Shown here one piece after another: positions 1-64,000 of a stretch of 64,000 nucleotides of DNA; the first letter of the stretch is position 1, and every line of letters starts with the position of its first letter. The notes beneath the pieces were generated by a model. The model saw nothing but the letters and a program-made list of their open reading frames with translations, did not search any database and was not told the DNA's origin. The position numbers were made by a program, and so were the translations under genes. This stretch comes from Candidatus Saccharimonadota bacterium (lineage in GTDB: Bacteria > Patescibacteriota > Saccharimonadia > Saccharimonadales > Saccharimonadaceae). Location: positions 1-64,000 of the forward strand of contig JAFWMY010000014.1 in the NCBI GenBank assembly GCA_017545485.1, in the 5' to 3' direction.

Positions 1-228
1 AGCAGTAGTAACAATAGCAATAGTAATGGAACTAGCAACAACAGTAGCAACTCATCTTCTAGTTCACAAAACAGTAATTCCTCGTCTACACAACAAAATA
101 CCGTGAACACCGATGCCGATGAAACTGAATCTACTAAAGTAGATAATACAACTAATGAAGCCGACGAAACCGAACCCGTAGATAATACTGGCACAAATAC
201 GACTACTCCAGATTCTTTGGCGGAATAA
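1..228 (+). CDS. C-terminal end of a Ser/Asn/Thr-rich (probably surface) protein, 5' truncated
   Basis: Frame 1 is open from the first base of the window to a TAA at 226-228, giving 75 residues. The first half is almost only Ser and Asn with some Gln and Thr; the second half is acidic and Thr-rich (Asp-Glu-Thr-Glu repeats). There is no membrane segment or sorting signal before the stop. Low-complexity linkers of this kind also occur near the C-terminus of the giant surface protein at 49624-55662, so this is probably the tail of another exported protein. The family cannot be told because the main part lies outside the window. Confidence 0.7.
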   Translation, partial: SSSNNSNSNGTSNNSSNSSSSSQNSNSSSTQQNTVNTDADETESTKVDNTTNEADETEPVDNTGTNTTTPDSLAE

Positions 229-233
229 TTTAA

Positions 234-262
234 TTGACACAGTAGCTGATATATTGTAAAAT
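234..262 (+). promoter_or_regulatory. metG promoter, leaderless type
   Basis: TTGACA at 234-239, a 17-base spacer and TAAAAT at 257-262 form a near-consensus sigma70-type promoter. The -10 box ends 7 bases before the metG ATG at 270, so transcription should begin at or one base before the start codon. No Shine-Dalgarno can fit. Confidence 0.8.
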
Positions 263-269
263 TGTTTTT

Positions 270-1694
270 ATGAAACATACTTATATTACGACTGCGATTC
301 CTTATTTGAATGGTGATCCACATATTGGGCATGCGGTAGATTATTGTTTGGCAGATGTTTTTGCAAGGTATTCACGCCTTAAAGGTGATGAAGTAAAGTT
401 TCAAGCTGGAACGGATGAACATGGTAATAAGATTTTTCAGAAAGCAAAAGAACTTGGAGTACCAGTTGAAGAATACGTGCAAGGTAATGTAGATAAATTT
501 AAAGATTTTATTGCAAAACTTAACGCAAGCTATACGGATTTTGTCAGAACGACTGATAAGCAACACGAAAAACGCGTGCAAGAAATTTGGTTAAAACTAA
601 AGGAACATATCTATAAAGCGGGATATGAAGGTTGGTATTGTACTGGATGCGAAAGATATGTTACTGAAAAAGAATGCAAAGAAAATAATGGTGTTTGTCC
701 CGATCATCAAAAACCATATGAAAAATTAAAGGAAGAAAATTATTATTTTAGAATTAGTGATTTTAAAGATAAAATTCGTCAAGCGATTGAGTCTGACGAA
801 ATGGTAATATTGCCTGAATTTCGCAAAAAAGAAATATTAAAGTTATTAGACGAGTCACCAGATGTTTCTGTTTCTCGTCCTGTATCACAACTAACGTGGG
901 GAGTGCCGGTACCGGATGATGAGTCGCAGGTGATGTACGTATGGGTGGATGCGTTATCTAATTATTTAACTGTGATAGGCTATCCTGATGATAACGATTA
1001 TAGTGTTTGGTGGCCAGCGTCAGTTCAAATTGTTGGTAAAGATATTTTGAGATTCCATGCGATTCTTTGGCCAGCAATGTTAATGGGGCTTGGATTAAAT
1101 CTCCCGAAAGTAATTCTTTCACATGGGATGATTCTAGCCGATGGTCAAAAAATGTCTAAATCTGTGGGGAATGTAGTTAACCCTTTGGAAGTTCTGGACA
1201 AATATGGATTGGATGCGTTTCGTTATTATTTCTTAAGACACGTTGACACTTTTTCTGATTCGGATTTTACTTGGCAAAAATATGATGAGGCATATAACAA
1301 TGAGCTTGCAAATGATTTAGGTAATCTCGTGCAGCGTTTAGCTACTTTAGCACAGAAAAATAATTTAGTTTTAGAAAAAAGAGCGAATATTGGTTTTTCG
1401 GCCGAATATCAGAAATATATGGAGAGTTTTGAGTTTTCGCGAGCATTTGATTATGTTTGGGATAAAATTCAAAACCTGAATAAAAGAATTGATGATGAAA
1501 AACCTTGGATGTTAGCTAAAAATAATGAAACAGAAAAATTAAATGTCTGTCTTAATGATTTAATAAATGACTTACTTGAGGCAAACTATGAATTAAGCGT
1601 GTTTTTGCCAAATGCGGCCGATAAAATTTTTGAAGTTTTTGGTGATTCAATTAAACCGCCTGAGACTCCGCTTTTTCCGAAGACAAAAAAATAA
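270..1694 (+). CDS. metG: Methionyl-tRNA synthetase
   Basis: Charges tRNA-Met with methionine in the cytoplasm. The class I motif HIGH lies at residues 18-21 and KMSKS near residue 295. A zinc knuckle is retained (Cys124, Cys127, Cys143, His146, the CxxC...CPxH pattern). At 474 residues it is compact: the catalytic core and anticodon-binding helical domain are present but there is no C-terminal tRNA-binding (EMAP-like) domain. The start at 270 is fixed by the promoter just upstream. The stop codon is part of a bidirectional terminator shared with the opposite gene. Confidence 0.96.
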   Translation: MKHTYITTAIPYLNGDPHIGHAVDYCLADVFARYSRLKGDEVKFQAGTDEHGNKIFQKAKELGVPVEEYVQGNVDKFKDFIAKLNASYTDFVRTTDKQHEKRVQEIWLKLKEHIYKAGYEGWYCTGCERYVTEKECKENNGVCPDHQKPYEKLKEENYYFRISDFKDKIRQAIESDEMVILPEFRKKEILKLLDESPDVSVSRPVSQLTWGVPVPDDESQVMYVWVDALSNYLTVIGYPDDNDYSVWWPASVQIVGKDILRFHAILWPAMLMGLGLNLPKVILSHGMILADGQKMSKSVGNVVNPLEVLDKYGLDAFRYYFLRHVDTFSDSDFTWQKYDEAYNNELANDLGNLVQRLATLAQKNNLVLEKRANIGFSAEYQKYMESFEFSRAFDYVWDKIQNLNKRIDDEKPWMLAKNNETEKLNVCLNDLINDLLEANYELSVFLPNAADKIFEVFGDSIKPPETPLFPKTKK

Positions 1695-1715
1695 CCCCGC
1701 TAGGGGGTTATTTTT
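1688..1715. terminator. Bidirectional terminator between metG and the aquaporin-like gene
   Basis: AAAATAACCCC pairs with GGGGTTATTTT around a GCTAG loop, with T-runs on both strands. It serves the two convergent genes and overlaps the metG stop codon. Confidence 0.85.
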
Positions 1716-1721
1716 ATGGTT

Positions 1722-2660
1722 TTATTCTTCACCTGATAGTTTTGAAGTGAAATCGGACAAATAGAAACCAATTACACCACCAATCATTGGGAAGAGGGCG
1801 TAAATAGATAAGGCCTGGCAAATGCCGCCTAGAATTTCGCCGAAACTCTCACCAGCAGTTGGGAAGATTTGATACATCATTGCAAGAGCTGGGTTAAAGA
1901 TGAAGTTGTTGTTGAGGCCGAGGAAAGCGGCGGAAACAACATAACCTAACACAACAGCTAATGCTACACCACCTGCTGCGGTTGCTGCAAAGGTAAATAC
2001 GCTTCTTTTGTATTTGAGGGCGCGTGAGAAGAAGAACCCGATAATGATTGCGCCGAGTAATTCAACCATAGTAACAATCCACATACCATTTTCTGCAATT
2101 GCTGACATGGTAGGTACATCATAGGCACTTTCACCGCCAGTTAGGTGGAAGGCATTGAAGATTAGCCAACCAAGCCATGCACCAATTACTTCGGCAATGA
2201 TGTACATAATGCCGCGTGCGACTGACATACGGCGGCTAGCCATCATGCCTACTGTAATAAGCGGGTTGAGACATGCACCAGAAAATGCATAAATTGCAAT
2301 TAAGACTGCAATCATAGCGATTGCGTATGTTGCAATTGTATGAATGCCCATTAGTGATACTGAGAAGAACAATAAAGCTAAGAGCAATGTGCCGATGATT
2401 TCACCAAGCAATGCACCGTAAAACTTGTGGTTTTTGAATACGGTTAAGAAGCTTTCTTTTTCTTCGTATTTGCGTGCAAAGAAACCTGAGAGACAGGATT
2501 TCTTTTTGCTAGTGGAGACTTTTTCCTCGTGTTTAGCCTCTACTTTTTTGGTTTTAGGAGCCTCGAGTTCTGACTTCTTGACAGACTTTGCGGCAGTTTT
2601 TGGTTTGGTCGTTTTAGCCTTGGTAGACTTAGTTGACGCATTCGACTTCTTGGTCGCCAT
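1722..2660 (-). CDS. Aquaporin-like (MIP family) membrane channel with Lys-rich N-terminal extension
   Basis: Residues 1 to about 60 are a cytoplasmic, Lys/Ala/Thr-rich tail resembling histone H1-like tails. The rest has the MIP fold: six hydrophobic segments and two NPA-type half-helices. The first reads NPL (in SGACLNPLITVG), the second NPA (in FNPALAMM). The selectivity-filter arginine that normally follows the second NPA is Leu here, so the substrate may not be simply water or glycerol. The start is set by AAAGGAGG at 2666-2673, five bases upstream, and an extended -10 further up. It is divergent from the small gene at 2747. Family confidence is good; substrate is unknown. Confidence 0.85.
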   Translation of the reverse strand: MATKKSNASTKSTKAKTTKPKTAAKSVKKSELEAPKTKKVEAKHEEKVSTSKKKSCLSGFFARKYEEKESFLTVFKNHKFYGALLGEIIGTLLLALLFFSVSLMGIHTIATYAIAMIAVLIAIYAFSGACLNPLITVGMMASRRMSVARGIMYIIAEVIGAWLGWLIFNAFHLTGGESAYDVPTMSAIAENGMWIVTMVELLGAIIIGFFFSRALKYKRSVFTFAATAAGGVALAVVLGYVVSAAFLGLNNNFIFNPALAMMYQIFPTAGESFGEILGGICQALSIYALFPMIGGVIGFYLSDFTSKLSGEE

Positions 2661-2688
2661 TATTTCCTCCTTTAGTAATATTAATTTA

Positions 2689-2697
2689 ATTATATCA
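2689..2697 (-). promoter_or_regulatory. Promoter of the aquaporin-like gene (extended -10)
   Basis: On the minus strand TGA-TATAAT reads from 2697 to 2689. It is about 28 bases from the start codon, leaving a short leader that carries a strong Shine-Dalgarno. This is the leadered class of gene. Confidence 0.65.
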
Positions 2698-2706
2698 CAG
2701 ATTTCG

Positions 2707-2715
2707 TGTTATAAT
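2707..2715 (+). promoter_or_regulatory. Promoter of the small membrane protein gene (extended -10)
   Basis: TGT-TATAAT at 2707-2715, followed by TTTAGGA at 2734-2740 as ribosome-binding site before the ATG at 2747. It lies back to back with the aquaporin promoter. Confidence 0.65.
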
Positions 2716-2746
2716 AAAAAGAATAATAATTTATTTAGGAAAAAAT

Positions 2747-2983
2747 ATGGGTGTAATTGTAAATAAACAGAATGAGCAAAATGATGAATTGTCGCGAAGG
2801 ATTAACGCTGATCTTAGAGCGAAAGCAATGGAAACTGCAAGCGTAAACGAGGATGGAGATGTTGATTTTGCAGAAGATGCTGATTATTTGAGAGATTTAA
2901 AAAAGACTGGAAAATTTGGTTGGATTTGGGTTGTATTAATTGTACTTGCGGTGATTTCTTTAATTTCTATTATATTTTTGTAG
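2747..2983 (+). CDS. Small tail-anchored membrane protein of unknown function
   Basis: The 78-residue product has a charged, Asp/Glu-rich soluble part (residues 1-55) and one C-terminal hydrophobic helix (about 57-78) ending at the C-terminus, so it should be anchored with its N-terminal part in the cytoplasm. No known family is recognised. A Shine-Dalgarno-like TTTAGGA sits six bases upstream of the start. It precedes the 1029-residue membrane protein at 3016 in the same direction by 32 bases, which suggests a related role, but the downstream gene has its own -10 box. Confidence 0.7.
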   Translation: MGVIVNKQNEQNDELSRRINADLRAKAMETASVNEDGDVDFAEDADYLRDLKKTGKFGWIWVVLIVLAVISLISIIFL

Positions 2984-3000
2984 ATTTAGCATAAGTGGTA

Positions 3001-3006
3001 TATAAT
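3001..3006 (+). promoter_or_regulatory. -10 box of the 1029-residue protein gene
   Basis: TATAAT at 3001-3006, nine bases before the ATG at 3016, with no Shine-Dalgarno between. It predicts a leader of about three bases or none. Confidence 0.65.
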
Positions 3007-3015
3007 ATATAGTAT

Positions 3016-6000
3016 ATGGCTAGTGGGCTGAGCAAAAATGATCCGAATAATGCGGTAATTGATTCTGAAAAGTCTGGTATAAGACCTGGTTTTTTGGGTG
3101 GTAGTGGTGGAGGTGATAAACCGAGTGGGCTTACTGGCGAATCGTCTGATTCTGAAAAAACTGAAAAAGCAAATCAAGCTAAGGCTGAATTTGGTAATGC
3201 GGAAGACGCTGCTGCTGAGCAAGAAGGGGGGCTTTATCATGGCGGCGATGATGTGGAAAGTACACGAGAAAATGAAGAAAAGGCAGGCGGTTACTATTCT
3301 GGTAGTGGCAGACTAGATGCTAGTGAAAAAAAGAAGCTAGGGTTTAAAGGCTTTTTGAAAAAAAAGGGTGGTCCTTTAGGCATTACGGCATTTATTTTAT
3401 TATTTTTCGGTGTTGGCGCGACATCATTTACTACTGGTTCTTTTCAAATTAATGCTTGGAAGGAGAACTTGGATGGAACCTTTGGTATGAATAGTGCAGT
3501 AATTGCAAGAAGATCAAATAATGTAGTGATGAGGCTTCTTGGGCATACTCGCAAGAAGGGGACGAATTCAGTTTTTGATTTAGACAAGACGCCAAAATCA
3601 AAAATTGTGAATAAACTTAAGGAAAAAAATATCTATGTTACTGAATTTTCTGATGCTGATGGCGGTACGGAAAGTCAGTTTAGAGTATTACTTTTTGAAG
3701 ATGCAAATGGTAAAGTAGTACCGATTGTTTCATCTGATGATGATGTGTCTTTTGCAAATAGATTTGTTGGCCAAACAGTTGATGTGTCTGGTGATGGGCA
3801 AAAAATGCTCACAATTACTGAACCAAGCATGACTATGAATAAAGCAATGAGTTCTAATGATAGTTTTAGAAAAAGTTATGATTCTGCAACTTTAACATTT
3901 ACTGGCAAGGTCGCTGGATGGTTTGATAATGTGACTGAATCATTACTGACTAGAATTATAGGTCCGGATGCGCGTAATCAGACTAAAATGGATGATCCGG
4001 ATAAAGAAAAAGTGGAAGAAATGCTGCTGGGCAATAAGAGTAAGGGGGCTGACGATAGTGATATGGAAGCAAGTAATAAAGAAGACACTGATGAAAATGG
4101 GAAAAAGATGTCAGAGATGGAATATGATGACGGGACGGGCAAAACTGTAACATATGATAGTGTTGATGCGGAAAGCGACAGAATCAAGACTGATAGTCCG
4201 TCTTCTGATAGTGTAGGAAAAGGTTTAAGCGCAAGGGCACAAAAGGTTGCGATGCTTAGCGCGAATGCAGGCTGTGCTTTTCTTAAGGGGATTGGAGCAA
4301 TTAGTACTGCTGTTGGGGCAGTGGTTACTACAAATGTTATTAGTTATGCTTCTAAAATACTTGAAACTGCTGACGCAATAAAAGCTGGCTCTGGAAGTGA
4401 AGTAACTCATCTTGTACTTAATAGTCTTAATACTCCAGTTAAATCTGAAAATATGTATGATACTAATGGAAATCCTGTGGATGATATTTATGGTGCAACT
4501 ACGGCTAGTCCTGGATTTAATGCTCCATTTTCGTCAAAAAATACAATTAACGAGAATGATCCCAGTGCTATTTTAGTCAACAAGGAGTATGCTACGAAGA
4601 ATGCTTTAATACAATTAAATGCTGGGTCAGTTGGAAACATCGCTGCTGAAGTTGCGGCTATTGGGAGCGGAATGCAAGCATTTAGGGCATGTAATGCGGC
4701 GCAAGGTATTGCTGGTGCGGTTGACTTTGCTGGGGACATATCTTCTGTTTTTACGTTTGGAATTGCTGGGGCAGTTAAAGAAATAATAAAGGGGGCAATA
4801 CAAGGTGCTGCTCTTGCGCTTGTGATGGTTGGCATAACATCCGTCATTACTGCTATTACTCCTACGGTTGCTCAATGGTTTGCAGGTAAGTTGACTCATG
4901 CTTTTCTAGGCATACCTGGTGGCTATTCGCTATTAAGTGGTACCCATAATATTTATGATAGCAATCTTCAGATGAGTACCGGGAGATATGCTAGTAAAGA
5001 TAATGCAATTGAGGTTTTTGGGCTAACAAAAGATGTAGAAAAGGAATGGGCATATTATGAGCGTGCGACTAGAAGTCCGTTTGATATTACAAGCCAGTAT
5101 ACTTTTCTAGGTAGTATTTATAATTCGGTGCTTCCTATTGTCAATAAATCAACTGCTGGTACGGCATTTACTACAGCCTCTTTATTAGCTGATTTGACTG
5201 GGACTTCAGCTTTAGCATTGGTGAGCCCATCCGTGAGTGCTGCGAACGAAGTTGGTGCCTTTGCCTTCACTTTGGCTAGCGAAAACAATTGTAGCAGTTT
5301 GAAGTCAGTAGACGTGGCTGGCGATTTTGCATGCAATAAATATAGTGGGGCATATGTTAATGAGCTAACGACGATGGATTTGGAGGATAATTACCAAAAT
5401 ATGGCAAGTTATGGGAGCTTTGATGGGGAAGATTCTCATGGAAATCCTAAAGTGAATGTTGATTCTGAATATGCTAAATGGATTATTGCGTGCATGACAA
5501 ATGATGTTCAGCCTGGTAATATGAGCGGAGCGGTGGCAAGTTTTGTGTCTAAAGCAACAAATGGGATTACTAACGGTTCTATTGTTGGGAATGGGATAGT
5601 TAATTTTGGTAGTAACCTTATTCCGTTTGAAGGTATTATAGATGTAGCAGAAGCGGTTCAGGAAGAGACTAATATTCCATGGAACAGTGGTTATGCTTGC
5701 ACTGGCAATACTGACGACTCGGCTCTTAATGAGCGAGTTAAAAGCTATTCAATGTATAATTTAGACCAGAGAGTATTGTATGATATGGGTCTAATTGAAT
5801 CAAATTCAACCATGGCGTTTTTGGAAGATTATTATAAAGAAAATCCAATAGATAATTCGTTTGAAGGGCAGATTGCAAGGATTTCTGGTATGGATAAAGA
5901 GGAAGTGTTAGATACGTTGGCTTTGATTGAATACTATACTTTTGTGGCAAATTATAATCCAACTGAGCGTTTTACTTTTGGTGCTCCTGCCGTGGAAATG

Positions 6001-6105
6001 CAGGATGAATTAAAGTTTGATAACGAAAACACCTTGGCCGGCGATGCAACTTTGCTTAATGCTATTTCATTTGCTGATATAAGGAATCGCACTTTCGCTG
6101 TGTAA
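3016..6105 (+). CDS. Large multi-spanning membrane protein of unknown function
   Basis: The 1029-residue product begins with about 110 residues of Gly/Ser/Glu-rich disordered sequence and a Lys cluster. A transmembrane segment follows at about 117-140, then a long soluble region containing a very acidic stretch (about 320-400). Two hydrophobic Ala/Gly-rich blocks (about 411-450 and 568-622) look like membrane hairpins. The last 400 residues are mostly soluble with scattered cysteines. I do not recognise a domain. The topology is loosely reminiscent of VirB6/TrbL-type secretion components, but no motif supports that. It has its own leaderless-type promoter. Confidence 0.75.
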   Translation: MASGLSKNDPNNAVIDSEKSGIRPGFLGGSGGGDKPSGLTGESSDSEKTEKANQAKAEFGNAEDAAAEQEGGLYHGGDDVESTRENEEKAGGYYSGSGRLDASEKKKLGFKGFLKKKGGPLGITAFILLFFGVGATSFTTGSFQINAWKENLDGTFGMNSAVIARRSNNVVMRLLGHTRKKGTNSVFDLDKTPKSKIVNKLKEKNIYVTEFSDADGGTESQFRVLLFEDANGKVVPIVSSDDDVSFANRFVGQTVDVSGDGQKMLTITEPSMTMNKAMSSNDSFRKSYDSATLTFTGKVAGWFDNVTESLLTRIIGPDARNQTKMDDPDKEKVEEMLLGNKSKGADDSDMEASNKEDTDENGKKMSEMEYDDGTGKTVTYDSVDAESDRIKTDSPSSDSVGKGLSARAQKVAMLSANAGCAFLKGIGAISTAVGAVVTTNVISYASKILETADAIKAGSGSEVTHLVLNSLNTPVKSENMYDTNGNPVDDIYGATTASPGFNAPFSSKNTINENDPSAILVNKEYATKNALIQLNAGSVGNIAAEVAAIGSGMQAFRACNAAQGIAGAVDFAGDISSVFTFGIAGAVKEIIKGAIQGAALALVMVGITSVITAITPTVAQWFAGKLTHAFLGIPGGYSLLSGTHNIYDSNLQMSTGRYASKDNAIEVFGLTKDVEKEWAYYERATRSPFDITSQYTFLGSIYNSVLPIVNKSTAGTAFTTASLLADLTGTSALALVSPSVSAANEVGAFAFTLASENNCSSLKSVDVAGDFACNKYSGAYVNELTTMDLEDNYQNMASYGSFDGEDSHGNPKVNVDSEYAKWIIACMTNDVQPGNMSGAVASFVSKATNGITNGSIVGNGIVNFGSNLIPFEGIIDVAEAVQEETNIPWNSGYACTGNTDDSALNERVKSYSMYNLDQRVLYDMGLIESNSTMAFLEDYYKENPIDNSFEGQIARISGMDKEEVLDTLALIEYYTFVANYNPTERFTFGAPAVEMQDELKFDNENTLAGDATLLNAISFADIRNRTFAV

Positions 6106-6114
6106 TAATAGTTT

Positions 6115-6142
6115 TTGCAAAAAAACTGTTTAGAGGTATAAT
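6115..6142 (+). promoter_or_regulatory. pheS promoter
   Basis: TTGCAA at 6115-6120, 16-base spacer, TATAAT at 6137-6142. The box ends ten bases before the pheS ATG at 6153 and no ribosome-binding site is visible. Confidence 0.7.
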
Positions 6143-6152
6143 AATATAAGAT

Positions 6153-7109
6153 ATGGAAGAAATTAATAAACTAAAGCAAGAATTAAAAAAGATTAATGCT
6201 GAAGCTGCTGGTATTCGTGATTTGCCAACAGAAAAAAGAGCAGAGTTTGGTAAAGCTATAAATGCTAAACGAGCTGCGATTTTGAATAAAATTGCAGAGT
6301 GTGAAAAAGCATTGCTTGACACTGAAGTTTTACCAATTGATGTTACTGCTTGGTCCGGGGTAAATGAACCTTTGCCAGAGTTTTATTCGGCCGAAATGGG
6401 CTCAGCACATCCTTTGATGACTGAACTTGATAGAGTTTGTGATATTTATCAAATGATGGGATTTGATATTTTGGAAGCACGGCAACTAGATGATGAATAT
6501 CATATGTTTGATACTTTAAATTTTGCGAAAGAGCATCCTGCACGAGACGGATATGATACTTTTAGAACAGAAGAGGGCTTAATCCCACCCGCTCATACTT
6601 CTACTATGCAACATCGGGTTTTGAAGCAATTTAAATCTCGTTTAGATAATGATGGCGTTTTGGCTGTAGTAGTGCCTGGCAGGGTATTTCGTAATGAAGA
6701 TGTGGATGCTACACATGAGCATACTTTTTATCAGTGTGAAGGTGTGTATGTTTCGCGAGATTGCAATATGGGACAGATGTTAGGGATTTTACGGGAATTT
6801 TTTGAGAAATATTATGAGCAGAAGTTAAATATACGAACTCAGCCTGGGTATTTCCCATTTACGGAACCGTCTTTGGAATTTATGATTGAAAAACCAAAAG
6901 ATTTAGGCGGGAAAAAAGGTGATTATCTTGAAATGCTAGGTTGCGGGATGATTCACCCAAATGTATTAAAAATGGCCGGTATTAATCCAGAAGAGTTTCA
7001 TGGTTTTGCGTGGGGCGGTGGCATAGATAGATTAGTAATGTTGCGTTATGGATTAGATGATGTGCGGCATTTTGAGTCGGGTAATCTTAATTTCTTGAGG
7101 GAGTTTTAA
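6153..7109 (+). CDS. pheS: Phenylalanyl-tRNA synthetase alpha subunit
   Basis: Catalytic subunit of the alpha2-beta2 enzyme that charges tRNA-Phe. At 318 residues it has a short N-terminal coiled coil (about 1-50) and then the class II core. Visible class II features include the stretch with HPLM and 'RVFRNEDVDATHEHTF' (motif 2) and 'GWGGGIDRLVMLRYG'-type motif 3 (here AWGGGIDRLVMLRYG). The stop is one base from the pheT start, so the subunits are co-translated. The start is supported by the adjacent promoter. Confidence 0.96.
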   Translation: MEEINKLKQELKKINAEAAGIRDLPTEKRAEFGKAINAKRAAILNKIAECEKALLDTEVLPIDVTAWSGVNEPLPEFYSAEMGSAHPLMTELDRVCDIYQMMGFDILEARQLDDEYHMFDTLNFAKEHPARDGYDTFRTEEGLIPPAHTSTMQHRVLKQFKSRLDNDGVLAVVVPGRVFRNEDVDATHEHTFYQCEGVYVSRDCNMGQMLGILREFFEKYYEQKLNIRTQPGYFPFTEPSLEFMIEKPKDLGGKKGDYLEMLGCGMIHPNVLKMAGINPEEFHGFAWGGGIDRLVMLRYGLDDVRHFESGNLNFLREF

Positions 7110-7110
7110 A

Positions 7111-9477
7111 ATGAAGATTAGTTTAAATTGGTTGAAGCAATATGTAACAATTCCTGAAACGGTTTCTAATGAAGAGCTAATACGCTTAATCGGTGCACGC
7201 TTGGTAGAAGTGGAAGGCGTGATTGACGAGTCGTATAAATATGACAATATTTATATTGTTAGAGTGGAAACATGTGAAAAAATTCCGGAGACACATTTAA
7301 CGTTGTGTCATATTAATGCTGGCGGTCCTGAATTAGTGCAGGTTGTTTGTGGCGCTCCGAATGTAAGGGAAGGAATGCTTGCGGTGTGGATTGCGCCCGG
7401 CGCTATTGTGCCAGCTTCTGTACATGAAGATGCGCCATTTGTGATTGGTAAACGAAAAATGCAAGGCTACGAGTCTTGTGGGATGTTGGCGGGTGCCGAT
7501 GAACTAGATTTTGGTGATGACCACAGCGGTATTGTTGAAATTGAACCAGAGACGGCGCAGCCAGGTGATTTATTGGCGGATATATTTGATTTAAACGATT
7601 TAATTTTAGAAATAGAGAACAAATCTTTAACGCATCGTCCGGATTGCTTTGGTGTTATTGGATTTGCTAGGGAAGTAGCAGGAATACTTGGACAAGATTT
7701 TCAATCTGGATTAGCTCGGGGTGCCAATTCTTATATGGTTGAGAGTGTTTCGGCGTCAGCACTTGGTCTGTTTAACCCTGAGTCTTCGTTTGAAACGCAT
7801 TTTAATGCAATGCCGATTAGGATTGATGAAAAAGAGATTTGCCAAAGATATTCTGCCTTGGTCTTACAAAAGCATGGAGAAATGAAGCGTAAATGCTTGA
7901 CGTGGACTGACACAATGCTAGCAAAATCTGGAATGAAGCCAATCAGTCCGATTGTAGATGCGACGAATTATTTAATGCTTCTGACTGGCCAACCTTTGCA
8001 CGCATTTGATTACGATAAATTTGTCGCCGTCTCTAGAACAGATAACCCCGAGATTAAAGTGCGTTTGGCACATTCTGGTGAAAAGTTGGTATTACTTGAC
8101 GCTACGGAAGTTGAACTTTGCGATACAGATATAGTAATTTGTAGTGGTGACATCCCGGTGGCTTTAGCTGGAGCAATGGGTGGTCAATCTACTATGATAG
8201 ATGAAAATACCAAGAATATTATTATTGAATCTGCAACGTTTAGTTTGTTTAATTTGCGTAAAACTCAGATGAAACATGGAATTTTCTCTGAGGCTATAAC
8301 ACGTTTTACAAAAGGTCAGCCGCCATATCAAACCGTTGTGGTTGCCGAAGCCTATGCAAAGATGCTTGGTGATGGTTTTAAGGTAGTGGCCGCAGCAGAC
8401 AATTATCCAAATCCGGAGCAAGAGATTGTTGTAAAAATTACAACAAAAGAAATAAATGATTTATTAGGAACTGAATATGAAGATAATCTAATCATTAAGA
8501 CTCTTGCTAACGTTGGGTTCGTAATTAAGAATAATGAAGGACTTTTGAATATCGTTGTCCCTAAATGGCGAATGGATATTCATATTAAAGAAGATATTAT
8601 TGAAGAAGTTGGACGTTTGCTTGGGTATGACAATATCCAACCTACTTTGCCAATGCATTTTACTGCAAATAAGAATTTGGTTTGGGAAACTAAAAAACAC
8701 ATCCGCAACTTAATGGTCAGATACGGTGCTAATGAAGTTTTGACTTATAGTTTTGTAAGTGAACGATTACTAAAGAAATACGGGCAAGATTGTAACAATT
8801 CATATAAGATTGTAAATTCTATTTCACCGGAGTTGCAGTATTTTAGGCAGTCTGTTGTGCCTAGTTTACTGGAAAAAACATATTTAAATGAGAAATTGCC
8901 AGTTGAAAAATTTGCAATTTATGAAATTAATAAAGTTTATCGGAAAGATGATGGACTAAACGACGAGAATGTACCAAATGAGAGACTTTCGCTCGGATTT
9001 GTGGTAGCAGAACGTAAGAATTCACAGACGGCTTATTATAAAGCAAAGAAATATTTAGCTAAACTATTTGATGAATTTGGTATTAAGATAGAGTTCATGC
9101 CACTGAAGTCTAAGAGCGCTGAGTGCCTGGCTTATGAGCCGAAGAGATCGGCAGAGGTGCTAGTGAATGGTGAATATGCCGGCGTAGTTGGTGAATTTAA
9201 AAATTCAGTGAGAAATGATTTTAAGCTTGCTCCGTATTTGGCTGGTTTTGAAATTGATTTGGACATGTTATTAAATAATATAAATCGTAAAAAATCAATT
9301 GATTTCTCAGATACTAAAGCAGAAGATTTAACGATAACAACTAATAAATCATATTCTGAAGCCTTAAAAGAAGTACAGGCAAAATATCCTGAGGCAATAA
9401 TTGAACCTGGAAGTATTTATCAGGCAGAAAATCAGGAAACCAAGAATATTTCTTTCCATATTATTACTAAAAAGTAA
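7111..9477 (+). CDS. pheT: Phenylalanyl-tRNA synthetase beta subunit
   Basis: The 788-residue partner of PheS has the usual order: N-terminal tRNA-binding OB domain (about 40-150), B3/B4 editing domain (about 210-400), B5 domain, the catalytic-like domain that lost activity, and a C-terminal ferredoxin-fold anticodon-binding domain. It begins one base after the pheS stop. It probably forms a two-gene transcript with pheS, since ftsE downstream has its own promoter. Confidence 0.95.
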   Translation: MKISLNWLKQYVTIPETVSNEELIRLIGARLVEVEGVIDESYKYDNIYIVRVETCEKIPETHLTLCHINAGGPELVQVVCGAPNVREGMLAVWIAPGAIVPASVHEDAPFVIGKRKMQGYESCGMLAGADELDFGDDHSGIVEIEPETAQPGDLLADIFDLNDLILEIENKSLTHRPDCFGVIGFAREVAGILGQDFQSGLARGANSYMVESVSASALGLFNPESSFETHFNAMPIRIDEKEICQRYSALVLQKHGEMKRKCLTWTDTMLAKSGMKPISPIVDATNYLMLLTGQPLHAFDYDKFVAVSRTDNPEIKVRLAHSGEKLVLLDATEVELCDTDIVICSGDIPVALAGAMGGQSTMIDENTKNIIIESATFSLFNLRKTQMKHGIFSEAITRFTKGQPPYQTVVVAEAYAKMLGDGFKVVAAADNYPNPEQEIVVKITTKEINDLLGTEYEDNLIIKTLANVGFVIKNNEGLLNIVVPKWRMDIHIKEDIIEEVGRLLGYDNIQPTLPMHFTANKNLVWETKKHIRNLMVRYGANEVLTYSFVSERLLKKYGQDCNNSYKIVNSISPELQYFRQSVVPSLLEKTYLNEKLPVEKFAIYEINKVYRKDDGLNDENVPNERLSLGFVVAERKNSQTAYYKAKKYLAKLFDEFGIKIEFMPLKSKSAECLAYEPKRSAEVLVNGEYAGVVGEFKNSVRNDFKLAPYLAGFEIDLDMLLNNINRKKSIDFSDTKAEDLTITTNKSYSEALKEVQAKYPEAIIEPGSIYQAENQETKNISFHIITKK

Positions 9478-9486
9478 ATTATTTAT

Positions 9487-9515
9487 TTGCGAATTTATTA
9501 AACTTATGCTAAAAT
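9487..9515 (+). promoter_or_regulatory. ftsE promoter, leaderless type
   Basis: TTGCGA at 9487-9492, 17-base spacer, TGC-TAAAAT with the hexamer at 9510-9515. Six bases separate it from the ftsE ATG, which places the predicted transcription start on the A of ATG. Confidence 0.8.
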
Positions 9516-9521
9516 AATTAT

Positions 9522-10340
9522 ATGATACTTTTAGATTCGGTAACAAAACAGTATCCGGGTGATTCTGAGCCGGCGCTTGATAATGTTTCTTTACATATTG
9601 AACCGAACGAATTTGTTTTCTTGGTGGGTAAGTCTGGTGCTGGTAAGTCTACTTTAATGAAGATGATTACCAAGGAGGAAAGTCCAGATTCTGGTAAGAT
9701 TATTATTGGTGGTATTGATTTGGATTATGTAAAAAAACGCCATATTCCTGGTTACCGTAGAAGACTTGGTGTGGTTTTTCAAGATTTTAAGTTATTGCCA
9801 AGGCGAACTGTTTATGAAAATGTAGCTTTTGCTTTAGAAATTGCTGGAATGAGTGGAAAAGAAATTCGTAAAACTGTGCCAAAAGTACTTGAACTCGTGG
9901 ATTTATTGGACCAAGCAAAGAAATTTCCTCATCAATTGTCTGGTGGACAACAGCAAAGAGTTTCTATTGCGCGTTCGGTAGCAAGACAACCAAAGATTTT
10001 GATTGCTGATGAGCCAACAGCTAATTTGGACAAATTAACTACCGAGGAGATTATTCAGCTTTTGAAGAAAATTAATGATTTTGGTACGACTATTTTAGTG
10101 ACTACTCATAATGAGGGTATCGTAAATACCTTACAGAAGCGCGTGATTACTTTGAAGAATGGTAAAGTCGTGAATGACCAGAAGAACAATGGTATTTATA
10201 AATTGGATGAAACTCCAGTTCCTAAGACTCCTACGCGCGTTGTGCAGACGCCTGGCCATGCATTAAGAAGACAGCCAGTGAATAATGGCCCTGTTAAAGA
10301 TATCGTAGCAAATAAAACACAAAGAAAAAAGGTAGTATAG
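9522..10340 (+). CDS. ftsE: Cell-division ABC transporter ATP-binding protein FtsE
   Basis: ATPase of the FtsEX complex, which works at the division septum to activate peptidoglycan hydrolases. Walker A (GKSGAGKS) lies near residues 36-43, the ABC signature LSGGQQQR and Walker B (ILIADEPTANLD) follow. A basic C-terminal extension of about 45 residues goes beyond the usual length of about 225. It is followed one base later by ftsX and then by a CHAP hydrolase, the arrangement seen for FtsEX-PcsB in Firmicutes, which supports the assignment over a generic ABC ATPase. Confidence 0.93.
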   Translation: MILLDSVTKQYPGDSEPALDNVSLHIEPNEFVFLVGKSGAGKSTLMKMITKEESPDSGKIIIGGIDLDYVKKRHIPGYRRRLGVVFQDFKLLPRRTVYENVAFALEIAGMSGKEIRKTVPKVLELVDLLDQAKKFPHQLSGGQQQRVSIARSVARQPKILIADEPTANLDKLTTEEIIQLLKKINDFGTTILVTTHNEGIVNTLQKRVITLKNGKVVNDQKNNGIYKLDETPVPKTPTRVVQTPGHALRRQPVNNGPVKDIVANKTQRKKVV

Positions 10341-10341
10341 G

Positions 10342-11370
10342 ATGGCAAAAGACAAACCAGAAAATAAGAAACTAAAAAAAGTGACGAAAAAAAGTTTGCG
10401 GACAATGCAAAAAAATCGTCAACGGCATCCACTTCGTACTCAGGCTAGAATCGCTAAGTATGGAGCAAAGGGTTTTGGTAGGAATATTTGGCTTTCCACT
10501 GCTGCTACTGTTGTGATGTCTATTACGCTTATTATTTTGTTCGTTACAGTTGTTGCTAGTGTAATTTTGACTAATACGGCTGAGATGATGAAAGATAAAA
10601 TTGATATTACAATTTATCTCAAGCCGGGGGCGACTAGTGAACAGTTGACGCATCTTAAAGAAATAATTTCTGAAGATCCAAATATAAAGTCTGTAGAAGT
10701 TTCTAGCTCAGAGGAAGAATATGAGAAGTTTTTACAAGAGAATGAAGGTAGTGACGAAATTGTCAATGTGCTTGATGATGAAATGAAAAAAATAATGATT
10801 GCTAAAATGCAAGGGACAATGCGAATTAAGGTTCATGATGTAGATAATTTAGATAGTATCAAGAGTATTGTTGAAGAGGATGAAGAGTTTAAATTCTTTG
10901 TAGATAAGAACAAGGCTCCGACTTATGATGTGAATCAGGCGGAAATTGCTACTATTACGACGTGGGCGAGAATAGCAAGAACGGGTGGTATTATTTTAGC
11001 TGCTGTATTTTTGGTAATTTCTGTTTTAATTATATTTTCTACCATTAGGATGGCAATTTTCTCTCGTCGCGAGGAAATATACATGATGAAATTGGTTGGT
11101 GCGGAAAAGAATTTTATCCGCGGTCCATTCCTAGTTGAAGCTGAGATTTGTGGCATTATTGCTGGTTTAGTAGCGGCAACAGTTTCGTTCTTTGGATTCA
11201 TGTTTATGGCGCCAAGGTTAACAAATTATGGAATTGACGTTTCTACAATTACTGATATTTTAGAATCAAATAAACTGATACTAGTATATTTGGTGTTCAT
11301 AGCATTAGGAATAATTATAGGAAGGATTTCGGCTAGACTTGCTGTGTCTAAATACTTGAACAAATCATAA
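10342..11370 (+). CDS. ftsX: Cell-division permease-like protein FtsX
   Basis: Membrane half of the FtsEX complex. The 342-residue protein has a basic cytoplasmic N-terminus, TM1 at about 55-78, an extracytoplasmic domain of about 120 residues (which in other bacteria contacts the hydrolase or its adaptor), and three further TM segments in the C-terminal FtsX domain. It starts one base after ftsE. The next gene encodes a secreted coiled-coil CHAP protein that is its likely partner. Confidence 0.92.
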   Translation: MAKDKPENKKLKKVTKKSLRTMQKNRQRHPLRTQARIAKYGAKGFGRNIWLSTAATVVMSITLIILFVTVVASVILTNTAEMMKDKIDITIYLKPGATSEQLTHLKEIISEDPNIKSVEVSSSEEEYEKFLQENEGSDEIVNVLDDEMKKIMIAKMQGTMRIKVHDVDNLDSIKSIVEEDEEFKFFVDKNKAPTYDVNQAEIATITTWARIARTGGIILAAVFLVISVLIIFSTIRMAIFSRREEIYMMKLVGAEKNFIRGPFLVEAEICGIIAGLVAATVSFFGFMFMAPRLTNYGIDVSTITDILESNKLILVYLVFIALGIIIGRISARLAVSKYLNKS

Positions 11371-11385
11371 TATATATGGTATAAT
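11356..11385 (+). promoter_or_regulatory. Promoter of the CHAP hydrolase gene, leaderless type
   Basis: TTGAAC at 11356-11361, 18-base spacer, TGG-TATAAT with the hexamer at 11380-11385, six bases before the ATG at 11392. The -35 element lies inside the end of ftsX. Confidence 0.75.
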
Positions 11386-11391
11386 ATAGTT

Positions 11392-12555
11392 ATGGTAATA
11401 CTAAAAAACAAAAAAATAATATTGTCTGTAATAATTACTTGTTTATTGATTGGTGGAATTCCAGTTGGTGGAGCGTTTGCAATTTCTAAAGCTTGCCAAA
11501 ATTCGGCAGCTTGTCGTGAGGCCGTTGAAAAGGAAAAACTAGCTAATAAAAACGCAGCCAGTGCGGCTAGTTCGGCAAATGCTTATCAAGCAAGGGTTAA
11601 TGAGTTAACTGCAGAAATTGCAGGTAAAGAAGCTGATATTATCCAAACTGAGGTTGAAATTAAAGAGCTGAAGAAACAAATTGAGATTACTGAGGCAAAG
11701 TTGTTAGAAGAACAGGAAGCATTGGCAGAGCTTTTGATTGGTATGCACTTTGAAGCTGATTCGGAGCCTATTAAGATTCTGGCTGGGGCTAGCTCAATTT
11801 CTGATTTAGCCGAGAAAGCAGCTAGGGCAGATGTGGTAAAACAACAAATCAGTGCTTCGGCTGAGGCTGTTAAACAAGCTAAAGAGCAACTAGAAGCTGA
11901 TAAAGCGGAAGTTGAAGATTTGTTGGCACAGCAAAAAGCTGCACGTGAGTCTCTACTTGCTAAAAGAAGCGAACAACAGCGATTGGTTGAAAAATTTGCA
12001 AACGATGCAGAGGCTTACGCAGAACAAGCAAAAGCTGCTCAGCAGGCACAACGTGAAGCTGAAAGAGCTGAGCAGGAAGCGCATCCGGAGCTATATCGTG
12101 GTTCGGCTTATACTGGCGCGAATACTTATCCATGGCAAGGTGATTGCCCCGGCAAGCAAGATGCTTATTTGACTTATTGGGAAGATGCGTATGGTTGGCA
12201 TAAAATTGGTGGATATGTTTGTGAATGTGTAAGCTATGCCGGCTGGAAGGCATATGAATATTATGGTTTAGCGATTGGTTGGGGTAATGCTTATTCTTGG
12301 GATGATGGTGCTAGAGCAGCTGGCTATCGTGTGGACCATAATCCAGCAGCAAATACTATTGGTCAGGTGGATGGATATCCTTACGGACATGTGTTCTGGG
12401 TAGAGAGTGTCAATGGTGATGGTTCAATTAATGTGACTGAGTATAACAATGCCTACGCTACCTACTTGTATTCCGGTAGTATGCATTATGGCGATTTCGG
12501 TGCACGCAGAATTGGTGCAAACGAGATATGGCAATACAACTTTATCCATTTGTGA
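11392..12555 (+). CDS. Secreted coiled-coil CHAP-domain peptidoglycan hydrolase (PcsB/RipC-like)
   Basis: A signal peptide (about residues 1-30, ending near GAFA) is followed by a long coiled coil (about 40-240, rich in Glu/Lys/Ala) and a C-terminal CHAP amidase/endopeptidase domain. Candidate catalytic residues are Cys in GYVCECVSYAG, His in PYGHVFWVE, and the polar residue in NVTEYN. In PcsB and similar proteins the coiled coil docks onto FtsX, and ATP hydrolysis by FtsE exposes the hydrolase. The gene order ftsE-ftsX-CHAP fits this. The exact bond cut cannot be read from the sequence. Confidence 0.88.
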   Translation: MVILKNKKIILSVIITCLLIGGIPVGGAFAISKACQNSAACREAVEKEKLANKNAASAASSANAYQARVNELTAEIAGKEADIIQTEVEIKELKKQIEITEAKLLEEQEALAELLIGMHFEADSEPIKILAGASSISDLAEKAARADVVKQQISASAEAVKQAKEQLEADKAEVEDLLAQQKAARESLLAKRSEQQRLVEKFANDAEAYAEQAKAAQQAQREAERAEQEAHPELYRGSAYTGANTYPWQGDCPGKQDAYLTYWEDAYGWHKIGGYVCECVSYAGWKAYEYYGLAIGWGNAYSWDDGARAAGYRVDHNPAANTIGQVDGYPYGHVFWVESVNGDGSINVTEYNNAYATYLYSGSMHYGDFGARRIGANEIWQYNFIHL

Positions 12556-12561
12556 TATAAT
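12553..12561 (+). promoter_or_regulatory. Extended -10 fused to a stop codon, upstream of the S41 protease
   Basis: TGA-TATAAT: the TGA at 12553-12555 is both the stop codon of the CHAP gene and the TGN of the extended -10 box. The hexamer at 12556-12561 ends seven bases before the ATG at 12569. Confidence 0.75.
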
Positions 12562-12568
12562 TATAAAC

Positions 12569-13765
12569 ATGAGTGAAAAAGTAGAGTGGAAAGAAAAAAA
12601 GACTAGTCTTGGCAATGCAATTATAATTTCAGTGGTTGCACTGATTATAGGTGTGGTTGTCGGGGCTAATTTTAATAATATATTTGGTGGTTTTGCGCCA
12701 TATCTTGGGTGGTCTAATAAGGCGAGTTCATCGCTTGATTGGTCTTCTTTGGATGAAGTTTATAATGAATTAGCTTCTTCTTACAATGGTGATATCTCTG
12801 AGAATGAACTTATAGAAGGCGCAAAGAAGGGTTTAGTAGATGCACTAGGAGATAAATATACTGTTTATATGAGTGCGGATGTTGCCTCTGATTTTTATGA
12901 CGATTTGCATGGAAAGGTAGGCTCTGGTATTGGCGTTGAGATGGGGCTTCGCGATGGTTACGTGAGGGTTCTTAGGACTTTGCCAGATAATCCTGCAAGA
13001 AAAGCGGGAATTTTAGCTGGCGATATTATTTATAAGGTTGATGGTGAAGAAGTTTATACTTTGTCTACTGAAGAGATTTCTAAAAAAGTACGAGGTGAGA
13101 CCGGTACAGAAGTTACGGTGACGGTCGTCAGGAATGGTGAAGAATTGGATTTTAAAATGAAAAGGGAAACAATTAATAACGTTTCTGCCTATGTAGAATA
13201 TGATGGGCATACTGCTATTATTACAGTGACGAGATTTGACGACGATACTGGTATAATGGTTCAGAAATTTGCAAAGGAATTCAGCGATAAAGGCATAAAG
13301 AAAGTTATTTTAGATTTAAGAAACAATGGCGGAGGATATGTTTCGGCAGCGCAAGATTTACTAAGTTTATGGATTGATGGTGACGTGGTAGTTAAACAAA
13401 AATCCAAACATTATGGTGATAGCACCTCGTCTACCGGTAACGGAAAAGCAATTTTGAAAGACATGAAGACAATTGTACTCGTAAATGGTTCATCAGCTTC
13501 TGCAAGCGAAATTGTAGCGGGGGCTTTACAAGATTATGAAAAAGCTACAGTTGTTGGCGAAACAACGTATGGTAAAGGTGTTGTGCAACAGCTATTGAAA
13601 TTATCTGGTGGGTCAGTATTAAAAGTAACCACTGCAGAATGGTTTACTCCGAAAGAGCGTTCAATTAACCAAGAAGGGATTAAACCTGACGTTGAGGTGG
13701 AAAGGACATTTGAAGATATTAATGCTATGCGTGATCCTCAACTAGAGAAGGCAAAGAGTTTGTAA
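12569..13765 (+). CDS. C-terminal processing peptidase, S41 family (CtpA/CtpB-like)
   Basis: Membrane-anchored extracytoplasmic serine protease of 398 residues. One N-terminal TM helix (about 12-38), a PDZ domain (about 110-190) and the S41 catalytic domain with Ser in GSSASASE and Lys in TYGKGVVQ. I start the gene at 12569 (Met-Ser-Glu-Lys) rather than at an in-frame ATG 120 bases earlier: the earlier stretch overlaps the CHAP gene and gives no sensible signal anchor, while a -10 box lies seven bases before 12569. In other bacteria such proteases process wall hydrolases or their regulators, which fits its place after FtsEX-CHAP. Confidence 0.92.
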   Translation: MSEKVEWKEKKTSLGNAIIISVVALIIGVVVGANFNNIFGGFAPYLGWSNKASSSLDWSSLDEVYNELASSYNGDISENELIEGAKKGLVDALGDKYTVYMSADVASDFYDDLHGKVGSGIGVEMGLRDGYVRVLRTLPDNPARKAGILAGDIIYKVDGEEVYTLSTEEISKKVRGETGTEVTVTVVRNGEELDFKMKRETINNVSAYVEYDGHTAIITVTRFDDDTGIMVQKFAKEFSDKGIKKVILDLRNNGGGYVSAAQDLLSLWIDGDVVVKQKSKHYGDSTSSTGNGKAILKDMKTIVLVNGSSASASEIVAGALQDYEKATVVGETTYGKGVVQQLLKLSGGSVLKVTTAEWFTPKERSINQEGIKPDVEVERTFEDINAMRDPQLEKAKSL

Positions 13766-13766
13766 T

Positions 13767-15005
13767 ATGAAAATTGTAATTGCTACAGCTGTTTATTATC
13801 CAATGATAAACGGCGTAGCTGTATTCTCGCATAATTTAGCGGTTGGGTTAGCGCGTCGTGGGCATGATGTGATGGTGATTTGCCCGTCGCAAACTGGGAA
13901 GAATTATACCGAGACGGAAGAAGGTGTTAAAGTTTGCTACTTGAGATCGGTGCAAGCAAAAGTTTATCCAGATCAAATTCATGAGATCCCTGAAAAGAAA
14001 AAATGGCGACCACGATTACTATATAAACATGGGTTTAGAGTTTCGGTATTTCCTGCGATTGAAATTAAAAAGGCTTTGGATGATTTCCAGCCTGATGTAG
14101 TACATGTGCAAGTTTCTGATCCGATTGGTTTATCAGTTGTTTCTTATGCGAGAAGGCATGATATACCTGTAGTAACTACTGAACATAATCAGCCAGAGGT
14201 TATTACGGAGCCACTTAAAATGCCAAAAGTTGTGAAAAAACCGGTTGATGCGATGCTATCTTCTTACTTTCGTAACCGTCAGAGTAAAAGTGATTTTGTG
14301 ACGATGCCAACAGAGCAGGCAATTCGGATTTTATTAGAAAAACATGAGCTTGACGTTCCAATTGCCGCTGTATCAAATGGCGTAGATTTAACGAACTTTT
14401 CGCCCGGGAAAGTGAAGCCTGACTTTTATAAAAAATATCAGATTCCTATGAATGTGCCGATTGTATTATATGTCGGGCGAATTGACCCGGAAAAAAGAGT
14501 GGAAACTATTATAAAAGCATTTGTTGAAGCGCGGTTTAAAGTTCCGAAAGCAGTAATGGTGATTGCTGGAGATGGCGTAGATAAGGCTAGATTGCAAAAA
14601 ATATGTGAAGAAATGGGAATTAATAAGGAAATAATGTTCCTTGGTAGAGTGACAGAAGATGATTTATATGATTTATACCGTATAGGCACAGTATTTGCGA
14701 CGGCTTCGGAGATTGAGACTCAGGGCATTGTTTTGATTGAAGCGGCGGCTTCGGGTTTGCCTTTGATTGCTGTTAATAAGGGTGCGGTTTCGGAGGTTTG
14801 CCATAACGATGAAAACGGTTATTTATGCGAGCCTGGCAATACATCGGAGATTTCTGGTGCGCTTGTTAAAATTCTCTCAGATGCTCGTTTACGGGAGAAA
14901 TTTGCTAAAAATTCAGTTAAAATCGCCAAAGAGCATGATTTTGAGAGAACGCTTGACAAGTTTATTAATATCTATCATAAAGTGTGCAAGCAAAATATGG
15001 TATAA
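13767..15005 (+). CDS. Glycosyltransferase family 4-type protein
   Basis: A 412-residue GT-B fold glycosyltransferase. The N-terminal Rossmann half starts with the typical VYYPMINGVAVFSHNLA stretch; the C-terminal half has the nucleotide-sugar binding region with GRIDPEKRVE and the E-x7-E-like motif around EIETQGIVLIEAAASG. Similar enzymes glucosylate or mannosylate diacylglycerol or phosphatidylinositol at the membrane; the substrate here is unknown. It starts one base after the S41 gene. Its stop codon lies inside the leuS -10 box. Confidence 0.88.
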   Translation: MKIVIATAVYYPMINGVAVFSHNLAVGLARRGHDVMVICPSQTGKNYTETEEGVKVCYLRSVQAKVYPDQIHEIPEKKKWRPRLLYKHGFRVSVFPAIEIKKALDDFQPDVVHVQVSDPIGLSVVSYARRHDIPVVTTEHNQPEVITEPLKMPKVVKKPVDAMLSSYFRNRQSKSDFVTMPTEQAIRILLEKHELDVPIAAVSNGVDLTNFSPGKVKPDFYKKYQIPMNVPIVLYVGRIDPEKRVETIIKAFVEARFKVPKAVMVIAGDGVDKARLQKICEEMGINKEIMFLGRVTEDDLYDLYRIGTVFATASEIETQGIVLIEAAASGLPLIAVNKGAVSEVCHNDENGYLCEPGNTSEISGALVKILSDARLREKFAKNSVKIAKEHDFERTLDKFINIYHKVCKQNMV

Positions 15006-15006
15006 T
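14998..15006 (+). promoter_or_regulatory. leuS promoter (extended -10 overlapping a stop codon)
   Basis: TGG-TATAAT, hexamer at 15001-15006. The TAA stop of the glycosyltransferase (15003-15005) is within the hexamer. Seven bases separate it from the leuS ATG at 15014. Confidence 0.75.
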
Positions 15007-15013
15007 ATGGTTC

Positions 15014-17338
15014 ATGGAACGATATGAACCACTAAAAATTGAAGAAAAATGGCAAAAAAAATGGGAAGAAGAAAAACCGTATAAAGCGGAAATTCGTGAG
15101 GGGGTCCCTAAAAAGTATATCGCTGAGATGTTCCCGTACCCATCTGGGGCAGGATTACATGTCGGACATGTGCGAAACTTTACAATTGTAGATGTTCTCA
15201 CGCGTTTTTATGAGCAACAGAGACTGAGCGTTTTGCGTCCATTTGGCTATGATACTTTTGGCTTACCGGCAGAGAATTATGCGATTAAGACTGGTACTGC
15301 GCCCCAAGAGGTGACTTTGACTAATATTGCTAATTTTCGCAATCAGGCGAAGCGACTTGGGTTTGCAATAGATTGGGATAGAGAAATTAATACTTCTGAC
15401 CCAGAATATTACAAGTGGACACAGTGGTGCTTTTTGCAATTATTTAAAAAAGGCTTAGCTTACCAAAAAGAATCGTACCAGTGGTGGTGTCCTGAAGATC
15501 AAACAGTGCTTGCGAATGAACAAGTAGAAAATGGTAAATGTTGGCGTTGCGGACATGAAGTAGAAAAGAAAAAGATGAAACAGTGGTTCTTTAAGATTAC
15601 TGAATATGCCGATGAATTGTTATCTGAGATTGATGCGTTGGATTGGCCTGATAAGATTAAAACAATGCAGAAAAATTGGATTGGGAAGAGCACTGGTGCC
15701 GAAATTGAATTTAAACTTGTAACACCATCTTTTTCGGGACGCTCCGGGGAAGTGGTATCTACAAGTTTAAACTCTATTACTGTCTTTACTACCCGTCCGG
15801 ATACAATTTATGGCGCAACGTTTTTGGTCGTGGCACCAGAATATGCTGAGCTAGAGTATATTGTTTCGGATGATGCTAGAGATGCAGTGATGGCTTATAA
15901 ACAAAGCGCACTTTTAAAGTCCGAAATTGAACGCCAAGAAAACAAAGAAAAAACTGGCGTATTTACCGGAGCTTATGCCCTTAACCCGGCAACGAATGAA
16001 AAAATTCCTATTTATGTGGCTGACTATGTGCTATCAGGTTATGGAACCGGTGCGATTATGGCAGTACCAGCCTATGATGATAGAGACAGGGAATTTGCAG
16101 AAAAATTTGATTTGCCTATTATAGAGGCGGATTTATGTGATTTTGGTCAATTTGGTACACCAAAAACAACTTACAGAATGCGTGATTGGTTAATCTCTCG
16201 TCAGAGATATTGGGGTTGTCCAATTCCGATTGCTTATGATAAAGATGGTAATCCGCATGCAATTCCTGAGGAGCAACTACCGGTGATATTGCCAGATATT
16301 AAAGATTATAAACCTGATGCCTCTGGTCGTTCTGCGTTAGCTAAAGCTAAGGATTGGCTAAAAGTAGAGGTACCTGTAAAAGATCCAAAGACTGGCAAAA
16401 TCCATATGGAAGAAATGACGCGTGAGACGGATACTTTGGATGGTTATGCCTGTTCTTCCTGGTATTTGTGGCGTTATGTCTCGCCACACGATAGTGAACA
16501 TGCATGGGGTCAGGAGGAAATTTCTTACTGGGCACCGACAGACATTTATGTAGGAGCAGACCATGCTGTTGCACATTTATTATACATTCGGTTTTGGTGC
16601 AAGTTTTTTGCCGATTTAGGGTATTTGCCTTTCCGTGAACCAATTAAAAAACTAATCTATCATGGCTATATCAATGCGCCGGATGGTAAAAAAATGTCAA
16701 AATCTAAGGGCAATGTGATTGATCCTCTAGATGTAGTTGATGAAGGCTACGGGGCTGATACTTTGCGTACTTACGAAATGTTTATTGGGCCGGTTGAACT
16801 AGATGCAGCTTGGGATCCAAGGTCAGTGGGGGGTGTTTATAGATTTCTTAATCGTTGTTTTAATTTGGCACCTTCAGAAGATGATTCTGATAAAACTATA
16901 GCTATTAGACATAAAACTATTAAGAAAGTCACTGAAGACATTTATAAATGTAATTTTAATACTGCTGTCGCTGCCTTAATGGAATATGTGAATGAGCTAT
17001 ACAAAGTCGGTGCTTCTCAAGAAGATCTAGTAATTTTAGCAAAGCTATTAAAGCCTTTTGCACCGCATCTTGCTTCAGAAATGCTAGAAAAGTATAATTC
17101 TGACGACGAATGGCCAAAATGGGATGAAAAATATTTAGTCAGTGATACGGTTGAAATAGTCGTGCAAGTAAATGGAAAATTGCGTGCTAAGTTAGTTGTA
17201 AACTCAGATGATTTAGAAGACGAAGACAAAATCACTGAGATGGCACTATCTGATGATAAAGTAAAGAAGTTTACTAGTGACGGCGTAAAAAAGACGATTT
17301 TTGTAAAGCGTGCAAAGATTTTAAATATTGTTGTCTAG
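15014..17338 (+). CDS. leuS: Leucyl-tRNA synthetase
   Basis: The 774-residue enzyme charges tRNA-Leu. Class I motifs are visible as PYPSGAGLHVGHVRN (HIGH version near residue 40) and KKMSKSKGN. The CP1 editing domain is present but shorter than usual. The zinc module near CPEDQTVLANEQV...CWRCG keeps three of the cysteines expected for a four-ligand site. I use the ATG at 15014 because a -10 box lies seven bases upstream; a longer frame from 14984 would overlap the glycosyltransferase. The 3' end overlaps the convergent Sua5 gene by 18 bases. Confidence 0.95.
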   Translation: MERYEPLKIEEKWQKKWEEEKPYKAEIREGVPKKYIAEMFPYPSGAGLHVGHVRNFTIVDVLTRFYEQQRLSVLRPFGYDTFGLPAENYAIKTGTAPQEVTLTNIANFRNQAKRLGFAIDWDREINTSDPEYYKWTQWCFLQLFKKGLAYQKESYQWWCPEDQTVLANEQVENGKCWRCGHEVEKKKMKQWFFKITEYADELLSEIDALDWPDKIKTMQKNWIGKSTGAEIEFKLVTPSFSGRSGEVVSTSLNSITVFTTRPDTIYGATFLVVAPEYAELEYIVSDDARDAVMAYKQSALLKSEIERQENKEKTGVFTGAYALNPATNEKIPIYVADYVLSGYGTGAIMAVPAYDDRDREFAEKFDLPIIEADLCDFGQFGTPKTTYRMRDWLISRQRYWGCPIPIAYDKDGNPHAIPEEQLPVILPDIKDYKPDASGRSALAKAKDWLKVEVPVKDPKTGKIHMEEMTRETDTLDGYACSSWYLWRYVSPHDSEHAWGQEEISYWAPTDIYVGADHAVAHLLYIRFWCKFFADLGYLPFREPIKKLIYHGYINAPDGKKMSKSKGNVIDPLDVVDEGYGADTLRTYEMFIGPVELDAAWDPRSVGGVYRFLNRCFNLAPSEDDSDKTIAIRHKTIKKVTEDIYKCNFNTAVAALMEYVNELYKVGASQEDLVILAKLLKPFAPHLASEMLEKYNSDDEWPKWDEKYLVSDTVEIVVQVNGKLRAKLVVNSDDLEDEDKITEMALSDDKVKKFTSDGVKKTIFVKRAKILNIVV

Positions 17339-17896
17339 TTTTATTTTTAAATTACCTTGACGGATGATTTTTGGTTTGTTTTTGGTTAAATCTATGATGG
17401 TTGATGGTTTGTGGCCGGTAATAGATTTTGGGGTGCCACCCCTTGGATTAGCAGAAGTGAGAAGGATGGGGCCGATTGTTTTAGCGATTTTTGGAAAGAG
17501 AGGATGATTTGGAATACGGATTCCGATTGTCTCGTAATGGTTGTAGTAAAAATGTTTAAAATCAGGGTTTTTAGGGAGAATTAAGGTTAGTTCTCCAGGA
17601 AAATGTTTAATTAGATTTTGTGCGATAGATGTTATGATTGCGTACTTTGAAATTGCTTTTTTAGATTCGGGCACCAAAGTAAAGATTTTGCCTGAATTAT
17701 AGTCGCGGTCTTTTATCTTCATCAGTTTTTTGATGCCAGGCTCGGAGCTAAGCGCTACGGCATAGCCCTCTACAGTTTCAGTGGGAACAGTGACAATATT
17801 TCCTTTTGCTAAATCGTTTAATAATGAGTCAAAATTAATAGGCATGTCTGCTTCTTTCTCATGATTTTCCGTAATTTGGGATTTTTGACTTTTCAT
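17321..17896 (-). CDS. Threonylcarbamoyl-AMP synthase (Sua5/YrdC/TsaC family)
   Basis: Makes threonylcarbamoyl-AMP, the precursor of the t6A modification at position 37 of tRNAs reading ANN codons. The YrdC-fold signatures are present: VPTETVEGYAVAL, KIKDRDYNSGK, GIRIPNHP and TSANPRGG. The product has 191 residues, the short TsaC type without the Sua5 C-terminal domain. The first ATG at 17896 is supported by TGA-TATAAT seven bases upstream. The stop lies inside the end of leuS on the other strand, and no terminator separates the two genes. Confidence 0.9.
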   Translation of the reverse strand: MKSQKSQITENHEKEADMPINFDSLLNDLAKGNIVTVPTETVEGYAVALSSEPGIKKLMKIKDRDYNSGKIFTLVPESKKAISKYAIITSIAQNLIKHFPGELTLILPKNPDFKHFYYNHYETIGIRIPNHPLFPKIAKTIGPILLTSANPRGGTPKSITGHKPSTIIDLTKNKPKIIRQGNLKIKLDNNI

Positions 17897-17903
17897 GAGA
17901 AAT

Positions 17904-17913
17904 ATTATATCAT
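17904..17913. promoter_or_regulatory. Overlapping divergent -10 boxes for the Sua5-type and SpoU genes
   Basis: Only 23 bases separate the two start codons. On the minus strand TGA-TATAAT (hexamer 17904-17909) ends seven bases before the Sua5-type ATG. On the plus strand TATCAT at 17908-17913 ends six bases before the SpoU ATG at 17920. The two boxes overlap, so one polymerase should exclude the other. The minus-strand box is the better match. Confidence 0.55.
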
Positions 17914-17919
17914 ATTTTT

Positions 17920-18426
17920 ATGAAAATACAGATAGTTCTGGATAATATTAGGTCTTGTTATAACGTGGGTGCGATTTTACGTACAGCCGAAGGTTTTGGG
18001 GTTGAAAAAGTGTTTTTATCTGGTTACACACCGAGAGTGCATGATAATAACTTATTGCCACATCTTCGCGAGAAGTTGGATCGTGAAATACATAAAACGG
18101 CACTTGGTGCAGAAGATATGCTAGATATTTATTCGTGTGATGATATAAAATCTGAGCTATTAAAATTAAAAAAACAGGGTTGGCATATTGTTGGTTTAGA
18201 AAATAATATTCAAACGAATAAACTTTTGAATTTGAATGACAAAGCATTGAAAGCTAATCTTTCAGATAAAGTTGTTTTGATTTTGGGTGAAGAAGTGCAT
18301 GGTATAGATTATTCGCTTCATGATATAATTGATCTGTTTTTGGAAATACCTATGTTTGGCAAAAAGGAGTCATTTAATGTTTCTGTGGCGGCCGGTATTG
18401 CGATTTATGGTATAATGAACTCATGA
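17920..18426 (+). CDS. SpoU/TrmH-family RNA 2'-O-ribose methyltransferase
   Basis: A 168-residue SPOUT methyltransferase that would methylate a ribose in tRNA or rRNA using S-adenosylmethionine. Visible motifs: N-terminal NIRSCYNVGAILRTAEGFG (motif 1), LILGEEVHGI (motif 2) and the C-terminal knot motif NVSVAAGIAIYG (motif 3). It lacks an N-terminal substrate-binding extension, so the target cannot be predicted. The next gene starts within its stop codon (ATGA overlap). Confidence 0.9.
   Translation: MKIQIVLDNIRSCYNVGAILRTAEGFGVEKVFLSGYTPRVHDNNLLPHLREKLDREIHKTALGAEDMLDIYSCDDIKSELLKLKKQGWHIVGLENNIQTNKLLNLNDKALKANLSDKVVLILGEEVHGIDYSLHDIIDLFLEIPMFGKKESFNVSVAAGIAIYGIMNS
18408..18416 (+). promoter_or_regulatory. 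Extended -10 of the glutaredoxin-like gene
   Basis: TGG-TATAAT, hexamer at 18411-18416, inside the last codons of the SpoU gene and six bases before the ATG at 18423. Confidence 0.65.
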
Positions 18427-18629
18427 TAGAAATATATACAACACCAACTTGCGCGTATTGTCATGCCTTAATGGAATGGTTGGATTCCAAGGGCGTTGAA
18501 TACGTGGAAAAAGATGCAACTAAGGAACCGGATATCGCCGCTGTACCAGTGACGGTAATTGGTGATGAGCGGATTGTCGGTTTTGACCGACCTGCTATTA
18601 AAAGGGCACTTGCGAAATTAGAAAAATAG
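18423..18629 (+). CDS. Glutaredoxin/NrdH-like redoxin
   Basis: A 68-residue thioredoxin-fold protein with the redox motif CAYC (TPTCAYCHALMEWL) near the N-terminus, the cis-Pro in VPVTVIG and a C-terminal helix. Small CxxC glutaredoxins of this type reduce ribonucleotide reductases (NrdH) or other cytoplasmic disulfides. The window also encodes an anaerobic ribonucleotide reductase; a functional link is possible but not shown. Its ATG overlaps the TGA of the SpoU gene by four bases. Confidence 0.85.
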   Translation: MIEIYTTPTCAYCHALMEWLDSKGVEYVEKDATKEPDIAAVPVTVIGDERIVGFDRPAIKRALAKLEK

Positions 18630-18638
18630 TGATAGAAT
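18630..18638 (+). promoter_or_regulatory. Promoter upstream of rpmF
   Basis: TGA-TAGAAT, hexamer at 18633-18638, followed by a leader of about 26 bases with AAGGAG at 18661-18666 before the ATG. Confidence 0.6.
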
Positions 18639-18670
18639 AAAAAAAATTATCGTTAAAACTAAGGAGCAAA

Positions 18671-18835
18671 ATGCCTGAACCTAAGAAACAGAGTAGCCCT
18701 CGTAAGACTGGGCTTCGTAGGAGTCATCTTAGGCTTTCACTTGCACGGAGAGTAAATAAAACTTCACCGGTGAAAGTGTTTGAAACTAAGAAGAAGACCC
18801 CTAATTTAAAAGTTAAAACATCTAAAAAAGGATAA
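18671..18835 (+). CDS. rpmF: Ribosomal protein bL32, zinc-free form
   Basis: A 54-residue basic protein. The family hallmark is the N-terminal P-K-x-x-S-x-x-K-T-x-x-R-R-S-H pattern (here [19 protein letters not shown]). The C-terminal half is Lys-rich and has none of the four cysteines of zinc-binding L32. A Shine-Dalgarno AAGGAG is four bases upstream. It is followed by nusB and, a little later, rnc; rpmF also neighbours rnc in many bacteria, which supports the call. Confidence 0.85.
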
Positions 18836-18849
18836 GAAAATTAAAAAAT

Positions 18850-19344
18850 ATGGCAAGTAATCGACATTTAGGTAGAGTAATTGTTTTACAGAGTTTGTAC
18901 GAATACGAACTCCGAACCCTCGCCTCAGATCCAGAAGTCGATTTGGACGTTATAATTGCAAAAAACATTGAGCCGTATGAAAAAGCGCTTGGCGATACAG
19001 AGTTTGTGTATAATCTGACACATAAAGTAGCAGAGAATTTTGAGACTTTAGACGCAGCACTTACTCCTTTGGCGCCAGAGTGGCCAATCAGTTCAATTGC
19101 AGCAATTGATAGAAACGTTCTTAGGATGGGGCTGTATGAACTTTCGGAATGTGGTGATACTATTCCACCGAAAGTTGCAATTAATGAAGCAGTGGAACTC
19201 GCTAAGGCGTTTGGAAGCGAAAACTCTTCTAAATTTATAAATGGCGTGCTGGGCACTGCTTATAAAAAGCTTGGAATAAGCGAAGAGAATAATGAAGCAA
19301 AGAGTAATTCCGTCAATAGAACCGACGGCAAGGAGAAAACTTAA
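18850..19344 (+). CDS. nusB: Transcription antitermination factor NusB
   Basis: An all-helical 164-residue RNA-binding protein of the rRNA antitermination complex. The conserved NusB stretches are visible: [19 protein letters not shown] near the start, [26 protein letters not shown] in the middle (with the D-R-x-x-L-R core) and [17 protein letters not shown]...KFINGVLG at the end. It follows rpmF by 14 bases without an obvious Shine-Dalgarno. Its 3' end overlaps the Nudix gene by 53 bases. Confidence 0.93.
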
Positions 19345-19870
19345 AGTTCCTGAGGCATTGCCTGAGGAGCAAGTTAAGGAAACCACCCTTGATAAAATTA
19401 AATCAGCTGTTTTTAGGAAAAAAGCGGCGATCCAATCAATTGTTAGAGAGCCTACCTCTGGCGGGATTGTTTTTAGATTTACTAAAGACAAGAAAGACAT
19501 TGAAATATTATTAATCCAGGATTCAAAAGAGCGTTGGACTATTCCGAAAGGTCATATTGAACCTGGAGAAACAGCGAAAATGACTGCACGTCGTGAAATT
19601 GAAGAGGAAACCGGTCTTTCTAATGTATCAATTCTGACTTGGCTTGGTAAAATTCATTTTAAATATCGTCGGTTGGACAAACTTGTATTAATGACAACAC
19701 AGATATATTTAGTACAAGCTTTAGATAGCCACGAGCGTCCTACGCCTGAAAAGTGGATGAAAGGGATAAAATGGTTTTCTTTCTCTGACGCTTTAGAGGC
19801 GATAGAATATGAAGATATTGAAAAATTAATGTTAATTGCGAAGAAAAAAATTCGTGCGGGAGAATATTAA
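19292..19870 (+). CDS. Nudix hydrolase
   Basis: The 192-residue product carries a perfect Nudix box G-x5-E-x7-R-E-U-x-E-E-x-G-U (from [10 protein letters not shown] to EEETGL, about residues 90-112), which binds Mg and hydrolyses nucleoside diphosphate derivatives. The first 50 residues are a basic extension. The substrate cannot be read; diadenosine polyphosphates, oxidised dNTPs or NDP-sugars are options. The start at 19292 overlaps nusB by 53 bases; a later start would still keep the domain. Its TAA overlaps the rnc ATG (TAATG). Confidence 0.9.
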
Positions 19871-20565
19871 TGGAAACAGAAAAATACCATGAATTTGCTA
19901 AAAGCAAATTAGGTTTTGATTTTAATGATATAAATTTGCTAGTTGTTGCGCTTACGCACCGGAGCTATGTAAATGAACATAAATCGGCGCATGAACACAA
20001 CGAAAGGCTAGAATTTTTGGGAGATGCGGTACTTGAGTTAGTCTCTTCTGATTTTTTGTTCCGTAATTATGATTACCCTGAAGGGGTGATGACAGCTCTT
20101 CGGGCAGCTTTAGTAAGGACGGAGTCTATCGGGGAAGCAGGTAAAGAATTAGGTTATGAGCCGCTTGTTCGTTTGTCGCGTGGTGAAAAACAGGGTTCAG
20201 AAAGAGCACATGATGTAATACTTGCTGATTGTTTTGAGGCAGTGATTGGAGCGATTTATTTGGATCAAGGGTATGAGGCTGCAAAAGATTTTATTGCTAA
20301 GCATATTTTAGTGAAAATTGACGGTATTTTAGAGGAGGAATCTTGGCGAGATCCAAAGTCTTATGTACAGGAATTGGCACAGAAAATTGATGGAATGACA
20401 CCGGTCTATAAAACTTTGAAAGAAGAGGGGCCAGATCATGATAAAAAGTTTACCGTAGGTGTATATGTGGGGGAGGTTTTAAAAGGTACAGGGGTAGGTC
20501 ATTCTAAACAAGAAGCTCAAACAGAGGCGGCACGAGAGGGTGTAAAGAAATACCGTAAAGGTTAA
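19870..20565 (+). CDS. rnc: Ribonuclease III
   Basis: Double-strand-specific endoribonuclease for rRNA and mRNA processing. The catalytic signature ERLEFLGDAVLEL lies near residues 40-52, with the second metal-binding region DCFEAVIGAIYLD. A dsRNA-binding domain covers about 158-230 (DPKSYVQELAQ ... GVGHSKQEAQTEAA). The length of 231 residues is normal. It is coupled to the Nudix gene by a one-base overlap. Confidence 0.96.
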   Translation: METEKYHEFAKSKLGFDFNDINLLVVALTHRSYVNEHKSAHEHNERLEFLGDAVLELVSSDFLFRNYDYPEGVMTALRAALVRTESIGEAGKELGYEPLVRLSRGEKQGSERAHDVILADCFEAVIGAIYLDQGYEAAKDFIAKHILVKIDGILEEESWRDPKSYVQELAQKIDGMTPVYKTLKEEGPDHDKKFTVGVYVGEVLKGTGVGHSKQEAQTEAAREGVKKYRKG

Positions 20566-20570
20566 GCTTA

Positions 20571-20599
20571 TTGACTTTTTTGTGATTTTGTGCTATAAT
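20571..20599 (+). promoter_or_regulatory. Strong promoter upstream of the gene at 20659
   Basis: TTGACT at 20571-20576, 17-base spacer, TGC-TATAAT with the hexamer at 20594-20599. Transcription should start near 20606, giving a leader of about 53 bases that ends in AAGGGGGTG. Confidence 0.8.
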
Positions 20600-20658
20600 A
20601 AGGGTATTGTACCTTAATAGATTTTCTTTGCTATCTTAATTTTAAGGGGGTGAAATAA

Positions 20659-21186
20659 TTGAGAAATGAAGATTTTAGCATAGAGGAAATTGACGACCCT
20701 AGAACTTTTACTGGAGAGTTAGTCCCTGACTGTGAGAAAAGTGATGAATTGCCTTTTGAAGAAAGTGCCAATTCAGTTACTGTTTTAGAGTATTTAGGTG
20801 AGTTTAAAGCCCTTATAGACGCTTGTGGCCAAGTTTCTTATTTCTTTAATATGAAGAAATTCGTTAAGGCCGGCGTCAATAAGGCTAAAAGCATTGCTTC
20901 TGCCTATCATCATGATTTACGGTATTATAATGACCAGCTTGCTGAGTGGAAGGTGAAAGCCGAACGATCGTTTGCGATTGTAACGCTTCACGCTCTTAAG
21001 TTAGGTTATAGAATGCCCGAGAAGAAGCATTTCCTGAATCTCTTAACTCTTTATGAGACACGGAGAAAAGCTTATAAAGATTATTTAAGTACTTGCTTAA
21101 AGAATCAGAGACCACTTTCTCCAAACGAGTTGGAGGCAAAGTACCAAAAACGGTTACAGAAAGCTTTAGAAAAAAAGCACAAGTAA
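20659..21186 (+). CDS. Conserved-looking soluble protein of unknown function, TTG start
   Basis: A 175-residue helical protein. The first 50 residues are acidic; the rest is basic with several amphipathic helices, ending in a Lys-rich tail. There is no membrane segment, no signal peptide and a single cysteine-poor core. I do not recognise the family. The TTG start is decided by AAGGGGGTG at 20644-20652, six bases upstream, and by the strong promoter. It is monocistronic, ending in a clear terminator. The strong promoter and Shine-Dalgarno imply high expression. Confidence 0.8.
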   Translation: MRNEDFSIEEIDDPRTFTGELVPDCEKSDELPFEESANSVTVLEYLGEFKALIDACGQVSYFFNMKKFVKAGVNKAKSIASAYHHDLRYYNDQLAEWKVKAERSFAIVTLHALKLGYRMPEKKHFLNLLTLYETRRKAYKDYLSTCLKNQRPLSPNELEAKYQKRLQKALEKKHK

Positions 21187-21193
21187 CCACAAG

Positions 21194-21226
21194 CCCCTGA
21201 GAATTATCTCAGGGGTTGATTTTTTT
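21194..21226 (+). terminator. Terminator after the gene at 20659
   Basis: CCCCTGAGA (21194-21202) pairs perfectly with TCTCAGGGG (21207-21215) around ATTA, followed by a T-rich tract. Confidence 0.9.
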
Positions 21227-21252
21227 GAGAAAATAGGCTAAAATATAGGAAT

Positions 21253-21258
21253 TATAAT
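21253..21258 (+). promoter_or_regulatory. -10 box of rpsP
   Basis: TATAAT at 21253-21258, with AAGGAG at 21266-21271 and the ATG at 21276. The leader would be only about ten bases yet keeps a Shine-Dalgarno. Confidence 0.55.
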
Positions 21259-21275
21259 AATTTTTAAGGAGAAAT

Positions 21276-21710
21276 ATGCTAGCGATTCGCATGCAACGTA
21301 ATGGCCGGTCACATTATCCAACGTACCGGATAGTCGTCCAAGAATCCCAGCGTCACCCGCTTTCGGGACGCGTAGTGGCTGAGGTCGGCAACTATAACCC
21401 CGCAACTAAGGCTTTAACTTTAGATAAGGAAGCGGTGAAAAAATATCTTGACAATGGTGCTCAACCATCATCTCGGGTAGCCTTTATCTTGAAAAAGAAT
21501 GGCGTAAAGTTACCGAAATGGTATAAAGAACCTACTGCTAAGAAATCTGTTGCGAAACACGCAGATAAGCTTCGCAAAAACCAACCAAAGGAAGAGCCTG
21601 CGCCAGAGGCATCTGATGCGTCAGAGGCTCCCGCGGTTACAGAAGCCCCAGCTGAAACTACAGAGGTTCCAGCGGAGACTACTGAAGAAGCGTCTGAAAC
21701 AAAAGAATAA
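21276..21710 (+). CDS. rpsP: Ribosomal protein bS16 with extended acidic tail
   Basis: The first 85 residues match bS16 (start MLAIRMQRNGRSHYPTYRIV, then VVAEVGNYNP and PSSRVAFILKKNG). The remaining 60 residues are a Lys-rich then Glu/Ala/Pro/Thr-rich repeat tail, probably disordered, that typical S16 (about 80-90 residues) lacks. AAGGAG precedes the ATG. It is followed by the KH protein gene, as in many bacteria, but a terminator and a new promoter separate the two here. Confidence 0.95.
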   Translation: MLAIRMQRNGRSHYPTYRIVVQESQRHPLSGRVVAEVGNYNPATKALTLDKEAVKKYLDNGAQPSSRVAFILKKNGVKLPKWYKEPTAKKSVAKHADKLRKNQPKEEPAPEASDASEAPAVTEAPAETTEVPAETTEEASETKE

Positions 21711-21712
21711 CC

Positions 21713-21740
21713 AAAATAGTCCCTATGTGGGACTATTTTT
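21713..21740 (+). terminator. Terminator after rpsP
   Basis: AAAATAGTCCC pairs with GGGACTATTTT around TATGT, ending in a T-run. It starts three bases after the rpsP stop. Confidence 0.88.
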
Positions 21741-21741
21741 G

Positions 21742-21750
21742 TGTTATAAT
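21742..21750 (+). promoter_or_regulatory. Promoter of the KH-domain gene
   Basis: TGT-TATAAT, hexamer at 21745-21750, immediately after the rpsP terminator. AAAGGAG at 21768-21774 serves the ATG at 21780. Confidence 0.65.
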
Positions 21751-21779
21751 TATGGTAAATTAATATTAAAGGAGAAAAA

Positions 21780-22262
21780 ATGGCTACTATTGACCAACAA
21801 TTCGTAGAATATATCGTTAAAACCCTAGTCGGAAATCCTGAAAAGGTAGCAGTGGATCGTGCAATTGACGAAAAAGGAGTACTTCTTACTCTTACCGTTG
21901 ATCCTTCTGACGTTGGACGTGTAATTGGCAAACGCGGCGTGACGGCTCAAGCAATCCGGGTATTACTCCGTGCATTAGGGACTAAGCAAGATGCTAGGTT
22001 TAATTTAAAGATTGTCAATACCGATGAAGATGGCGAAGGTGCGCCTAAAAAAGAGACTGCTCATACTCGTGATGAAAAACCAACAGCTGAAGAAGACGAT
22101 GATATTGAAGATGAAGCAGACGAAGAAGTAGAAGATGAGGCAAATGAAGAGGCTGAAAGCGATGAAGACGAAGAAGACGATGAAGAGCCGGAAGAAGAGA
22201 CCTCTGAATTGGCGGAAAAGACAAGAGCCGAGCTTGCCGATCTTGATGATTTAGATATTTAA
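21780..22262 (+). CDS. khpA: KH-domain RNA-binding protein (KhpA/YlqC-like)
   Basis: Residues 1-80 form a single type II KH domain; the RNA-binding GxxG loop is GKRG in DVGRVIGKRGVTAQAIR. The second half (about 85-160) is a run of Glu and Asp, an acidic tail missing from the usual 75-80-residue KhpA. KhpA proteins bind RNA and influence cell division and ribosome-related functions. Position after rpsP is typical. AAAGGAG lies five bases upstream of the start. Confidence 0.88.
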   Translation: MATIDQQFVEYIVKTLVGNPEKVAVDRAIDEKGVLLTLTVDPSDVGRVIGKRGVTAQAIRVLLRALGTKQDARFNLKIVNTDEDGEGAPKKETAHTRDEKPTAEEDDDIEDEADEEVEDEANEEAESDEDEEDDEEPEEETSELAEKTRAELADLDDLDI

Positions 22263-22281
22263 ATTTTGTGGAAAACTAGCC

Positions 22282-22309
22282 TTGACATTATTGGTTTGAC
22301 GTGTATAAT
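22282..22309 (+). promoter_or_regulatory. Consensus promoter for a short RNA or rpoB attenuated leader
   Basis: TTGACA at 22282-22287, 16-base spacer, TATAAT at 22304-22309. Both hexamers match consensus exactly. There is no start codon nearby; the transcript reads straight into a hairpin about 65 bases on. Confidence 0.8.
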
Positions 22310-22315
22310 TAAACA

Positions 22316-22406
22316 TAAGCTAACTAACTGCGAGTCGGCTTGTAAAACACAAAAGAGTTGAGAGCTTTATATGTTTCAAAATCCCCCTACGTTGAAGGGG
22401 GATTTT
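22316..22406 (+). ncRNA. Candidate small RNA or attenuator upstream of rpoB
   Basis: The stretch lies between a consensus promoter and a strong hairpin, AAAATCCCCCT (22378-22388) pairing with AGGGGGATTTT (22396-22406). A run of seven T comes 11 bases later, so the hairpin is not a textbook terminator. It has no sensible open reading frame and does not match SRP RNA, tmRNA, 6S or RNase P features that I know. It could be a stand-alone RNA or a conditional terminator for rpoBC. Confidence 0.45.
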
Positions 22407-22410
22407 GGGC

Positions 22411-22439
22411 TTGCAATTTTTTTATATGTGTGATAAATT
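22411..22439 (+). promoter_or_regulatory. Second, weaker promoter for rpoBC
   Basis: TTGCAA at 22411-22416, 17-base spacer, TGA-TAAATT with the hexamer at 22434-22439. It would give an rpoB leader of about 170 bases containing both large hairpins. Confidence 0.5.
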
Positions 22440-22615
22440 AATTTTAAGAAGTAGTGTGTCCTATTTTTGTAACTTGAGAGAGCTAGCGATTCTCTAGGGG
22501 GAAATAGGACAGTAATCTTCGGCGCTGAGACAATTAAATATAACATTATGGGAGTTTGTTTTGTTATATTAATTGTCAAAAAAGATACTAATAACACTAA
22601 TAAAAAAGAGGTAGA

Positions 22616-25600
22616 ATGGCTACAAAACCAAAATCAGGTGAGAGAGTTTTCTTCACCGAAGGTGACCAAGCGCTGCCAATTCCGGATCTTACTGTGCATC
22701 AGAAAGATTCTTGGGCAGACTTTGTAAAAAACGGCCTACGAGAAGTTTTTGAGGAGCTAAATCCTATAGATGACTATACCGGTCAGAAACTTTCTCTCCG
22801 TTTTAAAGATTATTATTTTAAAGATCCAAAGGAGACGGAGAGGGAAGCTAAGTATAATTTAGCAACTTATGAAGCACCACTTCATGTCTTGGTGGAACTA
22901 GAAAATAAAGCAACAGGAAAAAAGAAAGAACAGGATATTTACTTTGGTGATTATCCTTGGATGACAGAACGTGCGACGTTTATCATTAATGGTACCGAGC
23001 GCGTGATTGTTTCGCAGTTGATTCGTTCAGCTGGTGTTTTCTTTAATGCTGAGACTATCGGTCTTAAGCGCTATTATGGTGCAAAGGTAATTCCTGGCCG
23101 TGGTGCATGGCTTGAGTTTGAGACTGCATCAAACGGGGCTATTTATGTAAAAATTGATCGTCGTCGTAAGATTCCGGTTACAACTTTCCTTCGTGCGTTG
23201 GGAATGAAAAAGAGTGAGATTGAAAACGCATTTAAGAAGATAGATGTCGGAGAACAAAAATATATTGAAACGACTTTTGAAAAAGATACGACGTCTAATC
23301 AAGGCGAGGCCTTGTTAGAGGTATATCGTAAATTACGTCCAGGTGATTTGGCGACTGTTGAAAATGCTAAATCAATGATTGAGAGAACTTTCTTTGATAA
23401 GAAACGTTATGATTATTCAAATGTTGGACGATTTAAGATTAACCGTCGGTTACATTTTAATACTCCGAATGAGCCAGAGTTTAGAACTCTTCAAATGAAA
23501 GATGTGGTGGCTATTATTGCGGAAATAATTCGTCTTAATAATACTCAAGAAGCTCCGGATGATATTGATTCTTTGTCTAACCGTCGTGTTAAATTAGTAG
23601 GTGAATTAGTACAGAGACAATTTCGTCTTGGTATGCTACGCTTGCAACGTAATATTTTAGACAGAATGTCAATGGCTAACGCTGAGGATGTAACCCCTTC
23701 ACAACTGCTAAACTCTCGTCCAGTGGTAGCTGCGGTAAAAGAATTCTTTTCTACCTCACAATTATCACAGCTTATGGATGAAGTAAACCCATTCTCTGAA
23801 CTCGCACACAAGCGCCGTTTGAGTTCAATGGGGCCTGGTGGTTTGACTAGGGAACGTGCTGGATTTGATGTGCGTGATGCTCATCCAACCCACTATGGAC
23901 GTATTTGTACTGTAGAGACTCCTGAAGGTGGTAACGTAGGTTTGGTATTAAACTTTGCAACTTATGCTCGTATTAATGAGTATGGTTTTATTGAAGCGCC
24001 ATATCTTGTAGTAAAAAACGGCAAAGTTACTGACGAAGTTGTTTATATGGATGCAGACACAGAAAACGATATGATTATCGCCGATGCATCTGTAAAAACT
24101 GATAAAAATGGTAAATTCGTAGAAGACTGGGTATCTGCTCGTGTGCATGGCACTCCAGCGCAAGTTGAAGCAAAAAGAGTAACTCATATTGATGCGGCTC
24201 ATAAGGAAATTTTGGGCGTCTCAGCATCTCTTATTCCTTTTGTAGAGAAAAACCGTGTTGACCGTTCGTTAATGGCCTGCGCCATGCAGAAACAGGCGGT
24301 ACCTCTACTTCGTCAAGATAATCCAATTGTTGGTACAGGAATTGAACGTGAAGTCGCTAAAAACACTTCACAGCTAATTATGGCGACTGGAGCTGGCGTA
24401 GTAAAGAAAGCCGATAGCGAATCAGTAATAGTAACTTATGATAAAGGTGGCGATGTAGAATATAAACTACAACATTTTGAGAAAACTAACGACGACCGTT
24501 GTTATAATCAACGATGCGTTGTTAAACGTGGCCAAAAGGTAAAGAAGGGCGACACTTTGATTGAAGGGGCGTCAATCAATAACGGTGAGTTAGCTTTGGG
24601 GCGCGATTTATTAGTAGCATTTATGCCATGGCGAGGTTACAACATGGATGACGCTATTGTGATTTCTGATCGCTTGGTAGAAGATGATACTTTGACTTCA
24701 ATTAATATTAAAGACTTTGATGTTGAGGTACGTGAAACTAAGCTTGGTCCTGAACAAGTAACACGAGATATCCCAAATGTTTCTGAACACTCTTTGCGCC
24801 ACTTAGGCGAAGATGGTATTGTGACGATTGGTTCAGAAGTCAAAAATGGCGATATTCTTGTTGGTAAAATTACTCCTAAGGGTGAGCAAGAGCTGAGTTC
24901 TGAGGAACGATTACTTCGTGCTATTTTCGGTGAAAAAGCAAAAGATGTACGCGATACTTCTGTGAGAATGAATGGTTCTTCTACTGGTAAAGTAGTAGAC
25001 GTTAGAGTTTACACTAGAGAGCAAGGTCATGAACTAAAAGCTGGCGTAATAATGCAAATTAAAATCTTCGTGGCAGAAATGCGTAAGATTGGCGTTGGCG
25101 ATAAGCTAGCTGGTCGCCATGGTAATAAGGGTGTGATTTCTAGAATACTACCAAAAGAAGATATGCCATTTATGGCAGATGGCACTCCTATTGATATAAT
25201 ACTTAGCCCAATGGGCGTACCTTCACGTATGAACCTTGGTCAGCTATTTGAGACTCATCTAGGTATGGCTGCGAAGGCGCTTGGTTATAAGGTGGCTACT
25301 CCATCTTTCAATGGTGTTCCCGATGATATCATTTCTGATGAGCTAGAAAAAGCTGGATATGCTAGAGACGGTAGAGTGCAACTATATGATGGTTTAACTG
25401 GCGAGCCATTTAATGAAAGGACTTCTGTTGGTGTGATGCATATTTTGAAGCTTCACCACATGGTAGAAGACAAGATTCACGCTCGTTCAACTGGGCCATA
25501 TACAATGGTCACTCAGCAACCTCTAGGCGGTAAAGCACAAAATGGTGGTCAGAGATTCGGGGAAATGGAGGTCTGGGCACTTGAGGCTTATGGTGCAGCT

Positions 25601-25996
25601 ACAACTCTTCAGGAAATGCTTACTATTAAGTCTGATGATGTGTATGGACGTGCTAAAGCGTATGAAGCAATCATTAAACATGAACCGATTGAAGGTCCGA
25701 AATTGCCGGAAGGTTTCAATGTTCTTGTGAAAGAATTACAAGGGTTAGGTTTGAAAGTAGATTTGCTAGATCATGGTGAATCAGCAGATGCTGGTGATGT
25801 GATTGAGAGAACTTCGCGAGAAATTGAAAAATCTAAGGATGATCAATCTATTTATGATCAACATAAAAAAGATACCGAGCCACAAATCCTTGATTTGGAT
25901 GAGGATGAAGCAGAAGCAATGATGGCGGAAGAAGGTATAGAAATAACGGAGATTGACGAGTCAGATGGCACAGTTGATCTCGGAGAGGAGTTCTAA
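22616..25996 (+). CDS. rpoB: RNA polymerase beta subunit
   Basis: The 1126-residue beta subunit forms half of the RNA polymerase active-site cleft. The rifampicin-region sequence (FFSTSQLSQLMDEVNPFSELAHKRRLSSMGPGGLTRERAG), the GDKLAGRHGNKG motif and the C-terminal clamp-contact region (PLGGKAQNGGQRFGEMEVWALEAYGA) are intact. It lacks the large lineage insertions found in proteobacterial beta. A Glu/Asp-rich tail ends the protein. AGAGG lies just upstream of the ATG, after a long structured leader. The stop is two bases from the rpoC start. Confidence 0.98.
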   Translation: MATKPKSGERVFFTEGDQALPIPDLTVHQKDSWADFVKNGLREVFEELNPIDDYTGQKLSLRFKDYYFKDPKETEREAKYNLATYEAPLHVLVELENKATGKKKEQDIYFGDYPWMTERATFIINGTERVIVSQLIRSAGVFFNAETIGLKRYYGAKVIPGRGAWLEFETASNGAIYVKIDRRRKIPVTTFLRALGMKKSEIENAFKKIDVGEQKYIETTFEKDTTSNQGEALLEVYRKLRPGDLATVENAKSMIERTFFDKKRYDYSNVGRFKINRRLHFNTPNEPEFRTLQMKDVVAIIAEIIRLNNTQEAPDDIDSLSNRRVKLVGELVQRQFRLGMLRLQRNILDRMSMANAEDVTPSQLLNSRPVVAAVKEFFSTSQLSQLMDEVNPFSELAHKRRLSSMGPGGLTRERAGFDVRDAHPTHYGRICTVETPEGGNVGLVLNFATYARINEYGFIEAPYLVVKNGKVTDEVVYMDADTENDMIIADASVKTDKNGKFVEDWVSARVHGTPAQVEAKRVTHIDAAHKEILGVSASLIPFVEKNRVDRSLMACAMQKQAVPLLRQDNPIVGTGIEREVAKNTSQLIMATGAGVVKKADSESVIVTYDKGGDVEYKLQHFEKTNDDRCYNQRCVVKRGQKVKKGDTLIEGASINNGELALGRDLLVAFMPWRGYNMDDAIVISDRLVEDDTLTSINIKDFDVEVRETKLGPEQVTRDIPNVSEHSLRHLGEDGIVTIGSEVKNGDILVGKITPKGEQELSSEERLLRAIFGEKAKDVRDTSVRMNGSSTGKVVDVRVYTREQGHELKAGVIMQIKIFVAEMRKIGVGDKLAGRHGNKGVISRILPKEDMPFMADGTPIDIILSPMGVPSRMNLGQLFETHLGMAAKALGYKVATPSFNGVPDDIISDELEKAGYARDGRVQLYDGLTGEPFNERTSVGVMHILKLHHMVEDKIHARSTGPYTMVTQQPLGGKAQNGGQRFGEMEVWALEAYGAATTLQEMLTIKSDDVYGRAKAYEAIIKHEPIEGPKLPEGFNVLVKELQGLGLKVDLLDHGESADAGDVIERTSREIEKSKDDQSIYDQHKKDTEPQILDLDEDEAEAMMAEEGIEITEIDESDGTVDLGEEF

Positions 25997-25997
25997 G

Positions 25998-28900
25998 ATG
26001 GCGTGGATGGATAATTTTATTAGCGCTTCGGACTTTGATTCAATTCGTTTATCGGTTGCAAGCCGAGACGATATCTTGAATTGGAGCTATGGTGAAGTAA
26101 CCAAGCCAGAGACAATTAATTATCGTACTCAAAAACCAGAGCGTGATGGTTTATTCTGTGAGAGAATCTTTGGGCCAACTAAAGACATTAACCCGCATGA
26201 CGCAAAACTTAAAGGCGTGCGTTCACGTGAGGCTGCAGTTGATAAGGAAGGCAATTTAGTTACAAAATCTATCACTAGACGTGAAAGAATGGGTCACATT
26301 GCATTAGCTGCACCCGTTGCACATATTTGGTTCATGAGAGGTATTCCTTCCGCATTGTCTCTACTTCTTGATATTACCGTTAAAAATATTGAGAAAGTTG
26401 TTTACTTTGCAACATATTTGATTACTGATGCAAAAACGAGCGAAATTGAAAAAATGCTTGAAAAATTAGAAGAGCAGACTAATGCCGGTCGTGATGCAAT
26501 TAAAATCAGATATGAAAAGGAAGCTAAAGCTGAAGGAGCTGATATTAAAGCTCTAGCGGAGGCACAGACTAAAGAACTTGAAGATTTGCAAACTGAGTAC
26601 TTAGCAAATAAAGCTACGCTTGAATCTTTCAAAAAGGGTGGCGTTATAACTGAAGTACAATATCGTAATTTACCTGAAGAATATGAGGACTTAATTACGG
26701 TTGAAATGGGTGCTACAGCTATAAAAACTCTTTTAGACGAAATAGACTTGGATAAGCTTATTGAAAGATTACGAGCTGAAGAAGCTGATGCTAAAGGTCA
26801 AAAAGAAAAGAAATTACAAAAGAGACTTAAGACTTTGGAAGGCATGCAAGCAGCTGGAATTCGTCCAGAAGATTTGATTTTGACAGTTGTGCCTGTGATC
26901 CCACCAGATTTACGTCCTATGATTGCGCTTCCTGGCGGTAGATTCGCTACTTCAGATCTTAATGATTTATATCGTCGTGTGATTAATCGTAATAATCGTC
27001 TGAAGAAGTTATTAGACTTAAATGCACCAGAAGTGATTTGTCGCAATGAAATGAGAATGCTTCAGGAAGCAGTAGATGCCTTAATTGATAATTCTGCTGC
27101 ACATGGATCTCGTGGCGCAAATTCTACAAATGGTCGCCGTAAATTGAAATCATTGTCTGATTTGTTAAAGGGCAAACAAGGTCGTTTCCGCCAAAATCTT
27201 CTTGGTAAACGTGTTGATTATTCCGGACGCTCAGTAATTGTGGTGGGTCCAGAACTCAAACTAAACGAATGTGGTTTGCCAAAACAGATGGCTTTGGAAC
27301 TCTTTAAGCCATTTGTGATTTCATGGCTAATCGGCAATGAATACGCAAATAACATCAGAGCCGCATCACGTTTGATTGAAGCTAAAGAAACGGTCGTATG
27401 GGATGCTCTTGATGAGGTAATTAAAGGTAAATATGTACTTCTTAACCGTGCTCCTTCTTTGCACCGTTTGTCTGTACAAGCTTTCCAGCCAAGATTAATT
27501 GATGGTAAGGCTATTAAACTTCATCCTTTGGTGGCATCCGGCTTTAACGCTGACTATGATGGTGACCAAATGGCTGTACATCTACCGTTGTCTGATGCAG
27601 CACAAGCTGAAGCGAGAGAGTTAATGTCGGCGTCTAAGAATTTGCTTAAGCCTGCTGACGGCTCTCCAGTTCTAGCTATTTATCAGGATGTTGTGCTTGG
27701 TGCATATTATTTGACTTATGACAAACCTGGAACTGATACTAATGATCCAAAGGCGTTTTCATCTGTGTATGAAGCCGAAATGGCTTATGATCAGGGAATT
27801 ATTGCGCTTCAAACCCCTATTAGAGTTTTCACCAAGAAGGAAATTCGCGATACAACACTTGGACGCGTGATATTTAATGAAATATTGCCAGCTGATTATC
27901 CATATGACAACTCGGTGCAAACTAAGAAACATTTATCCAAGGTAATGGCAGAAATCTTTGATTTGTACGGGTCAGAGGTGATGGTAAAAACAGCTGACGA
28001 TTTAAAAGATTTAGCATTTGAATATGAAACTATTGCCTCAATTTCTACTGCTAAGGATGATTATCCTACTTATAGTGAGATTGATGACTTTATCGCTGAA
28101 GGTGATGCTAAAACTGCTCTTATTCAGCAAGATTATAATGATGGACTTACTACTGATGAAGAGCGTTACAAATTAACTATTGCCAACTGGCGCGATATTG
28201 ATAAAAGAATTTCCGAATTCTTATCAACGAAACTTGCTGAGATGGACACCGATATCGCTGTAATGGTGAACTCCGGTGCTCGTGGTAATATTTCAAATAT
28301 TAAGCTTGCTTCTGCTGAGATCGGTATCATGGTGGATATTAACAACAATGAGATTGAGCTTCCTGTAAAATCTTCTTATAAGAAGGGCTTGAACACATTG
28401 GAATCCTTCATTGCTACTCGTGGTGCACGTCAAGGTCAGGTGTCTACGGCGCTCCGTACCGCAGATTCTGGTTACTTAACACGTCGTCTTGTTGACGTTT
28501 CGCAAGATGTCTTTACTACTGATGAAGTAGCCGAAGATCCTGGTTTTACTGTCTATCGTAGCGAAACAGAGATATCAGGTATTGACTTTAGCGCAAGAAT
28601 TGCTGGTCGTTATACTGCTGAGCCTGTACCTGGCTACCTAGAGGCCGATGAATTGATTACTTTGGAAATGGCAAAGCAAATTGAAGCCGATGAGAAGGTT
28701 GATTCTGTAAAAATCCAATCTGTACTTTCTACTACGGCTGTTAATGGCATTCCGCGAAAAGCTTATGGTGTAGATATGGCTACCAGGGAACTTGTAGCGG
28801 CGAATGAGCCAGTTGGCGTAATTGCGGCGCAATCTCTTGGTGAACCTGGTACTCAGCTTACACTTGATACTAAGCACGGTTCTGGTGTGGCTGGCTCTGG

Positions 28901-29831
28901 TGCAATTGCAAGAGGTCTTCCTCGTGTTGAAGAGCTTCTAGAAGCACGTACTCCGAAAGGTCAGGCTTATGTTTCGCCAATTGATGGTGTAGTTGATGTT
29001 CGTGAAGAAAATAGTCACTACGTTATCACGATTGTTCCACAATCTGGTGGCGTAGAGAGGTTTGAATTAAACGGTAGGAAACCAGCCGTTAAGGATGGCG
29101 AGAATGTTAAAGCTGGTACTACTCTAATCAAGAAGAGCGGTGAAAATCCTGCTGTTAAGGCGCCAACTGCTGGAATTGTTGAGTTAGTTAAAGACGCAGT
29201 GATTTTAGTTTCTGCTGCTGGTACTCCTGTAACTATTGAGGTGTCTGGTGAAGCTGAACTAGTCGTTAAATCTAACGATACGGTTAAAGCAGGTGATAAG
29301 ATTACAACGGGTTCTCTAAACTTACAAGACCTTTTGAAATATAAAGGAATTGAGGCTACTGAGCGCTACATTATGAACGACGTTCTTAATGTTTACGCTG
29401 CTCAAGGTCATGAGATTTCACCAAAGCATTTGGAAATTTTAGTTCGCCAAATGTTCTCTAGAGTTCAAATTATAGACCCAGGTGATTCTGAGTTTGTGAG
29501 CGGTGACATAGTTTCACGAACTGCTGTAAGTATTGTGAATGGTCAGTTGCAAGAAAAAGGTAAGAAACTAGCAACTTATAATAATTTGCTCCTTGGTATT
29601 ACTAAAGTATCAATTTACTCTGATTCATTCTTGTCCGCTGCTTCATTCCAAGATACTACTCGTGTGCTTATTAATGCAGCAATTAGCGGTAGAGTAGATA
29701 GACTTCGCGGTCTAAAGGAAAACGTAATAATTGGTCGCAAGATTCCTGTAGGAACTGGCGTTGCTCCTCTTGCGGATTTTGAGACCTCTGATTCTAAAAT
29801 TCCTACGGAAGCGGATCTAGAGAATTTATAA
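25998..29831 (+). CDS. rpoC: RNA polymerase beta' subunit lacking both zinc sites
   Basis: The 1277-residue beta' carries the Mg-binding NADYDGDQM motif. The ATG at 25998 is chosen because GGAGAGGAG lies seven bases upstream; the in-frame ATG at 25953 overlaps rpoB and adds a non-conserved stretch. A coiled-coil insertion lies at about 140-290. The N-terminal zinc ribbon is expected between FGPTKD and RRERMGH (residues 63-90) but contains no cysteine. The second zinc site, expected before [16 protein letters not shown], also has none. Only three cysteines occur in the whole chain, none in a zinc-like pattern. Confidence 0.97.
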
Positions 29832-29860
29832 AATAAAGGGCTTAGGCCCTTTATTTTTTT
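29831..29860 (+). terminator. Terminator after rpoC
   Basis: AAATAAAGGGC pairs with GCCCTTTATTT around TTAG, followed by T-run to 29860. It begins at the rpoC stop codon. Confidence 0.9.
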
Positions 29861-29869
29861 ATCAGTGTG

Positions 29870-29878
29870 TGGTATATT
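29870..29878 (+). promoter_or_regulatory. secY promoter (extended -10)
   Basis: TGG-TATATT, hexamer at 29873-29878, then a leader of about 17 bases with AAGAGG at 29892-29897 before the ATG at 29902. Confidence 0.6.
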
Positions 29879-29901
29879 AAATATGTTATATAAGAGGTAT
29901 T

Positions 29902-31329
29902 ATGCATTTTAAGACTATTTTCAAATCCCTAAAAAACAAAGACATGTTGAAACGAGTATTAATTATACTCGGTATTATTGTTGCCTATCGTTTGTTAGCG
30001 CAAATTCCAGTGCCGATGGGTGATGCCTCTACTTTTAGGGAAGCAGTCTCTAATTTAATGAGTAAGTCTGACTTTTCTTCTTTTCTCAATTTGATTTCTG
30101 GTGGTGGGCTAGCCTCTTTTAGCATTATTCTAGTAGGCTTATCACCGTATATTACTGGTTCTATCGTAGTTCAATTGTTAACTAAAGCTATTCCGTCACT
30201 TGAGGAATTATCAAATGATGGTGAAACTGGACGACGAAAGATTAATCAATGGACCAGAATGCTCACTGTGCCTTTGGCTATTGTACAGTCTATTGCTTAT
30301 ATTTTTATTCTTTACCAGTCTACACTTTCTGCGAATATTGCCAGTGAGTTTACGCCAACTATTGGTGATTGGGCATTGTCTGTAACTGCTATGACAGCTG
30401 GTTCGGTAATCTTGATGTGGCTTGGCGAATTAATCACTGAACAAGGCGTGGGTAATGGTATTTCTACTTTGATTTTCGCTTCCATTATTTCACAATTACC
30501 GACTACGATGGCATCACTTGGTAATGCTCTATTTGATACAAGCCAAGGAAGCTTAAGTTTATTTGGTTGGTTTGAGTTACCTGTTAACCCAACGGTATTT
30601 TGGATAATCCTCGGTTTTAGTATAGCGATGATTGTGGTAATTTACTTCTTGGTTAAACTTAATGAAGCCCAAAGAATTATTACTATTAATTATGCGAAAC
30701 GTGTGCATGGTAATTCTTCTTATGGTGGAATTAAATCTATTTTACCTATAAAGCTAATTGCTGCAGGTGTAATTCCGGTAATTTTTGCGACTGCATTTTT
30801 GTCTTTGCCTGCGCTCATTGGCCAGGTTATTACTACTATTGATTCTGGAAATGAATTCGGGGCAACTTTGGTTTCGGTATTTTCGGCCCCTTCGGCTAAT
30901 AATTATGCCACAATGTATCCGAATGGTATTACTGGCCAATGGTTTGTTTATCCGGCACTTTACTTTATTCTAGTGTTCATGTTTACTTATTTCTATACTT
31001 CTATTATTTTCAATACTAAAGAAATTGCAGATAATTTGCAAAAACAAGGTGGGTTTATTGAAGGCGTTCGCCCTGGTATAGCTACTTCGCGATATCTATC
31101 CAAGGTCGTTAACCACTTGGATTTGTTTGGTGCGTTTTCCTTAGGGCTAATTGCAATGTTGCCGTTTATCACTGATTATATCTTTATTGTCTTGACCGGT
31201 GCTCCAATTGGTCTTTCAATTTCTGGTACTGGGCTTCTTATCGTAGTTACGGTGGCGTTAGAGAATCTGAGGTCGGTGGATTCTAGAGCTCTAATGATAA
31301 CTTACGACGATTTTAAAGATGAGTCTTAA
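29902..31329 (+). CDS. secY: Protein translocase channel SecY
   Basis: Ten-helix channel of the Sec translocon. The 475-residue sequence has the conserved plug region (LNLISGGGLASFSIILVGLSPYITGSIV) after TM1, the TM2 signature ending in IVVQLL, and the cytoplasmic loop arginines around GFIEGVRPG that bind SecA or ribosomes. It follows rpoBC and precedes a sortase and infA. The usual spc-operon neighbours (rplO upstream; adk and map downstream) are absent here. Its 3' end overlaps the sortase gene by 11 bases. Confidence 0.97.
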   Translation: MHFKTIFKSLKNKDMLKRVLIILGIIVAYRLLAQIPVPMGDASTFREAVSNLMSKSDFSSFLNLISGGGLASFSIILVGLSPYITGSIVVQLLTKAIPSLEELSNDGETGRRKINQWTRMLTVPLAIVQSIAYIFILYQSTLSANIASEFTPTIGDWALSVTAMTAGSVILMWLGELITEQGVGNGISTLIFASIISQLPTTMASLGNALFDTSQGSLSLFGWFELPVNPTVFWIILGFSIAMIVVIYFLVKLNEAQRIITINYAKRVHGNSSYGGIKSILPIKLIAAGVIPVIFATAFLSLPALIGQVITTIDSGNEFGATLVSVFSAPSANNYATMYPNGITGQWFVYPALYFILVFMFTYFYTSIIFNTKEIADNLQKQGGFIEGVRPGIATSRYLSKVVNHLDLFGAFSLGLIAMLPFITDYIFIVLTGAPIGLSISGTGLLIVVTVALENLRSVDSRALMITYDDFKDES

Positions 31330-32017
31330 TATTAAACTTGGTTGGCGAAGAATAATAAAATGGTCACTTTGGGCAATTATTGGCGTTTTATTGTTGATTT
31401 TCTTGATTAGAGTAATAAGTTATGAAAACTATTATTATAATTCAATGGAAGGGAGCGAAAGGGATATTGCCGGTGATATTGGCGCTATCTCAACCGACGA
31501 AGAACTAATTGAAGAAAAACCTGAAGAATCAGAAGTTCGTGAGTATACTGTGGCCGCTGATCGCCCGCGATATCTGACGATTGAAAGGCTAGGCATACGT
31601 AACGCTAGAGTGCTTGCTATGGGGGTAAATAAGAAAGGTGAGCTGGATACTCCTAGAAATATTTTTGACGTCGGTTGGTATGAAAAGTCTGGAAAACCGG
31701 GTCAAGGCGGTACCCTTGTGATTGATGGTCATAATGGTGGGCCACACGTGCATGGTGTATTTAAAGATTTACCTGTTCTTTCCAATGGAGATACTATTCA
31801 AGTAGAAAGAGGAGACGGTGCAGTTTATAAATATAGTGTGGTTGAAAATAAATCCATTCCTTTGGCTGAGGCTGATTCATATATGTCAATTGCTTTTAAG
31901 AGCCCGGTTAAAGGCGAAGAATCTATTACTTTGATTTCTTGTACAGGCGAGTGGTCACAAAAGAGGGGAACTTATCTTTCGCGACAGTTTACAAGAGCTA
32001 TACTTGTGGAAGTCTAA
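31319..32017 (+). CDS. Sortase (membrane-anchored cysteine transpeptidase)
   Basis: Sortases cut a sorting signal on exported proteins and attach them to the cell wall or to pilin subunits. The 232-residue protein has an N-terminal TM helix (about 11-33), an acidic linker and a sortase beta-barrel. The catalytic triad can be read as His138 (VIDGHNGG), Cys208 (TLISCTG, the TLxTC motif) and Arg226 (FTRAIL). The class cannot be assigned firmly. It overlaps secY by 11 bases, so it is co-transcribed with it, in the place where adk and map normally lie. Confidence 0.9.
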   Translation: MSLNIKLGWRRIIKWSLWAIIGVLLLIFLIRVISYENYYYNSMEGSERDIAGDIGAISTDEELIEEKPEESEVREYTVAADRPRYLTIERLGIRNARVLAMGVNKKGELDTPRNIFDVGWYEKSGKPGQGGTLVIDGHNGGPHVHGVFKDLPVLSNGDTIQVERGDGAVYKYSVVENKSIPLAEADSYMSIAFKSPVKGEESITLISCTGEWSQKRGTYLSRQFTRAILVEV

Positions 32018-32091
32018 AGTGAATTTAATTTTGGAACCACTCTGTGACGTTTGCTCAAGTCTTAGGCTTTTAATTTGAATTTATTTTAGAC

Positions 32092-32120
32092 TTTACAATT
32101 GTTTGTTTTTGTGATAGACT
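32092..32120 (+). promoter_or_regulatory. infA promoter
   Basis: TTTACA at 32092-32097, 17-base spacer, TGA-TAGACT with the hexamer at 32115-32120. The ATG is 13 bases further on, so the leader is about seven bases. Confidence 0.65.
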
Positions 32121-32133
32121 AGTAGGGTAATTT

Positions 32134-32358
32134 ATGGCTAGTCAAAAGGAAGTGATTAAGCTCACGGGTACTGTTGTTGAAGCATTACCTAATACCCAGT
32201 TTCGGGTTGAACTCGAGAATGGTCATATTATTGTTGCCCATATGAGTGGGAAGATGCGAAAAAACTATATTCGTCTCGTCCCGGGCGACAGAGTCGAGGT
32301 TGAGTTAACCCCTTACGATCTTACAAAGGGCAGAATCAGCTTTCGTCTCAAAGATTAA
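32134..32358 (+). CDS. infA: Translation initiation factor IF-1
   Basis: The 74-residue S1/OB-fold protein binds the ribosomal A site during initiation. The sequence is typical, with [19 protein letters not shown] and [19 protein letters not shown]. Its own promoter lies just upstream. It leads the block rpmJ-rpsM-rpsK-rpsD-rpoA-rplQ, separated from rpmJ by a structured 127-base spacer. Confidence 0.96.
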
Positions 32359-32366
32359 TATTAATT

Positions 32367-32447
32367 GTTGTAATTTTTACAACACTTAATGGAGGTTAGT
32401 TAAATACTAGTTGCAAAAGTATTTAGCATTATACTTTACTAAGTGTT
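32367..32447 (+). promoter_or_regulatory. Structured leader between infA and rpmJ
   Basis: Three nested or adjacent inverted repeats: GTTGTAA/TTACAAC (32367-32373 with 32377-32383), AACACTTA/TAAGTGTT (32381-32388 with 32440-32447), and AAATACT/AGTATTT inside it (32402-32408 with 32418-32424). The first two cannot form at the same time because they share 32381-32383. That suggests a switchable leader, perhaps for feedback by a ribosomal protein; this is inference. Confidence 0.45.
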
Positions 32448-32485
32448 TATTATTACAACACTAACAAGGAAAGGATTTTAACACA

Positions 32486-32602
32486 ATGAAAGTACGTGCA
32501 AGTGTTAAAAAAATCTCCCCTGATGACATCATTGTGCGCCGGAAGGGTGTGCTTCGTGTTATCAATAAGAAAAAACCTAAGAATAAGCAAAGGCAGGGTT
32601 AA
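32486..32602 (+). CDS. rpmJ: Ribosomal protein bL36, zinc-free form
   Basis: The 38-residue protein begins [11 protein letters not shown] and ends KNKQRQG, clearly bL36. The four zinc ligands of the standard form (Cys11, Cys14, Cys27 and the His near residue 33) are Ser, Asp, Asn and Asn here, so it is the C-minus type. An AAGGAAAGGA stretch lies about ten bases upstream. It is followed by rpsM after three bases. Confidence 0.95.
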
Positions 32603-32605
32603 TAA

Positions 32606-32992
32606 ATGGCTAGAATAGCTAGTGTAGTAATCCCTTCTGATAAGCAAGTGTGGATTGCACTTACTTATGTCTATGGGATTGGTCGTACGACCAGCAAAAA
32701 AATCCTTGCGGAGGCTAAAATCGAGCCTACCACTCGGGTGAAAGATCTCACCGAGGCTGAAGAACAAAAAATCAACGACATTATTTCCGCGAAATATCAT
32801 GTTGAAGGTGATTTGAAACGCCTCGTGAGCAACAATATCAAACGTTTAAAGGACATCAATTCATATAAGGGTGTTCGCCACAAGGCTAAATTACCAGTCA
32901 ACGGCCAGCGTACCCGTACGAATGCACGTACTCGTAAGGGTAAGGCGATCGCGGTCGGTGGTACACAACCAAAGGCAGCAAGTAAGACTTAA
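32606..32992 (+). CDS. rpsM: Ribosomal protein uS13
   Basis: A 128-residue small-subunit head protein contacting tRNA and 16S rRNA. Typical N-terminus ([19 protein letters not shown]), the [14 protein letters not shown] segment and a C-terminal [14 protein letters not shown] basic tail. It begins three bases after rpmJ and is part of the alpha-operon-like cluster. Confidence 0.97.
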
Positions 32993-33001
32993 GGAGTAAA
33001 T

Positions 33002-33436
33002 ATGGCAGAAGATGTTAAAAGTGCAGCCACTGACAATGTAGAAGTTAAGGCTCCTAAGTCTAAGGCTAGCAAAAAAGGAAAAAGGATTGTAAATGCAGGG
33101 GCGGTACATATTCAATCATCATTTAATAATACTATTATCAGTGTAACCGACAAAAATGGTGGTGTTTTGTCTGCTTCGTCCGCTGGTGCAAATGGTTTTC
33201 GTGGTTCCAAGAAAGGAACAGCTTTTGCAGCTGGTGTAGCAGCCGAGAAGGCGCTTGAAACTGCTAAGAAAAATCATGCACTCAATTCAGTAGATGTATA
33301 TGTTTCTGGTATTGGGCTTGGACGAGATGCAGCTATTAGAGCAATCTCTACGGTTGGAATTAAAATTGATAGTATTACTGATGTAACCCCGATTGCACAT
33401 GGTGGTGTGCGACCGAAGGGAGAAAGGAAACCGTAA
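33002..33436 (+). CDS. rpsK: Ribosomal protein uS11
   Basis: A 144-residue protein of the small-subunit platform. An N-terminal Lys/Ala-rich extension of about 25 residues precedes the conserved core (AGAVHIQSSFNNTIISVTD, SSAGANGFRGSKKGT, DVTPIAHGGVRP). AAGGAG at 32991-32996 sits five bases before the ATG. The stop overlaps the rpsD start by one base. Confidence 0.97.
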   Translation: MAEDVKSAATDNVEVKAPKSKASKKGKRIVNAGAVHIQSSFNNTIISVTDKNGGVLSASSAGANGFRGSKKGTAFAAGVAAEKALETAKKNHALNSVDVYVSGIGLGRDAAIRAISTVGIKIDSITDVTPIAHGGVRPKGERKP

Positions 33437-34053
33437 TGGCAAGAGATTATTCTCCAATTGTAAAACAAAGTCGTCGCGAAGGTTTTGCTCTTGCGCCAAA
33501 AGCCCATAAGATAATGGCTAAAAAATCTGGTATTCCAGGTGAGCATGGTGACATGCGCGTAAGAGGTGGAAGTTTGTATCTTACTCAGCTTCGCGAAAAA
33601 CAGAAAGTTCGTAGAATGTACGGGCTTTTAGAGAAGCAATTCGCTAAAGTTATGAATGAGGCAACTAAGGCTGAAGGTTTAACTGGCGAAAAACTTCTTG
33701 AATTTTTGGAAAGAAGGGCTGATAATGCAGTGTTTAGAGCTGGTTTTGCTTTAACACGTCGTCAAGCTCGCCAATTGGTTTCACACGGACATTTTCTTTT
33801 GAACGGCCGTCGGATTGATATTCCATCAATCAGACTAAACCCGGGTGATGTTCTTGAGGTTCGTCCAAAATCTGGTAAAACAGAATATTTCAAGAATCTT
33901 GCGAATGTTATTGGGGCGGCAAATGTAACGCCACTCTCATGGATGAAGGTCGACGCAAAGAAAATGAAAATTGAAATAACTGGCTTGCCGAAGCGCGAAG
34001 AAGCAGAAGCAGGTATTAACGAACAATTAATAGTTGAGTATTACTCACGCTAA
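33436..34053 (+). CDS. rpsD: Ribosomal protein uS4
   Basis: A 205-residue primary 16S rRNA-binding protein and a known translational repressor of its operon in other bacteria. The S4 domain (about 95-155, with RADNAVFRAGFALTRRQARQLVSHGH) is intact. The N-terminal region has no zinc-binding cysteines. TAATG overlap with rpsK couples translation. Confidence 0.97.
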   Translation: MARDYSPIVKQSRREGFALAPKAHKIMAKKSGIPGEHGDMRVRGGSLYLTQLREKQKVRRMYGLLEKQFAKVMNEATKAEGLTGEKLLEFLERRADNAVFRAGFALTRRQARQLVSHGHFLLNGRRIDIPSIRLNPGDVLEVRPKSGKTEYFKNLANVIGAANVTPLSWMKVDAKKMKIEITGLPKREEAEAGINEQLIVEYYSR

Positions 34054-34066
34054 GGAGAAAAAGAAC

Positions 34067-35017
34067 ATGACAACAAAGAATATTCATCAAGCTGCACTCG
34101 CTGAAGTAAAAAATATCAGCGATACGCAAGCAGAGTTTGTGATTCGTCCACTTTACTATGGCTACGGTAATACTTTAGGCAACTCGCTTAGAAGGGTATT
34201 ACTTTCTAGCATTAAGGGTGCCGCTATCACTGCTTTTTCTATAGAAGGTACTACACATGAATATGCTGCAATTCCTGGGGTTCGTGAGGACGTAGTTGAT
34301 ATCATGCTAAATTTAAAGAACATCCGTTTCAAGTCTCACACTGATGCTCCTGTTGAATTGTCTCTTGAGATAAAGGGCGATAAGCAGTCTGAAAAAGATG
34401 GAGACAAAAGGGTAGTAGCAGGTGATATCAAACTTCCATCAGAAATTGAAATCGCTAATCCAAATCAGGTAATTTGCCATATTGATGATCCAAAATATGT
34501 GCTTAAAATGCATTTTATCGTGGAATCTGGCCGTGGCTACCTTACTATTGAAAACTCTAGTGCAGAACGTGTACATTCAGATATGATTGCAGTTGATGCT
34601 GTTTTCACACCTGTGCTCAGAGTTCGTTACAAAGTAGAAAATACACGTGTTGGTCAAGATACCAACCTTCAGCAGTTGACTCTTACGGTAGAAACTGATG
34701 GCACCATTACGCCAAAAGATGCTTTTGAAGAAGCAGCTGCTATTTTAGTAAATCAGTATCAAGCTTTAGCTGGTAATACATCGGTCGAGTCTTCTCCAGC
34801 GCCTGGCCTAAAGAAGGAAGATGACGATGCCGGTCTCAATGTTCCAATTGAAGATTTAGCAATGTCAGCAAGAACCACCAACGCTCTTCTAAATAATGAT
34901 CTTAGAATCGTACGTGACCTTATCACTCTTTCAGATGATGACCTTAGAGAGCTAAAAGGTTTTGGCCAAAAAGCTTTTTATGAAGTAAAAGATAAACTAA
35001 CGGAGTTAAATTTTTAA
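34067..35017 (+). CDS. rpoA: RNA polymerase alpha subunit
   Basis: The 316-residue alpha subunit nucleates polymerase assembly and contacts upstream promoter DNA. The N-terminal dimerisation domain contains RPLYYGYGNTLGNSLRRVLLSS; the C-terminal domain (about 245-316) has the helix-hairpin-helix LSDDDLRELKGFGQKAFYEVKDKL. I use the ATG at 34067, preceded by AAGGAG at 34052-34057, instead of an in-frame ATG at 34034 inside rpsD. The stop abuts the rplQ ATG directly. Confidence 0.97.
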   Translation: MTTKNIHQAALAEVKNISDTQAEFVIRPLYYGYGNTLGNSLRRVLLSSIKGAAITAFSIEGTTHEYAAIPGVREDVVDIMLNLKNIRFKSHTDAPVELSLEIKGDKQSEKDGDKRVVAGDIKLPSEIEIANPNQVICHIDDPKYVLKMHFIVESGRGYLTIENSSAERVHSDMIAVDAVFTPVLRVRYKVENTRVGQDTNLQQLTLTVETDGTITPKDAFEEAAAILVNQYQALAGNTSVESSPAPGLKKEDDDAGLNVPIEDLAMSARTTNALLNNDLRIVRDLITLSDDDLRELKGFGQKAFYEVKDKLTELNF

Positions 35018-35473
35018 ATGCATCGTCACGGATATAAAGGTCGTAAGTTTGGCCGTAAAACCGATCAAAGGTTGGCACTAACACGTGGGCTGATGTGCTC
35101 CTTGATCAAATATCAAACTATAACTACAACTTTGGCTCGCGCCAAGGAAATTCGCCGTGGTACTGAAAAACTAGTCACTATGGCAAAGAAGGGCGGGCTA
35201 GCTAATCGTAGATTAATTATTGCAAGACTTAATGATTTAGAGGCAGCTTCACTTTTGATTGATGTGATTGCTCCACAAATTAAAAGAGATTCTGGCTATC
35301 TTAGGATTGAACATGCTGGTACAAGAAGGGGTGATAATTCTGAGATGGGGACTATTAGTTTCGTAGATGACATTAATTATGATGTTGCTGAGAAGAAAAC
35401 TGATGAAAAGGCGTCTAAATCAGATAAGAAAGCTGTTAAACCAAAGAAGTCTGTAAAAAAGGAGGATAAATAA
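35018..35473 (+). CDS. rplQ: Ribosomal protein bL17
   Basis: A 151-residue large-subunit protein. The first 118 residues are the L17 core (MHRHGYKGRKFGRKTDQRLAL at the start); the last 30 are a Lys-rich tail seen as an extension. It starts at the base after the rpoA stop and overlaps rplM by one base (TAATG). Confidence 0.97.
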   Translation: MHRHGYKGRKFGRKTDQRLALTRGLMCSLIKYQTITTTLARAKEIRRGTEKLVTMAKKGGLANRRLIIARLNDLEAASLLIDVIAPQIKRDSGYLRIEHAGTRRGDNSEMGTISFVDDINYDVAEKKTDEKASKSDKKAVKPKKSVKKEDK

Positions 35474-35898
35474 TGAAAACTTATTCTCAAAAAGGCTCTG
35501 AAATTAAACGCGAATGGTGGTTGATTGATGCTTCGTCACTTCCACTAGGTAAATTGGCAGTGGTAATTGCTGATAAACTAATGGGCAAATCAAAAGTTAC
35601 TTATACTCCTCATATTGACAATGGTGACTATGTGGTAGTAGTAAATGCTAAGAATTTAGTAGTAACTGGCGATAAAATGATTCAGAAGAAATATTACCGC
35701 CATAGTGGTTTTCCTGGCGGCTTAACCGAATTAAAACTTGAAGAGGTTATTGAAAAAGATCCTTCAGTGGCAATTCGTGAAGCTGTTAAAGGAATGCTTC
35801 CAAAGAATAAACTAGCGGCAGATAGGTTAAAGAGGCTCCGCGTATTTGATACGTTGGAACACACTCATACTGCGCAAAACCCAAAGGAGATTAAATAA
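35473..35898 (+). CDS. rplM: Ribosomal protein uL13
   Basis: A 141-residue large-subunit protein with the typical start around KREWWLIDASSLPLGKLA, HIDNGDYVVVVNAKN and the final GMLPKNKLAADRLKRLRVF. The pair rplM-rpsI follows rplQ as in many genomes. One-base overlaps on both sides couple it to its neighbours. Confidence 0.97.
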   Translation: MKTYSQKGSEIKREWWLIDASSLPLGKLAVVIADKLMGKSKVTYTPHIDNGDYVVVVNAKNLVVTGDKMIQKKYYRHSGFPGGLTELKLEEVIEKDPSVAIREAVKGMLPKNKLAADRLKRLRVFDTLEHTHTAQNPKEIK

Positions 35899-36296
35899 TG
35901 GTTAGCAAAAAATACACTTATGGGCTTGGGCGTCGTAAATCTGCAACTGCAACTGCAAGGCTTTATAAAGGAAAAGGTGAAATAATAGTTAATGGTAAGC
36001 CGGCAATTGAATATTTGTCTAATAATAAGACTTACTTAGCTGAAATAACTGATCCTTTGGCTCTTGCTGGGAAGCAAAAGGAGTATGATATTACTATCTT
36101 AGTAAAAGGTGGTGGTTTAGCTGGTCAAGTTGACGCAATTAAACTCGCTATCTCTAAGGCATTAGTAATTGAGGCGCCAGATTTGCGTCCTGTGCTTAAA
36201 AAAGCAGGTTTTACTTCGCGTGATCCACGTGAAAAAGAACGCAAGAAATACGGTCTTCGTTCTGCACGTCGTAAAGAGCAGTTCTCCAAGCGTTAA
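35898..36296 (+). CDS. rpsI: Ribosomal protein uS9
   Basis: A 132-residue small-subunit protein. The core reads YTYGLGRRKSATATARLYKGKG and the C-terminal tail ending FSKR reaches the P-site tRNA. It is the last gene of the ribosomal cluster and is followed at once by a terminator. Confidence 0.97.
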   Translation: MVSKKYTYGLGRRKSATATARLYKGKGEIIVNGKPAIEYLSNNKTYLAEITDPLALAGKQKEYDITILVKGGGLAGQVDAIKLAISKALVIEAPDLRPVLKKAGFTSRDPREKERKKYGLRSARRKEQFSKR

Positions 36297-36323
36297 AAAT
36301 AAGCCCCTTAGGGGCTTATTTTT
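36297..36323 (+). terminator. Terminator of the ribosomal protein cluster
   Basis: AAATAAGCCCC pairs with GGGGCTTATTT around TTA, with a T-run. It overlaps the sequence just before the tRNA-Ala promoter. Confidence 0.9.
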
Positions 36324-36324
36324 A

Positions 36325-36333
36325 TGGTATAAT
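36325..36333 (+). promoter_or_regulatory. Promoter for the tRNA-Ala(CGC) unit
   Basis: TGG-TATAAT, hexamer at 36328-36333. It ends nine bases before the first G of the tRNA-like half at 36343, the spacing seen for other tRNA genes in this window. Confidence 0.7.
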
Positions 36334-36342
36334 ATAAGATAT

Positions 36343-36396
36343 GGGGTGTTAGCTCAGTGACAAAAGCGCCGCATTCGCTGGGTACATTTCAAATTT
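36343..36396 (+). pseudogene. 5' half of a tRNA-Ala, truncated after the anticodon loop
   Basis: GGGGTGTTAGCTCA matches the first 14 bases of the intact tRNA-Ala(CGC) at 36397 with one change, and AGCGC and CATTCGC (D-arm end and anticodon loop) follow in order. The 3' anticodon strand, T-arm and acceptor 3' strand are missing. The 54 bases are placed exactly where a tRNA would start relative to the promoter, so they become the leader of the intact tRNA. Confidence 0.7.
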
Positions 36397-36472
36397 GGGG
36401 TGCTAGCTCATCTGGTAGAGCGCGACATTCGCATTGTCGAGGTGAGGAGTTCGAGTCTCCTGCACTCCACCA
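36397..36472 (+). tRNA. tRNA-Ala (anticodon CGC)
   Basis: A 76-base cloverleaf with encoded CCA. The anticodon loop is TTCGCAT inside a CGACA/TGTCG stem. The acceptor has the G3-U70 wobble pair that identifies alanine tRNAs. It is preceded by a half copy of a tRNA-Ala and ends three bases before the stop codon of the convergent glyA, with no terminator between. Confidence 0.95.
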
Positions 36473-36475
36473 ATT

Positions 36476-37831
36476 TTATATGCCGGGGACGGGGAATTTG
36501 AGAGCGAGGTCGCGTACCTCTTTTTTGATGGTTTCTAGTTCGGCGGAGTATTTGCTAAGATTTTCTTCTGAGCTGGCTTCTTTACAGATGTCAGCGACTT
36601 TTCTCATCCATTTTGCTAGTATCTTCATCTCTTTTTCGCCCAAACCTCTTGTAGTGATAGCTGGAGTGCCTAGTCGGACACCTGATGGACGGAAGGCTGC
36701 GGCATCATCGTCAGGTAAGGCGTTAGCATTAAGTGTAAGACCAACTTGATCTAGGGCTTTTTCATAGAGCTTGCCGTCGTAGCCGAAACTTTCTTTAACA
36801 TTTATTAAAATTAAATGGTTTTCGGTCCCGTTACCTTGAAGTACGAAATCTAGTTTTATTAATTCTTTCGCAAGTGTTTTAGCGTTGTTTATGACGTTTT
36901 TGGCGTATGTTTTGAATTCTGATTGCAAAGCTTCGCCAAAGGATATAGCTTTAGCTGCGATAATGTGTTCTAGTGGCCCTCCTTGAGTGCCAGGGAATAC
37001 TGCTCTGTCTATAAGGATAGGAATATTCTCTAGGGCATGCTCAGGCCGTTTTAGAGGTGATGCAACATTGCCACGGCTAAGAATCAAGCCACCGCGCGGG
37101 CCACGTAGAGTTTTATGTGTGGTGGTGGTCATAACATGAAAACCGTAGTCTAGGGGGTTTGGATGAACTCCTCCGGCAATTAGTCCGGCTACATGCGCCA
37201 TATCTGCCATTAAAAGACAATCTGGTATTTGATTGGCTATTTTTGCGATACGAGAAAAGTCGGGAATTTTCATAAATGCAGAATAACCGACCAGGATGAT
37301 TTTTGGTTGCTCACTTAAAGCTTTTTGTTCTAACTCTTCATAATTGATATCGCCTTCGTCGGTAACGCCATAGCTAACGAAGTTATATATTTTAGCTGAG
37401 CGCGTAACAGGCGAGCCATGCGTAAGATGACCACCGGAAGGAAGTGACATGGCGAGGATTTTATCACCAGGCTTGCACCAAGCAAAATAGACTGCCTCAT
37501 TAGCGTTTGCGCCAGAATGCGGCTGGACGTTAGCATGGTCGGCATGGAAGAGTTTGCAGGCACGATTTATTGCAAGACGTTCTATGCGGTCAATGTTAAT
37601 CTGACCTCCGTAATAACGATAATTTGGGAGTATTTTTTCGGAGATTTCATCTTCGCTCCAATCATTAATGCCCTTGAAATTGGGGTAGCCTTCTGAGTAT
37701 TTATTGGTCAAAACTGACCCCATAGCCTCTAAAACGTCTTTGCTGACGTAATTTTCACTAGGAATTAGCTCTAACCCTTCAGATTGACGAAGTTTTTCTT
37801 TGGCTATTAGGTTAAAAACTATATCTTTCAT
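36476..37831 (-). CDS. glyA: Serine hydroxymethyltransferase
   Basis: PLP enzyme converting serine and tetrahydrofolate to glycine and 5,10-methylene-tetrahydrofolate. The PLP lysine lies in TTTTHKTLRGPRGG, and the folate/PLP motifs LELIPSENYVS, HSGANAN and FPGTQGGP are visible. At 451 residues it is slightly longer than the usual 410-430. It is the last gene of thyA-folA-glyA, whose products close the thymidylate cycle. AGAAGGA lies a few bases upstream of the ATG at 37831. Confidence 0.97.
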   Translation of the reverse strand: MKDIVFNLIAKEKLRQSEGLELIPSENYVSKDVLEAMGSVLTNKYSEGYPNFKGINDWSEDEISEKILPNYRYYGGQINIDRIERLAINRACKLFHADHANVQPHSGANANEAVYFAWCKPGDKILAMSLPSGGHLTHGSPVTRSAKIYNFVSYGVTDEGDINYEELEQKALSEQPKIILVGYSAFMKIPDFSRIAKIANQIPDCLLMADMAHVAGLIAGGVHPNPLDYGFHVMTTTTHKTLRGPRGGLILSRGNVASPLKRPEHALENIPILIDRAVFPGTQGGPLEHIIAAKAISFGEALQSEFKTYAKNVINNAKTLAKELIKLDFVLQGNGTENHLILINVKESFGYDGKLYEKALDQVGLTLNANALPDDDAAAFRPSGVRLGTPAITTRGLGEKEMKILAKWMRKVADICKEASSEENLSKYSAELETIKKEVRDLALKFPVPGI

Positions 37832-37849
37832 TTTTCCTTCTTTTTAAAA

Positions 37850-38323
37850 TTAGATTTTATTATATTTGACAATGGAATAGTTCAGTCCATCTTCGGAACC
37901 TTTCTTTATTAAAGTTGTCTTATATTTGGCTTTATCAAAAATAGGGAAGAATGTATCAGCTTTTTCATCTGAAGCGTCTATCTCTGTCAAATAAATAGTT
38001 TCGGCATACGGAAGAAACTCTTTGTAAATGACACCCCCGCCGATAACGAATATTTCTTCAGGGGTATTTTGGTTATTTTTAATAAAACTTGGCAAATCCT
38101 TAACTGTTTGATCAGCTTTTGGTACATCTTTCTCGCAGATTACAATGTTTTTACGATTTTTAAGTTTTCCGGGGAGTGAAAGCCATGTATTTAATCCCAT
38201 TACCACAGTATGATTTTTGGTAGTTTTACGAAAGAATTCCATATCTTCTTTAAGATGAAAAACTAGTTCTCCTTTTTTGCCGATTTCATTGTTTTTGCCT
38301 ACACTTGCTATAATACTAAACAT
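37850..38323 (-). CDS. folA: Dihydrofolate reductase
   Basis: Reduces the dihydrofolate released by thymidylate synthase. The 157-residue protein shows the DHFR start (SIIASVGKNNEIGKKGELVFHL), the cofactor region VVMGLNTWLSLP and IFVIGGGVIYKEFLP. It starts one base after thyA ends and is followed by glyA after 18 bases, so the three act as one operon. Confidence 0.95.
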   Translation of the reverse strand: MFSIIASVGKNNEIGKKGELVFHLKEDMEFFRKTTKNHTVVMGLNTWLSLPGKLKNRKNIVICEKDVPKADQTVKDLPSFIKNNQNTPEEIFVIGGGVIYKEFLPYAETIYLTEIDASDEKADTFFPIFDKAKYKTTLIKKGSEDGLNYSIVKYNKI

Positions 38324-38324
38324 T

Positions 38325-39290
38325 TTATTCCGTAACTGGCATTTTAATGGTGCCTAAATGCTCGTAGTTATTCAATTTTATGTCATTAAGTTCACTTGAA
38401 TTGTCGTAATCGGCAAAGTTTTTGATTTTGGGGTTTAGCCAGAGTGTGGGGGCTGGGGGTAAATTGCCTTCTTTGATAGCTTTATCATAACGGGAAATTT
38501 GTTCTTTTATCCCTGGAATTTGGTTCTCGTAGATATGGGCGTCGTTGGTTATAAAGGTGAGTTGACCAGGTTTTGCTCCAATAGATTGAGCAATCATATG
38601 ACATAGAACAGAGTATTGAACTACGTTAAAGGGTAGCCCTAGAGGCACATCAGAGGAGCGAGAAGTAACCAAACAATTGAGATGGCCATTTATAAGATTC
38701 CATTGCGAGTTCCATACACAAGATGGTAATGCGGCTGTTTCAAGCCATTCGTTTTGCCAGAGAGAAAGCACCATACGGCGGTTCCCGGGGTTATGTTTTA
38801 GGGTTTCAATTAGATTATTAATTAAATCATATCTTTTTACAATCCATCCATAGGCTGTACCGATAGTATGAGCGAAGTTGGTTTTTGGCTCGTTTGGATG
38901 GTTTCTAGCGAAGATTTCGTTAATATTTTTCCCCTGATATATGCCGTTATCTGGTATTTCCCATTCATTCCAGATTTTTACATCTCGTTCTTTTAGCCAG
39001 CGTACATCGTTTGATGCGACTTGATAAATCCAGAGTATTTCTAGAACTGCAGTTTTAAATGCTACTTTTTTGCTGGTTAAAATAGGGAATTCTTCTTCAA
39101 GATTAAATTGTAATATTTGATGTGGTAATCTGATTGTTTGTGCCGAGGATGAACCTTGAGCTGTATGATCTGGAATAACAGAGGTGACAGATGCACTTCG
39201 GTTGTCGTTTTTTTGATAATTAGTGATTTTTTCTCCCTGAGTCAAAATTTTGCGGCATAAGTCAATATACTGGTCGTCAAATTTACTCAT
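38325..39290 (-). CDS. thyA: Thymidylate synthase (ThyA type)
   Basis: Methylates dUMP to dTMP with 5,10-methylene-tetrahydrofolate. The catalytic Cys is in AALPSCVWNSQW and the phosphate-binding and dUMP-binding stretches SRSSDVPLGLPFN and NDAHIYENQ are present. The residue after the catalytic Cys is Val where many ThyA have His. Length is 321 residues. AAGGAGG lies three bases before the ATG and TGC-TATAAT (39308-39316, minus strand) further up. It heads the thyA-folA-glyA operon. Confidence 0.95.
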   Translation of the reverse strand: MSKFDDQYIDLCRKILTQGEKITNYQKNDNRSASVTSVIPDHTAQGSSSAQTIRLPHQILQFNLEEEFPILTSKKVAFKTAVLEILWIYQVASNDVRWLKERDVKIWNEWEIPDNGIYQGKNINEIFARNHPNEPKTNFAHTIGTAYGWIVKRYDLINNLIETLKHNPGNRRMVLSLWQNEWLETAALPSCVWNSQWNLINGHLNCLVTSRSSDVPLGLPFNVVQYSVLCHMIAQSIGAKPGQLTFITNDAHIYENQIPGIKEQISRYDKAIKEGNLPPAPTLWLNPKIKNFADYDNSSELNDIKLNNYEHLGTIKMPVTE

Positions 39291-39307
39291 TAACCTCCTT
39301 TTTCTAC

Positions 39308-39316
39308 ATTATAGCA
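39308..39316 (-). promoter_or_regulatory. thyA-folA-glyA operon promoter (extended -10)
   Basis: On the minus strand TGC-TATAAT runs from 39316 to 39308, leaving a short leader with AAGGAGG before the thyA ATG. Confidence 0.7.
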
Positions 39317-39327
39317 TTTTTAATGAA

Positions 39328-39353
39328 AAAGCGAGGCAATTTTGCCTCGCTTT
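39328..39353 (-). terminator. Terminator of the HD-domain gene
   Basis: AAAGCGAGGCAA pairs with TTGCCTCGCTTT with a two-base loop; on the minus strand it is followed by a T-run. It includes part of the HD gene stop codon and lies just upstream of the thyA promoter. Confidence 0.88.
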
Positions 39354-40197
39354 AGGTGGCTTGATAGTACTTTTCGCGCCAATTATACCACTTACCGTTA
39401 GCTATAAGGGTGGCAAGTATAATTATCGCTGTGTAGAAACCTGTTTCGTCGTATTGTATCATGTTTCTGGTTTTGAAGAATGCTATGGTCCACATTTCGC
39501 TCGCTTTGCACTGTGATTCTTTGCAATAATCACATAATGACATGTTATCTTTGTCATTTTGTGAAGCGTGAGGGTTGTTTACCGACATTAGAGGAGAATT
39601 ACCTCTGTAATCTTCAACAAGAGTCGTGATAATGGCGGAAGTTTTGTCTGCCATATAAATTGACCGTCCAATGCGTGTGGATTTTTCTTCCATTCCCTGG
39701 AGGATTCTAGCTACATTTCTCTCAAAAAGCCATTCGTTTTTGCTAGTTAATCCAGCAAATTCCTGAAGATAGTAATGCTCGGTTTCGGCTTTAGCTGCGT
39801 CATCACGAGTACCATTATCTGGAATATCACCAATAATATTCTCTGGTAAATCGTGCCTTCTAGCTGCTTCCATGATTTCCCTGTAGTTAAACCCTTCAAC
39901 GGTCTCTTTAAAATCTGGCCCGTATTCATAGATTAATGCTCGGTCTAAGATTGTTGATACGAGGTTAGTGTGTGAACCGACAGATTCATATGCTCTCGTA
40001 TCGTTTGTAAGGCCGTAAGTATTGTTGTATGAGCGCAAAATCGTTGAGGAGAGTGCAACTTCCATAATTTGGGAGGTTGTGTCCAATAGCTCTTCGGCTT
40101 TATTAATTAAAGCTGTTTTACCCCAATGGTTTAATTGAATTTCCGCCCCAATAATGCTCTTATACTCTTTTATAGTTTCTTCCTTGAATTTAACCAA
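39352..40197 (-). CDS. HD-domain phosphohydrolase (possibly 5'-nucleotidase-like), TTG start
   Basis: The 281-residue protein has an HD metal-binding core: His in SVGSHTNLV, the His-Asp pair in ARRHDLPENIIGDIP, and further Asp/Glu around TRDDAAKAETEHYY. The RHDLPE...GD pattern resembles YfbR/HDDC2-type nucleotidases that dephosphorylate deoxynucleoside monophosphates, but this is a tentative match. A C-terminal part with CDYCKESQC may bind metal. The TTG start at 40197 is decided by a ten-base AAGGAGGTGG four bases upstream. It lies before the thymidylate operon in the same direction. Confidence 0.8.
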   Translation of the reverse strand: MVKFKEETIKEYKSIIGAEIQLNHWGKTALINKAEELLDTTSQIMEVALSSTILRSYNNTYGLTNDTRAYESVGSHTNLVSTILDRALIYEYGPDFKETVEGFNYREIMEAARRHDLPENIIGDIPDNGTRDDAAKAETEHYYLQEFAGLTSKNEWLFERNVARILQGMEEKSTRIGRSIYMADKTSAIITTLVEDYRGNSPLMSVNNPHASQNDKDNMSLCDYCKESQCKASEMWTIAFFKTRNMIQYDETGFYTAIIILATLIANGKWYNWREKYYQAT

Positions 40198-40249
40198 AAA
40201 ACCACCTCCTTATAAATGTACGCCACCGTTGTTTTTATCGTATCACTTC

Positions 40250-40278
40250 TTGACAAAAATTGCAAAGTGTGATATAAT
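40250..40278 (+). promoter_or_regulatory. Consensus promoter of the sortase / wall-enzyme cluster
   Basis: TTGACA at 40250-40255, 17-base spacer, TGA-TATAAT with the hexamer at 40273-40278. Both elements match consensus and the -10 is extended; it is among the strongest promoters in the window. Confidence 0.85.
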
Positions 40279-40308
40279 AAGGGTGTATTGGTCATAAATG
40301 GGAGTTTT

Positions 40309-40959
40309 ATGAGTAAGAGGATAATTTTAGTTATTTTAGCATTAATTGCTAGCGCATTGCTTCTTCGTCCACATTATATGTGGAAAAACGATGTAGTAGA
40401 TGCAATGGATTTTGGTGCAACTGAAGTAAAAACTGAAATTTCTGCTGCCGATAAGGCAAATATTGAAACGGTTGCCACCTCTTATAAACCAGTTTATACC
40501 TATAAGGCTACCTATAATTATAGTTCTGATAATACCGGTTATGGTAGCGTGGCTTATAATTCCATCTCTATTTTAGGTAAAAATATTGCTGTGCAAGATG
40601 TTGGTGATACTAGCGTAAATGCTGGTAACCATGTTAATAAATATGGTGCACGTTTCTATTATGGCCATAATTCTGGAGCAGTTTTTGGTGGATTACCTAA
40701 TCTTGGCGTTGGTAGTACCTTTACGATTACCTATGGTGGGGTCGTTCGTACCTATAGAGTAGCTAAGACTATGATTTTTGAGAAAAATGTCTCTAATGGT
40801 CGCTTACAGCTTAATGGCGAAGGTAACTATATGAAAAGCGTAGCTGGTGCTGTGAGTGGCGGTGTACAATATGATGTTTCATTAATGACCTGTTATGGGA
40901 CTTCCTATGGTAACGGTGATGCCTCCCATAGGTTTGTGATTTTTGCTAATGCTATATAA
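40309..40959 (+). CDS. Sortase-family protein with N-terminal membrane anchor
   Basis: The 216-residue product has an N-terminal hydrophobic helix (about 4-20) and a sortase-like beta-barrel. The triad can be read as His120 (FYYGHNSGAVFGGL), Cys195 (SLMTCYG) and Arg208 (SHRFVIF). It is diverged from the sortase at 31319 and may belong to another class. I choose the ATG at 40309, with GGGAG at 40300-40304, over an in-frame TTG at 40288. It heads a group with the wall enzyme at 40990 and the membrane protein at 42867. Confidence 0.82.
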   Translation: MSKRIILVILALIASALLLRPHYMWKNDVVDAMDFGATEVKTEISAADKANIETVATSYKPVYTYKATYNYSSDNTGYGSVAYNSISILGKNIAVQDVGDTSVNAGNHVNKYGARFYYGHNSGAVFGGLPNLGVGSTFTITYGGVVRTYRVAKTMIFEKNVSNGRLQLNGEGNYMKSVAGAVSGGVQYDVSLMTCYGTSYGNGDASHRFVIFANAI

Positions 40960-40974
40960 GTTTTTTGGCAAATG

Positions 40975-40983
40975 TGATATCAT
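40975..40983 (+). promoter_or_regulatory. Extended -10 of the three-domain wall enzyme gene
   Basis: TGA-TATCAT, hexamer at 40978-40983, six bases before the ATG at 40990. Confidence 0.5.
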
Positions 40984-40989
40984 GGTGGT

Positions 40990-42870
40990 ATGGTGATTTC
41001 ACATATAAAGAAACGCTTTTTAGTATTTATTTCCCTTATCCTTGCGTTTTTTCCTGTTTGTAATGCTTTTGGAACGGGTCTAAATCAGTCAACACTACAG
41101 TTTTATTCACAAAATAATATTTTCTTCTATGATCCTACTGCTGGTTGTAATACTACTACTGTTCAGCCAGTTTTAGGTAAAAATGTAACTTGGATTGGCG
41201 ATTCTTATTCTGTCGCTTCTGAATTGAATGGTTTAATATCTGGTAAACTACCTGGAGTTGATTTAGGAGAATACAGCAAAGACAATGAACAGCCAGCTGG
41301 GTCTTATATTAAGGTTAGTAAAGGAGTTAGTAGTTCTGATACTAATAATTTAGGTGGGATAGAAATTCTAGAGGATATTGTCAATAAAGGTGAACTGAGA
41401 CCATATTTGGTTTTTGCTTTAGGCACAAACAATGGTATTACAGATAGTCAAGTTGATAAAATTATGAGTTTAGCCGGTAATGAGACGAATGTTGTTTTCG
41501 TCTCGCTCTATATGACTGCTCCGAGTACTTATATTGAATCCAGCAATGATGTTTTACAAAAAGCTAGCAAAAAATATAGCAATGTAAGAATTGCGGATTG
41601 GGCGGCAGTCGCAAAAGATGAATACTATAGTTCTGATTCTTCCGGGGTGCACCCTTATGGTGGTCTTGACGAATGGGTAGATGTTATTTATAATGCATTA
41701 CTTTCGTTTAAAAAAGGTACTGATGGTACAAATATTGTTTATAATCAAAACTATGCTGGTGAGACAGTTTGGACAGATGAGCAGTTAGATGCTATAAAAG
41801 CTAACCAATCTATATATGAAAAGGCACAAGAAGAATATGGTATTCCGTGGCAAGCGATAGCAACTATGCACAGTTTAGAGACGGGGCTCGCTCGTTCTAA
41901 CCCGGCAAATGGTCAGGGAATTTATCAACTTTACTCTTATACCGTCGGTGGAACTAATTCTAACGCTTTTTTGCCAGCTGGCCCGGTGGATGAAGCTGAA
42001 TTTGAACGACAGACTTTGATTGCAGCTCAGCAAATGAAGTCAATGATTGAATCGCAAGGGTTAAGTGTTGATTCTAATGATGGGATTAAATCTCTGTTAT
42101 TCCAATACAACGGAAAAGCTCCAGAGTATATTGATAAGGCATTAGCATTAGGGTTTTCTCAAGCAGAAGCTGAAATTGGAGAGGGCTCGCCTTATGTAAT
42201 GAACCGTTATGATGCCAGGCGCGATCCTAATAGCTCAAATATGGATCCCGCATGGCCAGGTCGGTATGTTGCGGACGGAGTCTATAAAAACGATGAAGTG
42301 CAGTACGATTTTGGTGGTTTCGTAAAATATATTGCATTAGTAGGTTCTTCTGACAATGGAAATATTTGTGTATCTGAGAGTGCTGGTGGGAGCATGGATC
42401 TAAATGCATCAGCAATTGAATTAGCCTGGCCAGAAGCTGAACAGCAAAGATCATCTTCGGAACCAAAACCTGAGTACGTTGAAGCTATGAAATCAACACA
42501 TATTTGGGCGGAAGCTGATCCAAACAATGATGGCATTTGGGATGCTGCTCCTCGCAGGATGGGGATGAGCTGTGACATGTTTGTTGCGACCGTCGTACGA
42601 TACTCTGGCGTTGATCCAGACTTCCCGTATTATCTTGGTGGAGAAAAAGATCATTTAGCAAGTTCAGATTTGTGGGAAGAATTATACATAACTGACTCTT
42701 CGCAATATAAAGCAGGTGATATTAGGATTGAATATGATGGTGGGCATATAACTATGGTCGTAGAAATAGATGGTGAGCTGAAGATTGCCTCTGCTTCAGC
42801 ATTTGAGAGATTTGGCGATATTGGTTCATTTTATACTAATGGTAGTTTAACTTATAGGTTTAAGTCATGA
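40990..42870 (+). CDS. Secreted three-domain cell-wall enzyme: SGNH esterase, lysozyme-like and NlpC/P60- or CHAP-like domains
   Basis: A signal peptide (about 1-26) is followed by three modules in 626 residues. Residues 60-240 look like an SGNH hydrolase: GDSYS (Ser72), GTNNG (145-149) and D...H (His221). Residues 270-400 resemble a lysozyme-like transglycosylase or glucosaminidase core, with Glu297 in ATMHSLETGLA and the GQGIYQL segment. Residues 500-626 resemble a cysteine amidase/peptidase, with Cys528 (GMSCDMFVATVVRYSG) and His586 (DGGHITMVVEI). Together they could remove wall O-acetyl groups, cut glycan strands and cut peptides. The target wall, own or host, is unknown. It overlaps the next gene by four bases. 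Confidence 0.78.
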   Translation: MVISHIKKRFLVFISLILAFFPVCNAFGTGLNQSTLQFYSQNNIFFYDPTAGCNTTTVQPVLGKNVTWIGDSYSVASELNGLISGKLPGVDLGEYSKDNEQPAGSYIKVSKGVSSSDTNNLGGIEILEDIVNKGELRPYLVFALGTNNGITDSQVDKIMSLAGNETNVVFVSLYMTAPSTYIESSNDVLQKASKKYSNVRIADWAAVAKDEYYSSDSSGVHPYGGLDEWVDVIYNALLSFKKGTDGTNIVYNQNYAGETVWTDEQLDAIKANQSIYEKAQEEYGIPWQAIATMHSLETGLARSNPANGQGIYQLYSYTVGGTNSNAFLPAGPVDEAEFERQTLIAAQQMKSMIESQGLSVDSNDGIKSLLFQYNGKAPEYIDKALALGFSQAEAEIGEGSPYVMNRYDARRDPNSSNMDPAWPGRYVADGVYKNDEVQYDFGGFVKYIALVGSSDNGNICVSESAGGSMDLNASAIELAWPEAEQQRSSSEPKPEYVEAMKSTHIWAEADPNNDGIWDAAPRRMGMSCDMFVATVVRYSGVDPDFPYYLGGEKDHLASSDLWEELYITDSSQYKAGDIRIEYDGGHITMVVEIDGELKIASASAFERFGDIGSFYTNGSLTYRFKS

Positions 42871-43523
42871 AAAAGGTATTTTATTTCTTTATAAGACATC
42901 CGTATATATTGTTAACAATGATTTTGATTGTCATATTGACTATTGTCTTGGTTGTTATTTCGGTGCGTAGATTATATTCTGGTTCGTTGCGAGTTGTAGT
43001 TGCTCCTTCAACTGCCGATGTTTTTGTAAACAATCAATTATTTAAAAATGGAGAGTACGAGGGCTTAAGGATTGGCACAGTGCATGTTGATATCGTATCG
43101 GAAGGGTTCGAATCTGAAAGCTTTGATTTAGAATTATTGCCTGATGAAACAGCTGTAATTTATAGGTGTTTGGCGTCTGACGACGATTCTTTAAAACAAA
43201 ACGACGATTATGAAGCACATTGCGCTTTGGTTAATGAATATTATGGTGAAATTGAAAAAAATAAATTTTTACGTAAGTTTCCGATTTCAAATGATATTCC
43301 TATAGTTGTAGAGCAATATTATGATAACTATACAATATATATTTCTTATAGAATTGATTTAGGTCAATATAAAGGGTGTAAGCAAGAAGCTTGTTTGAAG
43401 ATTACCGATATCAGTGGCGGGAACTATGAGCGTGCGTTAGAAAATATACGTTCACGAGGTTATGATCCTGATGATTATGAAATTATTTATGAGGATTACA
43501 GCCAAAAGGGTCATGCTGGATAA
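42867..43523 (+). CDS. Membrane-anchored protein with PEGA-like domain
   Basis: The 218-residue protein has an N-terminal TM helix (about 13-34). Residues 38-97 resemble a PEGA domain (SLRVVVAPSTADVFVNNQLF ... GTVHVDIVSEGFES), a small beta domain found in surface proteins. The C-terminal 100 residues are unassigned and contain four cysteines. Its ATG overlaps the stop of the wall enzyme (ATGA), so the two are translated together and probably act together outside the membrane. Confidence 0.72.
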   Translation: MKKVFYFFIRHPYILLTMILIVILTIVLVVISVRRLYSGSLRVVVAPSTADVFVNNQLFKNGEYEGLRIGTVHVDIVSEGFESESFDLELLPDETAVIYRCLASDDDSLKQNDDYEAHCALVNEYYGEIEKNKFLRKFPISNDIPIVVEQYYDNYTIYISYRIDLGQYKGCKQEACLKITDISGGNYERALENIRSRGYDPDDYEIIYEDYSQKGHAG

Positions 43524-43535
43524 TTTTGCTACATA

Positions 43536-43562
43536 AAAATAAGCCATAATAGGCTTTATTTT
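43536..43562. terminator. Terminator after the PEGA-like gene
   Basis: AAAATAAGCC pairs with GGCTTTATTTT with one bulged base around ATAATA. T-runs on both strands allow use in both directions. Confidence 0.75.
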
Positions 43563-43593
43563 GGTGGGGCGTATGAGATTACTTCGTAATCTC
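43559..43593 (-). pseudogene. Relic copy of the tRNA-Ala(GGC) 3' end
   Basis: Bases 43559-43580 repeat 43644-43665 (CCA end, acceptor 3' strand and start of the T-arm of the tRNA) with one mismatch. On the minus strand the copy reads ATACGCCCCACCA instead of ATACGCTCCACCA, so position 70 is C rather than U. The copy then continues into an unrelated 8-bp hairpin (43575-43593). Confidence 0.65.
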
Positions 43594-43604
43594 GGGCCAC
43601 TCCT

Positions 43605-43635
43605 AAAAAACATAAATCCGAGAACAAGTTCTCGG
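43605..43635 (-). terminator. Terminator downstream of tRNA-Ala(GGC)
   Basis: CCGAGAAC and GTTCTCGG (43618-43635) form a perfect 8-bp hairpin with a two-base loop; on the minus strand a T-rich tract ending in six T follows. Confidence 0.75.
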
Positions 43636-43646
43636 CTTTCTGTTTT

Positions 43647-43723
43647 TGGTGGAGCGTATGAGATTCAAACTCATGACCTCTACTATGCCATAGTAGCGCT
43701 CTAATCAGCTGAGCTAACGCCCC
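43647..43723 (-). tRNA. tRNA-Ala (anticodon GGC)
   Basis: A 77-base cloverleaf on the minus strand with encoded CCA. The anticodon loop is ATGGCAT within CTACT/AGTAG. The acceptor carries the G3-U70 alanine identity pair. TGA-TAAAAT (hexamer 43732-43737, minus strand) ends eight bases before the first G. Confidence 0.95.
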
Positions 43724-43731
43724 GTGTTTTT

Positions 43732-43756
43732 ATTTTATCATAAATTGTGATAGAAT
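43732..43756. promoter_or_regulatory. Divergent promoters for tRNA-Ala(GGC) and trpS
   Basis: Minus strand: TGA-TAAAAT (43740 to 43732), eight bases from the tRNA. Plus strand: TGA-TAGAAT (43748-43756), six bases from the trpS ATG. Both fit in 39 bases. Confidence 0.65.
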
Positions 43757-43762
43757 TGAAGT

Positions 43763-44773
43763 ATGAAAACAATTTTAACTGGTATTAGAGCAAATTCAGA
43801 ATTAACACTTGGTAATTATTTGGGAGCCTTACTTCCGATGGTGAGACTGGCTAATAAACATTCTGAAAAAATGAATGTCAATATTTTTGTGCCAGATTTA
43901 CATTCTATTATTGCTGATATAGATGGTAATTTGCAGAAGAATATTATTCGTACCATTAAATATTATTTGGCAGCTGGGCTAAAAATCAATCCAAATGTCC
44001 ATATTTATCGTCAGTCTTATGTACCTGCGCATTCTGAACTTTGTTGGATTTTAAACTGCATTGCTACAATGGGCGAAGCCTCGCGGATGACACAGTACAA
44101 GGAAAAAAGCGATGGACGCGATTCTTGCAACGTCGGAATCTTTGATTACCCAATTCTAATGGCAGCAGATATTTTACTTTATTCTGCTGAATACGTACCA
44201 ATCGGTGAAGATCAATTCCAGCATATTGAACTAACGCGTAATCTTGCGATGCGCTTTAATAACCGTTTTGGCGAAATATTTACTGTGCCAGTGAAAACTG
44301 CTGAACAAGTTGAATTTATGGGAATTTCTGATGGTGTACGGATTCGTGATTTATTAAATCCTGAGAAAAAGATGAGTAAATCTACGGCAGCTGAAAATTC
44401 TAAGATAATGTTAGATGACGATCCTGAACTAGCCAAGAAAAAGATTATGAGTGCTACAACTGATTCTCTTGGTAAAATTAAATATGACATGTTTAACCAG
44501 CCTGGCATTTCTAATTTACTTACTATTGATGCTTTGGTAACGGATACGCCTTTACAGGATGTTATCAGCACTTGGGCGGGTGAAACAAAGTATGGTGATT
44601 TAAAGAAGAAAGTTGGTGCAGATGTGGCAACAATGCTATCTGAATTCCAAAATAGACTAAAAGATATCCAAGATGATGAAATATTTGCCTTGTTTGATTT
44701 AGGTGAAAAATATGCCAACGAAGTGGCAAATGCTAAACTAAGAGAGGCGCAAAAAGCGTTTGGGCTACGCTAG
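43763..44773 (+). CDS. trpS: Tryptophanyl-tRNA synthetase
   Basis: Class I enzyme charging tRNA-Trp. The HIGH-equivalent is TLGNYLGA near residue 15 and KMSKS lies near residue 207 (NPEKKMSKSTAAE). The family motif for Trp binding, GEDQFQHIELTR, is present. The 336-residue length is normal. The ATG lies six bases after a TAGAAT -10 box. Confidence 0.96.
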   Translation: MKTILTGIRANSELTLGNYLGALLPMVRLANKHSEKMNVNIFVPDLHSIIADIDGNLQKNIIRTIKYYLAAGLKINPNVHIYRQSYVPAHSELCWILNCIATMGEASRMTQYKEKSDGRDSCNVGIFDYPILMAADILLYSAEYVPIGEDQFQHIELTRNLAMRFNNRFGEIFTVPVKTAEQVEFMGISDGVRIRDLLNPEKKMSKSTAAENSKIMLDDDPELAKKKIMSATTDSLGKIKYDMFNQPGISNLLTIDALVTDTPLQDVISTWAGETKYGDLKKKVGADVATMLSEFQNRLKDIQDDEIFALFDLGEKYANEVANAKLREAQKAFGLR

Positions 44774-44782
44774 CGAAGAGCT

Positions 44783-45703
44783 ATGATAAGGACTGGTAAA
44801 AAGTTTAGCAAACCAGCAATGTCGCGGGTGATAAACGGGGACACTGTTTTGCCCGAAGAAGATAAGCCTGCCGAAAAAATCCGTCTTGACCTTTTGATGA
44901 AAGATATTTACAAAAGTTACAATCGCTCTACTTTACAAAAATTTATTGAAAATGGTTTTGTTACGGTGGATGGTATTCTCGTCACTAAATCAAATACTAA
45001 ATTTGAGCCAGGCGTAAAAATTGATTTAAAAGTGTCCGAGGAATTAAAAAATTCAGATATTGTGCCCGAAGTCGTTTATGAAGATGAAAATGTTTTGGTC
45101 GTGAATAAACCGTCCGGTCTCCTTAGTGAGGCAAAAGGTGAATATTGTCCTGAACGAACTTTGGCGGATTTTGGTTTTGTTGCGCATCGGTTAGATAGAG
45201 ATACTTCAGGGGTGATGATTTTGGCAAAAAATGAGGAAACTTTACATTTTTTAAAAAAACAGTTTTTAAAACGAACTGTTCATAAGACTTATTATGCTGT
45301 AGTAAAAGGTGTTCCGAAACATGAGTTAGCTAAGATAGATTTGCCTCTTATAAGGAATATTAATCGTCCGACGACTTTTAGAGTTGATGCTAATGGAAAA
45401 GAATCTGAAACGTTTTTTAGGCTACTTAAAACTAATGGGGATTATTCTTTGGTTGAGTTAAAGCCAACAACTGGGCGTACGCATCAATTGAGGGTGCATA
45501 TGAACTATTTAGGACATCCTATCGTCGGTGATGTCGTGTACGGTGGGGAAAAGGCTGATAGATTATATTTGCATGCTGGAGAGTTGGAGATTACTTTACC
45601 AGGTGGAGAAAGACGGGTTTTTCGGGTGGCACGGCCAAGAAAATTTGATTTAATGGTGAAAGATAAAAGCGCGGATGAAAGTTCCGAAAATAAGGGGGAA
45701 TAG
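44783..45703 (+). CDS. RluA-family pseudouridine synthase
   Basis: The 306-residue protein has an S4 RNA-binding domain (about 30-90, RLDLLMKDIYKSYNRSTLQKFIENG) and an RluA catalytic domain with the active-site Asp in HRLDRDTSG and the conserved KTYYAVVKG and TGRTHQLRVHM stretches. It isomerises uridines in rRNA or tRNA; whether it is RluC-, RluD- or another type cannot be told. It starts nine bases after trpS and its stop overlaps the next GTG start. Confidence 0.93.
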   Translation: MIRTGKKFSKPAMSRVINGDTVLPEEDKPAEKIRLDLLMKDIYKSYNRSTLQKFIENGFVTVDGILVTKSNTKFEPGVKIDLKVSEELKNSDIVPEVVYEDENVLVVNKPSGLLSEAKGEYCPERTLADFGFVAHRLDRDTSGVMILAKNEETLHFLKKQFLKRTVHKTYYAVVKGVPKHELAKIDLPLIRNINRPTTFRVDANGKESETFFRLLKTNGDYSLVELKPTTGRTHQLRVHMNYLGHPIVGDVVYGGEKADRLYLHAGELEITLPGGERRVFRVARPRKFDLMVKDKSADESSENKGE

Positions 45704-46365
45704 TGTTTTTTGACGATATTAATGACTTAAAAAATATTGCAAAAAAATGTGAAACTGCGATTTTCGTAGTCCCTAATGATATGAAGATAACTTTTAAAAA
45801 TGCTATCCTTTTGGAGCCTGATAGCAAGTCGGTGATTACCATAGATCAAGTTCGCGATGTTATTAAAAATATTTCCGTTAAACAGACTGAAGAGCGGTTT
45901 GTTATTATACGTCCGGCTGATATGTTGGGTGAAGCGGCTGCTAATGCTTTTTTGAAAAATTTGGAGCAGCCAAATCAGAATGTCCATTTTGTCTTAATAA
46001 CTGCTAATCCAACGAGACTGCTTAGTACTATTTTAAGTCGTGCGCAAATTTATTATCTTAAAACAAATTATGATCCTCGTTCAGCTATTGTTGCTTCTGA
46101 TAAGGTAAAAAGATTTGCAAAACAGTTGTTAGCTGCACGCTCTACTGAAGTATTAGTAATCGCAGATGAAATTTGTAAGAAAAAAGAGGGTGTCAGGAGT
46201 TTCGCTCTGGACGTGATTGGTGCTGCGATTGAAATGCTTTATAAAACTTACTTTATCACTTCTAAAGATGTTTTTTTAGCTAAGTTACCTAAATTTTTAG
46301 CTGCATATGATGGTATTTTGCAAAATGGACATGTAAAACTCCAAATTGTCGCCAATTTGTGTTAA
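45703..46365 (+). CDS. holB: DNA polymerase III delta'-like clamp-loader subunit, short form
   Basis: The 220-residue protein matches the delta'/gamma family in ADMLGEAAANAFLKNLEQPN and TRLLSTILSRAQIYYL (sensor 1 and SRC-like region). There is no Walker A loop, and the N-terminal portion is much shorter than in the usual 300-350-residue delta'. It would hold the clamp loader together without binding ATP. The GTG start is set by AAGGGGG at 45692-45698, four bases upstream. Its stop TAA (46363-46365) begins the -10 box of the next gene. Confidence 0.8.
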   Translation: MFFDDINDLKNIAKKCETAIFVVPNDMKITFKNAILLEPDSKSVITIDQVRDVIKNISVKQTEERFVIIRPADMLGEAAANAFLKNLEQPNQNVHFVLITANPTRLLSTILSRAQIYYLKTNYDPRSAIVASDKVKRFAKQLLAARSTEVLVIADEICKKKEGVRSFALDVIGAAIEMLYKTYFITSKDVFLAKLPKFLAAYDGILQNGHVKLQIVANLC

Positions 46366-46368
46366 AAT
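46360..46368 (+). promoter_or_regulatory. Extended -10 of the TPR gene, fused to a stop codon
   Basis: TGT-TAAAAT, hexamer at 46363-46368; its first three bases are the holB stop codon. Six bases remain to the ATG at 46375. Confidence 0.7.
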
Positions 46369-46374
46369 ATATTT

Positions 46375-47154
46375 ATGATTGCGATTTTCGCTATTATTGT
46401 TTTTACGGCTTTCCTTTGCTTCTTTTTCCCGTTAAATATTATAAAACGCGAGAAAAAAGAAGAAAAATCGCCAAAGTACAATACTCAGATGAAGAAGCTT
46501 TGGCAAATTGCCCAGACTGCTATGAAAGAGAGAAAACCTTTCCGGGCAGAGAAAGCACTTCTTACTATTTTGAAGTTTGATGAAAAAAATGCTGCGGCGT
46601 ATAACCGATTAGGTATTTTGTATGCTAAAGGGAAAAAATACGATGAAGCTGTAGAATGCTTTGAAATTGCACAATCTTTAGATAATAATCCAGCTTCTAT
46701 TCATAATGTTGGGCTAATTTATCTAGAGACAGGGGCTTACGAAAAAGCAGAAATGGCTTTCTTGCAAGCGATTGAACTAGAAGGCGATGTTCCTTCACGC
46801 TACATTGCGTTGGCTAAGGCTGAAGAAAAATTAGGCATGCCTAAAAAGGCAGTAGATGCTTTAGAGAATGCATATGAATTGGATCCAAAAGTGTCTACTT
46901 TGCGAGACATATTGGCTATTTATGAAGAATCTGGCGATACAGAGGCTGCTACTGCTACTTCAGCTCGTATTGAGGTCCAAATAACAAAAGATAATTTAGC
47001 TAAGAAACGACGTAGCACGAATAAAACATCTCGTAAGATGATGAATACAAAGACTGTTAAACCTAAGACTGCGAAGATGGTTACTAAGACAAAGACTTCG
47101 TCGCATGGTGTTCCGCGTATTGTTAAACCTCATGTTGGACGGAAGAGGATTTAG
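46375..47154 (+). CDS. Membrane-anchored tetratricopeptide-repeat protein
   Basis: The 259-residue protein has an N-terminal TM helix (about 1-22), a basic linker, about four TPR units (about 38-190; for example AAAYNRLGILYAKGKKYDEA and ASIHNVGLIYLETGAYEKA) and a strongly basic Lys/Thr-rich tail of about 50 residues. The TPR part faces the cytoplasm if the N-terminal helix is an uncleaved anchor with its C-terminal side in. It likely scaffolds other proteins; partners are unknown. Confidence 0.82.
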   Translation: MIAIFAIIVFTAFLCFFFPLNIIKREKKEEKSPKYNTQMKKLWQIAQTAMKERKPFRAEKALLTILKFDEKNAAAYNRLGILYAKGKKYDEAVECFEIAQSLDNNPASIHNVGLIYLETGAYEKAEMAFLQAIELEGDVPSRYIALAKAEEKLGMPKKAVDALENAYELDPKVSTLRDILAIYEESGDTEAATATSARIEVQITKDNLAKKRRSTNKTSRKMMNTKTVKPKTAKMVTKTKTSSHGVPRIVKPHVGRKRI

Positions 47155-47190
47155 TTTTAACTCTAAAATAGAGTTCATTGCTTTTTTATA

Positions 47191-47215
47191 GAAAAAATCC
47201 GACCTAATGGTCAGA
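47191..47215 (-). terminator. Terminator of tRNA-Tyr
   Basis: On the minus strand TCTGACC pairs with GGTCGGA around ATTA, followed by a run of T. Confidence 0.75.
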
Positions 47216-47224
47216 TATTTTCTA

Positions 47225-47309
47225 TGGTGCTGGAAGTAGGACTCGAACCTACGAAGGCCGAAGCCGGGAGATTTACAGTCTCCTGTCATTGCCACTAGAC
47301 GATTCCAGC
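47225..47309 (-). tRNA. tRNA-Tyr (anticodon GTA)
   Basis: An 85-base tRNA with a long variable arm and encoded CCA. The anticodon loop is CTGTAAA within GGAGA/TCTCC. The acceptor is GCTGGAA/TTCCAGC. TATAAT (47319-47324, minus strand) ends nine bases before the first G. Confidence 0.95.
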
Positions 47310-47318
47310 AGTGTTTTT

Positions 47319-47324
47319 ATTATA
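47319..47324 (-). promoter_or_regulatory. -10 box of tRNA-Tyr
   Basis: TATAAT on the minus strand, nine bases before the tRNA 5' end. The spacer resembles that of tRNA-Ala(GGC): both contain AAAAACAC. Confidence 0.65.
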
Positions 47325-47377
47325 TATTATTTTTGCTGATAAATCAACCGAAAACAGTTTATTTTTATTTATTTATA

Positions 47378-47386
47378 TGATAAAAT
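47378..47386 (+). promoter_or_regulatory. Extended -10 of tRNA-Thr(GGT)
   Basis: TGA-TAAAAT, hexamer at 47381-47386, eight bases before the tRNA 5' end. Confidence 0.7.
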
Positions 47387-47394
47387 TGTTTCAT

Positions 47395-47470
47395 GCCTTC
47401 TTAGCTCAGTTGGTAGAGCGCATCCATGGTAAGGATGAGGTCACCAGTTCAAACCTGGTAGAAGGCTCCA
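47395..47470 (+). tRNA. tRNA-Thr (anticodon GGT)
   Basis: A 76-base cloverleaf with encoded CCA. The anticodon loop is ATGGTAA within CATCC/GGATG; the acceptor is GCCTTCT/AGAAGGC. Seven T residues follow immediately, then a bidirectional hairpin. Confidence 0.96.
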
Positions 47471-47484
47471 TTTTTTTGCAACAA

Positions 47485-47511
47485 AAAATCCCGCTTTAAA
47501 AGCGGGATTTT
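47485..47511. terminator. Bidirectional terminator between tRNA-Thr(GGT) and the DUF5684-like gene
   Basis: AAAATCCCGCTTT and AAAGCGGGATTTT form a 13-bp stem with a single-base gap; T-runs lie on both strands. Confidence 0.85.
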
Positions 47512-47515
47512 AGAC

Positions 47516-48064
47516 TTAGTTCTTTTTTAGATTTTTTCTATCATATTTTGCTTTACCGAAGCCGAGAATTAACCAGCAGATGTTTGGGAAGAAGAAAGTA
47601 AGAATTGCGAACCCAATGCCTTTGCCGAATACTTTTGCTAAGCGATACACATAAATAATAGCTGCAACGAGGTTAATTATGCTTATCATAACTATTGCGA
47701 TTAGCGTCATCGGATGATTAATATAGTTATAGTTCATAATTTGTTCTTCTGTCATTGTGCCTAGGTTGTATCCGTCAAAGACCATCATAATACTGGCACA
47801 GATTGACATAAATATTAAATACCAGAACCAACTTTTCATTTTTACAATCTTAAACATGATGTATAGATTGTAAATTGGAATTAATGATTTCCATCCTTTT
47901 TCGCCTGCTTTAACAAATATTTTCCAGCTTGCAATTATAAATAATATATAAATTATTAATGTTGCCACAAAAAAGAATATCATTGTGGACCCAACTATGC
48001 CTCCGAGGAATGCGGCTCCAGTTGGTGTCATGCCACTTAAGCTTGTTGAGAGTGAATTGCCCAT
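47516..48064 (-). CDS. Polytopic membrane protein (DUF5684-like)
   Basis: A 182-residue protein with four to five hydrophobic helices. The segment SWKIFVKAGEKGWKSLIPIYNLYIMFKIV is typical of a family of small membrane proteins annotated as DUF5684, of unknown function and sometimes found near signal peptidases. A GAAAGG ribosome-binding site lies five bases before the ATG, with TGT-TATAAT (48090-48098, minus strand) upstream. It ends at the terminator shared with tRNA-Thr(GGT). Confidence 0.75.
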   Translation of the reverse strand: MGNSLSTSLSGMTPTGAAFLGGIVGSTMIFFFVATLIIYILFIIASWKIFVKAGEKGWKSLIPIYNLYIMFKIVKMKSWFWYLIFMSICASIMMVFDGYNLGTMTEEQIMNYNYINHPMTLIAIVMISIINLVAAIIYVYRLAKVFGKGIGFAILTFFFPNICWLILGFGKAKYDRKNLKKN

Positions 48065-48089
48065 TTTTTCCTTTCATTAATTTACCATA

Positions 48090-48098
48090 ATTATAACA
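48090..48098 (-). promoter_or_regulatory. Promoter of the DUF5684-like gene (extended -10)
   Basis: TGT-TATAAT on the minus strand; the leader to the ATG is about 20 bases and holds GAAAGG. Confidence 0.6.
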
Positions 48099-48118
48099 TA
48101 CTTATGGTTTTTAAGTGT

Positions 48119-48760
48119 TTAGTGATTTGGATTGTTTTCTAAATGATGGTGATGATGTTTGGAAATGCGAGGAAAAATAAACTCTAAGCCAACTTTTAGA
48201 ATAATTATTGCGATTATAATACTGACATATGATTCAATGTTGATACCCCATATTAAATAAATTATTGCTGAAACCAAGACCGCTACCGATATCCAGGCGT
48301 CATTTAGTGTTTCTGTGCCTGATGCAGCTAAGACGTTAGATTTTACTGTTTTGCCTGTAGTTTTAAGATAAAGAGCTAATAAGCATTTTGCAATGATACT
48401 TGCTATTAATACTATAATTGTCGGGATAGAGTATTCTACTTCTTCTGGAGTGATGATGTTTTTTAGCGATGCTACTATAATCTCTATTCCTATTGCGATG
48501 ATTATTATTGCGATAATTACTGTTGTGACTCTTTCAATTTTTTGACGATATTTTGTAAATTTATGATTGGTGGCTAGTTTTTCGCTAACTATGATGATTA
48601 ATCCGGAAATTGAGTCAATCAAGCTGTGAATTGCATCGGAAGCGATGGCTAGTGAGTTTGAAATAATTCCAACTATAATGTTAAACAATGCAAGAAGAAA
48701 GTTTATGAGAATAAAAACATACCCAGATTTAACAATTGTTTTTGAACGATCTTTGTTCAT
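48119..48760 (-). CDS. Cation diffusion facilitator transporter, short form with His tail
   Basis: The 213-residue protein shows the CDF membrane domain: SLAIASDAIHSLIDS in TM2 carries the first metal-site Asp residues and TETLNDAWISVAV in TM5 the second pair. Families usually have about 300 residues with a cytoplasmic ferredoxin-like domain; here that domain is missing and the protein ends in KHHHHHLENNPNH, a metal-binding-like tail. It would export a divalent metal such as zinc, iron or manganese using the proton gradient. TGC-TACAAT ends six bases before the ATG. Confidence 0.85.
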   Translation of the reverse strand: MNKDRSKTIVKSGYVFILINFLLALFNIIVGIISNSLAIASDAIHSLIDSISGLIIIVSEKLATNHKFTKYRQKIERVTTVIIAIIIIAIGIEIIVASLKNIITPEEVEYSIPTIIVLIASIIAKCLLALYLKTTGKTVKSNVLAASGTETLNDAWISVAVLVSAIIYLIWGINIESYVSIIIAIIILKVGLEFIFPRISKHHHHHLENNPNH

Positions 48761-48766
48761 GTTTTT

Positions 48767-48790
48767 ATTGTAGCATAAATAGTGTATAAT
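48767..48790. promoter_or_regulatory. Divergent promoters for the CDF transporter and rubrerythrin
   Basis: Minus strand: TGC-TACAAT (48775 to 48767), six bases from the CDF start codon (leaderless type). Plus strand: TATAAT at 48785-48790, leading to a leader with AAGGAG. Confidence 0.6.
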
Positions 48791-48812
48791 AGTTTTTAAT
48801 AAGGAGAATTGT

Positions 48813-49358
48813 ATGAAAACTAAGTATGAGGGAACTAAAACTGAAGAAAACTTAAAGGCTGCTTTTGCGGGAGAAAGTCAAGCTAGAAACAAATATGATT
48901 ATTTTGCTTCTCAAGCAAAAAAAGATGGCTATGAACAAATTTCCGCTATATTTGCAGAGACTGCTTTGAATGAAAAAGAACATGCAAAAATGTGGTTTAA
49001 GGAACTGCATGGTGGCTCTGTGGAACCAACTGATGTGAATTTGGAGGCCGCAGCAGATGGCGAAAACTATGAATGGACTGATATGTATGCCGGTTTTGCG
49101 AAGACTGCTCGTGAAGAAGGATTTGAAGAATTAGCCGTAAAATTTGAGCAAGTTGGCGAAATTGAAAAACATCATGAAGAAAGATACCGTAAACTTCTTG
49201 AGAATGTAAAGGAAAAGAAAGTATTTTCTAAGGATGGCGACGCAATTTGGATTTGTCGGAATTGTGGACATATTGTAATTGGGAAAAAGGCGCCTGAGAT
49301 TTGTCCAGTTTGTGCTCATCCTCAATCGTATTTTGAAATAAAAGCCGAAAACTATTAA
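48813..49358 (+). CDS. Rubrerythrin
   Basis: A 181-residue non-heme iron protein that reduces hydrogen peroxide in anaerobes and microaerobes. The N-terminal four-helix bundle has the diiron ligands in [23 protein letters not shown] and [10 protein letters not shown]. The C-terminal rubredoxin-like domain keeps both pairs, ICRNCGH and CPVCAHP. AAGGAG lies six bases upstream of the ATG. It is next to a metal transporter gene. Confidence 0.95.
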
Positions 49359-49386
49359 AAAATTAGCCCTTCGGGGCTATTTTTTT
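49357..49386. terminator. Terminator shared by rubrerythrin and tRNA-Thr(TGT)
   Basis: TAGCCC (49364-49369) pairs with GGGCTA (49374-49379) around TTCG; T-runs lie on both strands. Confidence 0.8.
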
Positions 49387-49387
49387 A

Positions 49388-49463
49388 TGGAGCCGTGAGC
49401 CAGGCTTGAACTGGCGACCTGCCGCTTACAAGGCGGCTGCTCTACCAACTGAGCTATCACGGC
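49388..49463 (-). tRNA. tRNA-Thr (anticodon TGT)
   Basis: A 76-base cloverleaf with encoded CCA. The anticodon loop is CTTGTAA within GCCGC/GCGGC; the acceptor is GCCGTGA/TCACGGC. TGA-TATAAT (hexamer 49472-49477, minus strand) ends eight bases before the first G. Confidence 0.95.
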
Positions 49464-49471
49464 ATGTATGT

Positions 49472-49480
49472 ATTATATCA
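49472..49480 (-). promoter_or_regulatory. Extended -10 of tRNA-Thr(TGT)
   Basis: TGA-TATAAT on the minus strand, eight bases before the tRNA 5' end. Confidence 0.7.
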
Positions 49481-49591
49481 TAAAATTTGTGGAAAAAAAT
49501 TATTTTTTTATATAATTAGCACTTGCGGAATAGTAATTTTAAGATATATAATGGTTATATATAAAAACTGTGGAGTAAACAAAAGTAGATG

Positions 49592-49600
49592 TGGTATGAT
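49592..49600 (+). promoter_or_regulatory. Promoter of the giant surface protein gene
   Basis: TGG-TATGAT, hexamer at 49595-49600, with a leader of about 17 bases that includes GAGGG before the ATG at 49624. Confidence 0.6.
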
Positions 49601-49623
49601 GTGAAAACTGCGAGGGTTTTAGC

Positions 49624-52600
49624 ATGCGGTTAGCTAAACGATATAAGGAGGTTTTCTGCGTATTCTGTTTGGCTGTGATTGCTGGTATTTTTGTGAATTC
49701 TAATTCTGTGTTTGGCATTGCGAAACAGAGTACTATTTCGGTTTCTTTGCAATCTGGTACTTTAGCTTTGCAATTAGCACCTACTCCAGAAGGCGTATTC
49801 GGCGAATCTTCAAGCGCAACTATTTCTGTAACGACAGATAATTATACCGGTTATAATTTATCTCTTGTTTCTAGTAGTGGAACTAGCTTAGTAAACGCTA
49901 ATGATGTTGAGGTTGAATCAATTTCTTCTAATGTTACGGCTCAAGCGTTTGCTACTAACTCCGCTTATAATAACAAATGGGGTTTTAAACCAAGTCAATA
50001 TGTTTCTAGTTCTGGCGGAGTTGATACTGTTGTTAATAATACTGATTTTGTGCCTGCTCCTTCTGGTGACGGATTGATGATTGATAAGACTTCTGCTGCA
50101 AATAGTGTAGCAAATACGTATTCTCTTTCGTTTGGTGCTCGGGCCGATACTACTTTGCCTGCTGGATCTTATTCTGGCACTTACGTTTTAGTTGCTATTG
50201 CTAATTCTATTGTATTTAATGTCACTTATGATGATAATACTACTGACGTCGTTACAAATATGCCGACTCCAAATCCTCAAGTAACATCCATTGATGGTGG
50301 TACTCCGGTTGCAGATAGCTATGTGACGCTTTCCGATGCGGTGCCAGTGCGCAACGAGAAAAAATTTGCCGGCTGGTGTGATGTTGCTACGACTCCTGAT
50401 TCTACAACAGGTGACGATACTTGTTCTGGTACTCTTTATCAGGCAAGTGATAATTTGCCAGTTGATCAGACGGCTGGGCCGAATATTACTTTATATGCTG
50501 TTTGGGTAGATACCTTGTTCCCAATTGTTTGGAACCAAATGGGAGCTTGCACGTTTAATGGAGCAACAAATGGTAATATTACTGGTTCAGAGTGTGAAGA
50601 CTATTGGGATGTTAGATTTATTGATACTGAAGTGCCGCTATATAGTCAAGCTAATTTCAGTAAAGATTATGAAATTCATTTTACGATTGATCATTATCTT
50701 CCTAGCGAGCAGGTGGATTATTATGGATCTGAGGATAATGGTCAACAGACTTTCGTAAATGATAAGCTTGGTTCTAACGCTGGTGACAAAAAAGCTCCTG
50801 GTGTCGTCGTAAGGCGTAATGGTGGCAGTAATATAGATATTAATTCCAAATATAGTGATGCCCAAATAAGTGCTCCGCATAATTATCAACAAGTCAGTGA
50901 TGTTTCCGTCTTCAGGCTAGATGGCACTATGTATTATAGTTTGAATGGTGGTCCGCTGATTTTCCTCCAAAATCTCCCATCAAATTATAGCCAGTTCTTT
51001 GGTCTTCATACTTGGTTTGGTGCTTATCCAAGAGATGACTGCACTGGCGATGATTATGTCTGTACTAGTGCTAAACGTATTTTGCAGGGCACTTTATCTA
51101 ATATGTATATTAGGCTCGGCGAGTATTCTGATGACGACGTTCATACCATTAACTTCAAAAAGAATGATGGCACGACTGCTAATGAAACGACTTATTTAAT
51201 TAAAGATGGTGGCTCAATTACTACTTTGCCTTCCGCCCCAACTTATACTAACCACATATTCCAGGGTTGGTTTACGGCGCAAACTGGTGGTACTGAAGTA
51301 ACTACTTCTACAGTTCCGACTGCTTCGACAGATTATTATGCTCATTGGCTGGGGACAGTGGCAATTGCAGATATTACTACGACTCAAATTGCTCTTCAGC
51401 CTGGTAATTCAGAAACTATAATTATCACGAATAGTAGTGAACTCGAACCATATGAATTTAGCTCTAGTAATCCTAGCGTTGCTACGGTTAATCAGAATAC
51501 TGGTGAAGTTACGGCTGTGACAGCCGGCACGACTACTATTACAATTACTGGTACGATTTCTGGGGAAACTAAGACTGTTCCTGTAACAGTAGCTGGACAG
51601 ACATATAATGTTTATTTTGACTCGCAAGGCGGTTCTGCTGTAAGTCCAAACCCTGTAGAGGTAGGCGATGGCGGCATGATTAATCCTTTGCCTACTTCTA
51701 TCAAGGCAAACAGCGAACTTGAGGGTTGGTACACTGAGCCAAATGGTGGTGGAACTAAGTTAACGACTGCCATTGTATTTGTCTCGAATACTCCGAAACA
51801 ATACTATGCAAATTGGGTAGAACAGCATTATGTTTGTAAGCCAGCTACATCACTTCATGTTGAACCATGTACGAGAACCAGCGCTGGGTGTTCTGCGGCC
51901 GGTTATACTAACAAAGATATTACTTATGGTTCGCTTATTCAGCAGGGTGCAACTTCCTTAGTTGCCGGCAATGCTATGACTTGTGATATTAATGCAGATG
52001 GTTACTTTGATGAGGCGGATGAGAGATTCTATTATTTGACCGATGTGGGCGATAATGCTGCATTGATTTACTATAAGAGTATTAATAATAACGAAAACCT
52101 TTGGAACGATGCTTTGACGTTGCTTCCAACTTCAAGTACGACTGGTTGGACTAACCCTCATCTAGTAACATTTGGCACTGGTGATTACAATGGTAAAGTC
52201 GCAAGATATATGAGCTATAACGAGGCAAGAGCAACTTGTAATAATACTACAAATAACTTTGGTACTGGCGGGAAGTGTGTTTATATTCTTGAACAGTCCA
52301 ATTTTGCCTACACTGATATTCGTGATGGCTATTGGCTTGGAAGTACAAATAATTCAAGAGTCCATACGTCTAGTCGTGGTATTACTTCCAATTCTACTAG
52401 GAATGGTGTACGTCCTGTGATTGAGGTGCCGATGGACTATGTATCTCTTCACGTTCAAGCGCAGTTTGACATTACATTTGATCCACATAATGGTGACTCT
52501 ACCACTACTGTCACAATTGACGAGGGAGATTCACTTAGTACAAATATTCCAGCCAATCCAACTTATACTGATCATTTATTCCAAGGTTGGTTTACAGCAG

Positions 52601-55600
52601 CGACTGGTGGCGAACAGATTAATTCCAGCACTGTTCCGTCTGGAGGTACTACTTATCATGCACAGTGGCTAAAAACTGTAGCTTTGGCAGAGCTTCAGCG
52701 TGATACGATTGCGGTTGAGCCAAGTGGAACTGCAAATATCGTAGTGACCAACTCCTCTGAACTTGAACCTTATACATTTACATCAAATAATTCTTCAATT
52801 GCTACAGTTGACTCGGCGGGTGAAATAACTGGTGTCACTAATGGTACTACTACAATCACGATGACTGGCACCACTTCCGGCGCTACGAAGACTATTACTG
52901 TAAATGTCACGACATTACTCCCAGTAACTCAGGCAATTATCGGAAATACCGATCTTACCACAACGGTGGGTGGACAAACTACTGTCATAGTTACTAACTC
53001 TGCCGAACTTGAGCCATACACCTTCTCTTCCAGTAACACTTCGATTGCAACTGTAGATGCTGCCGGCGTAATTACTGGTGTGGGTTCTGGGACTACGAAT
53101 ATCATAATGACTGGTTCGAACTCTGGCCTTACTAAGACGCTTGAGGTAGAAATCACCGCTGCGCCCGTGACTATGTATAATGTTACCTTTAATCCGAACG
53201 GCGGTTCGTTCAGTGACCCAAGTGATGCATCAAAACAGGTAGAAGACGGTACTGCAGTTGGAGCCTTACCGACTCCGACTAAGGCTAATCATATGTTCTT
53301 TGGCTGGTACAAGGATGACGGCACGTTCTACCAGGAAGTTTATCCAGAGGAAATCATCGATGACGATGTGACTTATTATGCGAAGTGGGTTGAGGATACT
53401 GCTAGTTTTCCGATTGTCTGGGCAGAAACTAATGCTTGTAACTTCAATGGAACGTCTAATCTAACTGGCGACTATTGCCTTGAGGACGCTGTATCTGGCA
53501 ACCCAATTGATAAGACGAAGTATTACATTGATACTGCCGTCCAGCTATTTACGCAGGCGAATTTCCAGAAAGACTTTGAAGTTGGGCTCAATATCGTGTC
53601 ATATGATGGTAGCAGTTCAGTAAATCAAGCTACATTTGTAACTTCTAAGGCAGAGAACTTGTCTGGTTGGCCAGGATTTACTCTCAGAAGAAGCGGTTCC
53701 AGCGCTAACCTTGAGCTGACTGAGAGGTTTAGCATGAATTCTCAAGCTGTTTCCGCACCGCTTGTTGCTATAAGTAGTGTAAATCAGGTAAGAATTGCAA
53801 GAATTGGTGAAAAGATATACTACTCATGGAATGGTGCAGCCTATACGCTCCTACAAGATATTTCCGCAAATACTACGCGCTTTGATACTAATGTGTGGTT
53901 CGGCGCTACATTAAACTCCGCCGGTACTGGCTCGCAGCGACCGATTTATGCAACACTTACTGATATGTATGTCAGACTTGGTGTACCTACTGATTACGTA
54001 ATTGAACTTGATGTTAATGATGGTTCGATGAGCGAGCCAAGTAGCTTTACAGTTATAATTGGCGATGAACTAGGGACCTTGCCGACTCCAACTCCGCCAA
54101 ACGAAAACTATACCTTTGTTGGATGGTTTGATGAATCGGTTTCGCCAGCCGTCCAGGTTACTTCTACCACAAGGCCAGATGGTAATAAGAAATATATAGC
54201 TCATTATTCATACGATTCGTCTGATGAGCCGGTGATATTTAATATAGCAAATAATGCTCTTCAAGGATATCAGACCCTCATTAACAGTTGGGTGCCAAGT
54301 CCAATCAATATTACTATATTTAATGAAGACTCACCTATTAACGATTCAACCTGGGGCGACACAAGTGAACTTAGCGAAAAACAATTCTGGGAAGGTATAA
54401 AAGGCAATTTTGAAAATAATCTATGTTCAATACCTAGTTATGGTGATGCCACCAAACCTTTAAGTTCACTTACCGCTTGGGGAAATGGTTCGAATGATTG
54501 TTCAAAACCAAAGGCTTATGACACCAAAATTGGCGCAGCACTTAATGTCTACCTTGACGATGAAAATGGTGCTCAAGTTGCATATGCTAACGCAACGAAT
54601 GGCATCATACATAACATGATTCCTGGCCAGACATATTATTGGGAGAAAGCAGATGATAGCACGGTCTATGGCTATGTGACAGCTACCTCTGTAAATGGTA
54701 GAAGACCAATTGAGCTTAGCGCAAATCGCAATACTCGTGACCTTGGTGGTTTGCCAGTGACCTATACAGATAGTAACAATCAGACTGTAACAGGTACACT
54801 GGCTTATGGTAGATTATTCCGCGGTGAAAGACTATGGAATACTCCAGCAACCGAACTATATAATCTAGGCATCAATAAACAGTATGATGTAGGCGATCCT
54901 ACCGAATATGCGAATGATACGAAACTCAGTGATTATAAATGGGATCCGGTAATTCATTACAATTTTGACTATCATTCTGGGGATGAAGATAATGCTTCAT
55001 CTAATTATATGAAGGCCTGGACGGCTGTAACTGATATCATGACAGATATCACAAGTGCTAATAATCCAAAGAATATTTATTTCCATTGTCGTGTTGGCGC
55101 TGATCGTACTGGTACAACAGCATATCTGCTTGAAGGTTTGCTCGGTGTACCCGATGAGGCAAGGTATGAGGAATATGAGCTTACAAATCTGTCTGGTTTT
55201 TATGATAGAACTAGATATTATAAGCAGAAAACTAGCACTAATAACTTGAAGTTTGTCTTCATGATGGAATATGTAAAAACTAATGCAGATATTCTTAACT
55301 GGTATATGAGTAACCCAGACTCTGACATGAATTTGGTACAAGCCTTTAGGTCGGCGATGACGGTGCTATCTTCTTCACAAAATTCTTCTCAATCTAATTC
55401 TCAATCTAATTCTCAGAGTTTTAATACAAATACAGCGAACAGGAGTAATGCTGCCATATCTGATGATATGAGCAATTCCGACAGTTCCAAAGATGCTTAC
55501 TCTGGGTACGAAGCCCCTCTTGGCGTAACTACGAGATACAACAACACGAGCAACGATACTAATTCGGAGTTCTCCCCTGCGGGTCTAATCGCATTGGCTG

Positions 55601-55662
55601 TCGTTGCGGTTGCTTCTACTGCTATGACTTCTTATGCTTTGGCTAAAGAAGACGAAGAATAA
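49624..55662 (+). CDS. Giant surface protein with InlB-type repeats, Big_2 domains and a tyrosine-phosphatase domain
   Basis: 2012 residues. A signal peptide (about 1-31) leads the protein. Six InlB B-repeat-like units (consensus F-x-x-N-G-G ... G-W-Y ... Y-x-A-x-W) lie near 196, 506, 660, 946, 1184 and 1458. Two related domains of about 200 residues at 299-503 and 1262-1457 look LamG/concanavalin-like. Three Big_2 Ig-like domains lie at about 578-660, 1019-1095 and 1100-1180. Residues 1700-1930 match a Y_phosphatase3-type domain: NRNTRDLGG, GRLFRGERL and the Cx5R loop HCRVGADRTG (Cys1822, Arg1828). A Ser/Asn/Gln-rich linker and a C-terminal TM helix (about 1983-2003) with an acidic tail follow. 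It is an exported adhesin-like protein; the phosphatase substrate is unknown. Confidence 0.88.
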   Translation: MRLAKRYKEVFCVFCLAVIAGIFVNSNSVFGIAKQSTISVSLQSGTLALQLAPTPEGVFGESSSATISVTTDNYTGYNLSLVSSSGTSLVNANDVEVESISSNVTAQAFATNSAYNNKWGFKPSQYVSSSGGVDTVVNNTDFVPAPSGDGLMIDKTSAANSVANTYSLSFGARADTTLPAGSYSGTYVLVAIANSIVFNVTYDDNTTDVVTNMPTPNPQVTSIDGGTPVADSYVTLSDAVPVRNEKKFAGWCDVATTPDSTTGDDTCSGTLYQASDNLPVDQTAGPNITLYAVWVDTLFPIVWNQMGACTFNGATNGNITGSECEDYWDVRFIDTEVPLYSQANFSKDYEIHFTIDHYLPSEQVDYYGSEDNGQQTFVNDKLGSNAGDKKAPGVVVRRNGGSNIDINSKYSDAQISAPHNYQQVSDVSVFRLDGTMYYSLNGGPLIFLQNLPSNYSQFFGLHTWFGAYPRDDCTGDDYVCTSAKRILQGTLSNMYIRLGEYSDDDVHTINFKKNDGTTANETTYLIKDGGSITTLPSAPTYTNHIFQGWFTAQTGGTEVTTSTVPTASTDYYAHWLGTVAIADITTTQIALQPGNSETIIITNSSELEPYEFSSSNPSVATVNQNTGEVTAVTAGTTTITITGTISGETKTVPVTVAGQTYNVYFDSQGGSAVSPNPVEVGDGGMINPLPTSIKANSELEGWYTEPNGGGTKLTTAIVFVSNTPKQYYANWVEQHYVCKPATSLHVEPCTRTSAGCSAAGYTNKDITYGSLIQQGATSLVAGNAMTCDINADGYFDEADERFYYLTDVGDNAALIYYKSINNNENLWNDALTLLPTSSTTGWTNPHLVTFGTGDYNGKVARYMSYNEARATCNNTTNNFGTGGKCVYILEQSNFAYTDIRDGYWLGSTNNSRVHTSSRGITSNSTRNGVRPVIEVPMDYVSLHVQAQFDITFDPHNGDSTTTVTIDEGDSLSTNIPANPTYTDHLFQGWFTAATGGEQINSSTVPSGGTTYHAQWLKTVALAELQRDTIAVEPSGTANIVVTNSSELEPYTFTSNNSSIATVDSAGEITGVTNGTTTITMTGTTSGATKTITVNVTTLLPVTQAIIGNTDLTTTVGGQTTVIVTNSAELEPYTFSSSNTSIATVDAAGVITGVGSGTTNIIMTGSNSGLTKTLEVEITAAPVTMYNVTFNPNGGSFSDPSDASKQVEDGTAVGALPTPTKANHMFFGWYKDDGTFYQEVYPEEIIDDDVTYYAKWVEDTASFPIVWAETNACNFNGTSNLTGDYCLEDAVSGNPIDKTKYYIDTAVQLFTQANFQKDFEVGLNIVSYDGSSSVNQATFVTSKAENLSGWPGFTLRRSGSSANLELTERFSMNSQAVSAPLVAISSVNQVRIARIGEKIYYSWNGAAYTLLQDISANTTRFDTNVWFGATLNSAGTGSQRPIYATLTDMYVRLGVPTDYVIELDVNDGSMSEPSSFTVIIGDELGTLPTPTPPNENYTFVGWFDESVSPAVQVTSTTRPDGNKKYIAHYSYDSSDEPVIFNIANNALQGYQTLINSWVPSPINITIFNEDSPINDSTWGDTSELSEKQFWEGIKGNFENNLCSIPSYGDATKPLSSLTAWGNGSNDCSKPKAYDTKIGAALNVYLDDENGAQVAYANATNGIIHNMIPGQTYYWEKADDSTVYGYVTATSVNGRRPIELSANRNTRDLGGLPVTYTDSNNQTVTGTLAYGRLFRGERLWNTPATELYNLGINKQYDVGDPTEYANDTKLSDYKWDPVIHYNFDYHSGDEDNASSNYMKAWTAVTDIMTDITSANNPKNIYFHCRVGADRTGTTAYLLEGLLGVPDEARYEEYELTNLSGFYDRTRYYKQKTSTNNLKFVFMMEYVKTNADILNWYMSNPDSDMNLVQAFRSAMTVLSSSQNSSQSNSQSNSQSFNTNTANRSNAAISDDMSNSDSSKDAYSGYEAPLGVTTRYNNTSNDTNSEFSPAGLIALAVVAVASTAMTSYALAKEDEE

Positions 55663-55666
55663 TGTA

Positions 55667-55675
55667 TGATATAAT
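55667..55675 (+). promoter_or_regulatory. Extended -10 of rmuC
   Basis: TGA-TATAAT, hexamer at 55670-55675, nine bases before the ATG at 55685. Confidence 0.65.
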
Positions 55676-55684
55676 TAATTTATT

Positions 55685-56818
55685 ATGGAAATATTTTTAG
55701 GTGTTTTGGGGGTAATAATAGTAATACTATTGATTATTGCAATTGTTCTTTTGCTTCATAAAAATTCTGACACGGGTGATAAAGATAGTTTTAAGGCGAT
55801 GGAAGAACGTTTAATTCGTGTTGAAGGTGAAGTTGGTAAAATTAATCCCGCCATTGACCGCAATTTTCGTGAAAACCGTAAAGAAATTGCTGAAAACTTA
55901 GAGCGGTTACAGACTGGCAATGAAAAAAAGCTGGAAGAAATGCGTGAAACGGTAGATGAAAAACTAAAAGCTTCTGTAGAAAAAAGGTTTAATGAAAGTT
56001 TTAAATCTATCTCTACTCAGTTGACGCAAGTTTACCAAGGTCTCGGCGAAGTAAAGAATATGACTTCTGAAGTAGGAAATCTTAAAAAAGTGATGGAAGG
56101 CGTAAAAACGCGCGGTATTTATGGTGAGGTGCAACTTGGCGCTATTATTGAGGATGTTTTAAATAAATCACAATACGAGGAAAATGCTATTACAAAAAAA
56201 GGGAGTAGCGATAGAGTTGAATTTGCAATTAAAATGCCTGGAAAAGATCCAGATAGTCTTGTTTTCTTGCCAATTGACAGTAAGTTTCCTGTGGAAAACT
56301 ATTCTCGTTTAATTTCTGCTTATGAGAATGGCGATAAAACCGAGATTGATAAATATTCTAAGGCTCTTGCATCAGATGTAAAAGAACAAGCAAAGAAGAT
56401 CTCTGCAAAATATTTGGATCCACCGATGACGACTGATTTTGGGATTATGTTTGTGCCGACAGAGTCTTTATATGCTGAAATTTTGAGAATCCCTGGTCTT
56501 TCAGATGAAATTAGGCAAAAACATCATGTTTCTATTACCAGCCCTTCTACTTTACCTGTTGCTCTCAATGGACTTCTGATGGGTTTTAAGACTGTAGCAA
56601 TTGAAAAACGCTCTGCTGAGGTTTGGCAAACATTAGGCGCAGTAAAAACTCAGTTTGGAAAGTTTTCTGATTTACTAGAAGGTGTTCAGAAAAAATTGCA
56701 GGAATCTGCCAATAAAATTGAATCTGCAAAAACTACTTCTCGTCAGATTGAGAAAAAGCTAAAAAACGTAGAAGAATTACCAGAATCAGAATCGGTTAAG
56801 ATGATTGGGGAAGTATAG
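55685..56818 (+). CDS. rmuC: RmuC-family protein
   Basis: The 377-residue protein has an N-terminal TM anchor (about 2-25), a coiled coil (about 35-140) and an RmuC nuclease-like domain (about 145-330), with the typical GVKTRGIYGEVQLGAIIEDVL, LPIDSKFPVENY and FGIMFVPTESLYAEI. RmuC limits inversions between short repeats in E. coli; its nuclease activity is predicted from fold. Only two bases separate its stop from the convergent lepB stop. Confidence 0.92.
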   Translation: MEIFLGVLGVIIVILLIIAIVLLLHKNSDTGDKDSFKAMEERLIRVEGEVGKINPAIDRNFRENRKEIAENLERLQTGNEKKLEEMRETVDEKLKASVEKRFNESFKSISTQLTQVYQGLGEVKNMTSEVGNLKKVMEGVKTRGIYGEVQLGAIIEDVLNKSQYEENAITKKGSSDRVEFAIKMPGKDPDSLVFLPIDSKFPVENYSRLISAYENGDKTEIDKYSKALASDVKEQAKKISAKYLDPPMTTDFGIMFVPTESLYAEILRIPGLSDEIRQKHHVSITSPSTLPVALNGLLMGFKTVAIEKRSAEVWQTLGAVKTQFGKFSDLLEGVQKKLQESANKIESAKTTSRQIEKKLKNVEELPESESVKMIGEV

Positions 56819-56820
56819 TT

Positions 56821-57489
56821 TTAAAATCCTCTCATTTTATCAAACGGGAAAAGTCGGAAGATAACCGGTCCGATAATTCTACAATATGGGATTGTACCAA
56901 GACCGTTTCGCGAATCCCATGAATTATTGCCTTCACGATTATCGCCAGAAACGAATAATTCACCGTTAGGCACCGTTGTATCAACTTCTCCGGAGGTTTT
57001 TTCTTTCGGACCATCTGTTTCAGACTTTCGCCACTCGGTGTCGTAAACAAAACCGTCAGGGTGTTCTTCATTATAAATTGTCATAATGCCATCTTTGACT
57101 GTTACACGTTCACCTGGAAAAGCAATAACACGCTTAATAATATATTGATCACTGACATTTGACGGAACACTACATGTCATAGGATTGGCAATTCCTTGTG
57201 CTTGATATTCTTTCACTTTCTCTTCATCCTCGTTTAAAAATACAATGATTTGACCACGTTCTGGTACATATTCTTGGCCGAAAAGATGAGCCCAGGAAAC
57301 GGCCGCGCGGTTTACTATTACGCGGTCATCTTGATGTAGGGTATTTTCCATACTCCCGCCAACTACATTGTATGAACGGTATATAAACGTATTTAAAAAG
57401 ATGGTCCCAAGCACAATAACAATAATAAACCCACCTAAGCTTAAGATATCTTTAAGTAGTGGATGTTTTTGAAAAAATTTTGGTTCCAT
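56821..57489 (-). CDS. lepB: Signal peptidase I
   Basis: Membrane serine protease that removes signal peptides of exported proteins. A TM helix lies at about 14-36, then the catalytic Ser in VGGSMENTL and the Lys in YIIKRVIAFPGE, with the conserved GDNREGNNSWDSR box near the end. The 222-residue length fits the family. TGC-TATAAT ends seven bases before the ATG at 57489. Many predicted exported proteins in this window would be its substrates. Confidence 0.94.
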   Translation of the reverse strand: MEPKFFQKHPLLKDILSLGGFIIVIVLGTIFLNTFIYRSYNVVGGSMENTLHQDDRVIVNRAAVSWAHLFGQEYVPERGQIIVFLNEDEEKVKEYQAQGIANPMTCSVPSNVSDQYIIKRVIAFPGERVTVKDGIMTIYNEEHPDGFVYDTEWRKSETDGPKEKTSGEVDTTVPNGELFVSGDNREGNNSWDSRNGLGTIPYCRIIGPVIFRLFPFDKMRGF

Positions 57490-57496
57490 AGCAATA

Positions 57497-57505
57497 ATTA
57501 TAGCA
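57497..57505 (-). promoter_or_regulatory. Extended -10 of lepB
   Basis: TGC-TATAAT on the minus strand, seven bases before the lepB ATG; no ribosome-binding site fits. Confidence 0.7.
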
Positions 57506-57583
57506 CAAATAGATGTTATGGTTTGTTTTTTTATCTGTTTTTTATGCTTGGTTATGTTAATTTTCAGTTTAGTTTAAGAAATC

Positions 57584-57592
57584 TGATATAAT
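57584..57592 (+). promoter_or_regulatory. Extended -10 of the membrane protein gene at 57601
   Basis: TGA-TATAAT, hexamer at 57587-57592, eight bases before the ATG. Confidence 0.65.
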
Positions 57593-57600
57593 ATACTTAT

Positions 57601-58383
57601 ATGGCAGATTATATTTTAGCAAGAAAGTCCAGAAACATTGCGAGTAATCTCGTTCATATCTTTTTGAATCTTTTGCTTGGTGTTGGGTCGGTAATTATTA
57701 CTGTATTATCTGGAAGCCCCGTACTTGGTTTACTTTTGGTTTTGGTCGCAAAATGGCGTGTTTTTGCGGTAAGGGCTAGATATTTATGGTTAAACATTAA
57801 GTCAAATCTAGTAGATTTGATTGTTGGTTTTAGTGTCGTATTATTAACTTACTATGCTGGTACCTCTTTCTTAGCGGTTGATTTTATTCTGGCTATATTC
57901 TATTGTGTTTGGCTATTGTTTATAAAGCCACTATCCTCAGAAAACGCCACCTTAGCACAATCTTTAATTGCTGTATTCTTAGGAACTTCAGCGGCTGCAA
58001 TTATGACTGCTGGGCTTAATTCTGTTTTGATAGTTTTACTTGAGTTTTTGATTGGTTATGCGGCTAGCCGTCATGTTTTAGTTCAAAGTAGTGATAAAAA
58101 CTTTACTTTGACTACACTAGTTTGTGGTTTAGTGTTTGCCGAAGTTGCTTGGTTATGTGATTCATGGGCTATCGTCTATACCTTTGGTGCTTCTGGTATA
58201 CGTATTCCTCAGGTTGCAATCATTTTAACTATCTTTGCTTTTGTGTATAACTATGCAAGGCAGGCTATGATTAAATATCAAGACGACTTTAGGTTTAAAC
58301 ATATTCTTGGCCCGGTGGTTTTTGGCGCGCTATTAGTTGGTATTATTGTTATATTTTTTAGTAACCCAATTTTTAATATTTAA
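57601..58383 (+). CDS. Polytopic membrane protein of unknown function
   Basis: The 260-residue protein has about seven to eight hydrophobic helices joined by short loops; charged residues are mainly at the N-terminus and in the loop near 55-70 (KWRVFAVRARY). I do not recognise a family. It is followed eight bases later by htrA, which has a strong Shine-Dalgarno overlapping this gene's stop region, so the two are probably one transcript. Confidence 0.75.
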   Translation: MADYILARKSRNIASNLVHIFLNLLLGVGSVIITVLSGSPVLGLLLVLVAKWRVFAVRARYLWLNIKSNLVDLIVGFSVVLLTYYAGTSFLAVDFILAIFYCVWLLFIKPLSSENATLAQSLIAVFLGTSAAAIMTAGLNSVLIVLLEFLIGYAASRHVLVQSSDKNFTLTTLVCGLVFAEVAWLCDSWAIVYTFGASGIRIPQVAIILTIFAFVYNYARQAMIKYQDDFRFKHILGPVVFGALLVGIIVIFFSNPIFNI

Positions 58384-58391
58384 GGAGGAAA

Positions 58392-59585
58392 ATGGAAAAT
58401 CAATCAAAGGGCGAAATTGTTGAAGCAGAAAAAAACAATAAAACGGAGGCGCGGTCTGAAACTCCGAAAAGCAATGGTTACAGAGCAATAATTGCTTTAT
58501 CTATTGTCGCTATGTTTTTGGGGGCTGGAGGCTTGGTATTTGGCTTGATGGCATATGAAAAATCATCTACACCGATAACTTTCCTAGGTGGTGGTACAGA
58601 TGGCAATTCTGCAAACTTTAAAGAAGGTTCAATTGCAGATATAGCTGATAAAGTTTCAAAGAGCGTAGTATCAATTGTCACTTCTACGGTAACGAAGAAC
58701 TATTTTGGGCAGGATTATTCTTCTTCGGCTGCAGGCACAGGTGTAATTGCAACTGCTGATGGCTATGTTATTACTAATAAACACGTGATTAATGGTGCAA
58801 CCAAAGTTACTGTGATTTTGGATGACGGTACGATTTATGAAGATGTTGAAGTCGTTGCAACTGATCCACTAGATGACATCGCTTATCTCAAGATTAAAGA
58901 TGTTTCAGATTTAACACCTGCTACGCTTGGAGACTCTAAGACAATTAGCGTTGGGCAACAGGTAATTGCTATTGGAAATGCTCTCGGTGAATATCAAAAT
59001 ACTGTTACTTCTGGTATTATATCTGGAACTGGACGTTCTATCACAGCATCAGATGGTTCTGGATATAATGTAGAAACCTTAACTGATATGATTCAGACAG
59101 ATGCAGCAATCAACTCTGGTAATTCCGGAGGCCCTCTCGTAAATGCAGCCGGTGAAGTAATTGGTATAAATACTGCTACTTCTACTTCTGCCGAGAATAT
59201 GGGTTTTGCCATTCCAATTTCTTCTGTTAAAGGTATGCTTAACCAGCTTATAGAGACTGGTAAAGCTGAAAGAGCTTATATTGGTGTTTATACAATGCAA
59301 GTAACACCTGAAGTTGCAAAAGCATATCAATTGCCGGTCTCGGCTGGAGAATACATTTATAATTCTTCTTTGTATTCTGCTATTGTAAAAGATTCTCCGG
59401 CGGCTAAAGCTGGACTTAAAGATAAAGATATTGTTACGGCGATTAATGGAGTTAAAATTGGTACTTCTGGAACTTTATCTGACTTAATCGGAGAATATAA
59501 GCCTGGTGATACCGTCCAACTTACCGTGATTCGCGAAGGGAAGGAAATTGCTGTGAACGTTACCTTAGGGGCGTACAAAAAGTAG
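58392..59585 (+). CDS. HtrA/DegP-like serine protease with PDZ domain
   Basis: A membrane-anchored protease of 397 residues for quality control of exported proteins. A cytoplasmic N-terminus (1-30) precedes a TM helix (about 31-55). The trypsin-like domain has the triad His in ITNKHV, Asp in DDIAYLKI and Ser in INSGNSGGPL. One PDZ domain covers about 295-390. AAGGAGG at 58382-58388 directs the ATG at 58392. Its last 21 bases overlap prmC on the other strand, and its terminator lies inside prmC. Confidence 0.95.
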   Translation: MENQSKGEIVEAEKNNKTEARSETPKSNGYRAIIALSIVAMFLGAGGLVFGLMAYEKSSTPITFLGGGTDGNSANFKEGSIADIADKVSKSVVSIVTSTVTKNYFGQDYSSSAAGTGVIATADGYVITNKHVINGATKVTVILDDGTIYEDVEVVATDPLDDIAYLKIKDVSDLTPATLGDSKTISVGQQVIAIGNALGEYQNTVTSGIISGTGRSITASDGSGYNVETLTDMIQTDAAINSGNSGGPLVNAAGEVIGINTATSTSAENMGFAIPISSVKGMLNQLIETGKAERAYIGVYTMQVTPEVAKAYQLPVSAGEYIYNSSLYSAIVKDSPAAKAGLKDKDIVTAINGVKIGTSGTLSDLIGEYKPGDTVQLTVIREGKEIAVNVTLGAYKK

Positions 59586-60251
59586 AATATAACCGCGGGT
59601 TTTGGCATGTCTAAAACCCGCTTTTTTTGTATATTCTATTATTTCTTGATGTTGGCAGGGGTCAGATTCTAAAATTAGATATTTTGTTTGCCTGTCTGCT
59701 GTTTGTTTAACTAACTCCTTTATGAGAGCGAGGCCATGGTCTTCAGCATAAAGGGCTATTCTCGGCTCGTAGCTTAATGATTCTTTGTTTAGCCAGTTCC
59801 AATCTTCGTCAACATAAGGCAAATTTGCAACTATTACATCAGGGGTAAACTTGACATTATCAAGTAAGTGTGATATAATGAAATTTATAGATGCGCTATG
59901 TTTTGTAGCGTTTTTTTGTGCTATTTGAAGGGCATTTTCTGAAATATCGCTGGCGTATACTTTCGCATCTCGGAGTTCTTTTTTAATTGTTATGGCAATA
60001 CAGCCAGAACCAGTACCGACGTCTAGAATAATTGGATTATCTGGTAACTGTTTTTTTGGCGCTTTTACTCCCGGAAGGTAAGATTTGCCTGCAAGGGATA
60101 AAACCATATCTATTATTTGTTCTGTTTCTGGACGAGGGATTAAAACATCTGGCGTAACGATATAATCTCGGCCATAGAAATCTTGAACACCTCTTATATA
60201 CGCCTCTGGCATACTTGGTTGGGTGCTTTTATTTTTGGAGGTCACGCTCAT
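59565..60251 (-). CDS. prmC: Release factor glutamine methyltransferase
   Basis: Methylates the Gln of the GGQ motif in release factors. The SAM-binding motif is [13 protein letters not shown]. The catalytic NPPY motif appears as NLPY ([13 protein letters not shown]), a known variant, and the substrate region LIPRPETEQ is present. The N-terminal helical domain is cut to about 30 residues compared with about 80 in E. coli PrmC (228 versus about 277 residues). It overlaps prfA by 23 bases at its start. Confidence 0.92.
59595..59628 (+). terminator. htrA terminator located inside prmC
   Basis: GCGGGTTTT (59595-59603) pairs with AAAACCCGC (59613-59621), followed by seven T. It lies entirely within the antisense coding sequence of prmC. 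Confidence 0.85.
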
Positions 60252-61266
60252 GTTTTACTAGTTCATGGATTATATCATCTATATCGCCATCCATTACGGC
60301 AGGGATATTGGAGCGGGAATAATGGATACGATGATCAGTGACGCGATCTTGTGGGAAGTTATAGGTGCGGATTTTCTCGGAGCGGTCGCCTGTACCGATG
60401 AGCGATTTGCGAGCCTCAGAAGCGTTTTTTAGCTCTTCTTCTTTTTTACGTTCTAAGAGTCTAGAACGGAGAATGTTCATTGCCTTAATGCGATTTTGTT
60501 GTTGCGAACGTTCGTCTTGCATAGCTACAACTATTCCTGTTGGTAAATGCGTGATACGAACTGCAGAATCTGTAGTGTTCACACCTTGGCCGCCATGGCC
60601 ACCAGAACGATAAATATCAATACGTAAATCTTCAGGGTTGATTTCTAAATCTTGCTCGTCCGCTTCTGGGAGAACTGCTACGGTCACTGTTGAGGTATGG
60701 ATTCGGCCTTGCGATTCAGTTACTGGGATACGTTGAACACGATGAACTCCGCCCTCAAATTTTAGCTGTCCATATGAATTATCGCCGGAAATTTTGAAAA
60801 TTACCTCTTTCATGCCACCGGCTTCATTTTCGTTTTTACTGATTAATTCTGATTTAAGAGAGTGTTTTTCAGCATATTTTAGATATAGACGATATAATTC
60901 GCTAGCGAATAAGCTAGCTTCGTCTCCGCCGGCGCCAGCACGAATTTCTATAATGGCGGGCTTATCATCAGAAGGATCACGGGGGATGAGTAGTTCTTCA
61001 AGTCTAGCTGTGTCTGAATTAATAGACGCTTTTAATGTTTCGGCATCTTCTCTAGCGATTTCACCTAGTTCTGGGTCAGTGATTAATGATTCAGCTTCTT
61101 TTAATTTTGCTTTATTTTGGTTAATAGTATCATTTAGCTCGTTAATTTCACGTAAAAGAGTAGCGCGTTTTGCTTTTTCAGCAAAGTCAGGAGATGAAAA
61201 AGCATCAGGTTTTGCCAAAAAACTTTCGGTCTCTTGTAGCTCTTGTTTTAAATTCTCTAGATTCAT
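60229..61266 (-). CDS. prfA: Peptide chain release factor 1
   Basis: Recognises UAA and UAG and triggers peptide release. The 345-residue protein has the GGQ loop ([17 protein letters not shown]) and the RF1 tripeptide as PVT in [18 protein letters not shown], which separates it from RF2. I start at the ATG at 61266, six bases after TGC-TATAAT; a longer frame from 61296 runs through that promoter and into the tRNA-Val gene region. It is co-transcribed with prmC, whose product methylates it. Confidence 0.96.
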
Positions 61267-61281
61267 GGTATAATTATAGCA
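61266..61281. promoter_or_regulatory. Palindromic divergent promoter for prfA and tRNA-Val
   Basis: TATAATTATA at 61269-61278 is a perfect palindrome and reads as a -10 box in both directions: TGG-TATAAT on the plus strand, TGC-TATAAT on the minus strand. It serves prfA (six bases away) and tRNA-Val (14 bases away). Confidence 0.7.
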
Positions 61282-61288
61282 TATTTTT

Positions 61289-61365
61289 GGACCCATAGCT
61301 CAGTTGGCTAGAGCGTACGATTCACATTCGTAAGGTCGCAGGTTCGAGCCCTGCTGGGTCCACCA
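61289..61365 (+). tRNA. tRNA-Val (anticodon CAC)
   Basis: A 77-base cloverleaf with encoded CCA. The anticodon loop is TTCACAT within TACGA/TCGTA; the acceptor is GGACCCA/TGGGTCC and the T-loop is the usual GTTCGAG. Confidence 0.96.
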
Positions 61366-61388
61366 TTTTTATTATATAGCTTAGAATT

Positions 61389-61397
61389 TGATATAAT
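61389..61397 (+). promoter_or_regulatory. Extended -10 of iscU
   Basis: TGA-TATAAT, hexamer at 61392-61397, seven bases before the ATG at 61405. Confidence 0.7.
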
Positions 61398-61404
61398 ATA
61401 TCTT

Positions 61405-61809
61405 ATGAGTTTAGAAGGACAAGATTGGGTTTATAGCGAAAAGGTGAAGGACCATTTTTTGAATCCAAGAAATTTTTTGATGGGAGATGAGAGTAAATTC
61501 AAATACGATGCAATGGGATTAGTCGGAAACCCTATATGTGGTGATCAGATGAAAATGTACATAAAAGTAAAAAATGATAAGATTTCCGATATTCGTTGGA
61601 AAACATATGGTTGTGCGTCGGCTATTGCGTCTACATCTGCCTTATCAGAGTTGGCTAAAGGTAAAACTTTAGATGATGCTTTAAAAATTACTGCTGAAGA
61701 CATTGATAATTATCTGGGTAAATTGCCAAAACATAAGTTTCATTGCTCAGTGCTCGGTCATGAAGCTTTAGCAGACGCCATTAATAATTATCGTAAAATT
61801 TCAAAATAA
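61405..61809 (+). CDS. iscU: Iron-sulfur cluster scaffold protein IscU/NifU type
   Basis: The 134-residue protein has the three scaffold cysteines: in GNPICGDQM (with the following Asp), YGCASAIAST and KFHCSVLGHEAL. It assembles Fe-S clusters for transfer to client proteins. No cysteine desulfurase, ferredoxin or chaperone gene is next to it, so the sulfur donor must lie elsewhere. The radical-SAM protein NrdG nearby is a plausible client. Confidence 0.92.
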   Translation: MSLEGQDWVYSEKVKDHFLNPRNFLMGDESKFKYDAMGLVGNPICGDQMKMYIKVKNDKISDIRWKTYGCASAIASTSALSELAKGKTLDDALKITAEDIDNYLGKLPKHKFHCSVLGHEALADAINNYRKISK

Positions 61810-61810
61810 C

Positions 61811-61839
61811 TTGCGAAATGATTTAATCCTTGTTAAGAT
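61811..61839 (+). promoter_or_regulatory. Promoter of the membrane protein gene at 61846
   Basis: TTGCGA at 61811-61816, 17-base spacer, TGT-TAAGAT with the hexamer at 61834-61839, six bases before the ATG. Confidence 0.65.
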
Positions 61840-61845
61840 AGATGT

Positions 61846-62697
61846 ATGGAAAATACGTTTACTTTGATGCCAATGAGCCAACAGATTAATCTTACTCCTG
61901 GCGAATCTTATACTGGCTATATCACGATTGTAAATCCGGTTGATGCTACCGAAGATTTTTCTTATAAGGTCTCTATTTCTCCTTACAGTGTGATCGGTGA
62001 AAACTATACGGCAGATTTACAAACTGTTTCTGGGCGCAACGAAATTACTAAATGGATAACGATTAGCGAGCCGACTGGCACTGTTAAGCCAAATGAGTCT
62101 AAGAAGGTTGAATTTACTATAAACACTCCTTCTAATGCTCCCGGTGGAGGTCAATATGCAGCTCTCGCCGTATCTAGTAATCCTGCAAATACTGATTCTG
62201 ACGGTGTTGCAGTAAAAAATATCTTTGAAATGGCTAGCCTAATTTATGCGAATGTGGCTGGTGATATTAAGCGGGGTGGTGAAATTTTGGAAAACAATGT
62301 ACCAGGTTTCGTCGCCGTCACTCCGATTCAAGTTACTGCTATGTTTGAAAACACTGGTAATATTCATGAGGTTGCCACGATTATCCTTAAAGTTTCTAAC
62401 TTTTTCACCGGAGAAGTGATACTTCCTACCGAAGAGGACGATGGTCAGTTTAGTGAAATAGTGATGCCAGAATCAACTTATTTTGCAAGTAGAGACATTT
62501 CAAACTTGCCTGCACTTGGCGTTGTTAAAGTTAATCAAACTATTTATTACAATGGATCCTCATCCGTGTCAGAGCGAGACGTAATTATTTGTCCAATTTG
62601 GTTTCTATTATTAGTTATTGCTGTATTTGCCTCTATTATTGTATTTATTATTTCTCGTATAAAGATACATAAGAAAAGACGTTCAGCTACTCTTTAG
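61846..62697 (+). CDS. Membrane-anchored Ig-like (DUF916-like) domain protein without signal peptide
   Basis: The 283-residue protein has a beta-rich N-terminal part of about 245 residues. Its pattern (LTPGESYTGYITIVNP ... PNESKKVEFTINTP ... GGGQYAALAV) resembles the extracellular DUF916-type domains of wall proteins. A TM helix (about 248-272) and a basic tail KIHKKRRSATL follow. Residue 2 onward shows no signal peptide, although the domain type is normally exported, and an in-frame stop lies 12 bases upstream. Either translocation works through the C-terminal helix or the protein is cytoplasmic-facing. Confidence 0.72.
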   Translation: MENTFTLMPMSQQINLTPGESYTGYITIVNPVDATEDFSYKVSISPYSVIGENYTADLQTVSGRNEITKWITISEPTGTVKPNESKKVEFTINTPSNAPGGGQYAALAVSSNPANTDSDGVAVKNIFEMASLIYANVAGDIKRGGEILENNVPGFVAVTPIQVTAMFENTGNIHEVATIILKVSNFFTGEVILPTEEDDGQFSEIVMPESTYFASRDISNLPALGVVKVNQTIYYNGSSSVSERDVIICPIWFLLLVIAVFASIIVFIISRIKIHKKRRSATL

Positions 62698-62700
62698 GAA

Positions 62701-62726
62701 AAATCCGCCTTTTGGCGGATTTTTTA
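62701..62726. terminator. Bidirectional terminator between the gene at 61846 and nrdG
   Basis: AAATCCGCC pairs with GGCGGATTT around TTTT; T-runs lie on both strands and the hairpin touches the nrdG stop codon. Confidence 0.88.
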
Positions 62727-63275
62727 TTCAGTGGATAGAATTTTACCTGTTTTATATTGAAGTTTAAGTAATCTTTGATTTTTGGAACCACGAAAACGTA
62801 AACTTAGATCTCTTTGTTTTAGGATAAAAGGGCCGTCTATTAGAGCGTCCAATGATTTTAATAATTCCCATGGTTCTTTGCCATATTCTTTGATTATTTC
62901 ATATGTAAAGCCGGAAAAACTCCAAACGTCCCAGCCAAACTCCTTACGAACATAGTCTGCAATAATTTTACATTGTTTGGCTTGTACGAATGGCTCGCCG
63001 CCGCAGAATGTTAATCCAGTTTGTCCTTTAAACGTTGCAAGTTGTTTCAACACGTCTTCAATTGGGACTAAAACACCTGCACAATAATCCCAGGTTTCCG
63101 GGTTCTGACAGCCGGGGCAGTGATTAGGACATCCTTGTGTCCATAAAACTGCCCTTAAACCGTCGCCATTTACGATATTATCGTGTTCTAAAGGTCCGGA
63201 AAGGCGAATCATGCCTTCCGGAACTTCTGATTGTTTGGCGATTTTTTCTAATGATAGTTTGTGCCAATCTGTCAT
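62724..63275 (-). CDS. nrdG: Anaerobic ribonucleotide reductase activating protein
   Basis: Radical-SAM enzyme that installs the glycyl radical on NrdD. The CX3CX2C cluster motif is Cys49-Cys53-Cys56 (WTQGCPNHCPGCQNP) and the SAM-contacting LTFCGGEP stretch follows. At 183 residues it is normal for the family. Its ATG is the codon directly after the nrdD stop and is in the same frame. Confidence 0.95.
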   Translation of the reverse strand: MTDWHKLSLEKIAKQSEVPEGMIRLSGPLEHDNIVNGDGLRAVLWTQGCPNHCPGCQNPETWDYCAGVLVPIEDVLKQLATFKGQTGLTFCGGEPFVQAKQCKIIADYVRKEFGWDVWSFSGFTYEIIKEYGKEPWELLKSLDALIDGPFILKQRDLSLRFRGSKNQRLLKLQYKTGKILSTE

Positions 63276-64000
63276 CTATTCCCCTTTGGCACAAGAACAT
63301 ACTTTTTCAAACGGTAAATCGCCTTCTAATCTACCACAATGTGGACAACGATCACCGGTGATAACGCCTGAGAATCCACAGACTGGATCACGATCTACTG
63401 GATGGTTAACTGAGCCGTAACCGATCCCTGCATCGTGCATTTTACGAATGACTGATTCAAATGCAGCGATATTTTGAGAAGGATCACCGTCTAATTCAAT
63501 ATAGGTAATATGACCAGCATTGCAAAGATTATGATATGGGGCTTCTATTTCAATCTTATCAAAGGCTGAAATTGGATAATAGACTGGGACGTGGAATGAA
63601 TTAGTGTAGAATTCGCGATCTGTAACTCCTTTAATTTTTCCATATTCCTTACGATCTATCTTAGTAAATCGTCCAGCTATACCTTCAGCAGGTGTTGCAA
63701 GCAGTGAAAAATTCAACTTATATTTTTTACTAAATGCATCACATTTTTCACGCATATGCGAGATTATATCTAATCCTAGTTCACGCGAATCCTCGTCTTC
63801 ACCATGATGTTTACCTGTCATAGCTACAAGTGTTTCGGCAAGTCCAATAAAGCCAATAGATAAGGTGCCGTGTTTGATTACATCGCGAAGTGTGTCATTC
63901 GGTCCAAGTTTTTCGCTACCAAACCAGTTGCCTTGGCCCATGAGGAATGGGAAATTACGTACGTGCTGGTTTGCTTGAAATTCAAATCTTTCCAGTAGTT
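63276..64000 (-). CDS. nrdD: Anaerobic ribonucleoside-triphosphate reductase, C-terminal part (5' end outside the window)
   Basis: About 241 C-terminal residues are present; the frame is open to the window edge (no start visible). The family is clear from FPFLMGQGNW, HGTLSIGFIGLAE, PAEGIAGRF, YTNSFHVPVYYPIS and NHPVDRDPVCGF. Cysteines of the C-terminal zinc region remain (CGF, CPHCGR). The protein then ends PFEKVCSCAKGE, where relatives continue with a segment containing the R-x-x-G-Y glycyl-radical site. It reduces NTPs to dNTPs without oxygen if that radical site exists elsewhere. Confidence 0.92.
   Translation of the reverse strand, partial: LLERFEFQANQHVRNFPFLMGQGNWFGSEKLGPNDTLRDVIKHGTLSIGFIGLAETLVAMTGKHHGEDEDSRELGLDIISHMREKCDAFSKKYKLNFSLLATPAEGIAGRFTKIDRKEYGKIKGVTDREFYTNSFHVPVYYPISAFDKIEIEAPYHNLCNAGHITYIELDGDPSQNIAAFESVIRKMHDAGIGYGSVNHPVDRDPVCGFSGVITGDRCPHCGRLEGDLPFEKVCSCAKGE

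Follow-up and report, generated by a model that had tools for sequence, protein, structure and literature searches.

A predicted three-domain wall enzyme and its PEGA-like membrane partner as a candidate wall-opening unit for the type IV secretion system of Saccharibacteria

In a 64,000-nt stretch of a Candidatus Saccharimonadota contig (the window), a sortase-like gene is followed by genes for a secreted 626-aa enzyme with three wall-directed domains and for a PEGA-like membrane protein. Our preferred reading, to which we give about an even chance (roughly 0.5), is that enzyme and partner form a VirB1/CwlT-type wall-opening unit that would serve the type IV secretion system (T4SS) of Saccharibacteria although its genes lie outside the T4SS operon, behind the sortase gene. 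Since relatives keep the pair inside the T4SS operon, the window pair is probably that machine’s wall opener, moved next to the sortase gene. The reading draws on features observed directly: the domains, their conserved catalytic residues, the tight pairing of the two genes, T4SS linkage in relatives and the lack of a hydrolase behind the organism’s own virB4. As to how the unit might act, we infer the enzymatic activities, the T4SS service in this strain, the partner’s role and the target wall as follows. The enzyme would be exported by Sec; its SGNH domain would most likely remove O-acetyl groups from MurNAc, its lysozyme-like domain would cut the glycan at Glu297, and its cysteine domain (Cys528/His586) would cut the stem peptide. 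A local hole could be made in this way for the T4SS to pass the cell’s own wall, perhaps also that of a partner cell. The PEGA protein may anchor or position the enzyme at the membrane and is a candidate stand-in for VirB8. Given its kinship to Saccharibacteria, the organism itself probably lives as an epibiont on another bacterium.

The locus is real and well built (Table 1), and much of what a preliminary description had claimed for it was borne out: the consensus promoter, the sortase-like gene, the secreted protein with SGNH, lysozyme-like and cysteine domains, the membrane protein coupled to it by an ATGA overlap, and the residues Ser72, His221, Glu297, Cys528 and His586, all of which are present. 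A TG precedes the -10 element of the promoter, and the window holds three perfect TTGACA/TATAAT sites with spacers of 16–18 nt, where a first-order Markov simulation predicts 0.2. The best start of the sortase gene is its ATG at 40309, with GGGAG upstream, while the enzyme gene (end 42870) and the partner gene (start 42867) are joined by the overlap. The same three-gene order, sortase / SGNH-GH-CYS / PEGA on one strand, occurs in a sheep-ileum Saccharibacteria MAG (L195), where thyA-HD lies on the opposite strand; in a further genome (G038) the window’s gene order is present, divided between two contigs.

Table 1. Features of the locus, with positions in the window
Feature	Position	Strand	Basis
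Sigma-70-type promoter, TTGACA-17-TATAAT, extended -10	40250..40278	+	12/12 consensus match
Sortase-like protein of 216 aa with a membrane anchor at the N-terminus; possibly class D (weak)	40309..40959	+	Homologue alignment, Pfam
Secreted three-domain wall enzyme (predicted), 626 aa	40990..42870	+	ORF, structure model, alignments
SGNH domain, OatA-type, residues 63-237; Ser72, Asn147, His221	41176..41700	+	Profile, fold match
Lysozyme / lytic-transglycosylase-like domain, residues 252-452; Glu297	41743..42345	+	Profile, weak fold matches
NlpC/P60-like cysteine domain, residues 467-615; Cys528, His586	42388..42834	+	Profile match
PEGA-like membrane partner, 218 aa	42867..43523	+	Family Pfam matches, structure model

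To characterize the enzyme, we relied on alignments and models, as neither the window sortase nor the window enzyme matched a Pfam or NCBIfam family above the cut-off. The structure model (38-row alignment, mean pLDDT 83.3) shows three domains behind a signal-peptide-like N-terminus. The structure prediction and fold search that the preliminary description had called for gave a strong match for the SGNH domain (to OatA) and a profile match to NlpC/P60 for the cysteine domain, but matches to the glycan domain were weak: Foldseek returned MltE (E 0.046), goose lysozyme (E 0.12) and MltF, Pfam SLT appeared at E 0.041–0.062 only, and nothing exceeded the cut-off for this domain in Pfam and PHROGs. 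Glu297 is invariant in the profile of this domain (23/23) and lies near the end of model helix 287–298; in the lysozyme-like / SLT (GH23-like) fold the catalytic Glu stands at the end of the core helix. The profile of the cysteine domain keeps Cys528 in 52 of 52 sequences and His586 in 44, and matches NlpC/P60 PDB chains weakly, around the His region (E 1.4e-4).

A search of genome contigs with the single protein gave no match, and a search with the GH profile gave 85, from which 80 loci were kept (in two of these the GH gene was missed by the GH HMM). Judged by their titles, 72/80 of these loci belong to Saccharibacteria, Saccharimonadia or TM7. The GH protein also carries a cysteine or CHAP-type domain in 57 loci and an SGNH domain in 17. 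Domain shuffling varies among the relatives’ hydrolases. Several paralogues are found per genome, with eight hydrolase matches in one case (G061). We also considered a phage origin and rejected it: no phage record matched, and the GH profile found no relative encoded on a viral contig.

The clearest domain match was that of the SGNH domain to the catalytic domain of OatA from Streptococcus pneumoniae (Z 19.0, rmsd 2.2, 157 residues) and Staphylococcus aureus (Z 18.2, rmsd 2.1, 147 residues). OatA domains scored Z 18.1–19.0 and the next family 14.8, and by profile OatA chains matched at E 6.9e-18 and 2.5e-17. The Block I Ser, Block III Asn and Block V His of the SGNH superfamily are all present (S72, N147, H221); they are kept in 25, 24 and 22 of 25 sequences in alignment A6, and in 31/32, 30/32 and 18/31 in the looser alignment of the domain profiles. 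The Asp three residues before the Block V His is absent, the window reading D216-S-S-G-V-H221 with a longer loop, and Asp or Glu occupies the D216 position in 23/25 aligned sequences. One relative (row L072, genome G042) has an SGNH domain without the Ser and without the His region, so not every member requires SGNH activity.

In the preliminary description, this protein was proposed to remove O-acetyl groups that block lysozyme and then to cut glycan and peptide. Conservation of the catalytic residues in three wall-directed domains supports part of this, but the closest solved relative of the SGNH domain is an acetyltransferase. According to passages of PMC9487903 and PMC5697884, OatA adds acetyl groups, which it takes from its AT3 domain, and PatB works with an MBOAT protein. 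That the SGNH domain is likewise an O-acetyltransferase, protecting wall material, would agree with OatA being the clear top match in both sequence and structure, with the one stand-alone AT3 protein of the organism’s own genome, and with a Val at the Block II place (alignments judged by eye), which in OatA favours transfer (part of PMC5697884). However, the close relative L111 lacks this Val, and the 626-aa protein has no AT3 membrane domain. SGNH hydrolases occur in 32 of 90 same-genus genomes, and stand-alone AT3 is not enriched among them (8/32 versus 18/58 of the others, the fusion-only and stand-alone classes being assigned from open-frame lengths); we therefore rejected a dependence of the hydrolase-fused SGNH domain on AT3, having found no association across the 90 genomes. 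Furthermore, the seven true AT3-SGNH fusions of the genus resemble ordinary OatA and keep the short Asp-x-x-His, in contrast to the longer loop of the window domain. Since 22 of the 32 SGNH-hydrolase genomes have neither an AT3 nor an MBOAT match as donor, a putative de-O-acetylation before cutting remains the better guess and the better-fitting role, and we regard the transferase as rather improbable.

The partner was modelled with high confidence (mean pLDDT 93.6, 25 rows) as a TM helix (residues ~12–36), a beta domain (38–105), a long helix and a C-terminal alpha/beta domain. Pfam PEGA (PF08308) is found in 21/25 family members at E<=1 (best 3.4e-6) though not in the window copy, and the beta domain resembles transthyretin-like and CNA-B-like chains (Z 5–7), with no fold match found for the C-terminal domain. 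We counted 84 partner matches in 149 genomes as near full length or C-terminal; in 65 of these cases a hydrolase with the cysteine domain is encoded on the same strand no more than 4.5 kb away, where ~0.8 would be expected at random. This indicates that the enzyme and its PEGA partner are a conserved unit, and an adjacent partner gene is likewise seen in 47/80 GH-profile loci.

The T4SS context, which we judge the best, was absent from the preliminary description. The relatives’ hydrolases have as neighbours VirB4 (TraG P-loop), PrgI and large VirB6-like proteins (VirB6 and TraC were named by position and length, these proteins being without a Pfam match). A hydrolase match was found in 64 same-genus genomes, and in 33 of them such a gene follows virB4 on its strand at a distance of up to 8 kb. 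VirB4 is present in 37/80 GH-profile loci, although many of these are the same contigs as in the same-genus set, so that one count is not independent of the other. The SGNH-GH-CYS order itself also occurs in the T4SS context: L207 and L215 have it behind virB4, L227 behind virB6. In the organism’s own genome the gene behind virB4 (G000:C20:48757) is dnaJ, a hydrolase is missing there, and the enzyme gene is not linked to virB4 (contig C1 as against C20). We then classified 78 of 82 same-genus genomes with virB4: a hydrolase lies behind virB4 in 49, none does in 23, and six, at an edge or unclear, were kept out of the comparison; 11 genomes were entered as present from match tables, and the count left out G027, G050, G054 and G068, all with virB4 matches. 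A hydrolase copy elsewhere is found in 21 of the 23 genomes without a T4SS-linked hydrolase and in 15 of the 49 with one (Fisher p 2e-6, kinship ignored).

Several observations count against the T4SS reading. These 15/49 genomes have both a T4SS-linked hydrolase and a copy elsewhere, and the Fisher test for complementarity takes no account of kinship. On a VirB4 tree (61 rows) there are only four independent pairs on supported branches, on average 2.8 in the expected way and 0 in the other, which is not significant, so kinship is a possible cause of the pattern. In the GH tree the window lies in a clade of six rows (100/98) whose nesting in mostly T4SS-linked rows speaks for the reading, but its nearest rows besides L195 (L196–L198, L244) are not T4SS-linked, so an early departure of the unit from service to the T4SS is possible. 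The organism’s own genome holds a further hydrolase (C20:77689). Finally, Foldseek and VIA matched only the PEGA part of the partner, in searches that scarcely reached its C-terminal part, and listed no VirB8 (NTF2-like) match, a result that does not speak against a VirB8-like fold. As a wider and tentative proposal, the T4SS of Saccharibacteria might be fitted with two-gene cassettes that can be exchanged, each pairing a multi-domain hydrolase of shuffled make-up with a PEGA partner replacing VirB8. Such cassettes could leave the operon and act in trans, their domains, like the OatA-type SGNH, being chosen for wall chemistry, and the window unit would be one that left.

An alternative that we hold possible, if doubtful, is an autolysin: the pair would remodel the cell’s own wall during growth, division or budding without now being tied to the T4SS, and the relatives linked to the T4SS would be a specialised branch. 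Autolysins commonly combine a muramidase with NlpC/P60, and this resemblance, the presence of several paralogues per genome and the position of the window clade away from the T4SS are all consistent with it. Set against this are the frequent T4SS linkage across the hydrolase family and the finding that genomes whose T4SS is without a hydrolase are the very ones in which a copy elsewhere is common. A secreted lysin acting alone on host or rival walls, in line with the host-wall tool proposed in the preliminary description, appears unlikely to us. The signal-peptide-like start, the absence of any flagged anchor or sorting signal, three complementary predicted wall activities in one protein and the variable domain shuffling among relatives would suit such a lysin, but its constant pairing with a membrane protein suggests action near the producer’s membrane, and no host-specific binding domain was identified in the enzyme.

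The preliminary description had also joined all three genes into one surface module, of which the enzyme–partner unit was supported and the tie to the sortase weakened. In the sortase-like protein, His, Cys and Arg (H119, C194 and R207, numbered from residue 2) are invariant in 21/21 homologues, the window protein has a TLxTC-like Cys motif, and Pfam Sortase is found in 9/21 family members at E<=1 (best 2.1e-11), with no Pfam match for the window copy. In 20 fetched loci of relatives, however, glyA (20/20) and thyA (19/20) accompany the sortase while the next gene varies: CotH in seven, GH25 in five, a choloylglycine-hydrolase type in five (Pfam being run on one protein of each of these kinds) and SGNH/GH in one (G038), so that neighbours other than the window’s are found in 19/20. 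Across the genus the sortase keeps a syntenic place, with variable downstream content. Conversely, the enzyme–partner pair mostly occurs without a sortase, which is present in 1/80 GH-profile loci; in L213 and L214, placed apart from the window copy in the GH tree, an SGNH-GH-CYS + PEGA pair lies near thyA with no sortase seen. A scan of the fetched genome stretches for C-terminal sorting signals gave one motif-bearing protein (L142) and flagged neither the 626-aa enzyme nor the partner. Because neighbours at its locus vary, we rejected the sortase as organising partner in the main reading; its link to the pair is local. It is accordingly very improbable that the sortase attaches the enzyme, the partner or another protein to the wall as its share in a common function, even though the short gaps, the one strong promoter and the recurrence of the three-gene order in L195 and G038 would fit such coupling.

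On the wall-opening reading, the hydrolase family and its partner are candidates for the VirB1 and VirB8 gaps in Saccharibacteria. In Patescibacteria, passages of PMC12102498 describe VirB1 homologues as few and mostly not near virB4, and VirB8 as nearly absent or replaced by another protein; they also cite as essential the genes for lysozyme and peptidase that Southlakia epibionticum carries downstream of virB4. Parts of two further papers describe the Saccharibacteria T4SS as essential for growth on the host (PMC10633639) and that of Patescibacteria as unusual in being needed for host growth (PMC12857230). We found no description of this hydrolase–partner family in the open-access literature. 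With this pair, the question of how such a cell breaches a Gram-positive wall can be put to specific genes, and the fusion of an OatA-type domain to wall hydrolases is an unusual reuse of the OatA fold.

Among known systems, the VirB1-type hydrolases of Gram-positive conjugation systems (CwlT, PrgK, TraG of pIP501, TgaA) have a lysozyme/transglycosylase-like and then a cysteine peptidase-type domain, as here, though the muramidase match is weak, and their virB4 linkage is shared by many relatives of the window unit. The window enzyme differs from them in its additional N-terminal OatA-type SGNH domain, its PEGA-domain partner and its place outside the T4SS operon, and in being too distant in sequence for Pfam or NCBIfam. 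Its T4SS-linked relatives resemble the S. epibionticum lysozyme and peptidase in place and domain types, the features compared with the parts of PMC12102498. With the OatA catalytic domain, the best match by both sequence and structure, it shares the fold and the Ser/Asn/His blocks, but it is fused to wall hydrolases rather than to AT3 and has a longer Block V Asp-His loop. It shares with NlpC/P60 peptidases the two catalytic residues located here, Cys and His, and a weak profile match around the His region. Finally, the partner resembles PEGA-domain proteins in the Pfam matches of its family members and in its transthyretin/CNA-B-like beta fold, and differs from them in carrying a second, C-terminal alpha/beta domain.

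The genome that carries the window also encodes, on its contig C20, a paralogue of the secreted wall enzyme in which SGNH, Phage_lysozyme2, cysteine and CHAP-like domains are joined, and two small membrane proteins come after it. The hydrolase at locus L083 combines a single lysozyme/transglycosylase-like GH domain with three tandem cysteine domains. In the relative G038, the gene for the enzyme's PEGA membrane partner is separated from trpS by pieces of a P-type ATPase and by a surface protein of the repeat type.

A second sortase gene, a clear match to Pfam Sortase (E 2.5e-16), overlaps the end of secY, and the same contig holds a third, sortase-like gene. The window further encodes a protein of 2012 aa that contains five Listeria-Bacteroides repeats as well as Big_2 domains and a tyrosine-phosphatase-family domain, and has a hydrophobic stretch at its C-terminus. 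Two perfect promoters have AAGTGTGATATAAT in common at the -10 end.

Coordinates of the features described
Feature	Location	Position	Strand
Second sortase gene	window	31319-32017	+
Third sortase-like gene	G000:C1 (L153)	near 75 kb	
2012-aa protein	window	49624-55662	+
Perfect promoter	window	40250-40278	
Perfect promoter	window	59851	
Paralogue	L100 (G000:C20)	6675-9503	
Hydrolase	L083	4328-7498	
ATPase pieces, surface protein	L071 (G038)	5300-9763	
G042 enzyme	L072	8699-10426	

In the enzyme of the relative G042, the SGNH domain has no catalytic Ser, reading GDRN, and its His motif is missing as well; it is a decayed domain still retained within the protein. Elsewhere in the genus, SGNH is fused to AT3 in seven genomes (loci L277-L283), in the manner of the peptidoglycan O-acetyltransferase OatA.

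Follow-up and report, generated by a model that had tools for sequence, protein, structure and literature searches.

A giant exported phosphatase protein in a Saccharibacterium

The window (the whole 64,000-nucleotide stretch analyzed here) lies in the 885-kb genome of a Saccharibacterium. It contains an intact forward-strand ORF (49624-55662) that encodes a protein of 2012 aa (Table 1), the sole Y_phosphatase3 protein encoded in this genome. The giant is a real, conserved, exported phosphatase adhesin; its component parts are already known, and their combination in a group of Saccharibacteria looks new. The arrangement recurs in about 20 MAGs of other species and is therefore not an assembly artefact. 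Hydrophobic segments at about aa 8 to 26 and about aa 1983 to 2006 bear out the signal peptide and the C-terminal membrane helix proposed in the initial annotation. Cleavage of the signal peptide is likely between G31 and I32, judged by eye from the pattern [SV][FY][AG] followed by [IV]A in homologues.

Three domains were added to those of the initial annotation, namely, the N-terminal domain (about aa 32 to 193), a Cys-rich domain (735 to 943), and a domain linked to the phosphatase (1532 to 1693), which accompanies the phosphatase in every case. The N-terminal domain is a beta domain, and relatives of it start about eight other ORFs of the genome. Searched alone against Pfam, regions 30 to 193, 735 to 943, and 1532 to 1693 matched no family, and the Cys-rich domain of 20 homologues matched none either. 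A fold search was run with a model containing 735 to 943, which barely tested the Cys-rich part.

Table 1. Features of the giant gene and its product
Feature	aa	Position in window	Strand	Basis
Exported phosphatase adhesin ORF	2012 in total	49624..55662	+	Homologues with matching architecture
Signal peptide	1-31	49624..49716	+	Hydrophobic peak and homologue N termini
N-terminal domain	about 30-193	49711..50202	+	Alignment with relatives; no Pfam family
Degenerate InlB-type repeat with Cys-pair insertion	about 193-296	50200..50511	+	Weak, below cutoff
LamG-like domain 1	299-498	50518..51117	+	Alignment and fold matches
InlB-type (Listeria-Bacteroides) repeat	507-574	51142..51345	+	Pfam and repeat profile
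Big_2 domain, best of three	584-650	51373..51573	+	Pfam
InlB-type repeat	661-729	51604..51810	+	Repeat profile
Cys-rich domain, six conserved Cys, no known family	735-943	51826..52452	+	
InlB-type repeat	948-1014	52465..52665	+	Repeat profile
Big_2 domains 2 and 3	1015-1184	52666..53175	+	Pfam; borders read from sequence
InlB-type repeat	1185-1254	53176..53385	+	Pfam and repeat profile
LamG-like domain 2	1262-1452	53407..53979	+	35% identity to copy 1
InlB-type repeat	1458-1527	53995..54204	+	Repeat profile
Phosphatase-linked domain, invariant Cys1601 and Cys1626	1532-1693	54217..54702	+	No Pfam family
Y_phosphatase3 domain, NTRDLGG at 1703, P-loop HC(1822)RVGADRTG	1694-1916	54703..55371	+	Pfam, fold, homologues
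Disordered S/N/T-rich linker with PLGV (aa 1965-1968), membrane helix (aa about 1987-2006), KEDEE tail		55372..55659	+	

The phosphatase domain has the PtpB fold and lacks the P-loop lysine

Pfam assigned aa 1697 to 1906 to Y_phosphatase3 (PF13350; E 1.4e-17, 64.9 bits against a curated cutoff of 22.2), and both the NTRDLGG motif and the catalytic Cys1822 were located where they had been proposed. Structure prediction, for which the initial annotation had called, was performed with AlphaFold on aa 1532 to 1916 from an alignment of 25 sequences. The model has a mean pLDDT of 75, with the phosphatase mostly above 85 except in a loop region that follows the P-loop helix, and it contains the phosphatase P-loop fold. 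The top Foldseek matches were a Clostridioides difficile PTP (E 8.6e-9) and Mycobacterium tuberculosis PtpB (E 2.6e-6). A second structural aligner returned the same two proteins, PtpB (1ywf) with a Z score of 16.2 (rmsd 2.9, 180 aligned) and the C. difficile PTP with 15.9, while the remaining PTPs reached at most 13.2. The domain thus agrees with an enzyme of the Y_phosphatase3/PtpB class: its fold is the expected one, and its P-loop is intact and strongly conserved. Cys, Asp, and Arg of the P-loop are invariant across 37 distinct homologues (HC..G[AS]DR[TA]G), and the enzyme is likely active.

In PtpB-type atypical lipid phosphatases (ALPs), the Lys of the HCXXGKDR[TA]G signature is strictly conserved; experiments on relatives of PtpB from Listeria and Leishmania showed that catalysis depends on the Asp, whose loss leaves less than 10% of the activity, and that phosphoinositide binding depends on the Lys (PMC3091653). 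Changing the Lys to Ala in these relatives cost much of the activity on PI(3,5)P2 and left about 10% of that on PI(3)P (PMC3091653). The window protein has Ala in place of this Lys, and each homologue has Ala or Ser, which speaks against a preference for lipids like that of PtpB. The phosphoinositides listed earlier among the substrates were therefore a poor guess, and judging from the P-loop residues a lipid substrate appears less likely for the giant's phosphatase than for PtpB. The Lys is kept in three stand-alone exported Y_phosphatase3 proteins of other Saccharibacteria in the family (L006 to L008, canonical GKDR loop), so the phosphatases of the giants form a distinct branch. Near the second strand, the DLR motif has degenerated to YDVGDPTE in the window's genus, though L033, a homologue from another genus, has YDLRK.

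The stalk combines InlB-type repeats, Big_2 domains, and LamG-like domains

With the whole protein as a query, Pfam found the Flg_new/Listeria-Bacteroides repeat in five stretches (E 2.6e-42, 143.2 bits) and Big_2 in three (E 3.1e-17), the latter in agreement with the three Big_2 domains annotated before. Positions of the InlB-type repeats were set by a profile built from the five clear repeats. A sixth repeat had also been claimed; the candidate (about aa 193 to 296) scored 16.4 bits (E 0.0099) against a cutoff of 27 and was weak in homologues too, so that five repeats are clear and the sixth is degenerate.

The two LamG-like domains matched no Pfam LamG or carbohydrate-binding model at E values up to 10. 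The AlphaFold model of aa 299 to 943 (pLDDT 83) nevertheless showed the jelly-roll fold of LamG/concanavalin-like lectins in copy 1, which matched the lectin domain of NanB and NanC sialidases and agrin LG domains (Z of about 11 to 12.4; NanB, 12.4; agrin LG, 11.1). This fold match justifies the name LamG-like, and copy 2 is 35% identical to copy 1. A LamG-like domain was present in 10 of 40 congeners. The domain types suggest that the stalk may be adhesive. About 15 ORFs of the genome, on contigs C3, C6, C14, C20, and C23 and up to 3371 aa long, carry InlB-type repeats, and several of them end in a domain with the motif W[TS]S...VRCV.

The phosphatase is extracellular and lies close to the membrane

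The mature protein has 17 Cys residues, of which 16 are in pairs and the single unpaired one is catalytic, a pattern common to the window protein and ten full-length relatives. Together with the signal peptide and the extracellular-type domains, this pairing places the phosphatase outside the cell and not in the cytoplasm. The genome encodes two DsbA-like thioredoxin proteins, and no VKOR for disulfide formation was found in it. It also contains no Hanks-type kinase, which leaves fewer internal substrates. The phosphatase had been thought to be held outside by the adhesive repeats. It is indeed outside, but it lies C-terminal to the repeats, with about 70 residues between it and the membrane helix; since this helix is C-terminal, the repeats point outward and the enzyme sits near the cell's own envelope. 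Such a membrane-proximal enzyme could act at the surface of its own cell no less plausibly than on a partner.

In 17 of the 24 loci the protein closes, like the window protein, with a disordered linker followed by a membrane helix. The other seven (L019, L027, L029, L030, L032, L033, and L034) stop directly after the phosphatase, and a linker and helix split off from the ORF were absent from all frames of the DNA that follows. Sortase anchoring of the giant was considered and rejected: its tail (SEFSPAGLIALAVV..KEDEE) has no LPXTG-like motif before the helix, and PLGV lies further upstream. The genome encodes two sortases, one in the window (31319 to 32017; PF04203, E 4.4e-17) and one on contig C23, and another of its giants (L083) ends in an APDTG-type sorting signal. 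The motif PLG[VIA] occurs in the linkers of 14 loci (among L011 to L031) and of the window protein (PLGV, 55516 to 55527), that is, in 15 proteins; it stands roughly 10 to 30 residues before the helix in a linker that is otherwise unconserved. None of the other giants inspected in the genome has it; it is possibly a processing or sorting signal.

A conserved phosphatase on a mosaic stalk within one family

Strong matches were obtained in 31 of 393 genomes of the class, 26 from the window's genus and 5 from one other genus of the family; a class tally of 33 genomes includes two weak matches. The phylum sample (380 genomes) gave strong matches only in the window's genome and one known carrier, with no giant outside the family, and plasmid records contained only distant stand-alone phosphatases (23 to 33% identity). 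A scan of named genomes yielded 24 loci, all from Candidatus Saccharibacteria, and the animals named for these MAGs are all ruminants (sheep, goat, water buffalo, yak, and roe deer). One genome of the window's genus (G250) carries three phosphatase giants, on contigs C10, C11, and C12. Complete relatives are 1839 to 2374 aa long, and nearly all keep the domain order N-terminal, LamG-like 1, Cys-rich, LamG-like 2, phosphatase-linked, and phosphatase. L033 and L034, which represent the other genus among the named loci, have the phosphatase end in common with these but match the stalk only in part.

Where relatives lie on long contigs, most of them have rubrerythrin, the giant, RmuC, and signal peptidase in this order. 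The site between rubrerythrin and RmuC is empty in five congeners, and in L071 (7185 to 10289) it is occupied by a protein of 1035 aa that has N-terminal, Cys-rich, and LamG-like domains but no phosphatase. The conserved locus, the empty sites, and this phosphatase-less version indicate that the gene is the organism's own and not a contaminant; the latter two also mark the phosphatase as a detachable module. Absence of the gene from many congeners implies that the giant is not essential to the lifestyle. The L071 protein stops directly after LamG-like domain 2. After RmuC, the window (56821 to 59585) encodes three proteins found together in most relatives: the signal peptidase, a membrane protein of 260 aa that matches no Pfam family, and an HtrA-like protease.

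Comparison of the window protein with five close relatives gave a dN/dS of 0.017 to 0.030 for the phosphatase (dS of about 0.8 to 1.4), the lowest of the protein, against maxima of 0.32 and 0.35 in the Cys-rich and N-terminal domains, respectively. L012 is 97% identical to the window protein in the phosphatase versus 48% in the Cys-rich domain, and L013 is 94% identical in the Cys-rich domain versus 46% in the N-terminal domain. These values suggest a conserved enzyme riding on a recombining, diversifying stalk.

Proposed function and alternative explanations

Computation establishes the domain layout, the signals for export, the fold, the intactness of the catalytic residues, and strong purifying selection; catalysis itself, binding by the stalk, the partner, and the substrate are inferred. 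The giant is probably a surface stalk with a PtpB-superfamily phosphatase at its membrane base, made by a probably epibiotic Saccharibacterium. The ultrasmall cell would export it through the signal peptide, disulfides would probably lock its domains, and the C-terminal helix would keep it in the membrane. The LamG-like, Big_2, and InlB-type modules of the N-terminal two thirds would make up a long stalk, different from one relative to the next, whose probable ligands are glycans or proteins on a partner or in a matrix. At its base, about 70 flexible residues from the membrane, the Cys-dependent phosphatase would take phosphate off phosphomonoesters brought into the contact zone, most likely from phosphoproteins or small phosphoesters. 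It is reasonable to place this work at the contact with a partner cell.

Whether the stalk merely positions the cell, while the enzyme scavenges phosphate or inositol from phytate, nucleotides, and soluble phosphoesters in the ruminant gut, has to be weighed against this proposal. Phytate is plentiful in ruminant feed, and a membrane-proximal enzyme would suit uptake by its owner. Pho16B, a secreted enzyme with a Y_phosphatase3 domain, acts as a phytase and as a broad phosphatase (PMC6409689), but it keeps the P-loop Lys that the giant lacks. Among Pfam families with E values up to 1, the PTP-like phytase model gave no match, and a 2000-aa multiadhesin carrier, missing from many congeners, would be costly for mere scavenging. 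We regard scavenging as rather unlikely. The phosphatase could instead be an effector on ruminant epithelium or immune cells, as PtpB is for M. tuberculosis, but this appears quite improbable. PtpB acts inside macrophages, whereas there is no sign of delivery of the giant into cells or of animal-cell contact, and no homologue has the lipid-binding Lys, its place being taken by Ala or Ser; the relatives do stem from gut MAGs, and the fold is that of PtpB, a secreted virulence factor (PMC3091653).

Loss of the P-loop Lys and the degenerate DLR motif could also mean that the fold is inactive and serves as a binding module. We find this hard to reconcile with the invariant Cys, Asp, and Arg and with the strongest purifying selection in the protein, particularly since it is the Asp that PtpB relatives need (less than 10% activity without it), the Lys mattering for phosphoinositide binding (PMC3091653). 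Finally, a cytoplasmic or misassembled fusion, for which nothing speaks beyond the odd domain combination, is extremely improbable given the signal peptide, the extracellular-type domains, and the Cys pairing, and the identical fusion in about 20 other MAGs already contradicts it.

Within the preferred reading of a membrane-anchored stalk with a basal phosphatase, we tentatively raise the possibility that some Saccharibacteria dephosphorylate surface molecules of their host bacterium by means of an adhesin-tethered phosphatase from a Lys-less subfamily of PtpB. If true, this would amount to phospho-editing outside the cells, between epibiont and host. How Patescibacteria recognize and act on host cells is described as largely unknown (PMC12206443), and a conserved tethered enzyme with variable adhesive modules offers a concrete, expressible candidate for an enzyme at the host contact. 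With it, the PtpB superfamily would also gain a branch that is anchored, lacks the Lys, and presumably acts on different substrates.

Comparison with known systems

A search of the open-access literature for tyrosine phosphatases in Saccharibacteria or CPR returned no relevant paper. The giant shares the fold, the HCxxGxDR[TA]G motif, and the Cys, Asp, and Arg residues with M. tuberculosis PtpB (MptpB) and ALPs such as Listeria Lmo1800; these are small secreted enzymes with a P-loop Lys, whereas the giant is an anchored protein of 2012 aa with Ala at this position, where its homologues have Ala or Ser. The C. difficile PTP (8DHI/8DHJ) has the same fold and resembles the giant weakly in sequence across the P-loop (E 0.031) but is a single-domain chain of 249 aa without adhesive modules. 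Pho16B, a secreted soil PTP with phytase activity, has a signal peptide and a Y_phosphatase3 domain like the giant, from which it differs as a 38-kDa single-domain enzyme with the canonical Lys (PMC6409689). Listeria internalin B and other InlB-repeat surface proteins share the InlB-type repeats (Flg_new), and an InlB structure was among the fold matches of the aa 299 to 943 model; unlike internalin B, the giant has no leucine-rich repeats and carries an enzyme. The stand-alone exported PTPs L006 to L008 belong to the same Pfam family and have a signal peptide, yet at 370 to 382 aa they consist of a canonical GKDR-loop enzyme without a stalk.
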